A DNA stretch of 39,463 bases, from positions 1-39,463 of IMG/VR virus record IMGVR_UViG_3300044684_000582; one strand, written 5' to 3'. Below, in pieces: positions 1 through 39,463 of the stretch. Every line of letters starts with the position of its first letter. The first letter of the stretch is position 1. Made by a program: the position numbers and the translations under genes. The stretch comes from a virus. The notes beneath the pieces were generated by a model that had not been told where the DNA came from, searched no databases, and was given only the letters and a program-made list of their open reading frames with translations.

Positions 1-459
1 GCTATACATTTCAATATATTTTTTGCGTCTGCCCTCTGGGATGGTTCCTCTCACAATAATATGGAGTCCTGTTTTGCTGGGGGAAAGTTCGGTATAACTC
101 CAGAAGTCGGTGACGACTTCACTTGCTGCTGGGGTGAGCTGGTTATTTTGGAAACAATGATCAAGGTCAATGCCCGTAAACGGATCATCGTCACCAAACA
201 TAAAACCAATGCCATCAAACATTCCTGTTCGCAATGCAGTAAGGGCTTGCGCAAGGGTTCCCCAGGTACGAGGATCGTTTGACCTGGCCGGGCCATTGGT
301 GACAGGATTGAACGGCATCTTTTTGCAATCTCCTGAAATCGTTACCCTTTTCCATGTCACAAAATGAGGGTAGGGTTGTAACTCCTGCAAGATGCCGGAA
401 GCAAAACGCTCCTGCAAAACATCTGCGTAGTGGCCTGAATGGGTAATATATTTTCGCAT
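1..459 (-). CDS. Primase-polymerase (AEP-like) N-terminal domain, cut by window edge
   Basis: Open from an ATG at 459 to the window edge, giving 153 residues with no stop. A GAGGA Shine-Dalgarno sits about 6 nt before the ATG. Residues about 81-101 contain a GIDLDHC segment and residues 126-134 contain SPSKTGLHI. Together these match the metal-binding Asp motif and the S-x-S-x-x-G-x-H-I motif of archaeo-eukaryotic-type bifunctional primase/polymerase N-terminal domains found in replication proteins of phages, plasmids and integrative elements. It probably starts DNA synthesis for element A. A C-terminal helicase domain, usual in the family, would lie off the left edge. It is divergent from the outward promoter at 516-544. 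The family call is good; the exact role is inference. Confidence 0.75.
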   Translation of the reverse strand, partial: MRKYITHSGHYADVLQERFASGILQELQPYPHFVTWKRVTISGDCKKMPFNPVTNGPARSNDPRTWGTLAQALTALRTGMFDGIGFMFGDDDPFTGIDLDHCFQNNQLTPAASEVVTDFWSYTELSPSKTGLHIIVRGTIPEGRRKKYIEMYS

Positions 460-500
460 TGCGCATCCTCCTGTATCGAATTTTTCTCATGTATAAAAAT

Positions 501-544
501 CAGCTAACAAAACTCTTGAATTCAGCTAACATTTTGAGTATCCT
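501..544 (+). promoter_or_regulatory. Outward promoter of element A with direct-repeat operator
   Basis: TTGAAT (516-521), a 17-bp spacer and TATCCT (539-544) form a good sigma70-type promoter reading right into the portal part. TCAGCTAAC occurs twice, at about 500-508 and 522-530, exactly 22 bp apart, once upstream of the -35 and once in the spacer. That arrangement suits binding by one regulator on one DNA face. The same layout recurs at 30988-31032. Confidence 0.75.
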
Positions 545-609
545 TTATTACAGAACAGGTATCTGTGTAGGGCATTGGGGGATTTGTGGAAGAGAGGAGT
601 ATCTGGCCC

Positions 610-1176
610 ATGATATCGACAAACACTGCTTATCTGCTTCAACACGATGCCAATTCCTCCCCTCAACCTTCATATAGTCTTTGTGGAATTACGAAGCAAG
701 CTTCTCACAAATGGATTGCATACGCATTATGGCTTCGTGGGTCTTCTGCGGTACTGTGTACACTTGGCAATCTGGTAGGTGCTACCCTTCCCGAGCACTA
801 TCTAGCCGACGGGGACAACGGGAATAGGGCAACGGCAAGTGAGATGAGCCTGCCCACCCTGCTAAAGTTCAAACGTCGCCAGCGCGTCATCAAATACATG
901 CTGCGCTGCATTCTTGATCGCGTCATCGCGGAGGCCCGTAAAGCCGGTCGGCTTGGCCCGGACATTGATACGTCCTACGAGATCACCTTTCCTGAAATTG
1001 ATAGCGGTGAGCACCACACCCTGGCTCAGGGCATGAGTTGGCTGGTGCCTGCTTTGCAAACTGCCAGACAACAGCGTTGGATCAGCGATGAGACGGCTAT
1101 GCGCATCATGTTCGAGTATTGTGGTGAAGAAGTAGATATCCAGGAAGAATTGGCCAGAATCGCCAGGCAGAAATAA
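610..1176 (+). pseudogene. Phage portal protein, 3' part, fused to element A start codon
   Basis: From about residue 55 on, the protein reads like the C-terminal part of a tailed-phage portal protein: LPEHYLADGDNGNRATASEM, then KFKRRQRVIKYMLRCIL, and ending in WISDETAMRIMFEYCGEEVD. The portal forms the dodecameric DNA channel of the head, and full-length members are usually 450-600 residues, so the N-terminal two thirds are missing. The first 45-55 residues look foreign and come from element A. I chose ATG 610, preceded by AGAGGAG with about 10 nt spacing; a GTG at 586 in the same frame is possible. The outward promoter at 516-544 could express it. Whether the product is functional is unknown; the fragment is unlikely to assemble alone. 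Confidence 0.7.
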
Positions 1177-1187
1177 GAGGAGAAGCT

Positions 1188-1571
1188 ATGCCGCTCGATG
1201 CCAATAAAATTGCCCACATCCAGGCCGTGATACCAAAAACCTTTGCCGCTCGCCAGAAAACCGTTGTGTTTGTCTATCAGACCGGTGGCAGCTATACCTA
1301 TACACCCGTGCAAGTAATCTTTCGTCCACAAACGATTATCGATCCCGAAATTCCCGATGTCGTCGGTGCAGCCCCCAAACCAGCCTTCGATCTGCTGATG
1401 GTCGCGCCCATCACTACCAGCTTCAGTGGTGTTGTACTGATCGCCGATACCACGACAGCCAGTGCCAGCGCGGTAGCCGCCGCCCAGAAATATGCCGTGG
1501 TCGAAGCTCTTCCCGTTGGCATCGTTCCAGGCGGCACTCACTTCGTAGTGAAGCTCCGACGTTTCCGTTAG
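1188..1571 (+). CDS. Small phage head or connector protein, unknown
   Basis: 127 residues. It begins 11 nt after the portal fragment stop, with AGAGGAGAAGCT just before the ATG, so it is co-transcribed with the portal. The sequence is mostly short beta-type segments (VVFVYQTGG, FDLLMVAP, FVVKLRRF) with a central Ala/Ser/Thr-rich linker. No catalytic motif or membrane segment is visible. Position between portal and capsid genes suggests a head accessory or connector component, but I do not recognise the family. Confidence 0.6.
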   Translation: MPLDANKIAHIQAVIPKTFAARQKTVVFVYQTGGSYTYTPVQVIFRPQTIIDPEIPDVVGAAPKPAFDLLMVAPITTSFSGVVLIADTTTASASAVAAAQKYAVVEALPVGIVPGGTHFVVKLRRFR

Positions 1572-1638
1572 AGCGGGAAATGGAGGCGAGTATGCACTTT
1601 CCTAACAAACGAAGAAGGAAAATAAAGGAGACAAACCA

Positions 1639-2418
1639 ATGCAAAATATCACACCACCTGCCCACCCATTACCACCAGGTGGGCGCATGCCCGATCTCAA
1701 TCTGGCCGGTAGCGACGGCTTCAATGTTGCCAGCGGCCAGAGCATCCAGAGCCAGCCCGAGCCCGACAAGCTAGCACCTTATATGCCGGTATTGAGCGGC
1801 TCGCCAGATATGGGTGGCATCGATCCGGCCAGGCCTGTACCGCTCCTTAACCTGGCTGGCGTAGAAGGTGTACCGCCGCCGGCGCAACTGGCCCGATCTG
1901 CGGACAATAACGCTATACACTTGCCCGACTCTGACCGGCCCGATTTCACGCAGCCTGCACTCAAGTCGGCTGGTAGTGCCACACCCGGGATCAGTTTTGA
2001 TCAGCAGGCCGAATTCTCCGCCGATCCCATTCTGCCCGATCTGACCGAATATCACCGCCCTTATGGTCTGGATATTCACAACCTTGATAGTAATGGTCAG
2101 GATCTTTTTCGCCCCGACCCGCTGCTTGCCGAGCTGCTCGATTATGAGGTACCGAGCGGAGCTACGGTCCGTCGCGATCCGCTAGCACCCGATCCACTTG
2201 TGCCCGATTTACAGCAGCCGCAAACAACGCCGGATGTCGAGATGCAGGAGCGGCCCGGCGACCTGGACCCGGATGCGCTGCAACAAATACATATCCAGCC
2301 GCTCTACCGGCAACTCGACGGCATTCCATATAACCAGGTCTTTATGGACCAGTCAGGTGTGAACTCAATGCAGCGTCGTCACAACGACTTGTTGATGGGT
2401 GGCCTGGACAGCATATAA
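1639..2418 (+). CDS. Proline/aspartate-rich phage protein, unknown
   Basis: 259 residues, low complexity in style and rich in Pro, Asp and Gln, with recurring short motifs of the form (R/A)PDPL, LVPDL or LPDLTE. AAAGGAGACAAACC precedes the ATG. It has no predicted membrane helix and no enzyme motif. The C-terminal 40 residues (PLYRQLDGIPYNQVF) look more folded than the rest. The repeated Pro-Asp turns suggest an extended or intrinsically disordered structural or scaffold-like protein. Its place between portal and capsid genes supports a head morphogenesis role, which is inference only. Confidence 0.6.
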   Translation: MQNITPPAHPLPPGGRMPDLNLAGSDGFNVASGQSIQSQPEPDKLAPYMPVLSGSPDMGGIDPARPVPLLNLAGVEGVPPPAQLARSADNNAIHLPDSDRPDFTQPALKSAGSATPGISFDQQAEFSADPILPDLTEYHRPYGLDIHNLDSNGQDLFRPDPLLAELLDYEVPSGATVRRDPLAPDPLVPDLQQPQTTPDVEMQERPGDLDPDALQQIHIQPLYRQLDGIPYNQVFMDQSGVNSMQRRHNDLLMGGLDSI

Positions 2419-2693
2419 ATACTTGATCTCGTAGATGCGAAACCACCCCCGCAGGAACCAATAACGTAGATTAATAAATGAAATGCTAAATAATCCCGTT
2501 CCAGTCGTAGGGCCCGATTTATCGCGGCCACCGCCGATTGATCGGCAAAGGGCGACCATACCAGGAAGGTCTGAATTACATAGTTCTTCAGCATGATCAT
2601 GTCCGGGGGACCGTTCTACAAGCTGCACAATGGCTACGATCAATCGGTCCCAGCGGAGGCCAGGTGAACCGAACAGAAAGGAGATGCTCAGCC
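2419..2693. repeat. Structured intergenic region before the capsid gene
   Basis: 275 bp without a convincing gene. The segment 2634-2660 (CGATCAATCGGTCCCAGCGG) is an inverted copy of the hairpin motif found at 33197-33280 and 33639-33758. A weaker partner arm starts near 2448 (CCGCAGGAACCAATAACG). GCCGATTGATCGGC near 2552 is a small local palindrome. I read this as another member of the phage's intergenic hairpin family. Confidence 0.5.
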
Positions 2694-4046
2694 ATGCAGC
2701 AGATCGATGGCTACCAGCATACGGAGATACGCGAAGCTTGTCATCTCCATGAGCAGCAAGAACTCGATCAGGCGGGCCATGCTGTACGTGTGACCGTCAT
2801 CAAAGGCGGGCGTTCGAGCAACGGCTATGTTTATGACGAGCAAGCGCTGCGTACCATCGCTCACATGATCGAGGGGGCGCACGCCTATGCCGATCATGGC
2901 GCGGACAACGAGGTACCGCGCTCGGTCAGGGACATTGTGGGCTTCTACAAGGACGCAGCGTATATACCACCCACGGCAGAAAGTCCCCACGGGCGTGTGG
3001 ACGCCACTCTGCACATTATGGAAGCGGCAGACTGGCTGTGGTCGATCATCCACGAAGCCTGCCAGCTTGAGCGACCGGAATTAATCGGCCTCTCTATCGA
3101 CATTTTCGGACAGTGGCAGTTAAATGAAGCAAACAGGGCTAAAGAGATTACCCGGGTGGTGGCTCTCAATTCCTGTGATGTCGTCACCAGACCGAGTGCG
3201 GGCGGCTCTTTTAAGCGCATACTGCATTTCAGAGCGCCTGACAGTTTGCATATGGAGACACTGCACACAGCACAAGGAGTAGCAACGATGCAAGAACTCA
3301 ATCCCACGTCATTGCCGGAAGGCACTTCTACATCTGTACAGGAGGCCCAGGCTGCGGACCCCAATCACCAGATCATCGATCTGCAGCAGCTTCAGCAATT
3401 GCGCCTCCAGGTTGAGCAGCAGGTTGCGGACATACGTTTGCAGCGCGCGCAGTTGACGCTGGAACGCCGACTGCAGGAGAGCATCCTGCCCCAGGCGGTC
3501 AAGGACCATATCCGGCTACACTACAGCGGGCGTGTCTTCGAAGAGGCCGATCTGGAGCGGGACATCGCTTCCTCGCTCGACATGATGGCCCGGCTTGCCA
3601 GGGACGGTATTGTACGTGGGCATAGCTACGAGAAAGCCGACATCTCCATGCAAGTTACCGAGGCCGAGAAGATCCAGGCCGCCTTTGATCGCATGTTTGA
3701 CCTGGACATCGACACGTGCAGGCTGGGCAACATTCGCGGCTTCACCTCCATCCGCGAAGCCTACGCGCGCGTCACCGGCGATGCGTCCCTGCTCGGCGGC
3801 ATTGCCGGACATTCTCTCCTGGGCGACATTCGCGTCTCCGAGAGCGCTCCCATTGCTCGCATCACCGAAGCCGACACCACCACGGCCAGTTTCTCCTACC
3901 TGCTTGGCACCAGCATGAACAAACGCCTGCTCAAAGATTACCAGGCCTGGCCCGCCGAATGGCAAAAATTCGTCACCATCGCCCCGACCAGAGTATCTTT
4001 TTTGAACCCCATTCGGGTGTATATTGTACTCCCATTCTTTGCATAA
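2694..4046 (+). pseudogene. Protease-major capsid fusion, 5' part, split by element B
   Basis: I chose ATG 2694, 10 nt after AAAGGAG; an upstream in-frame ATG at 2538 lies in structured intergenic DNA. Residues 1-185 look like a prohead protease, with AYADHG (His68) and IGLSIDIFG (Ser134) as candidate catalytic positions. Residues about 200-300 form a Gln-rich coiled-coil or scaffold-like segment. From about 330 on it reads as a Mu gpT-like capsid N-terminus. Phage coding ends at the CCCGA core (3983-3987). The last 20 residues to the TAA are element B sequence. Joined to 31201-31968 it gives a protein of about 686 residues, so protease, scaffold and capsid would be one polypeptide. As it stands the capsid domain is incomplete and no functional capsid is expected. 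Confidence 0.8.
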
Positions 4047-6000
4047 AACGGAAGTCTCGCATGGATACTTCCCGATGCAACGGCGTATTATTGGGGATAC
4101 TCCGCTTTGGTAGCTGTAAAGCACTGGTTGCTTGATAGTAAATCGCTCGGTAGTTTCTACGGGGCAATAGTTCTAATAACGTCTTTCTATCTGCTGTAGC
4201 AAAGTGTTCTTTTAGGATGTCGTTTTCTGCCTCTGTCCAATTGGGGGAAGAACCATTTGACCGCCAAATGAGGGCGGTGTCTTTTCCCCAAGTGGGATTT
4301 TTCCACAGAATGCTGACTGCAAACCAGTGTGTTGCAATGGCTCGTAGTTTGACTTCTTGGATAAAAGCAACTATGAGCCGCTTTTTATCCTCCATTGGCA
4401 AATCAGGCCAATACGTGGGTAGTTCTGCTATTAATTCGTGATATTCAAGTAGTTGTGCGCTTCCGTCTGCTGCTTGTACCCGCTTTAATTCTTGCTGTAC
4501 TTCCTCATGTGTTTTCTTGGCTAATGCAAGCTGCCTACTAAACCGTCTCCTACTTTCAAAGTCTAAATCCTCTGGCGGTAGCTTTAGGGTTTCTTCAAGT
4601 CCTGCAATCTCTTTTTCCGCTTCTCTGAGTTGCCGCTTCAGGACTACGGATGATTGCTCAATCCGTTTTTTCGCTTCTTCGGCATAGGAACGATACTCCG
4701 TAAATTGCGTTTCTTCTGCTAAATGCTCAAGGAGCTTTTCAGTTACCAGGGCGTCAAGTTCATGGACTGGATAGGCACTATTGTATATCACACCATACCG
4801 TTTATCCCGTAGGGTTGTGCCATAATAGTTGACACCTCGCTGATTGCCGATAATGTATACTGAGCTTTGCTTTCCAGTGATAACATCGGGTAACAAGGCT
4901 GCATTCATTGGTGTTACCTCTCTGGCGTGGCGTGAACCATGTTTTTTCTCAGGATTGGGATTGCCATTAAGCAGCGTTCTATTCAGTCGGCGAAATGCAT
5001 AATCAAAATCATCTCGTGCAACAATGGCAGAATGGTTTTGTTCGTGAATAACAACACTGTGGTATACCCAACAACCAATATAGACAGGATTGGTAAGAAT
5101 AGAAATGATGCCTTGCTTCGTGGGACGGTATCCGCCTTCTACTTTCAGAGAACCGTACTTTTTGATACTTCGTTCATCAACAATGTCTTTATCACAGGGA
5201 GGAAATACAACCTCCATTGTACGGATTTCACGGCACAACTTTGAGAGACTCCCGCCTAGTTCCCGAAAACGGCGAAAGATAAAGCGGATAACTTTTGCAT
5301 GTGGCTCATACGGAATATACTTTTTATATGTCGGGTTGGGGATTTCTTTGCCGTCCTCAATAATGGTTTTGCGGTAGTCCACCATGTACCCTATTGGTAA
5401 ACCTCGTCCGTCATATTCACCCCGTTTGCTCACATGCTCTTTCAGTGCTGCCATCCGTTTATTGTATTCATCGTCAAAGGCTGCGGCGTGTTCACAATAC
5501 AGGTAGAATAAATCACGGTCTCCTTTATTTTTGAAGTTGTAGCCAAAGGGCATATGATTAGTAAAGACAATCACATTATGCTCCCGACATGCTTCAATAA
5601 AGGTTGCAACCTGGATACGGGTTTCGTCTCGGAACAACCTATCCTCATAGGTAGCGAATACCGCTCCTACTTCGTTAGCTTCAATCATTTCCATCGTTTC
5701 TTTTAAACAGCGTCTCTGGTCAATGCGAAGTTTACCAGATATACCTCTGATTTTTCCGTCTTTATCGACGTTTTCAACCAGGAGAATAATATTTTCCTCG
5801 TTCCATCCTCGCTGCAATGCCAACTTGACTAAGCCTTTTGTCTGTGCAATACCTGACTCTTTGTACTCAATCACTTGTTTTTTATTGGACTGGCGGCCAT
5901 AGGCAACCGCTTTTTTATCCGTTCTATAGACTGGCTGGTGATAATCTCCAAATGAGGGCTTCTTTTCTTCCTGGTCTTCAACAGGTTTAAAATTTCTCAT
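3973..6000 (-). CDS. Large serine recombinase (integrase) of element B
   Basis: 675 residues. The N-terminal resolvase-type catalytic domain has AVAYGRQS with the nucleophile Ser38, and EDRLFRD at 119-125 (the DRLxRD motif carrying active-site arginines). The recombinase DNA-binding domain follows from about 190 (GLPIGYMVDY). The usual zinc-ribbon region (about 380-430) lacks the expected cysteines. A coiled coil spans about 440-530. An extra SANT/Myb-like helix set lies at about 587-632 (NWTEAENDILKEHF). It would catalyse integration and, with a directionality factor, excision. The final codons (SGRW and stop) lie in phage DNA beyond the junction, so the C-terminus depends on integration. 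It is translationally coupled to the upstream small gene by a 14-nt overlap. Confidence 0.92.
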   Translation of the reverse strand: MRNFKPVEDQEEKKPSFGDYHQPVYRTDKKAVAYGRQSNKKQVIEYKESGIAQTKGLVKLALQRGWNEENIILLVENVDKDGKIRGISGKLRIDQRRCLKETMEMIEANEVGAVFATYEDRLFRDETRIQVATFIEACREHNVIVFTNHMPFGYNFKNKGDRDLFYLYCEHAAAFDDEYNKRMAALKEHVSKRGEYDGRGLPIGYMVDYRKTIIEDGKEIPNPTYKKYIPYEPHAKVIRFIFRRFRELGGSLSKLCREIRTMEVVFPPCDKDIVDERSIKKYGSLKVEGGYRPTKQGIISILTNPVYIGCWVYHSVVIHEQNHSAIVARDDFDYAFRRLNRTLLNGNPNPEKKHGSRHAREVTPMNAALLPDVITGKQSSVYIIGNQRGVNYYGTTLRDKRYGVIYNSAYPVHELDALVTEKLLEHLAEETQFTEYRSYAEEAKKRIEQSSVVLKRQLREAEKEIAGLEETLKLPPEDLDFESRRRFSRQLALAKKTHEEVQQELKRVQAADGSAQLLEYHELIAELPTYWPDLPMEDKKRLIVAFIQEVKLRAIATHWFAVSILWKNPTWGKDTALIWRSNGSSPNWTEAENDILKEHFATADRKTLLELLPRRNYRAIYYQATSALQLPKRSIPNNTPLHREVSMRDFRFMQRMGVQYTPEWGSKKILWSGRW
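3983..3987. other. Left attachment core (attL) of element B
   Basis: CCCGA is the only sequence shared in register with the right junction. It spans the in-frame CCG codon of the capsid gene (left GCC CCG ACC, right GTC CCG ATT). Large serine recombinases typically use a 2-bp crossover with little flanking identity, which fits. The exact dinucleotide cannot be decided from one copy of each junction. Confidence 0.6.
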
Positions 6001-6235
6001 GCTGCGCTTCTCCTTGTGCGTAAACCTGGGTAGTCTGTTTTTGTTTCAATTCGTGGATGCGTTCTGCAATTAGGGCAAGTGCAAGGCACATCTGTTCATA
6101 ATCAAACGGGGACAAAACGTCAGTAGGTGATTCTGGTGACAACGTTTGCAGGGAAGTACGCATCATGGGGGAAGCGCAAGGGGTATTTGTTGGCATAAGT
6201 GGCGACTCACTTTCTGCATCTGGTGAGTCGCACAT
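5987..6235 (-). CDS. Small protein coupled to the recombinase, unknown
   Basis: 82 residues from ATG 6235; an internal ATG at 6196 would give 69. The N-terminal half is Ser/Pro-rich and looks disordered. The C-terminal half (DYEQMCLALALIAERIHELKQKQ) is a single amphipathic helix likely to form a coiled coil. Its 3' end overlaps the recombinase start by 14 nt, a usual sign of translational coupling. It may be a recombinase partner or accessory factor, inferred from coupling alone. No domain is recognised. A palindromic operator and GGCGACTCAC boxes lie directly upstream. Confidence 0.55.
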   Translation of the reverse strand: MCDSPDAESESPLMPTNTPCASPMMRTSLQTLSPESPTDVLSPFDYEQMCLALALIAERIHELKQKQTTQVYAQGEAQHEKF

Positions 6236-6291
6236 AGAAATACTAGCTCATAGTGTGGTACACTATGGCTAATCGCTCCGTGGCGACTCAC
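6201..6291. promoter_or_regulatory. Operator cluster upstream of the recombinase operon
   Basis: GGCGACTCAC occurs at 6201-6210 and 6282-6291, with the inverted copy GTGAGTCGC at 6223-6231. Between them is the palindrome CATAGTGT-ggt-ACACTATG (6249-6267), widened by flanking TAGC and GCTA. Three boxes plus a dyad beside the recombinase operon suggest tight control of integration and excision. The first inverted pair overlaps the proposed start of the small coupled gene. Confidence 0.55.
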
Positions 6292-6453
6292 GGACGGGAG
6301 GGTATATTCTCTGTTGGTAGCAGGAATATACCCGCATCTATTTTTTTGCTCTACCTCTAAGTATACCCGCAAAACTGACATTTTACTATCCTTTCGGATT
6401 GCTAACGCAACAAAAACCAGCCTTGAAGAAAAGGGCAAACCCTGCCATTTTTC

Positions 6454-6600
6454 AAGAGGCACTAAGTCTAAAATTGCTCTTGTGCGGAAGTGGTGAGGCT
6501 GTGTCTAGGTGGAGATTGGACTAAAGCGATAGCGGTTGTCCAATACTACCTAGACGCAGGCTTACCACTGGAGCATACTCGTTCTACCTTAGTGCCTCTT
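6454..6600. repeat. 147-bp foldback element
   Basis: The outer arms are a perfect 13-bp inverted repeat, AAGAGGCACTAAG (6454-6466) with CTTAGTGCCTCTT (6588-6600). The inner arms 6489-6510 and 6548-6569 match with three mismatches in 22. The centre 6515-6521 and 6538-6544 (ATTGGAC/GTCCAAT) pairs again. Almost the whole segment folds on itself. No coding capacity or target duplication is evident. It fills most of the gap between the recombinase operon and the 3' end of the membrane-protein operon, and could be a MITE-like element or an RNA structure. Confidence 0.7.
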
Positions 6601-6630
6601 CAAATTGCGTTTACGCCTCTTGTTGGGAGG

Positions 6631-6957
6631 TTATTGCTTCAACTGCTCTTGGTAAGTCATAGGTACTTGATAGCAATTAAACTGCTTCGTGGCCTCTCGC
6701 ATATCTGGGCGTAGAATTGTTGGCTGTCCTGAGAGATTTAATGGTGTCTCTTCGTGGTGATTAAATCGGTAAATGCGAAGGTTTTGCTCAGTGATAACCC
6801 CACGAAGAAGTACCGCAACTGTTACGATAGCGAGAGCAAGTAGTGAGAGACCTACGAATACCCGATAATCCCACAGGCAGGCCATGAGGATAAAGAACAA
6901 CAATACACTACATGGCATTCCTATCATCCAGGCGATTGCTTTACTTGTTGGTTTCAT
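6631..6957 (-). CDS. Small two-helix membrane protein
   Basis: 108 residues. Two hydrophobic segments lie at about 8-28 and 33-52, followed by a soluble tail of about 55 residues (RIYRFNHHEE onwards). The ATG overlaps the TGA of the preceding gene (6954-6957), so translation is coupled and the two products probably work together at the membrane. No enzyme motif is seen and I do not recognise the family. Confidence 0.65.
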   Translation of the reverse strand: MKPTSKAIAWMIGMPCSVLLFFILMACLWDYRVFVGLSLLALAIVTVAVLLRGVITEQNLRIYRFNHHEETPLNLSGQPTILRPDMREATKQFNCYQVPMTYQEQLKQ

Positions 6958-7631
6958 GATGGTTGCTCCGTAGAGAATCCGTCTCCGGTGTTATACAAAA
7001 CACCAGGCAACGCAAAACCTTCTACCTGCACAGCCAAATCAGGGTATCCTGGTTTCCCATGAGCATTGATATATGCAAGGTGAAGGGTAACGATACGAGG
7101 TTGATATGCTCCATCAGACGACATACGAAGGGCATATGATTTTGCTTGTTCGGGGTGGTTTTGCGGAAATTCAATAACAACTGCCTGATTGTTCCAATAC
7201 TCCGCAATGAAATGACTTGTCCCATTGTGGCCGACGTTTAAATCAAAGTGGGTTATTTTTGCTTGGCCGTAGTCCCATCTGGTAGTTGTGTAAACATAGG
7301 CAGGATAGATGTATGCCACCATAACGATATAGAGTATCGTCATGACGAGCATACCAAAACCCAGATACTTACCATTTTGCTTGAACCAAGACGGACGTTT
7401 TAAATCCTCTGTTACTTTCTCCTTTACAGGGGGCTTTTGTATCTGCGTCGTGACTTCTGATACCCTCTTGTCTCTTCGGTGTGCGCGTAGCGGAGGAGTA
7501 GATTGCTGGATGACTGTTTTTTGTTGGTGAATAGGTTGCTGTGTAACAGTCTGCTCACTTAGCTTTTCATACTCCTCCCTGCTCATCTCATTCCCCTGCT
7601 CGTCAAGGTACAATTCCTCTGGGATTGCCAT
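6954..7631 (-). CDS. Membrane-anchored protein with extracytoplasmic C-terminal domain
   Basis: 225 residues from ATG 7631, which sits about 8 nt after AGGAGG; GTG 7640 is in frame but abuts the Shine-Dalgarno. The N-terminal 95 residues are polar and charged with Gln repeats. One membrane segment follows at about 92-115 (LGFGMLVMTILYIVMVAYIY). A compact domain of about 110 residues with beta-strand character comes next (ITHFDLNVGHNGTSHFIAEY and so on). The domain order suggests an N-in, C-out single-pass protein. It begins just after the stop of 7634-7873 and overlaps 6631-6957. The role is unknown; the operon may encode a cell-envelope or transfer accessory complex. Confidence 0.7.
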   Translation of the reverse strand: MAIPEELYLDEQGNEMSREEYEKLSEQTVTQQPIHQQKTVIQQSTPPLRAHRRDKRVSEVTTQIQKPPVKEKVTEDLKRPSWFKQNGKYLGFGMLVMTILYIVMVAYIYPAYVYTTTRWDYGQAKITHFDLNVGHNGTSHFIAEYWNNQAVVIEFPQNHPEQAKSYALRMSSDGAYQPRIVTLHLAYINAHGKPGYPDLAVQVEGFALPGVLYNTGDGFSTEQPS

Positions 7632-7633
7632 AA

Positions 7634-7873
7634 TTACCACCCTCCTATCGTCTTACCCCGATAAATGCGGTTTGCATCCTCGTCAGAAACTTCGCCAAGT
7701 TGTCGAGCTTGTTCTAATTCCGCTATAGACTCCTTGTTTTCGTGGCATTCGTGACTCATCTTGCCACAAAAGCCGCTATTGTTGTGTTCAGGTTCATCCT
7801 CATACGGAATAGCGGGAACAGTGTCAGGAGGAAAGTTGTCAAACGGCGGTTGATCATAGTGACTTGCGCTCAC
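7634..7873 (-). CDS. Small acidic protein, unknown
   Basis: 79 residues from GTG 7873, preceded by AAAGGATAGGACA. A longer in-frame start at 7972 exists, but the extra 33 residues look like read-through of a promoter region. The middle holds a Cys/His cluster (FCGKMSHECHE) that could bind a metal, though spacing does not match a named zinc finger. The C-terminus is helical. It is the first gene of the leftward three-gene operon ending at 6631. Confidence 0.5.
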   Translation of the reverse strand: MSASHYDQPPFDNFPPDTVPAIPYEDEPEHNNSGFCGKMSHECHENKESIAELEQARQLGEVSDEDANRIYRGKTIGGW

Positions 7874-8097
7874 TGTCCTATCCTTTCTTGACAGGAACAG
7901 GCAGAGGTGTATTACTACACCATGAGCCTTATAACATAGGTTCAAGAGCGGGGCAATGCTGAGAGCGACCAAACTTGCAGCATTGTCCCTTTTCTGTCCG
8001 TAGTTCCGGCCACTGTTAGGGTAACTACGGACATTAGAAAGTATATCCGATTTTTTACCGAAATGACAAGCTTTTTTCGGGTATGTTTGGGAATCTG

Positions 8098-8127
8098 TTG
8101 ACGATTTAGGGAATGTAAGCCTATAAT
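8098..8127 (+). promoter_or_regulatory. Promoter of the excisionase-like gene
   Basis: TTGACG (8098-8103), an 18-bp spacer and a perfect TATAAT (8122-8127) lie 28 nt before the TTG start at 8156. Confidence 0.8.
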
Positions 8128-8155
8128 AGTGAAAACTTGAGCGTGAGGTGTCCTG

Positions 8156-8356
8156 TTGGCGAAAAAGTGGCTTTCTGTTGCCGAGGTAGCAGATGAACTT
8201 GGATTGAGTACCGATACAATCTACAATTGGCTAAATAGAAAAAAGAATCCTCTACCAGGCGTGAAAACAGGCCGTGATTGGCGTATAAAACGAGAAGATT
8301 TAGATAAGTTCCTCGACCAAATGAAAAATGTTCGTGACGAGGATGAGGGGCAATAG
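8156..8356 (+). CDS. Excisionase-like HTH DNA-binding protein
   Basis: 66 residues from TTG 8156, with GAGGTG about 6 nt upstream. The sequence WLSVAEVADELGLSTDTIYNWL is a winged helix-turn-helix of the excisionase/MerR-like HTH_17 type; a beta-wing (GVKTGRDWRIKREDLDKFL) follows. Such proteins are used as recombination directionality factors or repressors in mobile elements, so it is a candidate partner of the serine recombinase, although similar proteins also act as plain regulators. It is a single gene with its own promoter and a probable terminator. The family is clear; the partner role is inference. Confidence 0.85.
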   Translation: MAKKWLSVAEVADELGLSTDTIYNWLNRKKNPLPGVKTGRDWRIKREDLDKFLDQMKNVRDEDEGQ

Positions 8357-8376
8357 CTCTTTATCCTCATTTTTTT
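8339..8376 (+). terminator. Probable terminator after the excisionase-like gene
   Basis: ATGAGG near the stop codon pairs with CCTCAT across a loop of about 16 nt, directly followed by seven T residues. The stem is short, so the call is moderate. Confidence 0.5.
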
Positions 8377-8702
8377 ATATCTCTCCTCTTTCCTGAGCCT
8401 GTGAAAGTCTACCGCTCCGCCTCACTCCCGCAAGGTAGTATTTTCTTGTTCCCCACTCTTCCCCGCCTCACCTCTAACAAGAAAATCTCCACCCTGCGTC
8501 CGTTCGTTGTCGCTGGTACTGTTTTTCTTGGCTCAGCGAAAGCGAAAAAACAGCAGGGCTTTTGCTGTTTTTGCCTATCAGGTTGTACAATAATGAGCAT
8601 ATATTCTTCATTCAACGAATAATTGCATCTTTTATTGGTGAATAAATAGACTGTACAAATTTCTGCACATGTGCTTCCTCACGAGAAAGGATGGTTTAGC
8701 CA
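8357..8702. other. Intergenic stretch with one hairpin
   Basis: ORFs of about 70 residues exist on both strands but mirror one another and lack a ribosome site or recognisable protein. A hairpin (AAAACAGC, loop AGGGCTTTT, GCTGTTTT) near 8547-8573 with a T-rich end looks like a terminator. GAGAAAGGATGGTTTAGCCA leads into the next gene. I see no gene here. Confidence 0.5.
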
Positions 8703-9650
8703 ATGGAGGCAGAAGCAATTAAGCAAGAACTTATCAAGGAAGCTGAACAGTATAAAGGGAAAGTCCTTGACTTCGATAAAAATAAATCTCTCTTGGCGCT
8801 TCGTGCAATGAAATGGGCAGATTATCTAGTAGAACAGTTTACTGACCGCGATTGGAGTCAAGTACTGAGCGTATGTTCGGCGAGGGGAGGTACGGCACTA
8901 CTCGATGATGAGACTAGACAGTTGTATGATAGTCTTAGACGGTTGGATATGAGATATTTGGCAGAGGGAAAGACTCATTATAAGCTATTTTTGCAAGAAC
9001 GGTTTTTGCTGATGACAAATAAGCCATACGCGCACGAGGCTCTTTTTATTGAGACAGCTATAGCACAGTATATACTGAGAGCCAGTGAGCATGGCTACAT
9101 CTCTGGAGGCGTCTTAACTGAGAAAGCAAAGCAGTTGCTTTCTTTCCCAGATGAAAAAGAACTTTTCTGTATTCACCCTGATATGAGCAGTATTCGGGCA
9201 ATTGCCAAGAAGGATACAGAATTGTTCCCCGACCCTGAGCCACTCCGCTCAGAACTTGCAGGTGCTATTATTAGCTTTACCAGTTGGGAAGCTGTACTTG
9301 TGGTGTATATGGATAGCAGCCATAAAGGTCACTATCTTTTTTTGTCATGTGAAGATTCTATGATTAATAGTCTTCTTTGGGACACAGAACTAGGGAGGGC
9401 TGAAATTATTGAGCGTACTAGTGGCAATGAGCGTACTAGTGGCAATGAGCGTACTAGTGGCAATGAGCGTATTTGTGCCGCAATCTTTCGCATTCCACTT
9501 GTTACTAATGAGCATAGGGCATTCAACCTTGTTGTAACGCGGATAGATTGTACTTTTAGATATTCTCATTGCAATCCTTCATATTCAGAGATTGTTACCC
9601 TTTTCAGAGGCAATGCGATTGAACGAGACTTGCGGGGAAGGACATTCTAA
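8703..9650 (+). CDS. Hypothetical protein with ERTSGN tandem repeats
   Basis: 315 residues from ATG 8703, preceded by GAGAAAGGATGG. The N-terminal half is helical and charged. The second half has hydrophobic strands (AGAIISFTSWEAVLVVYM). Residues about 237-254 are three exact ERTSGN copies encoded by an 18-bp unit, followed by a partial fourth, sitting between two otherwise ordinary segments. Because the unit is a multiple of three, copy changes keep the frame. No catalytic motif is visible and the function is unknown. It stands alone between the excisionase-like gene and the first replication-relaxation gene. Confidence 0.65.
   Translation: MEAEAIKQELIKEAEQYKGKVLDFDKNKSLLALRAMKWADYLVEQFTDRDWSQVLSVCSARGGTALLDDETRQLYDSLRRLDMRYLAEGKTHYKLFLQERFLLMTNKPYAHEALFIETAIAQYILRASEHGYISGGVLTEKAKQLLSFPDEKELFCIHPDMSSIRAIAKKDTELFPDPEPLRSELAGAIISFTSWEAVLVVYMDSSHKGHYLFLSCEDSMINSLLWDTELGRAEIIERTSGNERTSGNERTSGNERICAAIFRIPLVTNEHRAFNLVVTRIDCTFRYSHCNPSYSEIVTLFRGNAIERDLRGRTF
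9411..9464 (+). repeat. Three tandem copies of an 18-bp unit
   Basis: GAGCGTACTAGTGGCAAT occurs three times without change (9411-9428, 9429-9446, 9447-9464), followed by GAGCGTA. It lies inside the coding sequence and adds six residues per copy. Exact identity implies a recent slippage expansion. Confidence 0.95.
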
Positions 9651-9774
9651 CAGTGGATGAAGTATCAAAATTGCCGTTTAAAGTAACTCCCGCAATTAAA
9701 GGGACACCTCTTGCACACACGGTGATTTAACTAATTCGGTGATTCGCATTCTCAAGGAATTGTTCTTTCTCATA

Positions 9775-9803
9775 TTGAACGTTTGTTCAGTTCGTGCTAG
9801 TAT
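9775..9803 (+). promoter_or_regulatory. Promoter of a leaderless replication-relaxation gene
   Basis: TTGAAC (9775-9780), a 17-bp spacer and TAGTAT (9798-9803) put the expected transcript start on the A of ATG 9810. There is no room for a Shine-Dalgarno. Confidence 0.65.
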
Positions 9804-9809
9804 AAAAGT

Positions 9810-10850
9810 ATGGATTGTCCATCTGTCCCCTACTACTTCCAGCCGCAACTATTTCCCCGTCTGAGACAGCCCACAACAAAGAAAAAGACGAGGTACACGC
9901 TTAATCCTGCTGATAGAAAAATCTTTGAGGCGCTGTATAAATTGGGCTATATGTCTGCTGACCAGATGAGGCGGTATTTAGGGCAAAGCATCAATTCTTT
10001 GCCGAAACTGAGGCAACGGCTTGTTATTCTTTCAGGTGAGAGTAAAACAGTTCTCTCTGATACCTACCTCAACCGATTCTATCAGCCACGGGAAACACCG
10101 TTTGAAAATCTCCCGTTTCTTTATTCAATGGGGACTCGTGCGCTAGCAGAGTTAGCAAACCGTGAATATGATACGAAACCGCATAGACGTTTTCAGTACC
10201 TCAAAAAAGTACCTGGTGACTATGAACATCACTTAGCGATTAACGAGCTGCTTATTGCTGCGTTGTGTTTTCCTGGTGTTGTACCAACAGTCGAACTATT
10301 TGATTTCCAGCATGATTTTATGCTCAAGCGTCACCCTGAAATGTTTCAAGTCTCTGTCTCGAAAGGCACTGGTTCCCGTCTGGAAGAGGTGAAAGATTTT
10401 AGCCCTGACGCAATCGTAGATTTTCGTATCCTTCGACCAGGCCAAAAACCTATCCCCCGAAAACTGATTATTGAAGTAGAGATGAAATCACATGAAGCTG
10501 TTGCCTTTAAGAAAAAGATAGCCTGTTATCAAGATTTCTTTGCTTCTGGCATGTACAAAAAACATTTTGATAACGTCAACAATGTTTCGGTCTTGTTTAT
10601 CACTCCAAAGGGAGAAGGGAGGCGGGATTTAATGCGACAGTGGACACAACAACAATACGAAAAACCAGTATATACACCGCTCCACGAAAGAGAAGAGGAT
10701 GTCAAGAAATTTCTCTTTGCTGCCATGCCTTCGGGTGCGCTTGACTCTCTTAAAACCTTTGTCCAACCGCTTTGTTTTTCTGTCTTTCCAAAGAACGCAC
10801 GTCCTGAGCCAGTGATACAGTTACCCACAAAAGAGACCATAGTGAAATGA
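9810..10850 (+). CDS. Replication-relaxation family protein (first copy)
   Basis: 346 residues. The N-terminal winged helix (about 28-110: DRKIFEALYKLGYMSADQM, then YSMGTRALAELANREY) is followed by a domain with HHLAINELLIAA, FDFQHD and PDAIVDFRI, ending in a strand with IIEVEMKSHEAVAFKKKI. This order matches the replication-relaxation proteins (Pfam Replic_Relax) of plasmids and integrative elements. The acidic and lysine residues in the later part (SPDAIVDF, IEVEMK) recall a restriction-endonuclease-like core, D-x(n)-ExK. In the family it is tied to plasmid replication or origin processing; the biochemical role is poorly established. A paralogue lies at 14039-14941, with the ATPase gene between them. 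Confidence 0.75.
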   Translation: MDCPSVPYYFQPQLFPRLRQPTTKKKTRYTLNPADRKIFEALYKLGYMSADQMRRYLGQSINSLPKLRQRLVILSGESKTVLSDTYLNRFYQPRETPFENLPFLYSMGTRALAELANREYDTKPHRRFQYLKKVPGDYEHHLAINELLIAALCFPGVVPTVELFDFQHDFMLKRHPEMFQVSVSKGTGSRLEEVKDFSPDAIVDFRILRPGQKPIPRKLIIEVEMKSHEAVAFKKKIACYQDFFASGMYKKHFDNVNNVSVLFITPKGEGRRDLMRQWTQQQYEKPVYTPLHEREEDVKKFLFAAMPSGALDSLKTFVQPLCFSVFPKNARPEPVIQLPTKETIVK

Positions 10851-11038
10851 TTAATACATGCCTGAGAACTACAATTTCTCTGATGCATTATATTTGTTGC
10901 AGCTCTATCAGAAGTGGAATATAATATTTGATTTTTACCCTATATTCTCCTTTTGTTTATTTTACCTATATGTGACCGAAAACTAGTTTTTATGTGAAGT
11001 AGGAAAGACATTCATACCCGATTGTTTAAAGAGGTTTG

Positions 11039-11596
11039 TTACTCTCTGTTCAATTGCTGTTCGGTTTCTGGTGGGGGTGGTGGCATCTCTAAACAGTTTG
11101 CCTGTGTCCTCAGCCAATTCGCTGCTTTCCGTCTTTCCTGGGCGATACTAGCCTCTGTTTTCCGTACCAGTGCTTCATTCCGTTCTCTGGCTGCTGGATG
11201 ACGAAAGGAGTCCATTTTTGCATCTCTCTTCAATTGTTCTATTGTCTGTTCTGTTCTCTCGGCGTTGCCTCGATGAAACTTATACTGTTCTTCGCAATAA
11301 TCAGCTTTTTCATACTGGTAACGACCATCAAGTATTTTCTTGTACTTGAGATATTCAATAGCGGCCTCTTCACGTCCGCCTAACTCTGGAATAACTGTAT
11401 CAATGGCATGTTGAGCGTTAAAATGAAAATAGTCAACAGCAGCAGTAAGGTATGTATCAAGCTGCTCAGTACTTGTATTAATGCCCTCAGCAATATCTTC
11501 TCCGGCCTGGCTCCATACTTCGACAAGCCGTTGACTTTCCTGGGTATCCCTCTCAAATTGCTCTTCCTCGTTATGGTGACTCCCCCTTTCAAGCAT
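11039..11596 (-). CDS. Coiled-coil hypothetical protein
   Basis: 185 residues, strongly charged and almost entirely helical (QFERDTQESQRLVEVWSQAG; CEEQYKFHRGNAERTEQTIE), ending in a short Pro-rich tail (PPPPPE). It has no membrane segment. Upstream on this strand are TTGCAT, 17 bp, TACAAA and then 8 nt to the ATG, so it is probably leaderless. It is divergent from the ATPase gene at 11709. A structural or adaptor partner of the ATPase is possible but not shown by sequence. Confidence 0.65.
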   Translation of the reverse strand: MLERGSHHNEEEQFERDTQESQRLVEVWSQAGEDIAEGINTSTEQLDTYLTAAVDYFHFNAQHAIDTVIPELGGREEAAIEYLKYKKILDGRYQYEKADYCEEQYKFHRGNAERTEQTIEQLKRDAKMDSFRHPAARERNEALVRKTEASIAQERRKAANWLRTQANCLEMPPPPPETEQQLNRE

Positions 11597-11639
11597 ATAT
11601 GCCGTTTGTAGCAGAGGGCGATTGAAAATGCAACGAATA

Positions 11640-11669
11640 TTTTGTCAGTCACTCATCTTTTGAGATAGA
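11640..11669 (+). promoter_or_regulatory. Promoter of the TraG/HerA-like ATPase gene
   Basis: TTGTCA followed by 18 bp and TAGAAT lies about 40 nt before ATG 11709. An A/G-rich stretch (GGGAGTAAAGG) precedes the ATG and can serve as a ribosome site, unlike the leaderless neighbours. Confidence 0.55.
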
Positions 11670-11708
11670 ATGAAGCAATTTCTAGAACCAGGGAGTAAAG
11701 GCTAAGCA

Positions 11709-14009
11709 ATGAAGCTAGGGGAAAACTTAGATAGTGCTGGCGGGTATGTCCAAGTCAGTCAAGAAGATTTATGCTCAGGTGTGTATATTATCGGGCGAGC
11801 TGGGCGGGGAAAATCGGCCTTGCTTGAGTACTGCATTTATCAGCAAATAAACAATGGCAGAAGCGTGATTGTGCTGGATGGACATGGTGATTTAGTCGAA
11901 AAAGTTATTGCTGGGATGTCAGAAAACAGAATTAAGGATAAAACCTACCTGCTGGATTTATCGGATAGGGACTGGCCGTTTTCTTTAAACATTTTTGCTT
12001 GTGACAATGTAGATGATGAGATACAACGGGACTCTACCAGAAACCAGGTCTTGCACGCCTTTGACAAGCTCTTTCCTGGGACAGAAGAACAACAGTACTT
12101 TGGTGATGTGCTGGAAGCGGTGATTGCTACCCTCATCTATAACCCAACGCTCACCGTTGCCCATATTCCCCGCCTATTGGCTGATGCTTCATTTCGTCAG
12201 CCATATGTGAAACAAGTAAAAGATTTCGTGACCCTGCTCTATTGGGATGAATATGCACGACTCCCTGAAAGTGAACAGCGTAAACGGACAGAAGCATTGT
12301 TACGAAGATTGCGAAGGAAAATTTTTACTGAGTCGGTTGTGACCAACATGATTTGTCAACCAGGAGCAAAAATTAACTTCCGACAGTTTATTGACGAAGG
12401 AAAAATCTTACTGGTGAAGCTGCTGACAGAGATTGAACAATATAGAAAAAGTGCGCCTATCATTGGTACGCTCGTGATGGCAATGATTTACGCTGCCGTG
12501 TTTAGCTATGGGGAGACGGATAAGCGACCAGGAGTCAGTATTTTTGCTGATGAGTTTCAATACTTCGCTACAGATGAGCAAGTCAAGCTCTTTACAGGTG
12601 CAAGAAAATACCTGGCAAAAACTTTTCTGGCACATCAGTATCAAAAACAGCTTGATGAGGTGGGTTTACCGCAAAGTAGCAAAGATGGCTTACTCTCTGC
12701 AAATACCATCATTGCCTTTAGTACCACACCAGAGGATAGTAAAACGGTAGCACGAGGATTTTCAGGACTCAGACGACGACCTACGAATATAGCTGTGAAC
12801 CCTCTTGAACGGCTTGATAGCCATGAAAGTCCTTTTATTAAAGACTTCTATCTTCGGTATGTGCTCCCTCTGGAAATAGGGGCAAAGCTGCGGATAACCA
12901 CAGCAAAAGATACATACGGAAGTGAAAAAGAAACATTGCCTACCTTTGATTTCGGCTTTGGACAGACGGTTTCGTTTCGTCCAGAACAGCTACAAGCCTT
13001 GCGAAGACAATTTAATAACCTACTCTACTATACGCAGGTAAACGAAAGCATTGACGAGTTAGCCTTACATACCTTTATTTATGAAACCTACCGTCCGTTT
13101 GTTGGCTCGTTGCCCTTTGACATGGTTCCTGATGAAGAAGGAAGACAAAAACGCCAAACTTTACAAGAAGAGATAGACAAAATAAAGTACACGCTTAAAT
13201 TTATCCATAACCTTATCGAGGATTTCGGAGTAAAAAAGGAAGCAGTGCAAAAAGATGTAGGAGCTATTATATATGAGGCGGAAGGCAATTATCGCAAGTG
13301 GAGAATATCTAGAGCAGACCTGGATTGGAGTGAGCAGGAAACAAAGTATCACCTGGGAAGAGTGCATAGCATTTACAGCCTGCAGCGTTATGATGATAAA
13401 ACCATCTGGCTAATAAATAACATTGAAGGAGACACCGTAAAGCTCCGGGGGGTAGACGTTACTAAGCAATACAACGCCTTCTTCCAGGCTTGTGAAGTGA
13501 TTGAATCTGCATATGAAAGCAGAAAAGTACAGGATGAGAAGTTGCAGGAACTTGAGAGGCAACTAAATGCTACGCCTACCATGAAAAGAGTAGAGCGGAC
13601 AGACATCCTTGAACAATTTCAAACTACTGTCCGTACTGTGCTTGAAACGCTCATTGCTGAACCTATCGCCTTAGATAAGGCTGAGTTATCTACCTCAGAT
13701 ATTGGAGACCTCTTACTACAACTGGAAAAACGTCATGCGTATGTAAAAGTTGGTTCCCAAGTGTTCCGCATGAAAACGCTTGACCTGAAACGGGAAAAAG
13801 AACCACCCTCCCCCGATGTGGTAAAGCGGCGAAGAAATACGATTGTTGAGCAAACACGAAAAGCATTTTGTCGTCCTCGTGTTGAAGTCGAGCGGGCAAT
13901 ACAATCTATACTTGCTCCGCAGTCTCAAGAGCCTCCACAAGCAACAGGCACACCACAAAATGAAAGTGGCGGTGCTGCTGAGGCTTGGCAGCCCTACGAA
14001 GAATTATAG
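11709..14009 (+). CDS. TraG/HerA-like (VirD4/DUF87-type) DNA-pumping ATPase
   Basis: 766 residues. Walker A is GRAGRGKS at 29-36. VIVLDGHGDLVEKV (about 55-68) is the DPHGD-like motif of this class. Walker B VSIFADEFQYF lies near 275-285. The family includes conjugative coupling proteins and HerA/FtsK-type translocases, which form hexameric rings moving DNA or protein. There is no N-terminal membrane anchor, so it resembles soluble coupling ATPases of actinobacterial and Chloroflexota elements. After about residue 430 come charged coiled coils (VQDEKLQELERQL) and a Pro/Gln-rich tail. It is followed 29 nt later by the second replication-relaxation gene, which suggests a shared transfer or replication task. 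Confidence 0.82.
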   Translation: MKLGENLDSAGGYVQVSQEDLCSGVYIIGRAGRGKSALLEYCIYQQINNGRSVIVLDGHGDLVEKVIAGMSENRIKDKTYLLDLSDRDWPFSLNIFACDNVDDEIQRDSTRNQVLHAFDKLFPGTEEQQYFGDVLEAVIATLIYNPTLTVAHIPRLLADASFRQPYVKQVKDFVTLLYWDEYARLPESEQRKRTEALLRRLRRKIFTESVVTNMICQPGAKINFRQFIDEGKILLVKLLTEIEQYRKSAPIIGTLVMAMIYAAVFSYGETDKRPGVSIFADEFQYFATDEQVKLFTGARKYLAKTFLAHQYQKQLDEVGLPQSSKDGLLSANTIIAFSTTPEDSKTVARGFSGLRRRPTNIAVNPLERLDSHESPFIKDFYLRYVLPLEIGAKLRITTAKDTYGSEKETLPTFDFGFGQTVSFRPEQLQALRRQFNNLLYYTQVNESIDELALHTFIYETYRPFVGSLPFDMVPDEEGRQKRQTLQEEIDKIKYTLKFIHNLIEDFGVKKEAVQKDVGAIIYEAEGNYRKWRISRADLDWSEQETKYHLGRVHSIYSLQRYDDKTIWLINNIEGDTVKLRGVDVTKQYNAFFQACEVIESAYESRKVQDEKLQELERQLNATPTMKRVERTDILEQFQTTVRTVLETLIAEPIALDKAELSTSDIGDLLLQLEKRHAYVKVGSQVFRMKTLDLKREKEPPSPDVVKRRRNTIVEQTRKAFCRPRVEVERAIQSILAPQSQEPPQATGTPQNESGGAAEAWQPYEEL

Positions 14010-14038
14010 TCCCCTATCTACTTCCAAAGAGGTGATGC

Positions 14039-14941
14039 TTGAAGCAATCCGCAACCACAAAGGGAACAGCCTTTCAAGTAACAGGTGTTCATGACCGCAT
14101 CCTCAAAGAAGCATTTTATCGCTTTCACTTCTTGACGGCTCCGCAAGTGACCAGGCTCCTCTATAGCATGGGAACGATAAAAACCGTTCAAGCACATCTT
14201 AAAAAGCTATCTGATGCTTCGTATCTTCATAGCTTTCACCTACCAACTCCGCAGGGACAGCGACCCTTTGTTTACTGTCTGGGACGGAAAGGGAAAAAGT
14301 ACCTGGAACAGGTTGGGCTAGAGACTGCCGTGTACTATCTGCCAAGTGAACAGGAACAAAAGAGCTACGGATTTTTGATGCACGTACTAGAGCTAAATGA
14401 TTTCTTAATAACTGCCGCTATTCTCAATAAAAGCGTCCCTTCCCTGAGTCTCTTTGACTTACAGCATGATTTACTTCTCAAGCGTTCGCCTCTAGTGGTG
14501 ACTCAGGAGAAGGGAAAACAAAAAGACTTAATTCCTGATGGCTGGCTGGAAGTGAGACAAAAACGGGACAATGGACGGGAACGAAGATATTGTTTTTGGG
14601 TAGAGCTGGATAGAGGCAGTCACAACAACCAAGACTTTCGAGAAAAACTAGCTGATACGCTGCGGTGTATCGAGCAAGGGGGACATACAAAACGTTTCGG
14701 CGTGCAAGCTGTGGTTGTCTGCTTTGTAACAACGGCGGGGACAACACGGCTTGATAAAATGCGGCAACTAGCACGCTTAGAGCTGGGGAGTGTCCCTCCT
14801 GAATCAGCGAAAAACCGTCTCCTTACATTTGGCACACTTCCACCCTACGGGCAACCCTGGCTTGATGCAGAAAAAGTATTTTGTCAGCCGATGTGGTACA
14901 GTCCCTATGGAGATGAAGCACGCTCATTGATAGAGCCGTGA
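14039..14941 (+). CDS. Replication-relaxation family protein (second copy)
   Basis: 300 residues from TTG 14039, 4-5 nt after AGAGGTG. It shares the layout of 9810-10850: a winged helix (DRILKEAFYRFHFLTAPQVTRLL), a central LFDLQHDLLLKR motif directly comparable to LFDFQHDFMLKR in the first copy, then LIPDGWLEV and a strand FWVELDRGSH matching the ExK region, with Asp-Arg in place of Lys. The two are divergent paralogues. The lost lysine in the second could mean one copy is structural. Co-transcribed with the ATPase. Confidence 0.75.
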   Translation: MKQSATTKGTAFQVTGVHDRILKEAFYRFHFLTAPQVTRLLYSMGTIKTVQAHLKKLSDASYLHSFHLPTPQGQRPFVYCLGRKGKKYLEQVGLETAVYYLPSEQEQKSYGFLMHVLELNDFLITAAILNKSVPSLSLFDLQHDLLLKRSPLVVTQEKGKQKDLIPDGWLEVRQKRDNGRERRYCFWVELDRGSHNNQDFREKLADTLRCIEQGGHTKRFGVQAVVVCFVTTAGTTRLDKMRQLARLELGSVPPESAKNRLLTFGTLPPYGQPWLDAEKVFCQPMWYSPYGDEARSLIEP

Positions 14942-14965
14942 GAGAGAATTATATAAAGCATCTCC

Positions 14966-14989
14966 GCTTTTCTGGTCAGTCAGAAAAGC
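14966..14989 (+). terminator. Hairpin after the ATPase operon
   Basis: GCTTTTCTG, loop GTCAGT, CAGAAAAGC is a perfect 9-bp stem 25 nt after the stop codon. No long T-run follows, so it may be an RNA end stabiliser or a weak terminator. Confidence 0.5.
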
Positions 14990-15383
14990 TAGGCAAAAGA
15001 ACTGATGCTGACGCATCCGAAAGAAATACGGTTTGTATGGATACATGAAACAAATATATTTCTTCTGGTAGAGTACTACTCCCCCGCTCCCCCTCTATAT
15101 CTCCCCCTGCTTCTGCGCTTCTCGTTTAACTCTGCGATGCTCGAAGCAGGGAACCCCCGCACGTAAAATTTTTCTATTCCTGTGTGATTTTTCTCTGTGA
15201 TTTCATTCTGTTTGTGCTTCGTCACATGAGACAAGAAGCGAGCTTGTTTACTATGGGATTCAACTATTTCACAGGGAGATGGTATGCCGCATCACAGGAT
15301 TATCTATCTTGTTCTGCTTCCTGTTCTTCGTCCTGTGCTGCATCCTGTTGACAGGAAGCTATCAAATTGTTAAAAGTAACGTA
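14990..15383. other. Gene-free stretch after the ATPase operon
   Basis: About 390 bp without a supported gene. Several CCTGT/CAGGA words near 15299-15358 could pair locally (CATCCTGTTGACAGGA). Nothing else is recognised. Confidence 0.4.
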
Positions 15384-15439
15384 CCTACTCCCGCCTACAA
15401 GCTGGAACTTGTAAGCGGTTGGTAGATAAGCTACCGTTC
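15384..15439 (-). repeat. Direct repeat, copy 1 (3' of a small gene)
   Basis: CCTACTCCCGCCTACAAGCT, then AACTTGT and AAGCTACC, about 56 bp, closely resembles 15640-15696. The ACAAG/CTTGT halves form a small stem. The stop codon of the small gene 15431-15607 lies inside it. Confidence 0.65.
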
Positions 15440-15607
15440 AACGATATACGCCCGAAACTTCTCGGATTTGAAGCGGGGGTTATCTCGTTTGAGCATGACC
15501 ATAAAATCTTCAATCAGGTCAACTATAGAGCATTTGTTACCCTGTAGCTCTTGCTGATGCCTGTAGCGAAGAATCTCGGCAATACTGCGGTAGTCTTTGC
15601 GAGACAT
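15431..15607 (-). CDS. 58-residue protein, unknown
   Basis: Reads MSRKDYRSIAEILRY at the start and KSEKFRAYIVER at the end, 58 residues from ATG 15607. The opening Met-Ser-Arg-Lys-x-Tyr-x-x-Ile-Ala resembles short conserved proteins common in phages and plasmids of high-GC Gram-positives. It is helical with a central hydrophobic helix (SIVDLIEDFMVMLKR). Its 3' end overlaps a repeat that also ends the neighbouring small gene at 15688, so the two look like a duplicated gene-plus-3'-repeat unit. Confidence 0.6.
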   Translation of the reverse strand: MSRKDYRSIAEILRYRHQQELQGNKCSIVDLIEDFMVMLKRDNPRFKSEKFRAYIVER

Positions 15608-15639
15608 AATATATCACCTACCTTTCCAGGGATAGCTTC

Positions 15640-15696
15640 CCTATTCCTGCTCACAAGCTGCGAACTTGTGAACAGTCGATAGACAAGCTACCTTCG
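15640..15696 (-). repeat. Direct repeat, copy 2 (3' of a small gene)
   Basis: CCTATTCCTGCTCACAAGCT, then GAACTTGTGAAC and AGACAAGCTACC matches copy 1 at about three quarters of positions. Both copies overlap the last codons of a small leftward gene. Confidence 0.65.
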
Positions 15697-15912
15697 TTTA
15701 GAGCCGAAAAATAATAGGCAGAGTTGACGACCTAATTCTTTTATCCAGCCGTTACGCTCTTTCTTTTCTCGTTTCGCTTCTACTGACTCAGCAATCGTGT
15801 AAATATGTTGTCTTCCATCTCGTATCACTTCATTCAGTGTGCGAAATGCTTCATCTCGGCTCTTCGCACGTATTTGTAGGTACGTGTGATAAGAAATATC
15901 ATTTGCTCTCAC
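15688..15912 (-). CDS. Small basic protein, unknown
   Basis: 74 residues from GTG 15912, just after GAGGGGAG, a very close Shine-Dalgarno. The sequence is helical and basic (KSRDEAFRTLNEVIRDGRQ; EAKREKKERNGWIKELGRQ) and ends in a hydrophobic plus basic tail (LCLLFFGSKRR). No family is recognised. It is first of a two-gene leftward set with 15431-15607 and divergent from the Xre regulator at 16081. Confidence 0.5.
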   Translation of the reverse strand: MRANDISYHTYLQIRAKSRDEAFRTLNEVIRDGRQHIYTIAESVEAKREKKERNGWIKELGRQLCLLFFGSKRR

Positions 15913-16043
15913 CTCCCCTCTTTATTTGTTAAAGTTCATTTATGTTTACTGTATGTATAAATACATTATATATATGTATAGTATCCATGTCAATACAGTA
16001 ACTTTTCTATAGGAATTTGCCACCTTGCAGACTTAAATACTTA

Positions 16044-16072
16044 TTGACGCATACTACATTTATTAGTACAAT
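16044..16072 (+). promoter_or_regulatory. Promoter of the leaderless Xre gene
   Basis: TTGACG (16044-16049), 17 bp and TACAAT (16067-16072). Expected start of transcription is at about 16079, two bases before ATG 16081. Confidence 0.75.
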
Positions 16073-16080
16073 ACTTGCAT

Positions 16081-16311
16081 ATGGTGTATTTCAAACTAAA
16101 AGAGTTACTTACTCAACAAAATATATCTACCTATCGCCTCTCGAAACTTACGGGAATATCTGAACATAATCTTGCTCGGATTCGGGAAAACCAAATCACA
16201 CAGATTGAGCTTGCAACACTGGAAAAGATATATAAAGCTCTTGAGCTGAACAGTATTGACGAACTGATTGAGTACATCCCCGATGAGGAACCAGACGAAC
16301 CAGCAAAATAA
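16081..16311 (+). CDS. Xre/Cro-type HTH regulator (YozG-like)
   Basis: 76 residues from ATG 16081; an in-frame TTG at 16075 lies before the predicted transcript start. FKLKELLTQQNISTYRLSKLTGISEHNLARI is a Cro/C1-type helix-turn-helix, and ATLEKIYKALELNSIDELIEY completes the five-helix fold of the YozG-like group. The tail is acidic (PDEEPDEPAK). It binds DNA, probably as repressor of element functions or of its own divergent region. Leaderless by promoter position. Target sites are not identified; the TCAGCTAAC repeats at the element ends are one candidate. Confidence 0.85.
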   Translation: MVYFKLKELLTQQNISTYRLSKLTGISEHNLARIRENQITQIELATLEKIYKALELNSIDELIEYIPDEEPDEPAK

Positions 16312-16440
16312 ACCTCATTTCTTCGCCACGTAGCCCGCTTTCAGACCACTGAGAAACAAGAAACGATACTTTATTCGTCTTTGAAAAAATCGCTCGTCCT
16401 GGCGTTTCCTGTGCCACTCTGGTGCTGCTCGTGTGTATGG

Positions 16441-16446
16441 TATACT
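16441..16446 (+). promoter_or_regulatory. Extended -10 box before the OB-fold-like gene
   Basis: TGGTATACT (16438-16446) is an extended -10. The -35 is weak. It lies 14 nt before ATG 16461 with no Shine-Dalgarno, so the leader is about 8 nt. Confidence 0.5.
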
Positions 16447-16460
16447 AAGACACTTCCCCT

Positions 16461-17117
16461 ATGGCAGAGCGTGACCAGCCCGACAAACAGCACGAGGTAC
16501 AACAACAACAAGACCACCCCTTTACCTGGCATCGTGGCGAAAACTTTAAAGCTGTCTTTCGGGAAGAAGAACGGGACGGAGAAACACATTTTATCGTTGG
16601 GGTGTATTCGGAGCAAGAAAAAGAAATAGTTGTTTTTGATTTCAATGGCGGAGTCAGCCACTACACAACAGGTTTCTTGTCTGCTGAACAGATTGCACAC
16701 ACTGAACTTGCACCGCTCACCGCTTCCCCACAAGAGCCACAACCACAAAGACAGCCTCCACAAGAAACAGAGCATAAACCTGTCAAGCTGACAGGGAAAA
16801 TAACCAGCGTGGGACAATTGCATGAGTCGAAGAAAAAGAAGCAACCCATGTTCTTATTTACATTTCATGATGAAACAAACAACAAAGAGCGGCGGGCAGT
16901 GGCTTTTGACTCCATAGCGCAAAGGTTGGCAGCTCCTGAGACAGATTTACAGCCTGGGGAAGAAATAACCCTCTTTGCCTGGAAGCATGAAAATACGCTG
17001 CACGTCAACAACCAACCAACAAAAATTGAAGATTGGTATGTCCAACGGGCAATTTACAAAGGGGCAGTGTATGAAAAGCCACGCACGAAACAACAACGCA
17101 GGGATACCAGGCGATAG
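16461..17117 (+). CDS. OB-fold-like protein, possible single-strand DNA binder
   Basis: 218 residues. The N-terminal part (FKAVFREEERDGETHFIVGVY) and the later part from about 113 (VKLTGKITSVGQL, FLFTFHDETNNKERRAVAFD, GEEITLFAWKHENTLHVN) each show five-strand OB-type patterns, joined by a Gln/Pro-rich linker. Strand order and basic character suit nucleic-acid binding, as in Ssb or replication accessory proteins, but no Ssb C-terminal acidic tip is present; it ends in basic residues (KQQRRDTRR). Its position before the hairpin and iteron region supports a replication or transfer role. The function is inferred. Confidence 0.5.
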   Translation: MAERDQPDKQHEVQQQQDHPFTWHRGENFKAVFREEERDGETHFIVGVYSEQEKEIVVFDFNGGVSHYTTGFLSAEQIAHTELAPLTASPQEPQPQRQPPQETEHKPVKLTGKITSVGQLHESKKKKQPMFLFTFHDETNNKERRAVAFDSIAQRLAAPETDLQPGEEITLFAWKHENTLHVNNQPTKIEDWYVQRAIYKGAVYEKPRTKQQRRDTRR

Positions 17118-17904
17118 CCTCTACTTTCAAAAATTTCAGAAGGGTTCAAGGGAAGATGAAATTTTTGACTCATTGTGCGGACGAGCAGGAAAGATACACG
17201 CTGCCCGATTGGGGATGAGTTGGCGGGGAAAAATGATTTTGTGTGGTGTATTGCGAGCGGGAGGGGGTCAGGGAAAAATGAGGCAGCATTTTAGTGAAGC
17301 GTTCCCTGACCCCCTCCCGCTCCTCTCTCGTCCGCCTCTCTGCGTTAGCACTCTCTTCCCTTGCTCTTTCGAGTCGGACATGTGTTCGATATAGTTTCCG
17401 CTACGAGCTTATATGCTGGGTGTATAGCCAAACAGATATACTCTTTTTATCTCACGTTGGTAGGAAGTACCCGATATGCTTTTTAGCACAATTGTTAGTA
17501 GTTTGCTTTTCATTGAAAGATAATTCGCGTTCTGATATAGTTTGATATGGATTTGCCGACTGTTCTGATTTTTTGCACGTTAAAACTGGGTTCCCCCTTA
17601 ACAACCCCCTCCTCTTGTTGTCTTATGGCAATGGCTTTCTTCCCGTAGCGTTCCGCTACCGAAAAAAATCTATTAAAAAAACAATGCTGGCAAGTGCCTA
17701 ACGTAGCGTAACTCAGGTTAGTACTATTTCAGATGTCCCCTATCCAGCGCTTCATGCGGGCTAGCTGTGCAATACGCACTACCGCTAGCTTCTACATGGG
17801 AAAATATGGAGGGAGGTACATGGAGCTGATTCTTTGCTTTGTAGTTTGATATGGTTAGGCAGTACATAACCCTATGTAAGCAGAAGTAAAGAAACACGGT
17901 CAAC
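17118..17904. other. Gene-poor region between OB-fold gene and iterons
   Basis: About 790 bp with no supported gene. It contains the long hairpin listed separately. The rest is AT-rich with several T-runs. With the adjacent iterons it is the best candidate in the window for an origin of replication or transfer. Confidence 0.5.
17177..17335. repeat. Perfect 21-bp inverted repeat inside a wider dyad (origin-like)
   Basis: Arms 17255-17275 and 17302-17322 are exact reverse complements over 21 bp (GAGCGGGAGG... pairs with ...CCTCCCGCTC) around a 26-nt loop. A second exact dyad, GCGGACGAG (17177-17185) with CTCGTCCGC (17327-17335), encloses it. It is a GC-rich structure in AT-rich surroundings. 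No T-run follows it. This could be an oriT, a single-strand origin or a strong RNA structure. Confidence 0.75.
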
Positions 17905-18110
17905 CTTTTTGTAGACAAGTGGACAAACATGTTTGTGGGTTTCTCCACTTGTGGGTAAAACCACAAAACTACTTTCAGGTTTACCCACTTGTAGCTTTGT
18001 GTACTTGTACACTTGCGGGTTTAACTGTTTGCTTACTTGTGGTTTTGTATACAAGTAGTTTTGTGTACTTGTGGGTAAAACCACAAAACTACTTGTCTGT
18101 TCTCTCGTGT
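17905..18110. repeat. ACTTGT/CCACAA iteron array, centromere- or origin-like
   Basis: The word ACTTGT (or ACAAGT) occurs about eight times, in phrases such as CACTTGTGGGTAAAACCACA (near 17946 and 18065) and GTGTACTTGTACACTTG (near 17999). The first phrase is itself nearly palindromic. The array lies just 3' of the RHH-protein gene, and the same phrases recur inside that gene at about 18303-18375. Units are not evenly spaced. Clustered iterons next to an RHH protein and an ATPase gene resemble plasmid partition loci. Confidence 0.7.
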
Positions 18111-18142
18111 ATGGGTTTTAAACTTACTATCTGGTAGCGGAA

Positions 18143-18499
18143 CTACTTATTTCTCTCGAAGTATTCTGTAAGAGCTTTTTCTACAACTTCATAATCTTTA
18201 ATATCTTGTTGTACTGCGAACATCTTAATTCTCTTTACCATATCTGGATGAAGATGAGTAGTATATTTCTGAGGTTTCTCATTGATAGGGTGGGGGAGTA
18301 CGCCACTTGTAGTTTTACCCACAAAACCGTTTGTGGGTTTGTGTACTTGTACACTTGTGGGTTTGGCTGTTTGCTTCTTTTCGCGCTGTGGAGCATTTTC
18401 AGCGTATATCTCTTTTGTAGTAGAGGAGGGCAAGACTGTTGGAGAAACAGGCTGTTTTGTTTTTTTCTCTAATTGCATCAGTTCGCTATAGTCTGCCAT
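18143..18499 (-). CDS. RHH-like DNA-binding protein, partition type
   Basis: 118 residues. The C-terminal 40 (TTHLHPDMVKRIKMFAVQQD, then DYEVVEKALTEYFE) read as a ribbon-helix-helix domain: a short strand and two helices. The N-terminal half is Lys/Thr/Gln-rich. Residues about 42-68 (PTSVQVHKPTNGFVGKTTSG) are encoded by the same repeats that form the iteron array downstream, so the repeats have entered the coding sequence or spread from it. It starts 1 nt after the stop of the ATPase gene, so the two form an operon, as in ParA/ParB-like pairs, though the ATPase is not ParA type. Confidence 0.65.
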   Translation of the reverse strand: MADYSELMQLEKKTKQPVSPTVLPSSTTKEIYAENAPQREKKQTAKPTSVQVHKPTNGFVGKTTSGVLPHPINEKPQKYTTHLHPDMVKRIKMFAVQQDIKDYEVVEKALTEYFERNK

Positions 18500-18500
18500 A

Positions 18501-19313
18501 TTATTTTTCTAAATCAAGCTGTTTCGCTGCATAGGTAACTTGCTCAATTCCTGCCTGTGAAAGCTGTCGAAGGTATATATGTCGGAGGATTTCATCAGAG
18601 AGCTTGATTGCATCACGTGGTAAACCTTTTGAATAGGCGAATATTTCTGTAAATGCGTCCTGGGTGAAGGGAATAGTTGATTTATTACCAGATGCGACAC
18701 TCCAGCGGAATCGAAGCATCCCTTCTAGGTCAACGGGTGACATCGGATTTATAGCAATTGGTATCATACGTGATGCAAGCTCTTTGTAGCGTTTTACCTT
18801 GTCTGATAACTCTTCCTGTCCAGTAAGGACAACTTGTAACAACTTCACATCTGAGGTTTCAAAGTTCAAAAGGTAGTGAATGAGTCGGAGAATGTCACGA
18901 GTCATGTTTTGCGCCTCATCGACAAATAGAGTCGGTACTTTTTGAGCCTTGTACTGGTCAACAAGGAATTTTTCAAACAGTTTTAACGAGCGCTCATATG
19001 CTCGGTCTGTTGGGACGTTAAACGCATCCATAATTGCACGAAGAAATGAATTAGCTGCCTTGATATTTGGAGCGATAACCAGGCGTAGCGTATAGGTTTC
19101 ATCCTCACTTAGCTCCTCGTACAACCGTCTTAAAATGCTCGTCTTTCCTGAGCCAATAGCGCCGTACATATAGAGTGGGGCTGTCCGATGTCGTGTCATA
19201 AATTCGACTTTAGCAGTGGCTTCTTTTACTTGCTCATTAAGGTATAGAAAGCGGGGGCTAGGGGAGAGCCTGAATGGTTCTTCATCAAGGTGAAAATAGT
19301 TAAGTAAGTCCAT
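18501..19313 (-). CDS. ExeA/TniB-like AAA+ ATPase
   Basis: 270 residues. It begins MDLLNYFHLDEEPFRLSPSP, a hallmark opening of the ExeA/TniB family. Walker A is GAIGSGKT at 51-58 and Walker B is LFVDEAQN at about 129-136. VVLTGQEEL near 180 and SRMIPIAINPMS match the sensor region. The family includes transposition target regulators (TniB, TnsC-like) and secretion ATPases. Here it is paired with an RHH protein and iterons rather than a transposase, pointing to partition or replication. Promoter 19323-19352 puts transcription start within about 2 nt of the ATG. Confidence 0.82.
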   Translation of the reverse strand: MDLLNYFHLDEEPFRLSPSPRFLYLNEQVKEATAKVEFMTRHRTAPLYMYGAIGSGKTSILRRLYEELSEDETYTLRLVIAPNIKAANSFLRAIMDAFNVPTDRAYERSLKLFEKFLVDQYKAQKVPTLFVDEAQNMTRDILRLIHYLLNFETSDVKLLQVVLTGQEELSDKVKRYKELASRMIPIAINPMSPVDLEGMLRFRWSVASGNKSTIPFTQDAFTEIFAYSKGLPRDAIKLSDEILRHIYLRQLSQAGIEQVTYAAKQLDLEK

Positions 19314-19322
19314 GTAACATCT

Positions 19323-19352
19323 ACTATATTGGTATTTGAGTTAAGTTGTCAA
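19323..19352 (-). promoter_or_regulatory. Promoter of the AAA ATPase-RHH operon
   Basis: On the minus strand, TTGACA (19352-19347), 18 bp and TATAGT (19328-19323), then 9 nt to the ATG at 19313. Leaderless arrangement. Confidence 0.75.
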
Positions 19353-19369
19353 GTAGTATATGTTAATTT

Positions 19370-19945
19370 AGAGAAGTAGGGTATTGACAAACTTATTATT
19401 TAACAATTTGCATAAGAGTACAAAGCACATGATTTTGAAAGTGAACATACCTGTAGGCAGGGGAAGATAAGGCAATACCAAACAAGCAGAGAGAACGCTG
19501 GTTGTACTTACTCCATGCCTACAGGCATGATGTCGTAAGTGATAGAGTTAGGCACTTCCACTAACTCGCTCCTGAGAGAGCTTTTGCTGTCGCTCTTAGG
19601 GGAAAGTATAACAGTGATAACGCTCACATGGTCAAGATGTTACTTTTGAGGAAGTATAAGAAAATTTCTATTCTGGTAGGTATTAGCTTTGTGGGGTGGA
19701 TGTGACTTGCACACATCATGCGTAAACACATTCTATGGCTCGTTTCCGATTCCCCATAGACTTTCAGAGGGTTTGTAGTTTTCACTAGACTTACTCTCCC
19801 GTAAGATTTCAGTCCCCTGGCGGCGTCCTAACGCCGTTTCACCCCTTGCGATTATATCAAAACGTGAATGATGGGAAAGGTTGGACGCATCAAGTACGGA
19901 TGGTGTATGAAGAACATATCAGTGTAAATGAATCTCGAATAATGC
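19370..19945. other. Structured gene-free region
   Basis: About 580 bp with no supported gene but many dyads: CCTGTAGGCA (19450-19459) pairs with TGCCTACAGG (19515-19524); CATGCCTACAGGCATG is a local hairpin; GGCG and CGCC enclose GCGTCCTAA near 19819-19832. The look of the 19440-19860 segment, with short GC hairpins at both sides and no ORF, recalls left and right ends of IS200/IS605-type elements that have lost their genes. That reading is tentative. Confidence 0.4.
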
Positions 19946-19951
19946 TATAAT
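19943..19951 (+). promoter_or_regulatory. Extended -10 promoter, leaderless
   Basis: TGCTATAAT, then 7 nt to ATG 19959. The same TGCTATAAT word precedes several small genes at 24.9-30.3 kb. Confidence 0.7.
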
Positions 19952-19958
19952 ACCTATT

Positions 19959-20576
19959 ATGTATAAACAAAGTAAAAATTCTGGAATGATAATTCTTCCC
20001 CCTTCAGAAGTGATGCCATCAGATGAAGCTAAGCAGAAGGCGCAGGAGTTAGCCAAAGTGCAAGAGCAGATACTAACTTTAAGTACATCGTTTCCTGACA
20101 AGTTCGAAGCGACTGATTTCTCTGCTGGTTCATTTTACTTCAGCCGTGATAAGATGCTTATATTTTTTCAACTAGTGCTAGTCCCTATCTTTTCTCAAAA
20201 AATCACGTCTGTCTCTCTCTCATACCACACGGATAATAAATCTCCTTATGAAGCCTATTTTCAGGGAGGCTGGTGCTTGTCATTATCCATATTTAGCGAT
20301 AATGCATTGCATACAGCTTTTGCCCATTTTATAAAACAGCATCCGAACAAGGATTTTGCTAATACGTTTTATCTGTTTCAAGAGACGGGCAAGTTCGCAA
20401 AAGTGATACGGGTGAAAAAGGAATTTATGGTCGATAGAGGGCTTGTGCTGGATACGAAGCTGTCAAAAGATTATCTTTCAGAAATGACTAGGCTGGATTT
20501 TGACTATGCAGAAAGAGGACTCATGCTTTTAAAAGAAAGACTTGAGGAGAGTATACAGAGACAAAACGATTTTTAG
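19959..20576 (+). CDS. Hypothetical protein
   Basis: 205 residues from ATG 19959, leaderless. After a polar helix (SDEAKQKAQELAKVQEQILT) the middle shows alternating strands (GSFYFSRDKMLIFFQLVLVP; KITSVSLSYH; WCLSLSIFSD), and the C-terminus is helical (DFDYAERGLMLLKERLEES). There is no transmembrane helix of full length and no catalytic motif that I recognise. Monocistronic. The structured element at 20595-20655 lies just after its stop. Confidence 0.6.
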   Translation: MYKQSKNSGMIILPPSEVMPSDEAKQKAQELAKVQEQILTLSTSFPDKFEATDFSAGSFYFSRDKMLIFFQLVLVPIFSQKITSVSLSYHTDNKSPYEAYFQGGWCLSLSIFSDNALHTAFAHFIKQHPNKDFANTFYLFQETGKFAKVIRVKKEFMVDRGLVLDTKLSKDYLSEMTRLDFDYAERGLMLLKERLEESIQRQNDF

Positions 20577-20594
20577 AGTAACAAAAATATGAAA

Positions 20595-20655
20595 ATAGGA
20601 AGACTGGTCTATAAGGACTTGCGCAGGGCAACCGCAAAAGCGGCAATCTTCCTAT
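20595..20655 (+). ncRNA. Compact cloverleaf-like RNA or terminator structure
   Basis: The outer stem ATAGGAAGA/TCTTCCTAT (9 bp, exact) encloses three small hairpins in a row: GTC-tataag-GAC, TTGC-gcagg-GCAA and CCGC-aaaa-GCGG. Almost every base is used. It is not a tRNA by its arm sequences (no T-loop consensus). Placed 19 nt after a stop codon, it could be a terminator-like 3' end, a small RNA or a recombination site. Confidence 0.5.
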
Positions 20656-20693
20656 ACTAAAGGGGACTATCTACAAAGATTCAGTTGTTAGTG

Positions 20694-21014
20694 CTAGTAG
20701 CGTCCATTTCCCTGGAGATTCCTGTTGCGTGACCTTTTTTCTCTACTGCCAGAACCGCCACCTGAGTGACCACCATAGCCGCCACCTGAATGGCTACCAG
20801 AGCCACCACCGGAGTTCTTGATAGCCTGTATCTGCTCTTCAACGGATTGGGCATTGTTCCATATGCCAGAGTTATATGCTTTAAGTTCAGCAATCGTTCT
20901 CGCCTGGGACTCCGTGACTTCACCTTCTTCCATAGCGTCAATATTCTCTCGGTTCTCATGATATTGCTTCATAAGACGTCTCTTTTCGTCTACCAACTCC
21001 TGAAAGCTAGCCAT
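20694..21014 (-). CDS. Helical protein with Gly/Ser-rich tail
   Basis: 106 residues from ATG 21014, after AGAAAGGATG. Residues 1-68 are helical and charged (FQELVDEKRRLMKQYHENRE). Residues about 69-92 are Gly/Ser/His repeats (GGGSGSHSGG, GGYGGHSGGG) and the end is basic (SREKRSRNRN). Such tails are flexible and often bind nucleic acid or surfaces. No family is recognised. The palindrome at 21239-21258 lies 225 bp upstream, too far to assign control safely. Confidence 0.6.
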   Translation of the reverse strand: MASFQELVDEKRRLMKQYHENRENIDAMEEGEVTESQARTIAELKAYNSGIWNNAQSVEEQIQAIKNSGGGSGSHSGGGYGGHSGGGSGSREKRSRNRNLQGNGRY

Positions 21015-21238
21015 TTGTTACATCATCCTTTCTGTAGATGTGTAATACTTAGAACTGATTCAACAATAGACTTTGTACCGTAGCTCTTTAATTTTTTGCA
21101 TGATAGGCAGTGATAAAAACAGCCTAGAAGTTTTATCTTGCATATCAGTAAAAAACGTCCCTTATGAGTCAACGAGCTACTCCATTTATCAAAATGGTTG
21201 GCAGAGTATAGCAAAAGAGGTAACATGAGTCAAATAGT

Positions 21239-21258
21239 GTCATTCAAGTTTGAATGAC
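21239..21258. promoter_or_regulatory. Palindromic operator, copy 1
   Basis: GTCATTCAAGTTTGAATGAC has perfect 9-bp arms. It nearly equals the operator at 23153-23172. The two sites bracket the TrmB-acyltransferase gene pair. Confidence 0.7.
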
Positions 21259-21287
21259 AAAATAACAGTAGGCATGATTTTAAATAT

Positions 21288-22232
21288 TTATGGATAGATA
21301 AGGTGTGTTTTTTCTAGCTCCTCAATGGGCCGAAACGTGTGGTTGAGAAATGTATATGAGCCATCTGTCTCTGTGCCGCCGACATTTGCAAACTGAAAGC
21401 CTGCGCGATATTTCACAAGTAGCGTTTGATGGATGGCCCATACACTAGCAATCTTTGTATCTGGCGTGAAGATTGAGGCCACAAGGGCCGTAGTCCGAGC
21501 GGAAATATCAGACATTGCAGTAAAGCCTACAATTTTATTTGTTGTTACATCTGTGACGACAAATTTATCTATATCAGCGTCCGGGTAGATGGCGTGACTT
21601 GCATAGTACATCCCGGTTTCTTTGCCTGGGGTAGCTTTTGTATTTCCGTCTTTTAATACGAATACCTCTAAAACTGCCTCTTTATCTGCTGCCTGGTATG
21701 GTCGAAGTGTCACCGGGGGCTTTTTGTTCAACTGCCGCTTGAGCTGGTGATACTTCCGGCCTTTCGGGTGTTCAAGCATCTGCAGCTTTACAATTTGCTG
21801 GGGGTACGTCTGGTCGTCAAAACGAGCTGCAGCGCTCCAACGCTCGCCGGCCTGGTACTCCCTAAACCCGTAGGGGAGAAAGGCCGGTATATCCTGGGGG
21901 TTAATATTCTTGAATATTATTTGTGGAGCGTTGAGCGAGCGTTGCACCTGGCGGGCCGTTGCCGCTAGATATGACGGCTCGGCAAAAAATAGGGGGATAA
22001 CAAGGCTAGGGTCTGCGGGTGATTTCCGGCCAAAGAAAATCAACGACCTGGCCGCGCTGTCGTATAGTTTAAACCCTCCGTAGCGTGTCGCCTGGATAAT
22101 ATACCCCCATGAGTCCTCATAATTTTTTGAGCCTGGCCGGAAGTAGTTAACGGTCTTTTGCAAGATTGCCTTATCTGTTGGAGAAATAGGCGTAAGAACA
22201 GCAGGGAAGCGGGTATCATTTGTTTGTTGCAT
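21288..22232 (-). CDS. GNAT-fold acyltransferase, DUF2156-like
   Basis: 314 residues. The layout is two GNAT-like halves. The first (about 28-150) has WGYIIQATRYGGFKLYDSAA and GFREYQAGERW. The second (about 165-310) has KGRKYHQLKRQLNK, a conserved-looking basic motif, and FANVGGTETDGSYTFLNHTF, the substrate region seen in phosphatidylglycerol lysyltransferase-type C-terminal domains (DUF2156). Such enzymes transfer acyl or aminoacyl groups from a donor such as aminoacyl-tRNA or acyl-CoA. It follows the TrmB-like gene by 18 nt on the same strand, so the regulator probably controls it. Donor and acceptor are unknown. Confidence 0.6.
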   Translation of the reverse strand: MQQTNDTRFPAVLTPISPTDKAILQKTVNYFRPGSKNYEDSWGYIIQATRYGGFKLYDSAARSLIFFGRKSPADPSLVIPLFFAEPSYLAATARQVQRSLNAPQIIFKNINPQDIPAFLPYGFREYQAGERWSAAARFDDQTYPQQIVKLQMLEHPKGRKYHQLKRQLNKKPPVTLRPYQAADKEAVLEVFVLKDGNTKATPGKETGMYYASHAIYPDADIDKFVVTDVTTNKIVGFTAMSDISARTTALVASIFTPDTKIASVWAIHQTLLVKYRAGFQFANVGGTETDGSYTFLNHTFRPIEELEKTHLIYP

Positions 22233-22250
22233 ATGGCGCGTAGGTTGTGG

Positions 22251-23051
22251 TTAGCCCTTCCCTTCGGCCTGAACAGGGGGGAGCGTCCGCCAAATATAAT
22301 CAAAGAGGACTTTAAAATTGTTGTATAGGTCGGCGTCTCGATGCACAACGGCGCTAATGGTGTCTTTAAAGTGGATGATGGCGACGTTGTTATCATAGAT
22401 TAAAATATCCTGTGCCGTTAATTGCATGTTTTTAGGGAAATATTTGTAAAAATACCGCTCCGGTGTTCCTGCACCTTCAAAGCGTTTTCTTGCTTCGGGG
22501 GAGTCTTCGACAATTTCAAACATCTGCATATCAGGGTTACGCCTGATAGCCGCGTCAAAAAGCTGCTTATTCTCTGGAAACACTTTTTCTATTTCTGTGA
22601 TATTTACATATGACCGTAGCTCTGACGCCTGCAATGCTTCCTCATAGATTTTTTTGACTGCTGGCTGATGTGTGACATATTTAATTTCAACCTCTCGGCT
22701 GGTTTTTGCTTTTACCCCTGCTGCCAGGCTAGTAAGTGTAGAGAGCATAAGCGGTAAACTATCCGCAACTTCTCGGCTTCTTTTTTCTTTCTGCTGCACT
22801 AGGTAGGGGAGTATTTCCTGTGGTTGGTTGGCTTCAAAAAGTGTTTGTGTGCCGCTCTCAAGCTTGTTGATTAGTCCTTTTTCAATGAGGAGATTAAGGC
22901 CATTATATGCCGAGGTTCGCCGGACGCCCGAAGTCTTAGCCAGGTCGCGGGCATTAACCACGCCAGTTTTTAACAGGCTTATATATATTTTCGCTTCCTG
23001 CTCTGAGAGTCCCAAGCGCTCTAAGTATTCTGTTACATCGTGTTTCATCAT
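22251..23051 (-). CDS. TrmB-family transcription regulator
   Basis: 266 residues. EYLERLGLSEQEAKIYISLLKTGVVNARDLAKTSGVRRTSAYNGLNLLIEKGLI at about 8-62 is the winged helix of TrmB-type regulators. The remaining about 200 residues include a PLD-like sensor part (SELRSYVNITEIEKVF; AQDILIYDNNVAIIHFKD). It is divergent from 23241 with the palindrome 23153-23172 in between, and is likely its ligand. It sits first in an operon with the acyltransferase. The TrmB class is common in archaea and scattered in bacteria. The inducer is unknown. Confidence 0.85.
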   Translation of the reverse strand: MMKHDVTEYLERLGLSEQEAKIYISLLKTGVVNARDLAKTSGVRRTSAYNGLNLLIEKGLINKLESGTQTLFEANQPQEILPYLVQQKEKRSREVADSLPLMLSTLTSLAAGVKAKTSREVEIKYVTHQPAVKKIYEEALQASELRSYVNITEIEKVFPENKQLFDAAIRRNPDMQMFEIVEDSPEARKRFEGAGTPERYFYKYFPKNMQLTAQDILIYDNNVAIIHFKDTISAVVHRDADLYNNFKVLFDYIWRTLPPVQAEGKG

Positions 23052-23152
23052 TCAGATAGATTTAACAGCCTGATTATAGCACTTCTTTTACAGTAAATAA
23101 AGTTGATGATTTTTGACAACATCGTTATCCCATAGAGTATTATTTTAAGTTT

Positions 23153-23172
23153 GTCATTCAGTTTTGAATGAC
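23153..23172. promoter_or_regulatory. Palindromic operator, copy 2
   Basis: GTCATTCAGTTTTGAATGAC lies between the divergent TrmB gene and 23241, ending 4 bp before the TTGACA of the rightward promoter. A bound regulator here would meet RNA polymerase. Same size and arms as copy 1. Confidence 0.75.
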
Positions 23173-23176
23173 AATA

Positions 23177-23205
23177 TTGACAACTCTGCAACGAAGTTCT
23201 ACAAT
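23177..23205 (+). promoter_or_regulatory. Promoter of the three-gene rightward operon
   Basis: TTGACA (23177-23182), 17 bp and TACAAT (23200-23205), a near-consensus promoter. Leader about 29 nt to ATG 23241. Confidence 0.8.
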
Positions 23206-23240
23206 GCTCGTAGCAATATATTTTGCTCTATTTACACTAT

Positions 23241-23504
23241 ATGCCAGAAGAACAATTAAAGCTACTCTTTGATAGCACCCTGACAAAGCAGAACGCCCGC
23301 GCGCGGGGCTTACTTCACGTAACGGACTTAACGCTTAACGAAAAAACGAGAGAAATAGATGAGCCGATGAGGGGGGATGTTCTCCGTATGGTCAATGATG
23401 AGGGTTACAAGATTGGACAACCTGAAACGCCGGGTTTTCCGTTGATGCCCTACGGCTTGTATAAGCCACTAAAAAAACCTGCTCAATCACAAAAGAAGGT
23501 ATGA
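23241..23504 (+). CDS. Small protein, first of three-gene operon
   Basis: 87 residues from ATG 23241; an in-frame TTG at 23223 would add six. The sequence is polar with a central REIDEPMRGDVLRMVNDEGYKIGQP and a Pro-rich end. No domain is recognised. It overlaps the next gene by 4 nt (ATGA-type coupling at 23501). The operon has a strong promoter next to the TrmB operator, so these three small genes are probably the regulated output of that switch. Confidence 0.6.
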   Translation: MPEEQLKLLFDSTLTKQNARARGLLHVTDLTLNEKTREIDEPMRGDVLRMVNDEGYKIGQPETPGFPLMPYGLYKPLKKPAQSQKKV

Positions 23505-23947
23505 CAAAAAGTATTGAAGACTTGCATTTAGAGATAGTTGGAGACTTGCAAAAATGTTTTCTTGCCTATTTGCAAAAACTAGCCCCTACTGCAGATTTCA
23601 GCCATGAGCCGCCGGGCTGGGTCGTCTCGGTGCTTTTGCCTCTTCGTGTTAGCTTACGCCGCTCTCCTGGTAACAAGCTCATTTTAACGGTTGAGAAGAG
23701 GCAAATACTTTACTTATCATCCCAGCAAGCCCAAGTTATAAAAACCTACACCAAAGACAACCGCCTCACCAAAGCCACCGCGATAGTAAAAATACTCAAG
23801 CTCTCATTGCTTACCCATAAAAACCTACGAACAATCACAGCTCTAGAGCAGGCCGAATATGGTAAAAATGTTACAGCCTTCTTAGACATTAAATTGCTGG
23901 GTAAAATAAAGTGGGATGAAAAACACGCCGATAATACAGCAGCATAG
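23501..23947 (+). CDS. Small basic protein, second of operon
   Basis: 148 residues. Helical start (IEDLHLEIVGDLQKCFLAYL), then short strands (WVVSVLLPLRVSLRRSPGNK) and a lysine-rich helical end. There is no signal peptide, membrane helix or catalytic motif. It overlaps the previous gene by 4 nt and the next by 32 nt, a compact arrangement typical of phage-like or element operons. Function unknown. Confidence 0.6.
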   Translation: MTKSIEDLHLEIVGDLQKCFLAYLQKLAPTADFSHEPPGWVVSVLLPLRVSLRRSPGNKLILTVEKRQILYLSSQQAQVIKTYTKDNRLTKATAIVKILKLSLLTHKNLRTITALEQAEYGKNVTAFLDIKLLGKIKWDEKHADNTAA

Positions 23948-24239
23948 CGAGAAGCAACCGGAAACAAAAAGTATCTATGAGGTATTTTTTGCTCTGCCAA
24001 TTGATGACGGCCTAGCGCCTCATACTGCCTATAAGCAGGATTATGAATGGTGCGGGGATGTCGGGCCATACACACCGCCCGCAATGGTCGCGGCTGCGCT
24101 CCTGCTCGTCCAAGAGCACGCCGTTAAACTTGGCCGCTCGCGGGTGGGGGTCTTCGGACGAACAGAGAATGATAGGGGATTATATAAGCCAGTGGAGAAG
24201 TCAAAACCGTTTCTTTCTGGCCTGTTTGGGAAAAAGTAA
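23916..24239 (+). CDS. Small protein, third of operon
   Basis: 107 residues from ATG 23916, inside the 3' end of the previous gene. VGPYTPPAMVAAALLLVQEHA is a hydrophobic helix, probably amphipathic rather than membrane spanning. The end is FLSGLFGKK. No family is recognised. A hairpin repeat (24346-24384) follows 107 nt after the stop and may end the transcript. Confidence 0.55.
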   Translation: MKNTPIIQQHSEKQPETKSIYEVFFALPIDDGLAPHTAYKQDYEWCGDVGPYTPPAMVAAALLLVQEHAVKLGRSRVGVFGRTENDRGLYKPVEKSKPFLSGLFGKK

Positions 24240-24345
24240 CCGCAAAACCGCACTTAACCCTATAGCTTACTGGTGCTTACAGCTTATAGTGGTGCTGGTG
24301 GGGAAAAGTCTCGCCTCAGATGTTTGAAAAATTGCCCTTGTCGTG

Positions 24346-24384
24346 TCGCATACTTTTTTATTGTGCGACATGGAGGCTAGAAAG
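24346..24384 (+). repeat. Boundary repeat R1
   Basis: TCGCATAC, a T-rich middle, GTGCGACATGGAGGCTAGAAAG. The 7-bp stem TGTCGCA/TGCGACA surrounds the T-rich loop. It aligns in order with R2 (28142-28179), R3 (29427-29463) and R4 (30307-30344): TCG(C/T)A at the start, GAC or GGC in the middle, and a GG(C/T)TA-AAAG end. Confidence 0.55.
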
Positions 24385-24404
24385 TCCTGCTATGGGCCCA
24401 TTTT

Positions 24405-24782
24405 TTAACTATGGGACGCCTGGCGCTTCTTGCTTCCCCATATGAAATAGAGCGGAGCAAAAAGAGCAATAAAAAAGGCTGTAGTTGCAAACAAAACATT
24501 TATTACTCCTTTTACGTTTGGAGTAGGATAATAACTCGTTTCTGAACCAAATCCATAAGCGGGTAACTGTTCCGGTTCTACTACCACAGGTGAAACTGTG
24601 GTTCGGTTCGTAAGTCTACAGTCTCCATTAGCGAGTATATGCCTGCATCCGTTTCTTTGAGCCAGTTCATAAGCTGAGTGAGGAGAAGACATAACCATTG
24701 ACAGTCCCAAACCAACAAAGGCTAGCGTGAGTACATACCCGACGATAGCAATTGTTAAGATAATTTTCTGTGCTTTGCTCAC
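24405..24782 (-). CDS. Two-helix membrane protein, leaderless
   Basis: 125 residues from GTG 24782. Membrane segments are at about 9-31 and 95-117, with a loop of about 60 residues holding two cysteines (GCRHILANGDC) that could form a disulfide outside the cell. TGATATAAT lies 10 nt before the GTG, so the mRNA is probably leaderless. The last codons (SKKRQASHS) share sequence with the region after the stop of 29884-30264. Function unknown. Confidence 0.65.
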   Translation of the reverse strand: MSKAQKIILTIAIVGYVLTLAFVGLGLSMVMSSPHSAYELAQRNGCRHILANGDCRLTNRTTVSPVVVEPEQLPAYGFGSETSYYPTPNVKGVINVLFATTAFFIALFAPLYFIWGSKKRQASHS

Positions 24783-24813
24783 TGCTGAGAATATTATATC
24801 ATTCCTCCCCGGC

Positions 24814-24873
24814 CTAGCGCTTCATTAGTTTCTCTCGAAACTGCCAGTAGTTCTCCGCGCGCCTGGCGCTCAC
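24814..24873 (-). CDS. 19-residue microprotein, coupled
   Basis: GTG 24873 overlaps the TGA of the 33-residue gene upstream (GTGA), followed by SARRAENYWQFREKLMKR and a stop at 24814. It is very short and supported only by the stop-start overlap. Confidence 0.25.
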   Translation of the reverse strand: MSARRAENYWQFREKLMKR

Positions 24874-24971
24874 TTCTGCAAGCTGCTTTTTCCTGGCTCC
24901 TTTTTCTTCTGCCAGTCGTTAGCCTGGCCGGCGCGCTCCTGGTTCTGGTGTGGTGGGCCGTAGTTGGTCAT
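24870..24971 (-). CDS. 33-residue microprotein with its own promoter
   Basis: Begins MTNYGPPHQNQERAGQANDW, then KKKEPGKSSLQK; polar and basic. The upstream GTGTGCTATACTTTTCCTAC, 11 nt from -10 to ATG, is nearly the same as that of the DUF5049 gene (GTGTGCTATAATTTCCTTAC), which argues that the start is used. Function unknown. Confidence 0.45.
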   Translation of the reverse strand: MTNYGPPHQNQERAGQANDWQKKKEPGKSSLQK

Positions 24972-25064
24972 GGAGTAGGAAAAGTATAGCACACTTGGGG
25001 GGCAACTCCCGGCGTACTGACAGTAGGGCAACGAGCCGAGCCAGGAGTTGTGCTTTTGTGCGGG

Positions 25065-25280
25065 CTATGCTGCTTTATTGTCTGCTGGGCTACGTTTCGG
25101 TTGGTACTTATCCGCGTAGTGCTCGTAGTTCTTAATGATTTCCTTGCACTCATCAGGGGTTAGTACGTCCTTTGCCAGAGTGATAACATGCTTTATATTC
25201 ATCATGTTAGTTTTGCCGCTCCGGCGTACCTTCTCATATGCTAAAAATTTTGCTTTCGTGATTGCTTGGTGTTGGGTCAT
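25065..25280 (-). CDS. DUF5049-like small protein
   Basis: 71 residues. KFLAYEKVRRSGKTNMMNIK followed by VITLAKDVLTPDECKEIIKNY is the pattern of DUF5049, a short domain found in phages and mobile elements. It has no known activity. TGCTATAAT lies 11 nt before ATG 25280, giving a leader of about 4 nt. Followed by the 33-residue gene, which has an almost identical promoter, so the two upstream regions are probably duplicates. Confidence 0.75.
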   Translation of the reverse strand: MTQHQAITKAKFLAYEKVRRSGKTNMMNIKHVITLAKDVLTPDECKEIIKNYEHYADKYQPKRSPADNKAA

Positions 25281-25768
25281 AAAGTAAGGAAATTATAGCA
25301 CACCTGGCCGGGGCCGGGGTTTGGGAAAGTATCAGTAGTTAATTCTGGTAGCCAGTAGTAACGTCAAGAACGGCTCAACACAAAAATTTATTGCAAAAAG
25401 ATACAAAACCGCAGAGGCAAATTTACATCACTGGCTGAAACAACGAGGTCTCAAAGCAGCAAGAAGTTAAACTTTCTTATTTTACCTTTTCGGTGCCTTA
25501 GTCAAAAATAGCCACGTTCCAAGTCGTTTGCTACGCACAATAAATGATAGGCGACAAAATGGAAAATTTGATTTTAATGAATATGCATGCGTCTTTAATT
25601 AATAGATATCAACACGCCTGAAAAGTGATATATCTACGATGCCAAGCAAAGTTTATTGCTCGATAGATAGGTATAATATTTATTATATGCCTTTACTTGA
25701 TATAACATTTTAAAATAGGTTATACTGCTCTCTAGCAAACAGATGTAACAGAGGACAGGAGTAGCAGC
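25281..25768. other. Gene-free stretch before the TIR genes
   Basis: About 490 bp. GGCCGGGGCCGGGG near 25303 is GC-rich against an AT-rich background. Otherwise only the promoter at 25697-25726 is recognised. Confidence 0.45.
25697..25726 (+). promoter_or_regulatory. Promoter of the first TIR gene
   Basis: TTGATA (25697-25702), 18 bp and TATACT (25721-25726). Leader about 35 nt with GAGGACAGGAG about 8 nt before ATG 25769. Confidence 0.7.
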
Positions 25769-27016
25769 ATGGTTTCTAATACAGCTCCATCAAAAGGAGT
25801 TAAGATATTTTATTGCTATGCTCAAGAAGATAGGAAAGACCGCAACGATTTAGCTCGTCATTTGAGTACATTGCGGTGGAAAGGGCTTATTAAAGAAGCA
25901 CACGACCTTGATATAAGTCCAGGTCAAGAGAGGGAAAAAGAGAGCATAAAACTGTTAGACGATGCTGATATTATTTTGCTTCTGATTACAAAAGATTTCG
26001 TGGATTCATATTATACTTATGAAGTCCAAATGAGGCGAGCGATTGAAAGGCATGAAGCTGGGTCTGCACGTGTTATTCCCATTCTTCTTCGACCTGTTTT
26101 TTTGAAAGATACCCCCTTTAGTGAGCTTCAAGCGCTCCCAACCAACACGAAACCAGTTAGTCTGTGGGTCAATCGGGATCAAGCTTATACAGATATTTGT
26201 AAGAGTATTAGCAAGGTCGTTGATGAGCTTATTGCACATACTGAGCAAAGTCAATCGAAGCAATCTATATCAAAACCTTCTGCTGAAGTGAGTGAGAGAT
26301 TATTGACTGCGCAGTCTGGCAGTATTAACTCTACGTTAGTAGCTGACTACAATACATTTAGTCAATCGTCTCAAAACCCTACTGTTGCAACGCAACAACA
26401 TCTGCAAGAAACTGTCAATAATACATCTTCCCCGCAGAAGCTTCTAAATGAAGAAGAGAGCGATAACTGGTTGCATCTCAGATGGTTAATTTTCGGAAGC
26501 GCAGTTGCAACTTCTTTAGTGTATATAGTGGGACTCGCTTTCCATATGACAGCAATTATCGCGTTGTGCCTTATTCCTGGGGCTATTTGCCTTATTCTGG
26601 GGGTAGTTGAAACCAGTCATTTTAAACAGTGGTATTGGTTGGTAGGCTTCTTAATAATTAGTCCGTTAATAGGTTCATTGTATGCAATAGTGTGTCCTGA
26701 TACACAACCGCAACGACCAATCAACGTGAAACAATTGATAATAATAGTGTCGTTTTTAGGGTATGCCTTTTTTGTTGTCACACTTATCTTCAGTAGTTCA
26801 TTCCAGGTTCTTGCTGATATAACACTGTATATAAGTATAACATTAATTCTTTCTGCTTGGTTAATCAGGCTTATTCATCTCGTTCGATTAAAGAGGCTCA
26901 GCGGTGAAGATGTAGGGGCTTTCTTTTTTCCGTTAGCTATTCCATTTGTAGCGTTGATGGGTCTCTCTAGCTTAGACAGTCAATTAAATGAATTGAAACG
27001 TGAGCAGAATGAATAA
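25769..27016 (+). CDS. TIR domain protein with C-terminal membrane domain (first copy)
   Basis: 415 residues. The TIR domain is about 10-155: KIFYCYAQEDRKDRNDLARH (strand A, helix A), a DADIILLLIT strand, FVDSYYTYEVQMRRAIERHE carrying Glu85 near the expected NADase glutamate, and VIPILLRPVF. A Ser/Gln-rich linker (about 160-225) leads to six or so hydrophobic segments from about 230 to 395. Bacterial TIR domains commonly hydrolyse NAD+ or make signalling nucleotides in anti-phage systems; membrane-bound ones can also be effectors. The exact glutamate position differs from the second copy. A defence role is inferred from the class and the neighbouring HEPN gene. Confidence 0.82.
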   Translation: MVSNTAPSKGVKIFYCYAQEDRKDRNDLARHLSTLRWKGLIKEAHDLDISPGQEREKESIKLLDDADIILLLITKDFVDSYYTYEVQMRRAIERHEAGSARVIPILLRPVFLKDTPFSELQALPTNTKPVSLWVNRDQAYTDICKSISKVVDELIAHTEQSQSKQSISKPSAEVSERLLTAQSGSINSTLVADYNTFSQSSQNPTVATQQHLQETVNNTSSPQKLLNEEESDNWLHLRWLIFGSAVATSLVYIVGLAFHMTAIIALCLIPGAICLILGVVETSHFKQWYWLVGFLIISPLIGSLYAIVCPDTQPQRPINVKQLIIIVSFLGYAFFVVTLIFSSSFQVLADITLYISITLILSAWLIRLIHLVRLKRLSGEDVGAFFFPLAIPFVALMGLSSLDSQLNELKREQNE

Positions 27017-27085
27017 TGAATTTATTAATTTTATGATATAGACATTTTCTCAGTGCAACAGATGTAATGGGAGGGAACAACACTG

Positions 27086-28120
27086 ATGGATGCGATACAA
27101 GATAGCAACAAGCCGATTACCATTTTCTATTCTTACGCTTACGAAGATAAATCACTGCGAGATAAGCTAGCTAAGCATCTAACACTCCTGAAAAGACAAG
27201 GACTCATATCTGATTGGAGTGACCAGAACGTAAGACCAGGGCAGGAAAGAAGAAAAGAAATCAACAAAAATCTGCTGAGTGCTGATATTATTCTCCTGTT
27301 AGTCAGTGCCAATTTTCTGGCGACAAACTATTGTGAGAGCCAAGAAGTTGATATTGCCATGCAAAGACATGAGGCTGGAGAAGCATGGGTTATTCCTATC
27401 CTTGTTCGCTCTGTTGATTGGGAAACATCTTCCATTGGTAAGCTTCAGGCACTCCCTTATAGCCTAAAGCCTGTTGCTAACTGGAATAACAGAGATAGTG
27501 CATTTACAGAGATAAGTAAAAACATTAGAAGTTTGGTGATGGATTTACAAGCTACAAGAAACAATGCTGAAGAAAAAGGCATAGGGGAAGATGCACAAAC
27601 TTTAGCAGAGCAAAGAACAATTAACCATCAAAGAAATAAAAAAAGAGACCTCTACAAAACAATAGCTAAGTCAAATGATTATACATTGGGGGAAAAGCTC
27701 CAACATAAAGTAGGAGTCTTTAGAAAAACTTTTTCCGTTAGAGCTGTAAATAAACGAAGCAAGGGATTTTCCCTTTTACTTCTGTTCTTATTTAGTATAT
27801 TTGACTTATTAGTATTGCCTGTTTTCTTATTCCAATACACAAGGAACACAGCAATAGCAATAACAACTTTTCTTTTATCACTCTTGCTGTTTAGCATGGG
27901 GATAACGAATAAAAACAATATCGTCGCTGCTGCAATAACCTTTGTCTATTGTGTCGTATGGACTATCCTTGGCTATTTATATCTGAGCCCTGCGTATCAT
28001 CTCCACGTCACCTTTCTTGGTGCTCTTCTGATATGTGTCCTTTTTTCCTGTCTCCAGTTAGTATTATTTCACAGCAAAGGCTATCGGAGACGATGGCTAC
28101 CAATCTTTCCTAAAGTTTAG
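27086..28120 (+). CDS. TIR domain protein with C-terminal membrane domain (second copy)
   Basis: 344 residues, a paralogue of the preceding gene. The TIR domain at about 10-155 has TIFYSYAYEDKSLRDKLAKH, SADIILLLVS, NYCESQEVDIAMQRHEAG (Glu84 or Glu87) and WVIPILVRSVDW. A basic linker (RNKKRDLYKT) precedes about four membrane helices (about 228-335). The sequence before its start repeats that before the first copy (AACAGATGTAA, then GGAGG), so a duplication took both gene and leader. The pair has diverged mostly in the membrane part, which may separate two sensors or pores. Probably one operon. Confidence 0.82.
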   Translation: MDAIQDSNKPITIFYSYAYEDKSLRDKLAKHLTLLKRQGLISDWSDQNVRPGQERRKEINKNLLSADIILLLVSANFLATNYCESQEVDIAMQRHEAGEAWVIPILVRSVDWETSSIGKLQALPYSLKPVANWNNRDSAFTEISKNIRSLVMDLQATRNNAEEKGIGEDAQTLAEQRTINHQRNKKRDLYKTIAKSNDYTLGEKLQHKVGVFRKTFSVRAVNKRSKGFSLLLLFLFSIFDLLVLPVFLFQYTRNTAIAITTFLLSLLLFSMGITNKNNIVAAAITFVYCVVWTILGYLYLSPAYHLHVTFLGALLICVLFSCLQLVLFHSKGYRRRWLPIFPKV

Positions 28121-28141
28121 GTTTTCCAGGGATAGATTGCA

Positions 28142-28179
28142 TCGCATAATATGAAAGTATGCGACGTGGTGGCTAAAGG
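28142..28179 (+). repeat. Boundary repeat R2
   Basis: TCGCATAATATGAAAGTATG, then CGACGTGGTGGCTAAAGG. TCGCATA/TATGCGA forms a 7-bp stem. It lies between the 3' end of the second TIR gene and the 3' end of the HEPN-motif gene. Confidence 0.55.
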
Positions 28180-28213
28180 AAATGGCTATAATCCTAACTT
28201 ATAACTTATGGGG

Positions 28214-29332
28214 CTAGGCTGTTGGCCTCTTTAAATAACTACTTTGATATACATTTGAGTCTCGAAATAAATAATAATTTACATATCTTTCTGTTAAATC
28301 TTCTAAGGCTGTTACTTCCTTTTCTCCAGGAATTTTTACATGTATTCTGATATTTGGGTCTCCCCGATGGAGTAATCCGTTTCTAATACCATTAAATTTA
28401 ATAAACGCTTTTATATCTCTCTCATATCCTGACATCTTTGCCCGTTCCGCAAACTGAGTAAACCTGTCTCTCAATGATGGCCTTTGGTTTTTGACTAGCC
28501 TGTTGAGTAAGTTCTTAAGCTCGTTCTTTTCGTTTTCATCTCCATCAGATGCAGCAATGATGCTGTAAAGTTTTTCAGCTTGCCTTTGTTGCTCTTCTGG
28601 CATATTTCCCTCTACTCCTTCAAGTATCATTTCAATGGGAATAAAAAGAGCGTTGAACTTGGAAATAATATCTTGCTCTTTCCATGCACGAATGAGCCAT
28701 CCTAAAATCTGGCTAGCTTTTTCAGCTTCTTCCATTGGAATCTTTCCAATCGCAGGAAAAAATTGGTTAATAATTGTTCTTCCTGTGTCGTTTAGCTGGA
28801 CAGACTCAAGCATTTGAATAGCACTACCAGCAAAGTTTGTCACTCGTTTTTCTCCGTGGAAAGCCACAGGACCATCGTTTAATTCCCTCATAATAAATTG
28901 CGGGTGGAACCGTAGACCAAGTATTCCACTCAACAAATCGAGAATAATTTTATACTCTTCTGCATGTGTTTCTGCTCTTTTCATAAGTTCCTGGCTTGCT
29001 GTTGAGTCGTCGAGATAAAATGCGTCAAAGAGTTCATCCGTAACTTCTTCTGCCTGTGAGCAAATAATTTCCGCAAAAAAGTTTCGGGGATGTGGTGACT
29101 CAGAAGCATTGGCGTGATAGGAATAAGTCCCTATTTTTATCTGTTGACCTGGGATTGCATAGGGTTCATGGTCTGTTTCTGTCCATATTCCCAGTTTAGG
29201 TTTGTTACCTAAGTATATTTCTACTTGAAAAGTGTCTCCAAAGGGAAATGATAAATGTAGGGGTTCCTGAGTTGCGAGAGAGCATCCCATTGAGTCATAA
29301 AGCCGACGATAACCAATATTGATTGTTTTCAT
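28214..29332 (-). CDS. HEPN-motif protein (ApeA-like), possible abortive-infection RNase
   Basis: 372 residues. The C-terminal helical region contains FNGIRNGLLHRG with Arg317-x4-His322, the R-x4-6-H signature of catalytic HEPN RNases. The N-terminal 130 residues are beta-rich (HLSFPFGDTFQVEIYLGN; YAIPGQQIKIGTYSYHANAS) as in ApeA-type proteins, where the N-terminal domain senses and the HEPN domain cleaves RNA. It is convergent with the TIR pair, with R2 between the gene ends. I infer a defence function; nothing in the window proves phage sensing. The 3' end is intact and no frameshift is seen. Confidence 0.65.
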   Translation of the reverse strand: MKTINIGYRRLYDSMGCSLATQEPLHLSFPFGDTFQVEIYLGNKPKLGIWTETDHEPYAIPGQQIKIGTYSYHANASESPHPRNFFAEIICSQAEEVTDELFDAFYLDDSTASQELMKRAETHAEEYKIILDLLSGILGLRFHPQFIMRELNDGPVAFHGEKRVTNFAGSAIQMLESVQLNDTGRTIINQFFPAIGKIPMEEAEKASQILGWLIRAWKEQDIISKFNALFIPIEMILEGVEGNMPEEQQRQAEKLYSIIAASDGDENEKNELKNLLNRLVKNQRPSLRDRFTQFAERAKMSGYERDIKAFIKFNGIRNGLLHRGDPNIRIHVKIPGEKEVTALEDLTERYVNYYLFRDSNVYQSSYLKRPTA

Positions 29333-29426
29333 AGCAATTTAACCTCGTTGTTCCTGAGCTTAATTTTGTTCAGAACATAGTAGTAGTTTTGCTTGAGAAA
29401 AGCAAATCTCTAGCTTGGTTGCAATG

Positions 29427-29463
29427 TCGTACAAGGGTGCTTGGTAGACGCTAAGGTTAAAGG
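29427..29463 (+). repeat. Boundary repeat R3
   Basis: TCGTACAAGGGTGCTTGGTA, then GACGCTAAGGTTAAAGG. The first 14 bases equal R4 exactly. Located between the start of the HEPN gene and the 3' end of the small membrane-protein gene at 29474. Confidence 0.6.
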
Positions 29464-29473
29464 TTGAAATCAT

Positions 29474-29791
29474 TTAATCTCCCCATCTATGCAAGCAGTC
29501 TTCATACCATTGATTAACTAACTCTTCGTCTTGTTTTAGCTCATCATTATATTTCTTGTTTAAAATTGCCATATCTCTAGCTTTTACTGTCTCATCTCCC
29601 ATTGATAAATTATTTTGGTTATATGTGGTCAACTCTTTTATTTGTTGGGTTGCTAAATCATCCAGCAAGCGTCTGCTTTGTGTATCTTTATAGTTTTCAC
29701 AGTACATACGAACAACTGGAGGTCTAATAAAAATAAACAAAATTAAAATAGATGCAACTGTGATTAAAAGACCCTTTAACGTTGTACTCAT
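29474..29791 (-). CDS. Small membrane-anchored protein, leaderless
   Basis: 105 residues from ATG 29791. TGCTATAAT is 9 nt before this ATG, which rules out the longer start at 29815. One membrane segment lies at about 5-26 (GLLITVASILILFIFIRPP), followed by about 80 charged helical residues ending in WYEDCLHRWGD. Single-pass, N-in or N-out not decided. Function unknown. Confidence 0.65.
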   Translation of the reverse strand: MSTTLKGLLITVASILILFIFIRPPVVRMYCENYKDTQSRRLLDDLATQQIKELTTYNQNNLSMGDETVKARDMAILNKKYNDELKQDEELVNQWYEDCLHRWGD

Positions 29792-29883
29792 TGCTCGGAT
29801 ATTATAGCAAACCAACAGTAAGTGTTAAGTTCTCTAGGGTAGGCCGATTATATCACGCCTGGTGCTTTCTGCTTCCCTGGTAG

Positions 29884-30264
29884 CTAGTTCCCATACTGAC
29901 CTTTACATGCTACTAAGGCTCTTGTCTCATCAATCATTTGTTGGTATCGCTGGGCTTGTTCTGTTACTTGTGGAGTAACTTGATATTGCTGCTTTACCTT
30001 TGCAATGCAGTCTGACAACTGTGCGCTATTAGTGGCGGCTGCTACAGATGGTGTTAGAATCTGGTGGCTTGTGGGCGTTATCGTACTCGTAGGCACGATA
30101 GTAGGTGAAAGAGTAAGTACTACTTGCTTAGGCTGTTTCTTCGCCTCTGCCTTTCTCTGCTCCTGTTTGGGAAGGAAAACGACAAAGTAGTAAAAAACAC
30201 TTATCCCTATGAGCAGTACAGCTACTATAAAAGCGAGAAGAGAAGCTATTTTTAAAAACCTCAT
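29884..30264 (-). CDS. Small membrane-anchored or secreted protein, leaderless
   Basis: 126 residues. The N-terminal hydrophobic segment at about 6-30 (IASLLAFIVAVLLIGISVFY) is an uncleaved signal anchor by look. A Lys-rich stretch and a Thr/Ser/Pro-rich linker (LSPTIVPTSTITPTSHQILT) follow, then a small C-terminal domain with two cysteines (LSDCIAKVKQ, LVACKGQYGN) that could pair. TGCTATAAT is 10 nt before ATG 30264. The shape suggests an extracytoplasmic helper; no family is recognised. Confidence 0.65.
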   Translation of the reverse strand: MRFLKIASLLAFIVAVLLIGISVFYYFVVFLPKQEQRKAEAKKQPKQVVLTLSPTIVPTSTITPTSHQILTPSVAAATNSAQLSDCIAKVKQQYQVTPQVTEQAQRYQQMIDETRALVACKGQYGN

Positions 30265-30306
30265 TGTCGGGCTTATTATAGCAGAAGAATACGCGGGCTC
30301 AAAGCA

Positions 30307-30344
30307 TCGTACAAGGGTGCCTAGTCGGCATGGAGGTTAAAAAG
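30307..30344 (+). repeat. Boundary repeat R4
   Basis: TCGTACAAGGGTGCCTAGTC, then GGCATGGAGGTTAAAAAG. Closest to R3. It lies between the start of 29884-30264 and the 3' end of 30353-30619. Confidence 0.6.
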
Positions 30345-30352
30345 ATGGGTTG

Positions 30353-30619
30353 TTAATTTTTCGTTGGGTCGTGGGTTCCTGCTCGCTCCTCAAGATTTTC
30401 AAGGCGTGCTTTTGTAGCAAGATAGTTTTTATTTACCTTTGCTTCTAAATCAAGGATATTGGTTTTTGCCTCTGCTCGTGCGGCTAAAACTTCTGTCCTT
30501 AATTCCTCTTTGGCGTCATTGATTGCACCTTTAAGAAATGTCTCTGTTGTTTTCGCTCTGGCATCAATAAGAGGACTCATGGTTTCAACAATAGCTTGTA
30601 AATCTTCTTTTGTTAGCAT
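30353..30619 (-). CDS. Coiled-coil small protein, leaderless
   Basis: 88 residues, almost all helix: TKEDLQAIVETMSPLIDARA, then a long heptad stretch (EELRTEVLAARAEAKTNILD, LEAKVNKNYLATKARLENLE). It probably forms a homo-oligomeric coiled coil. Upstream are TTGAAA, 17 bp, an extended -10 (TGATAGAAT) and 9 nt to ATG 30619. Function unknown. Confidence 0.65.
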   Translation of the reverse strand: MLTKEDLQAIVETMSPLIDARAKTTETFLKGAINDAKEELRTEVLAARAEAKTNILDLEAKVNKNYLATKARLENLEERAGTHDPTKN

Positions 30620-30643
30620 ATCAGAATTATTCTATCAATAGCA

Positions 30644-30796
30644 TTATTTACTTTCAAGCTGCTGTTTCTGAGAGAACCTTTTATAAATCTCTCTTCTCCT
30701 GGCTCTAACTTCCTCAAGGACTTTCTTTCGCTCCTCTCTGTTCTTGAGCGTGGGGTTTGGTGCTGGCTCTGGTTTAGGTTTACCGTATGCAGTCAT
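30644..30796 (-). CDS. 50-residue basic protein
   Basis: Reads MTAYGKPKPEPAPNPTLKNR, then a helix EERKKVLEEVRARRREIYKR and a Gln/Lys tail, 50 residues. The promoter is near consensus: TTGACA, 17 bp, TACTAT, 14 nt before ATG 30796. The Lys/Arg-rich helix suggests nucleic-acid or membrane-surface binding. The -35 of the next gene (30353-30619) lies in the spacer right after its stop. Confidence 0.5.
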   Translation of the reverse strand: MTAYGKPKPEPAPNPTLKNREERKKVLEEVRARRREIYKRFSQKQQLESK

Positions 30797-30914
30797 AGGT
30801 AAGTAGATTGATAGTAGTTCTGTCGGTGTTTGCTGTCAAGGTGGGAACCTGGCGAAGCCTCTTTCCGCGTAGCGGCTCTCACAAAAATTGAATGTCCGTT
30901 CTAACTTGTGGCAA

Positions 30915-30958
30915 CAAAAAAACGGTAAGGGTAACGTTCTACCCTTACCGCTCCTTTT
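30915..30958. terminator. Bidirectional terminator near the right end of element B
   Basis: CGGTAAGGGTA (30923-30933), loop ACGTTC, TACCCTTACCG (30940-30950): an exact 11-bp stem. On the minus strand it is followed by seven T residues, on the plus strand by CTCCTTTTC. It separates element transcription from the outward promoter at 31004-31032 and would also stop transcription entering from the phage side. Confidence 0.85.
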
Positions 30959-30987
30959 CTTCATCCAATTTCTTGCATATACCCAAA

Positions 30988-31032
30988 TCAGCTAACAAAA
31001 ACCTTGAAATCAGCTAACACTTTGAGTATACT
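30988..31032 (+). promoter_or_regulatory. Outward promoter of element B with direct-repeat operator
   Basis: TTGAAA (31004-31009), 17 bp and TATACT (31027-31032), almost consensus. TCAGCTAAC at 30988-30996 and 31010-31018, 22 bp apart. Nearly the same sequence and geometry as 501-544. It reads across the right junction into the capsid 3' part, with GGAAG about 6 nt before ATG 31090. Confidence 0.85.
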
Positions 31033-31089
31033 GTACTGTAGAAACATCGGTTGTGTATGATGGGTGGATAGATTGAATGGAAGTAGCCG

Positions 31090-31968
31090 ATGAAACAGCA
31101 AGATTTTCCCGTTCCTTTCTCCGGCGAGCTACAAACTGAAGAGCAAACAGCATATCTTTATCAACAATGTCTGTCGTTTGAAAATGTGCTTCTTGTCCCG
31201 ATTCGTGATTTCAAGCAGCAAACGCGTGTGCGCCTGGGAGCCTTTGGCAGCTTGCCAATCGTGGCCGAAGACACAGCCTACACCGCCGTTACCCTGACCG
31301 ATAGTGCCGCCACCTATGTCCCGCAGAAGCGCGGCAACCTCGTGACGGTCAGCCGCGAAACCATCATCAACGACGATCTGCAGGCCATCAAACAGATCCC
31401 GACCAAACTGGCTGTGGCGGCGGCCTATACTCTGGCCGAGTTCGTTTATGGCTTCCTTTCCGGCAATCCCGTCATCTACGACGGCAGCACGCTCTTTACC
31501 ACAGGCGCGCCTCACAACAACCTGGGCTCATCGAATCTCAGCACCACGGCCATGCAGAGCGGCATCACCGCCATGCGCGAACAGACCAACTTTGCAGGCA
31601 AGCGCCTGGGACTGCGCCCGCGCTTCCTGGTCGTCCCGCCGGAACTGGAATGGACCTCCATGGTCGTCACCAAATCGGCGGGCGTTCCCGGCTCCAACAA
31701 CAACGACATCAACCCCATGCTCGGCTACGTCCAGCCCATCGTCTCGCCCCAACTGACCAGCCCTACGCAATGGTTCCTGGTTGGCGATCCTCGTGAGATC
31801 GACACTATAGAGGTTGGCTTTGTAGGAGGGCAGGTGCATCCTATACTACTTGTGCAAGATAGCGCTTTGATCGGGCTGAATTTCACTCAGGATATAATCT
31901 CTTATAAGTGTAGGCATGAATACGGAGCTTGTGTAACAGATTATCGTGGATTGTACCGAGGAGTTTAG
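31090..31968 (+). pseudogene. Major capsid protein, 3' part, fused to element B start codon
   Basis: 292 residues. Residues 1-37 are element sequence (from MKQQDFPVPFSGE). From Ile38 the phage capsid resumes: IRDFKQQTRVRLGAFGSLPI, then VTVSRETIINDDLQAIKQIP and the end NFTQDIISYKCRHEYGACVT. This is the C-terminal half of a Mu gpT-like capsid protein. The stop is intact. The outward promoter and a GGAAG site allow translation of this chimera while the element is inserted. It lacks the N-terminal part of the capsid fold, so assembly is doubtful; a partial product could instead poison a related phage's capsid, which is speculation. Confidence 0.85.
31197..31201. other. Right attachment core (attR) of element B
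   Basis: Second copy of CCCGA. To its right the sequence is immediately GC-rich capsid coding (IRDFKQQTRVRLGAFG). To its left lie about 105 bp of element sequence that is open in frame with the capsid from ATG 31090. Confidence 0.6.
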
Positions 31969-31973
31969 GCGTT

Positions 31974-32258
31974 ATGAGTAGAAAAGGACAAGATATTACA
32001 GAGATAAAGGTGATAGAAAAAAGACAACATATCATTTACGATATGTTGCCAGAAGGTCAAGATAGAGGGGGCTGCATAGCTTGCTGTTGTTCAGCTTTGC
32101 GCTTCTCCAGGTTCGCTCTTCGGGTGGCCATGCGTTTTGCAACAACCTCGCTGTTATTACTTGATTGTATAAAAAATTGCTGCCCACCATTTTGTGGAAA
32201 GAGATGGGATCATACAACCACCAGAAACCCAAGTCTGAAAGTGAAGTCGTTGTGGTAG
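31974..32258 (+). CDS. Doubtful 94-residue ORF after the capsid gene
   Basis: ATG 31974 follows GAGGAG with about 10 nt spacing and opens MSRKGQDITEIKVIEKRQ. The middle is Cys-rich (GGCIACCCSALR), and the end runs into the repeat at 32179-32316, which argues against conservation. A perfect hairpin (CAACATATC/GATATGTTG, 32025-32048) lies inside it. A real gene is possible but not supported by anything beyond start context. Confidence 0.25.
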   Translation: MSRKGQDITEIKVIEKRQHIIYDMLPEGQDRGGCIACCCSALRFSRFALRVAMRFATTSLLLLDCIKNCCPPFCGKRWDHTTTRNPSLKVKSLW

Positions 32259-32316
32259 GCAGCGAAAACATCATAGCGGTTTTCAATACGGGATTCAATA
32301 ACGCACAAGAAATTTT
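32179..32316 (+). repeat. Structured repeat P1
   Basis: 138 bp beginning GCTGCCCACC and ending AACGCACAAGAAATTTT. GCTGCC pairs with GGCAGC near 32256-32261. It shares beginning, middle (CAGCGA-AACATCATAG) and a 20-base end with P2. Substitutions keep the outer stem, the mark of a conserved structure. Confidence 0.65.
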
Positions 32317-32446
32317 GTTGGTGAATTGGTTTAGTAAGGGAGTCCCTGCGCTTGTGAGCCAGGGCAATCTGTAGGGCTGCAACCTTTGAGGTTGCCCGCG
32401 GCCCTGCGGCTTCACTGTTTGCAAATTCACGACCGTTGGAAAAAAA

Positions 32447-32580
32447 GCTGCCCACTAGTAGTGGAAAGTGATGGTGATCGTGGCAAGCCAAACCCCAGAT
32501 CGAAACGTGGTTACGGAGGTGGGCAGCGAGAACATCATAGAGGATTGCAATATGATATTCAATAACGCACAAGAAATTTA
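32447..32580 (+). repeat. Structured repeat P2
   Basis: 134 bp. GCTGCCCAC (32447-32455) and GTGGGCAGC (32519-32527) are exact 9-bp complements. CCAC-tagta-GTGG inside forms a second hairpin. It ends TATTCAATAACGCACAAGAA as P1 does. The stretch between P1 and P2 also holds a GCAACC-tttga-GGTTGC hairpin. The whole 31969-32615 gap is therefore a structured non-coding block. Confidence 0.65.
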
Positions 32581-32615
32581 GTCTGAAAAGTCAGTTCGTT
32601 GGTAAGTGGGAGGCA

Positions 32616-33191
32616 ATGATGACCAGCTTTACAAATGCGGATGGTAGTGGCCTGGTTGGTGGCTTGAACCCGGCTAGCATAGGTCAGGCGCTGCGCCTGG
32701 ATACCAGCGGCAATCTGCTGGTAATGGCCTGGAACCAGGCCATGAACGCCAATGGTAGCGCCTTCATGGCCTCCAATGGACTGCTCAATTCCGTGGCAGG
32801 CAATTATCCTCTGGCGGTCTTCAATCCAGCCACCAGCGGGAAAAATGTGCTGATCTACTCCATCAGGGTCTCGACGGGCACGGGCTCAAGCAACGGTTTT
32901 TTGCAAGTTGTAACTACCAATCCAGCTTATGGCTCGGCGGCTACTGTCACCAATAAACGCCTGGGAGGTGCTGCTTCGGCCATCGCCGCAAACTGCACAT
33001 TCGCCAGCACCTCGCAGACGTTGAACCCGCCATTCGTCAGAGTCGAACTGCTCACCACCTATCCGGCGGATCTGCTGAGCAACGGCAGCACCATTATGTT
33101 ACCCAATGGCAGCGCTAACGGCCTCATTGCCTGGGTCACGACCTTTAACGGCGGCTACAGCAGCATCACTATGGAATGGATCGAATACTAG
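32616..33191 (+). CDS. Phage structural protein, probable tail or decoration
   Basis: 191 residues. GGGAGGCA lies before ATG 32616; a second ATG follows at once. It is rich in Asn, Gly, Ser and Thr with repeating short strands (GNLLVMAWNQAMNANGSAF; KNVLIYSIRVSTGTGSSNG; ANGLIAWVTTFNGGYSSITM). This composition is typical of beta-sandwich decoration or fibre proteins. No signal peptide or catalytic residues. It follows the capsid gene and P1/P2 repeats and belongs to the late operon. Exact role not determined. Confidence 0.65.
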   Translation: MMTSFTNADGSGLVGGLNPASIGQALRLDTSGNLLVMAWNQAMNANGSAFMASNGLLNSVAGNYPLAVFNPATSGKNVLIYSIRVSTGTGSSNGFLQVVTTNPAYGSAATVTNKRLGGAASAIAANCTFASTSQTLNPPFVRVELLTTYPADLLSNGSTIMLPNGSANGLIAWVTTFNGGYSSITMEWIEY

Positions 33192-33196
33192 TACCA

Positions 33197-33280
33197 CCTC
33201 CGCAGGGACCGCTTGATCGTGTCCGTGGAGCGGTTTGTAATATGGGATCGACTGACATGATCAAGTGGTCTCTGCGGATT
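33197..33280 (+). repeat. Long intergenic hairpin H2
   Basis: Arms 33197-33223 and 33254-33280. The right arm is the reverse complement of the left except for a few C-to-T changes that become G-U pairs in RNA, giving a stem of about 25 bp with a 30-nt loop. Core motif CCGCAGG-ACC-TTGATCG. Confidence 0.8.
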
Positions 33281-33332
33281 GAGGGAAAATTTAGTATCAG
33301 AGATTTATCGGTTCCATCGAAAGGACAAGATA

Positions 33333-33623
33333 ATGCAAGATATGCTTGAGCTGGTTTACGGACGCTACAATGGCGGGCAAGTCGCCCCCATCGGTAGCTA
33401 CCTGAATCCTCGTACCCTGGCCATCGTACAACTCACTGCCGACGGCACGCTACCGCCGGATGGCACCTTTGTACGCGTAGACCCATCTGGAACCCAGACC
33501 TTCGCCAATATCGCGGCGGCCCTCAATGCGCTGCTGGGTACCAGCTATACTGCAGGCAGCTTCCACAGCGGCACCGGCTCGGACAATATCAGCAATCCCG
33601 GTCAGGGCAGCGACGACGCCTAG
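33333..33623 (+). CDS. Small phage protein, unknown
   Basis: 96 residues from ATG 33333, after CGAAAGGACAAGATA; the longer frame from 33279 overlaps hairpin H2. Begins MQDMLELVYGRYNGGQVAPI. The middle (TLPPDGTFVRVDPSGTQTFA) is a compact beta-type motif, and the tail is Gly/Ser/Asp-rich. Flanked on both sides by the hairpin family. Position suggests a tail or decoration accessory. Confidence 0.6.
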   Translation: MQDMLELVYGRYNGGQVAPIGSYLNPRTLAIVQLTADGTLPPDGTFVRVDPSGTQTFANIAAALNALLGTSYTAGSFHSGTGSDNISNPGQGSDDA

Positions 33624-33638
33624 TGGCTCATGAGAAAT

Positions 33639-33758
33639 ACCTGCAGGAACTGGTTGATCGTGCCTGTGGGAAAATAGCCGCAGGAGCCGTTTGATCGTAT
33701 CTGTGAGACCGTACAACAAACCAGACGGAGGACATGATCAAGTGGTCCCTGCGGAGGT
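33639..33758 (+). repeat. Intergenic hairpin H3, three copies of the motif
   Basis: Left copies at 33639-33668 and 33677-33705 (CCGCAGGAGCCGTTTGATCG) are in one orientation. The right copy at 33730-33758 (GATCAAGTGGTCCCTGCGG) is inverted. Either left copy can pair with the right copy, so two alternative stems are possible. Confidence 0.75.
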
Positions 33759-33786
33759 TGCATATCAAAATGGGGAAGAGCAAGCC

Positions 33787-34431
33787 ATGACCACTATTCA
33801 TCACAGTGCCAGACGTGGACATAGCCGTCAGACCAGCCCGCGCGAGACTATCAAACGCGGCATCCTGACCGCTTTCAATCCATCGACCTATACGGCTAAC
33901 GTCTTGATCATGGAGGCCACCAGCGCCTATTTACAGGGGGTGCCTGTGGCCTGTCATCTGGATGGCACAAGCGCTCAGGTAAACGCATTGTGCGCGGTAC
34001 TGTTCTTCGATGAGCAGAACTACACAGATGCTGTGGTGCTGGCTGTCTATCCAAACGGCTCGCAAGGGATTCCCAGCCCGGCACCGGGTCGGGTCGTCTT
34101 TGTCACTGGCTACCAGCAGATCAGCGGAGCCATGATCAACAGTGGCACAACCAGCACCTTCACTATCTGGGGGAACGGTAATATTCCGTCTGGCGCGCTG
34201 GGCATCATCTTTTCCGTCAATTTCACCAGTCCCAGCGCCGGTAGCTACATCCAGATCGGGCCACACGGGGCCAGTCTGGGCAACTACCTGGCTCTTGGCA
34301 ATCTGCCCACCGCTAATAGCTTTCTCAACACTAACGGCATCGTGCAACTCGATAGCAGTGGCAAAATCGATATCAGAGCCAACAGCGGCAACTGCACTGT
34401 TAGCCTCTATACACAGGGGTACATACAGTAA
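33787..34431 (+). CDS. Phage baseplate or tail-spike-like protein
   Basis: 214 residues from ATG 33787 (GGGGAAGAGCAAGCC upstream). Residues about 15-100 are a strand-rich domain (ILTAFNPSTYTANVLIMEAT; ALCAVLFFDEQNYTDAVVLA), resembling an OB-type domain at the start of baseplate or spike proteins. Residues about 100-214 are Gly/Ser/Asn-rich strands, as in fibre or beta-helical parts. No catalytic motif. I infer a trimeric tail component. Confidence 0.55.
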   Translation: MTTIHHSARRGHSRQTSPRETIKRGILTAFNPSTYTANVLIMEATSAYLQGVPVACHLDGTSAQVNALCAVLFFDEQNYTDAVVLAVYPNGSQGIPSPAPGRVVFVTGYQQISGAMINSGTTSTFTIWGNGNIPSGALGIIFSVNFTSPSAGSYIQIGPHGASLGNYLALGNLPTANSFLNTNGIVQLDSSGKIDIRANSGNCTVSLYTQGYIQ

Positions 34432-34439
34432 ACTTAAAA

Positions 34440-34584
34440 ATATTATAATGCTCGTTATATAAGTACCATCATTTATAGCGTCCTATTCTATTGATCCAGA
34501 AATCGGTTGGGTTGGTGTATCTTGGATGAATCAGGTTAAATGGGACGCTATAAATGATGGTACCTACAAAGCGAGCATAATTAA
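34440..34584. repeat. MITE-like inverted repeat
   Basis: GTACCATCATTTATAGCGTCC (34463-34483) and its exact reverse complement (34543-34563) enclose 59 bp. Outer arms ATGCTCG/CGAGCAT add 7 bp. The core ATTTATAGCGTCC recurs twice at 38521-38631. The right half also reads as a protein fragment (about 40 codons, from YSIDPEIG to a TAA at 34607), so it may be the tail of a lost gene. Confidence 0.6.
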
Positions 34585-34675
34585 CGATTTGTTAGCTAAA
34601 ATTAATTAACGTAATTTGCAAAATAAATATTGTTATCGGTATTTGTGTTATTAAATAAGTAAAGGAGCACATGCT

Positions 34676-34987
34676 ATGAACAAACCTGTTAACAGTCAGC
34701 ACAACATAGATGAGCACGCCAATCAACAGTGTCAACTCATCGAGCGTACTCTCAGTGTATTATTAGAGGGCATCTCTGTAGAGGAACTGACTACCAGCCA
34801 GCGTCTTAACTTCGCTACTAAAATGTTGTTGCCGTATGTGCGCCTGCTAGCACTACAGTATAGTATGCAGCGTGCGCAGCAGCCTGCTACAGAAGAAGCT
34901 TTTTTTGCCGAATTACGCCAGCAATTGCGTCTCAGTTTGGAGGAAGTGACAGTTGATGCTCCGCCTTCTAATCATATTGAGGAATGA
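34676..34987 (+). CDS. Small helical phage protein
   Basis: 103 residues. AAAGGAGCACATGCT precedes ATG 34676. All-helical, acidic, Gln-rich: CQLIERTLSVLLEGISVEEL, KMLLPYVRLLALQYSMQRAQ, EAFFAELRQQLRLSLEEVTV. It looks like a small chaperone, assembly or regulatory protein of the late operon. No family is recognised. Confidence 0.6.
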   Translation: MNKPVNSQHNIDEHANQQCQLIERTLSVLLEGISVEELTTSQRLNFATKMLLPYVRLLALQYSMQRAQQPATEEAFFAELRQQLRLSLEEVTVDAPPSNHIEE

Positions 34988-35172
34988 AATGGATGTTGCG
35001 CAGTGACCGCTGCAGCGCGTCCGCCAGGGCTTATCACCCACGTATCCAACGAAAGGCAGCCCCACTAGCTAAACGTACGCGTACGCGCCAGGCGGCTCGC
35101 AGTATGGATAGCAAAACCCGGACACGCTGTAGCGGTCACTGCACAGCAACGTGCCAACCAGCGCAGGACTAA
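34984..35172 (+). CDS. Arg-rich small ORF, doubtful
   Basis: 62 residues starting at the ATGA overlap with the previous gene, which supports coupled translation. The sequence is strongly basic (KRTRTRQAARSMDSKTRTR). However, GCAGTGACCGCTGCAGCG (34998-35015) and CGCTGTAGCGGTCACTGC (35126-35143) are near-exact inverted repeats inside it, so this may be another structured spacer rather than a gene. Confidence 0.3.
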   Translation: MKWMLRSDRCSASARAYHPRIQRKAAPLAKRTRTRQAARSMDSKTRTRCSGHCTATCQPAQD

Positions 35173-35216
35173 TTTAGAAGCTCTTTATTAAAAGAGAGAG
35201 TGGAGGGCGGTGGATA

Positions 35217-37295
35217 GTGAGAAGCATTTCGAGTACGCTAACCAGCGCTATCGGCGCACAGACGCGCCGCCCCTACGTGACGCTATCGGCGCAAGATCAT
35301 ATCAACCATTTGCAGCAAAACCTGACGTTGAACACGAGTGATCAACAAAATGCGGCCTGTGTGGCTAATGATGGCAGTATTATTCGCGTCAGCCTGACGC
35401 GCGATCCTAGCGGCTTACAGACCTTCAATCAGGCGTTTCAATGGCAGCGCATTACCGATCCGACCAGCATCGCACAGTGGCAGAGCTGGACTAGCTTCGG
35501 CGGCGCGTCGAATGGCATGGCGCAGGATAGCGGTTGCGCCGTCTCTAACTCTAACGGCGTGCTGCGCGCCTTCGCTCAGCAAGGCACTGGCGGCAACGCT
35601 ATCCGCGTCTGGACCAGCACTGACAATGGGCAGACGTGGAGCAGCTCTCCGGCAACGGTGCTCTCTCCGCCGAGCAGCGCGCTGGCCAAAGGCATCGCCA
35701 GCGCTGGCAATAACGATGTCTTCTTTCTGTATGATGTGACAGGTGGCGATGCCATCGGCTGTGCGTTCTATAGCGGCGGCTCCTGGGGCGCATTGCATAC
35801 CTGGACCTTGCCCACGCTCAGCTACCTTGGCAATACCAGCGGGCTGGCTGTCGTCTGGAATGCTACCAGTTCGCTCTATACCATTGTCTATTCAGATTTC
35901 TACGCCCTGCATAGCTGCACTGCCAGTAGCAATGGCGCAACCTGGACTACCCTGCCCGATATTGCTCCCGCCACCAATCAGAATATTCTGCGCCTGGCTC
36001 CGCAAATAGCCTTTTTTGACGGCCTCTACCAGCTCATCTGCATTGAGAACGACAATGGCACTTATACAGGGACGGTTTATCGCTATCCTCGCGTGCGCCA
36101 GAGCGCGGACCTGCTGCACTGGTCCAGCGGCTTCATTTTGCACGATATGAACGCCTATTATGGTGCGTGCTATCTCAAAACAACTCCCCCGGGTAGCACA
36201 CAGGCGCGCTACGTTGCCGCTACTATGACACAGGTTGAGCTGGGATTAGTCTATCAGCAGAGCAATGCATCGCAGTACATTGACCTTTCAAACTCGATCC
36301 TGCAATACAAGCGTACCGATGAGATCGGCAAGCCTTCAACGCTCACGGTCGTGCTCGATAATACCGGGGGCCGTTTGCTGTCTGCCGTCGCTAACTATGG
36401 CCTGACTTATGCTCCGCTCGGCATCAATACGACGCTGCAACTCGGCGAGGGCTATTGCACCGGGGCTCCGCCAACTACGCCAGAAGCGGTGACGGTGGCA
36501 AAGTATCGCGTCAAGCAGCTCGTTTTCGAGCGTGCTCCTGGCTGTAATCAGCTTACGATTGTGGCCGAGGACTTGACGCGCCTGCTCGATCAGGCTAACC
36601 GCTACCAGGTTACCTATACCAATCAAACGCTCTCCTGGATGCTCGCTGAAATCTGCGCCAGGGCGGGCCTGTTTAGTCTGTCTCTGCCCACAACTGCACA
36701 GATGAGCACCAATATCATCACCTTCGTGCTGCACGCAGGCCAGCTCTACCGACAGGCTCTGGACGCGTTATGCCGCGTCGGTTGGTTGGAATACTTTCTC
36801 GATCAGAACGAGACGCTGCAATTCCGCGAACTGTCGAGTACGGACAGCAGCGTGTGGAGCTATGCGCCGGAGATCGAGACGCTGTCCATTGGCAGCGACG
36901 ACATTCGCGCCAATCACGTTATCGTCACCGGCAAGCCTCCAACCAGCAGCTATATCGGGGCCATTACCAACGGCGAAGCCTATGATGATACCCATATGCA
37001 CGTCACCGGCCTGGAACGCGTCATCACTACCAGCGATCCCAAACTCATCACCGCTGCCTTGTGCGCCAGCAAAGCTGCCTTCATCCTGGGTCAGGAGCAG
37101 CGCGATCAGGTGGCTCACACTGTCACCGTCCCTCACAATCCCGTCCTGCAATTGCTTGATCCAGTCCAGCTTACTGACCTGGCCGTTCCCCTTGGCACTG
37201 GCCTGAGCACAACTGCTCGCATCTACAAAGACGAAGTTCACTATCAACCGGAAAAAGGTCTGTATGATATGACGCTTTACCTGGAGGGAATGTAA
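35217..37295 (+). CDS. Baseplate hub/tail protein with Asp-box propeller domain
   Basis: 692 residues from GTG 35217, about 9 nt after GGAGGG. Residues about 45-320 are a propeller-like region with an Asp-box (STDNGQTW, 134-141) and a weaker one (SSNGATWTTL), as in sialidase or BNR-type carbohydrate-binding folds. From about 350, SILQYKRTDEIGKPSTLTVV and YRVKQLVFERAPGCNQLTIV match the strand pattern of gp27/late-control-type baseplate hub proteins, and the end (ARIYKDEVHYQPEKGLYDMT) fits that class. The fusion would combine the tail-tip hub with a glycan-binding module for receptor contact. Starts within the late operon and ends 3 nt before the next gene. Confidence 0.6.
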   Translation: MRSISSTLTSAIGAQTRRPYVTLSAQDHINHLQQNLTLNTSDQQNAACVANDGSIIRVSLTRDPSGLQTFNQAFQWQRITDPTSIAQWQSWTSFGGASNGMAQDSGCAVSNSNGVLRAFAQQGTGGNAIRVWTSTDNGQTWSSSPATVLSPPSSALAKGIASAGNNDVFFLYDVTGGDAIGCAFYSGGSWGALHTWTLPTLSYLGNTSGLAVVWNATSSLYTIVYSDFYALHSCTASSNGATWTTLPDIAPATNQNILRLAPQIAFFDGLYQLICIENDNGTYTGTVYRYPRVRQSADLLHWSSGFILHDMNAYYGACYLKTTPPGSTQARYVAATMTQVELGLVYQQSNASQYIDLSNSILQYKRTDEIGKPSTLTVVLDNTGGRLLSAVANYGLTYAPLGINTTLQLGEGYCTGAPPTTPEAVTVAKYRVKQLVFERAPGCNQLTIVAEDLTRLLDQANRYQVTYTNQTLSWMLAEICARAGLFSLSLPTTAQMSTNIITFVLHAGQLYRQALDALCRVGWLEYFLDQNETLQFRELSSTDSSVWSYAPEIETLSIGSDDIRANHVIVTGKPPTSSYIGAITNGEAYDDTHMHVTGLERVITTSDPKLITAALCASKAAFILGQEQRDQVAHTVTVPHNPVLQLLDPVQLTDLAVPLGTGLSTTARIYKDEVHYQPEKGLYDMTLYLEGM

Positions 37296-37298
37296 ACC

Positions 37299-38462
37299 AT
37301 GCTTTTAACCGACATTGAAACGATGGTCCGCCAGGACCTCTTCGACACAGCCGCAACCCGCTGGGCCAACAGCGATATCGACCGCGCCATTGACAAGGCC
37401 GTGGACCGCTATAGCCAGTATTATCCGAATATCACCTTCACAGACATGCAGATGCAGGCCTATCAGCGCACTTACCCCTATCCGCAATCGTGGAATAGCA
37501 ACTATCCTGTCCTGTGGATCGAAAAGATCCTCTATCCCTTGCAGGTCTACGGCAGCCAGTATGCTCCTCCCGGCAATGTACCAACCGCCAGCGCCATCGC
37601 CGGTACGGGTCTGAGCGTGCAAACGTACAGCTACCAGGTCACTTTTCTCACGCAGGGCGGTGAAACTCCGCCTGGTCCGGCTGTCAGCGTAACGACAACC
37701 AGCGGAAACCAGCAGGTGCGGATCACAAATATCCCGATCGCGCCAGCTCAACCGCTCATGCCAGGCGTGGCCACCAACAACGTCATCGGACGCAACATCT
37801 ACCGGACGCAGGGTGGCGGCTCAACCTTCTACCTGCTCACCACCTTACAGGATAACATCACCGCTACCTACATTGATAACACAGCGGACAGCAGCTTGCT
37901 TGGCATGCCCCAGCCGCCCGTGCTCAATACCAGCGGCGTCATGGTCTGGCCTCCTTACGAACGCACCTTTTCAGAATATTCCAACATGTACGACTCTAAC
38001 ACCGCCCTGGCGGCAGGCGGCAATATGGGCCTGATGGGGGCCATCGGCGACAGCAAAGGTCCAACCGGTACACAGTCTCCTAGTTTTACGCTCAATATCG
38101 GCCCGACCGAACTACCTAAAGACAACACGCTGCTCATGCGCGTGTTCTACGCTACCAAACAGCAGCTCGACACCTCCGGCAGCACCATCCCGGAGGTTCA
38201 TCGTGACATCATCGTGCTCGGAGCAGTGGCCTACTGCCTGGAAGCCTACCAGGTGCCAACCAACGACAATTTTGAATTCCAGGATGGTGGCCTGCGCGAC
38301 CACGTCGATGATACCCATATCCCGACATCCTGGCTGGCCACTGCGCAATACAAAATGCAGCAATTCGAGGCCCGCCTGACCGAAATCAAACAGCAACGCG
38401 ATTTTGCCAGTTCTGCCCGCAGCCACTGGGGCGATATTCCCTTACGCTGGACCCGTCTATAG
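37299..38462 (+). CDS. Head-tail adaptor-like protein with inserted Ig/FN3-like domain
   Basis: 387 residues. The N-terminal 75 residues (MLLTDIETMVRQDLFDTAAT, RWANSDIDRAIDKAVDRYSQ) are the helical pattern of phage adaptor/connector proteins. Residues about 95-215 are an inserted beta domain (YSYQVTFLTQGGETPPGPAV, VIGRNIYRTQGGGSTFYLLT, TATYIDNT), typical of Ig- or fibronectin-like modules. The C-terminal 150 residues return to the adaptor pattern, with EVHRDIIVLGAVAYCLEAYQ. The start follows GGAGGGAATGTAAACC. The inserted domain may decorate the neck. Adaptor assignment is moderate. Confidence 0.55.
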   Translation: MLLTDIETMVRQDLFDTAATRWANSDIDRAIDKAVDRYSQYYPNITFTDMQMQAYQRTYPYPQSWNSNYPVLWIEKILYPLQVYGSQYAPPGNVPTASAIAGTGLSVQTYSYQVTFLTQGGETPPGPAVSVTTTSGNQQVRITNIPIAPAQPLMPGVATNNVIGRNIYRTQGGGSTFYLLTTLQDNITATYIDNTADSSLLGMPQPPVLNTSGVMVWPPYERTFSEYSNMYDSNTALAAGGNMGLMGAIGDSKGPTGTQSPSFTLNIGPTELPKDNTLLMRVFYATKQQLDTSGSTIPEVHRDIIVLGAVAYCLEAYQVPTNDNFEFQDGGLRDHVDDTHIPTSWLATAQYKMQQFEARLTEIKQQRDFASSARSHWGDIPLRWTRL

Positions 38463-38690
38463 TCACAAAAACCAGTTATAACAAAACATATAGAGGCAAA
38501 ACATGTATATGAAACATGTAGGGACCATTATTTATAGCGTCCGATTCATCCGATTCATTCATTAACAACAGAAGTGAAATGTGTAGAAGCAACTATTTAT
38601 AGCGTCCAATTCATCCGATTCATCCATTAACAAAACAAATGTGCAAGGTAAATAATACCAGAACTATGAAGAAAAGCGGAGGTACAAACC
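38463..38690. other. Gap with two copies of the AGCGTCC repeat
   Basis: ATTTATAGCGTCCGATTCAT, then CCGATTCATTCATTAAC (38521-38566) and ATTTATAGCGTCCAATTCAT, then CCGATTCATCCATTAAC (38589-38631) are tandemly arranged direct copies. They match the right arm of the MITE-like element at 34543-34563 in inverted orientation. No gene. GAAAAGCGGAGG leads into the next ORF. Confidence 0.65.
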
Positions 38691-39017
38691 ATGCAAGACA
38701 TCTACAGCACACTAAGCATCCTCAACATGATTCTCACCATCGCCGGAATCATCGGCGGCTACCTGGCCTTCAAAAACGGCCTCAATCGTAGAGCCAGCGA
38801 ACTCCAGGAGCACGCTATCAATGCCATGGAACAGGAAATTGCCGTGCTGCGTTCCCGCTTGGAAGACCTGGAGGTCGAGAATAAACGGCTTGAACAGGTG
38901 ATTTATACACTTTGCGAAGCCTTAAAAAAACGCGGCCTGGTCGTGACCATTGAAGGAAACATAGTCACCGTCAGCGATGGGCACGATACGCAGTCTGTAC
39001 GCATCCAGGGAGCTTGA
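38691..39017 (+). CDS. Holin-like or membrane coiled-coil phage protein
   Basis: 108 residues. One hydrophobic segment at about 9-28 (ILNMILTIAGIIGGYLAFKN) is followed by a long heptad coiled coil (ASELQEHAINAMEQEIAVLR, RLEDLEVENKRLEQVIYTL) and a short strand domain (LVVTIEGNIVTVSDGHD). GCGGAGGTACAAACC precedes ATG 38691. A single membrane helix plus coiled coil suits a holin-associated or spanin-like lysis protein, but tail-related roles are also possible. The next gene starts just after its stop. Confidence 0.55.
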   Translation: MQDIYSTLSILNMILTIAGIIGGYLAFKNGLNRRASELQEHAINAMEQEIAVLRSRLEDLEVENKRLEQVIYTLCEALKKRGLVVTIEGNIVTVSDGHDTQSVRIQGA

Positions 39018-39022
39018 GCATT

Positions 39023-39463
39023 ATGCCAACCATCGGTGTCGATTGCGAAATTATCCTCGACGGTACGGGTTACTTTATTAAACCCGGCTCATACCTGGTC
39101 AAACAGCCGCGCATCAGGCATGCCATCTACCGGGCTGATGGTTCGCTGGCCTACATAGACCTGGGACCCGGCAAACGCACCTGGTCGATGATCATCCTGG
39201 CCCGCAACGAACTGCTCAGGTACGATGGTACGCCGAGCGGCAGCAGCGGACAACAATATCGCGATGCGCTGCGCACCAGCTACACCACTACCATCGGCGC
39301 AACCATCAACTTTACCGACCCCTTAAACGGCACGCCCATTGCTGTCCACTTCGACTCCTATGAAGAGCGTATTATCGACCTGCACAGCCAGATTATCAGC
39401 CTATCCAGCGGCGGCAGCCCCGCCGCCTCCTACGAAATTAGCATCGAACTATTGGAAGCCTGA
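39023..39463 (+). CDS. Phage structural protein, unknown
   Basis: 146 residues from ATG 39023, 6 nt after the preceding TGA and downstream of AGGGA; a TTG at 39014 is in frame but overlaps the stop. Beta-rich: CEIILDGTGYFIKPGSYLVK, YIDLGPGKRTWSMIILARNE, VHFDSYEERIIDLHSQIISL. Complete; the TGA is the last codon of the window. The strand pattern resembles tail-tube or tail-terminator-type proteins, without clear family evidence. Confidence 0.6.
   Translation: MPTIGVDCEIILDGTGYFIKPGSYLVKQPRIRHAIYRADGSLAYIDLGPGKRTWSMIILARNELLRYDGTPSGSSGQQYRDALRTSYTTTIGATINFTDPLNGTPIAVHFDSYEERIIDLHSQIISLSSGGSPAASYEISIELLEA

Follow-up and report, generated by a model that had tools for sequence, protein, structure and literature searches.

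The right end of a 27.2 kb element that splits a phage capsid gene is best explained, with a probability of about two in three, as the tail of the recombinase gene that the element itself carries, severed at an attachment site (attP) lying within that gene, with a promoter directed outward across it and with no conserved keeping of the interrupted gene's frame. The element (3983..31201) interrupts a head-protease/major-capsid fusion gene in a 39,463-base IMG/VR record, the whole of which is referred to here as the window. An initial annotation had read the same end as supplying a promoter, a ribosome site and an in-frame start codon to the cut capsid gene. That reading stands in so far as the element splits the gene and carries an outward promoter-like site and an in-frame start, but the end itself is better explained as a detached recombinase 3′ end.

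The Element and the Gene It Splits

Joining the flanks of the element at its 5-bp core, CCCGA, yields an ORF of 739 codons with no internal stops, so that the empty site can be restored on paper. Aligned over 684 positions with the uninterrupted gene of a related contig, L003, the joined ORF shows 76% identity, and intact homologues of the fusion gene are found in L003–L023. The cut falls at codon 483 of 739, and a profile alignment to solved gpT-like capsids indicates that the severed capsid part lacks about the first 40 residues of the gpT-like domain. An AlphaFold model for this capsid domain reached a pLDDT of only 48.8, a poor value, and was left unused. The G+C profile gives about 0.43 in the element vs. 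about 0.55 in the phage module. Cargo genes encode two Replic_Relax proteins, an ATPase with weak matches to TraD, an AAA ATPase, and two TIR proteins; the latter are adjacent (25769–28120) and match ThsB (Thoeris) models. Coordinates are collected in Table 1.

Table 1. Features of the two element ends and the interrupted genes in the window.
Feature	Coordinates	Strand	Description
Primase-polymerase, N-terminal part, second element	1..459	-	PDB primase matches, E 1e-19
Second promoter/repeat block	475..555	+	At end of second element; homologous to capsid-site block
Severed portal 3′ part with leader	610..1176	+	55 in-frame leader codons (610–774); AGAGGAG ahead of ATG 610
Detached recombinase tail, second element	689..781	-	HLPDCQVYTVPQKTHEAIMRMQSICEKLAS, then stop; homologous to the far-end tail of the G028 element
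Fusion gene, 5′ part	2538..3987	+	Frame continues within element, stop ending at 4046
Large serine recombinase	3973..6000	-	PF00239 Resolvase and PF07508 Recombinase; phrog_95 integrase
Integrated element	3983..31201	.	5-bp cores CCCGA at 3983–3987 and 31197–31201, inside protease-capsid fusion gene
Terminator-like hairpin and T run	30916..30950	-	-25.5 kcal/mol, z -6.0; about 60 nt beyond tail stop
Two direct repeats, TCAGCTAACA	30988..31019	+	22 bp apart; overlap promoter-like site; operator-like
Outward promoter-like site	31004..31032	+	TTGAAA (31004–31009), 17 nt, TATACT (31027–31032); 10/12 sigma-70-type match
Inferred recombinase C-terminal tail	31010..31201	-	63 codons in free-circle frame, GQEAHFQTTDIVDKDMLFALQFVARRRKERENLAVSS...QSVS; stop TGA 31010–31012
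Chimeric ORF	31090..31968	+	ATG 31090; 36 element codons (31090–31197), then capsid codons
Fusion gene, 3′ part	31197..31968	+	PF25209 and PHROG matches; most of Mu gpT-like major capsid domain

Among viral contigs, L002 is 100% identical to the window over 6.5 kb and may not be independent of it. Two others (L005:1 and L021:1) have their ends precisely at the capsid crossover, which would fit a site polymorphic for insertion in their populations.

The Right End and Its Chimeric Reading Frame

The sequence elements that the initial annotation listed at the right end are all present, namely TTGAAA and TATACT spaced by 17 nt, GGAAG, ATG 31090, 36 in-frame element codons, and a capsid frame that runs to its natural stop. 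The shared codon CCG directly follows the 36 element codons, and the resulting ORF of 292 aa, which closes with the stop ending at 31968, matches Phage_capsid_4 over residues 37–290. Sites matching the sigma-70 consensus at 10 or more of 12 positions number 21 in the capsid-site element, both strands taken together. In Markov-resampled versions of the end, an in-frame ATG arises by chance in 27%, any in-frame start in 53%, and an ATG with a SD-like 4-mer in 2.5%; given these levels, the arrangement is mildly unusual and not extreme. Judged by its sequence, the promoter-like site may be active, and re-expression of the severed capsid part in the window is plausible. The TCAGCTAACA repeat pair also occurs at 500–531, and so at both element ends in the window, as a possible operator pair for a regulator. 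A leftward role for the promoter block was considered and set aside, as it has no good -35 box in that direction and the right copy runs straight into the terminator.

A Recombinase Frame That Crosses the Junction

The ORF of the capsid-site recombinase extends 10 nt beyond the core, placing its last codons and its stop in capsid DNA when the element is integrated. The recombinase would measure 675 aa in this integrated form and 734 aa at full length. The same is seen among its relatives: the recombinase ORF enters the target by 7–17 nt past the core in all five pairs measured (those of the window capsid-site element, denoted W in the pair comparisons, and of G028, G026, G037, and G035), and it likewise crosses the junction in an insertion into rtcB and in G003. 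If the two element ends are joined on paper into a circle, the recombinase frame runs on into the opposite element end for 22–63 codons. The longest of these extensions is that of the capsid-site element, for which 63 open codons have a chance probability of 0.024, and the 36 leader codons of the chimera are antisense to it. Just beyond the stop of the tail, W, G026, G035, and G037 each carry a hairpin and T run, as read from the sequence in all four and folded for W.

The tails of elements at the portal site are significantly similar to one another (window left, HLPDCQVYTVPQKTHEAIMRMQSICEKLAS; G028, LHLPAYQVNTVLDESDDILMRMQSIRDHLVS...; G003, LLAYQFPKVFGGLDTLLLRMSAICTALPHSISV). None of 1000 shuffles was as similar as the window-left tail is to that of G028, and these two differ 9, 5, and 13 times at the first, second, and third positions, respectively, of the tail codons. 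In G028, the target-strand frame opposite the tail contains a stop. Compared by sequence alone, the capsid-site tail does not significantly resemble the others (p 0.09 against G028, p 0.43 against a helix profile), and so we infer this tail from its position, its open frame, and the terminator.

The following sequence of events is proposed. In a free circle, whose existence is presumed from the sequence, the recombinase would read across attP, gain its C-terminal tail, and stop ahead of the terminator. Integration into the capsid gene would sever the tail, which would stay behind on the minus strand of the right end, from 31201 to about 30916, together with the terminator. What reads as 36 element codons would then be the opposite strand of the tail, by chance free of stops and continuous with the capsid frame. 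An outward and possibly repressed promoter block, with its operator-like repeats, would point across the tail and could give antisense RNA to the recombinase in the circle, and read-through into the target when the element is integrated. Because the promoter block shared by the two window ends is directed outward over the tail, both severed parts, that of the capsid gene and that of the portal gene at the left edge, may undergo some transcription and translation.

A Second Element End in the Portal Gene

The left edge of the window holds the end of a second, different element that interrupts the portal gene, as judged from a leader boundary at nt 775, from which onward most portal relatives align, and from the primase-polymerase lying upstream. 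Its promoter block (475–555) is 79% identical over 81 bp to the block at 30963–31043 and matches the consensus at only 8 of 12 positions. The 5′ UTRs of the two window ends are also alike (an equal or higher score in 5 of 2000 shuffles), which suggests that the start codons ATG 31090 and ATG 610 may be homologous; at the peptide level, the leaders of the two ends cannot be aligned. Among viral contigs, the promoter pattern recurs only in L002, at a locus identical to part of the window, and the block is absent from all 47 relatives' genomes searched. Looser matches to it in other genomes look like chance and were discarded.

Relatives in Ktedonobacteria and the Fate of the Reading Frame

A scan of viral contigs with the recombinase as query returned no relatives. 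Related recombinases occur in 19 of 47 genomes of the class to which Ktedonosporobacter rubrisoli belongs (Ktedonobacteria), where the targets are the coding parts of conserved genes: rtcB, portal, ureC, a zinc alcohol dehydrogenase, a cystathionine-synthase-like gene, an RND transporter, nth, and a PNGase-like gene (some of these names were assigned by eye from the sequence). The portal gene is hit at the identical residue in G028, G003, G031, and the window. Portal interruption is recurrent, being seen in G028, G003, G031, G035, G036, and G040 (loci L096, L105, L099, L179, L181, and L176, respectively), and portal halves lying on one contig are 20–224 kb apart, the largest distance being that in G028. 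The orientation of the insertion varies (G031, G035, G036, and rtcB), and the recombinase adjoins the 3′ half in G031 and in the rtcB insertion. About half of the 47 genomes carry the portal and capsid genes, mostly in single copy, many intact and some decayed. They form either a conserved prophage or a gene-transfer-agent-like cluster; no conserved host flanks were seen around it in the 47 genomes. In G026, 67 kb separate the two halves of ureC, and within this stretch lies an intact ureC copy (L194, G026:C2:1989470–1991416), directed toward the severed 3′ half at a distance of about 240 bp.

Frames were compared at nine tail-side ends that adjoin a severed 3′ half, both window ends included. 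A SD-like site with an in-frame ATG is present at three of the nine, the window capsid end, the window portal end, and the ureC end of G026, where GAGGTGG precedes the ATG. Two more have an in-frame ATG without a SD-like site (the portal end of G040, which belongs to a different recombinase group, and the PNGase end of G035), and the ends of G036 and G037 offer only a GTG. An in-frame start is missing at the remaining two, the portal ends of G028 and G003, which share the same portal site and have homologous tails. An in-frame ATG at five of nine ends gives p 0.06 against the 27% expected, and any in-frame start at seven of nine gives p 0.12. The combination of SD and ATG at three of nine, compared with 2.5–7% by chance, gives p 0.001–0.02 depending on the base rate, in a count made post hoc.

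The initial annotation had asked whether frame is always kept in this family and had held that relatives out of frame would speak against its reading. Frame is not always kept: the closest portal-site relatives (G028 and G003) lack a start and orientation varies, whereas both window ends are in frame, so that the earlier reading is contradicted in part. As judged from these sequences, keeping the target frame is not a function that the recombinase family conserves.

Alternative Explanations

The outward promoter may primarily serve the element, producing antisense RNA to the recombinase across attP in the circle, with capsid read-through as a by-product. This is a possibility of some weight, although we would not bet on it; it concerns the job of the promoter and is compatible with the severed-tail explanation. 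In the circle the promoter would face the 3′ end of the recombinase across attP, repeats within and upstream of it suggest repression, and the block is conserved despite different targets. However, that block is absent from the 47 relatives' genomes, and its left copy is the poorer match to consensus described above.

A less probable account, which we consider doubtful, is selected re-expression, in which the end evolved to give the cut gene a promoter, a ribosome site, and an N-terminus, keeping the late genes or the capsid domain expressed. It is favored by the promoter block and UTR that two different window ends share while both being in frame, by the GAGGTGG and in-frame ATG at the ureC end of G026, and by the 36 codons that would substitute for the roughly 40 missing N-terminal residues of the gpT-like capsid protein, and it has precedents in SXT/prfC and IMEVchUSA3/dusA (PMC8409611). 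Conversely, G028 and G003 have no start at the same portal site, the excess of ATG reaches only p 0.06, the cuts are mid-gene so that the native protein is not restored, and insertion orientation varies. Some selection for re-expression may nevertheless have acted, because SD with ATG at three of nine ends exceeds chance. A further reading appears improbable, in which the element ends make the protease-capsid fusion gene and, through the second element, the portal gene into separate subunits under operator control, each with an N-terminus supplied by the element, and in which integration concurrently truncates the recombinase by removing its tail.

The initial annotation also raised the idea that the chimera acts as a dominant-negative capsid fragment against resident or related phages. 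The chimera does retain most of the gpT-like capsid domain, and the element carries two ThsB-like TIR genes, but the leader is not conserved, many relatives cut non-phage genes (rtcB, ureC, and others), and there is no second capsid-site insertion for comparison; no support for such a role was found, and we regard it as very unlikely. An assembly artefact joining element to phage sequence is scarcely credible even for a metagenomic contig, given the core common to both junctions, the intact gene restored on joining, the identical junction in L002, the contigs L005 and L021 that end exactly at the crossover, and the same layout in bacterial genomes.

Comparison with Known Systems

Re-expression of a cut gene by an element end is described for the ICE SXT in prfC and for IMEVchUSA3 in dusA (PMC8409611). 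The window element ends resemble these in a predicted outward promoter followed by in-frame N-terminal codons. They differ in that SXT and IMEVchUSA3 use tyrosine integrases and insert at the extreme 5′ end, giving a near full-length product, whereas the window element has a large serine recombinase and cuts deep within its gene. Moreover, dusA expression was demonstrated by experiment, while the window chimera is predicted from sequence, and a frame kept across related insertions is not a property of the window element's family.

A parallel to the recombinase itself is phage Mx8, in which attP lies within int and integration creates a new int 3′ end and an altered specificity (PMC6070905); SSV-type integrases also extend across attP (PMC4383910). 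Like Mx8 int, the recombinase gene would contain attP and acquire a new C-terminus on integration; unlike in Mx8, the lost tail, followed by a terminator, would be found at the other end of the window element. A limited literature search found no description of a large serine recombinase with attP inside its own gene. Mx8 Int is of the tyrosine type, and the window recombinase has serine recombinase domains. XisF and the fdxN-type elements share with the window element a serine recombinase and the interruption of a conserved gene. The window recombinase, however, matches the XisF model (NCBIfam NF041201) only weakly, at 53 bits, far below the cut-off of 375, and its element carries TIR and transfer-type ATPase cargo.

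Implications

Caution is due where an insertion junction offers an in-frame start, since such a start can be the antisense shadow of a different gene. Of greater interest than the start codon is a recombinase family with attP in its own gene, together with the repeated interruption of portal and capsid genes within a single conserved head module. Genome engineering draws on large serine recombinases as major tools, and how their direction is controlled is an active question; a natural family that loses the recombinase C-terminal tail on integration would directly test how the C-terminus sets direction.
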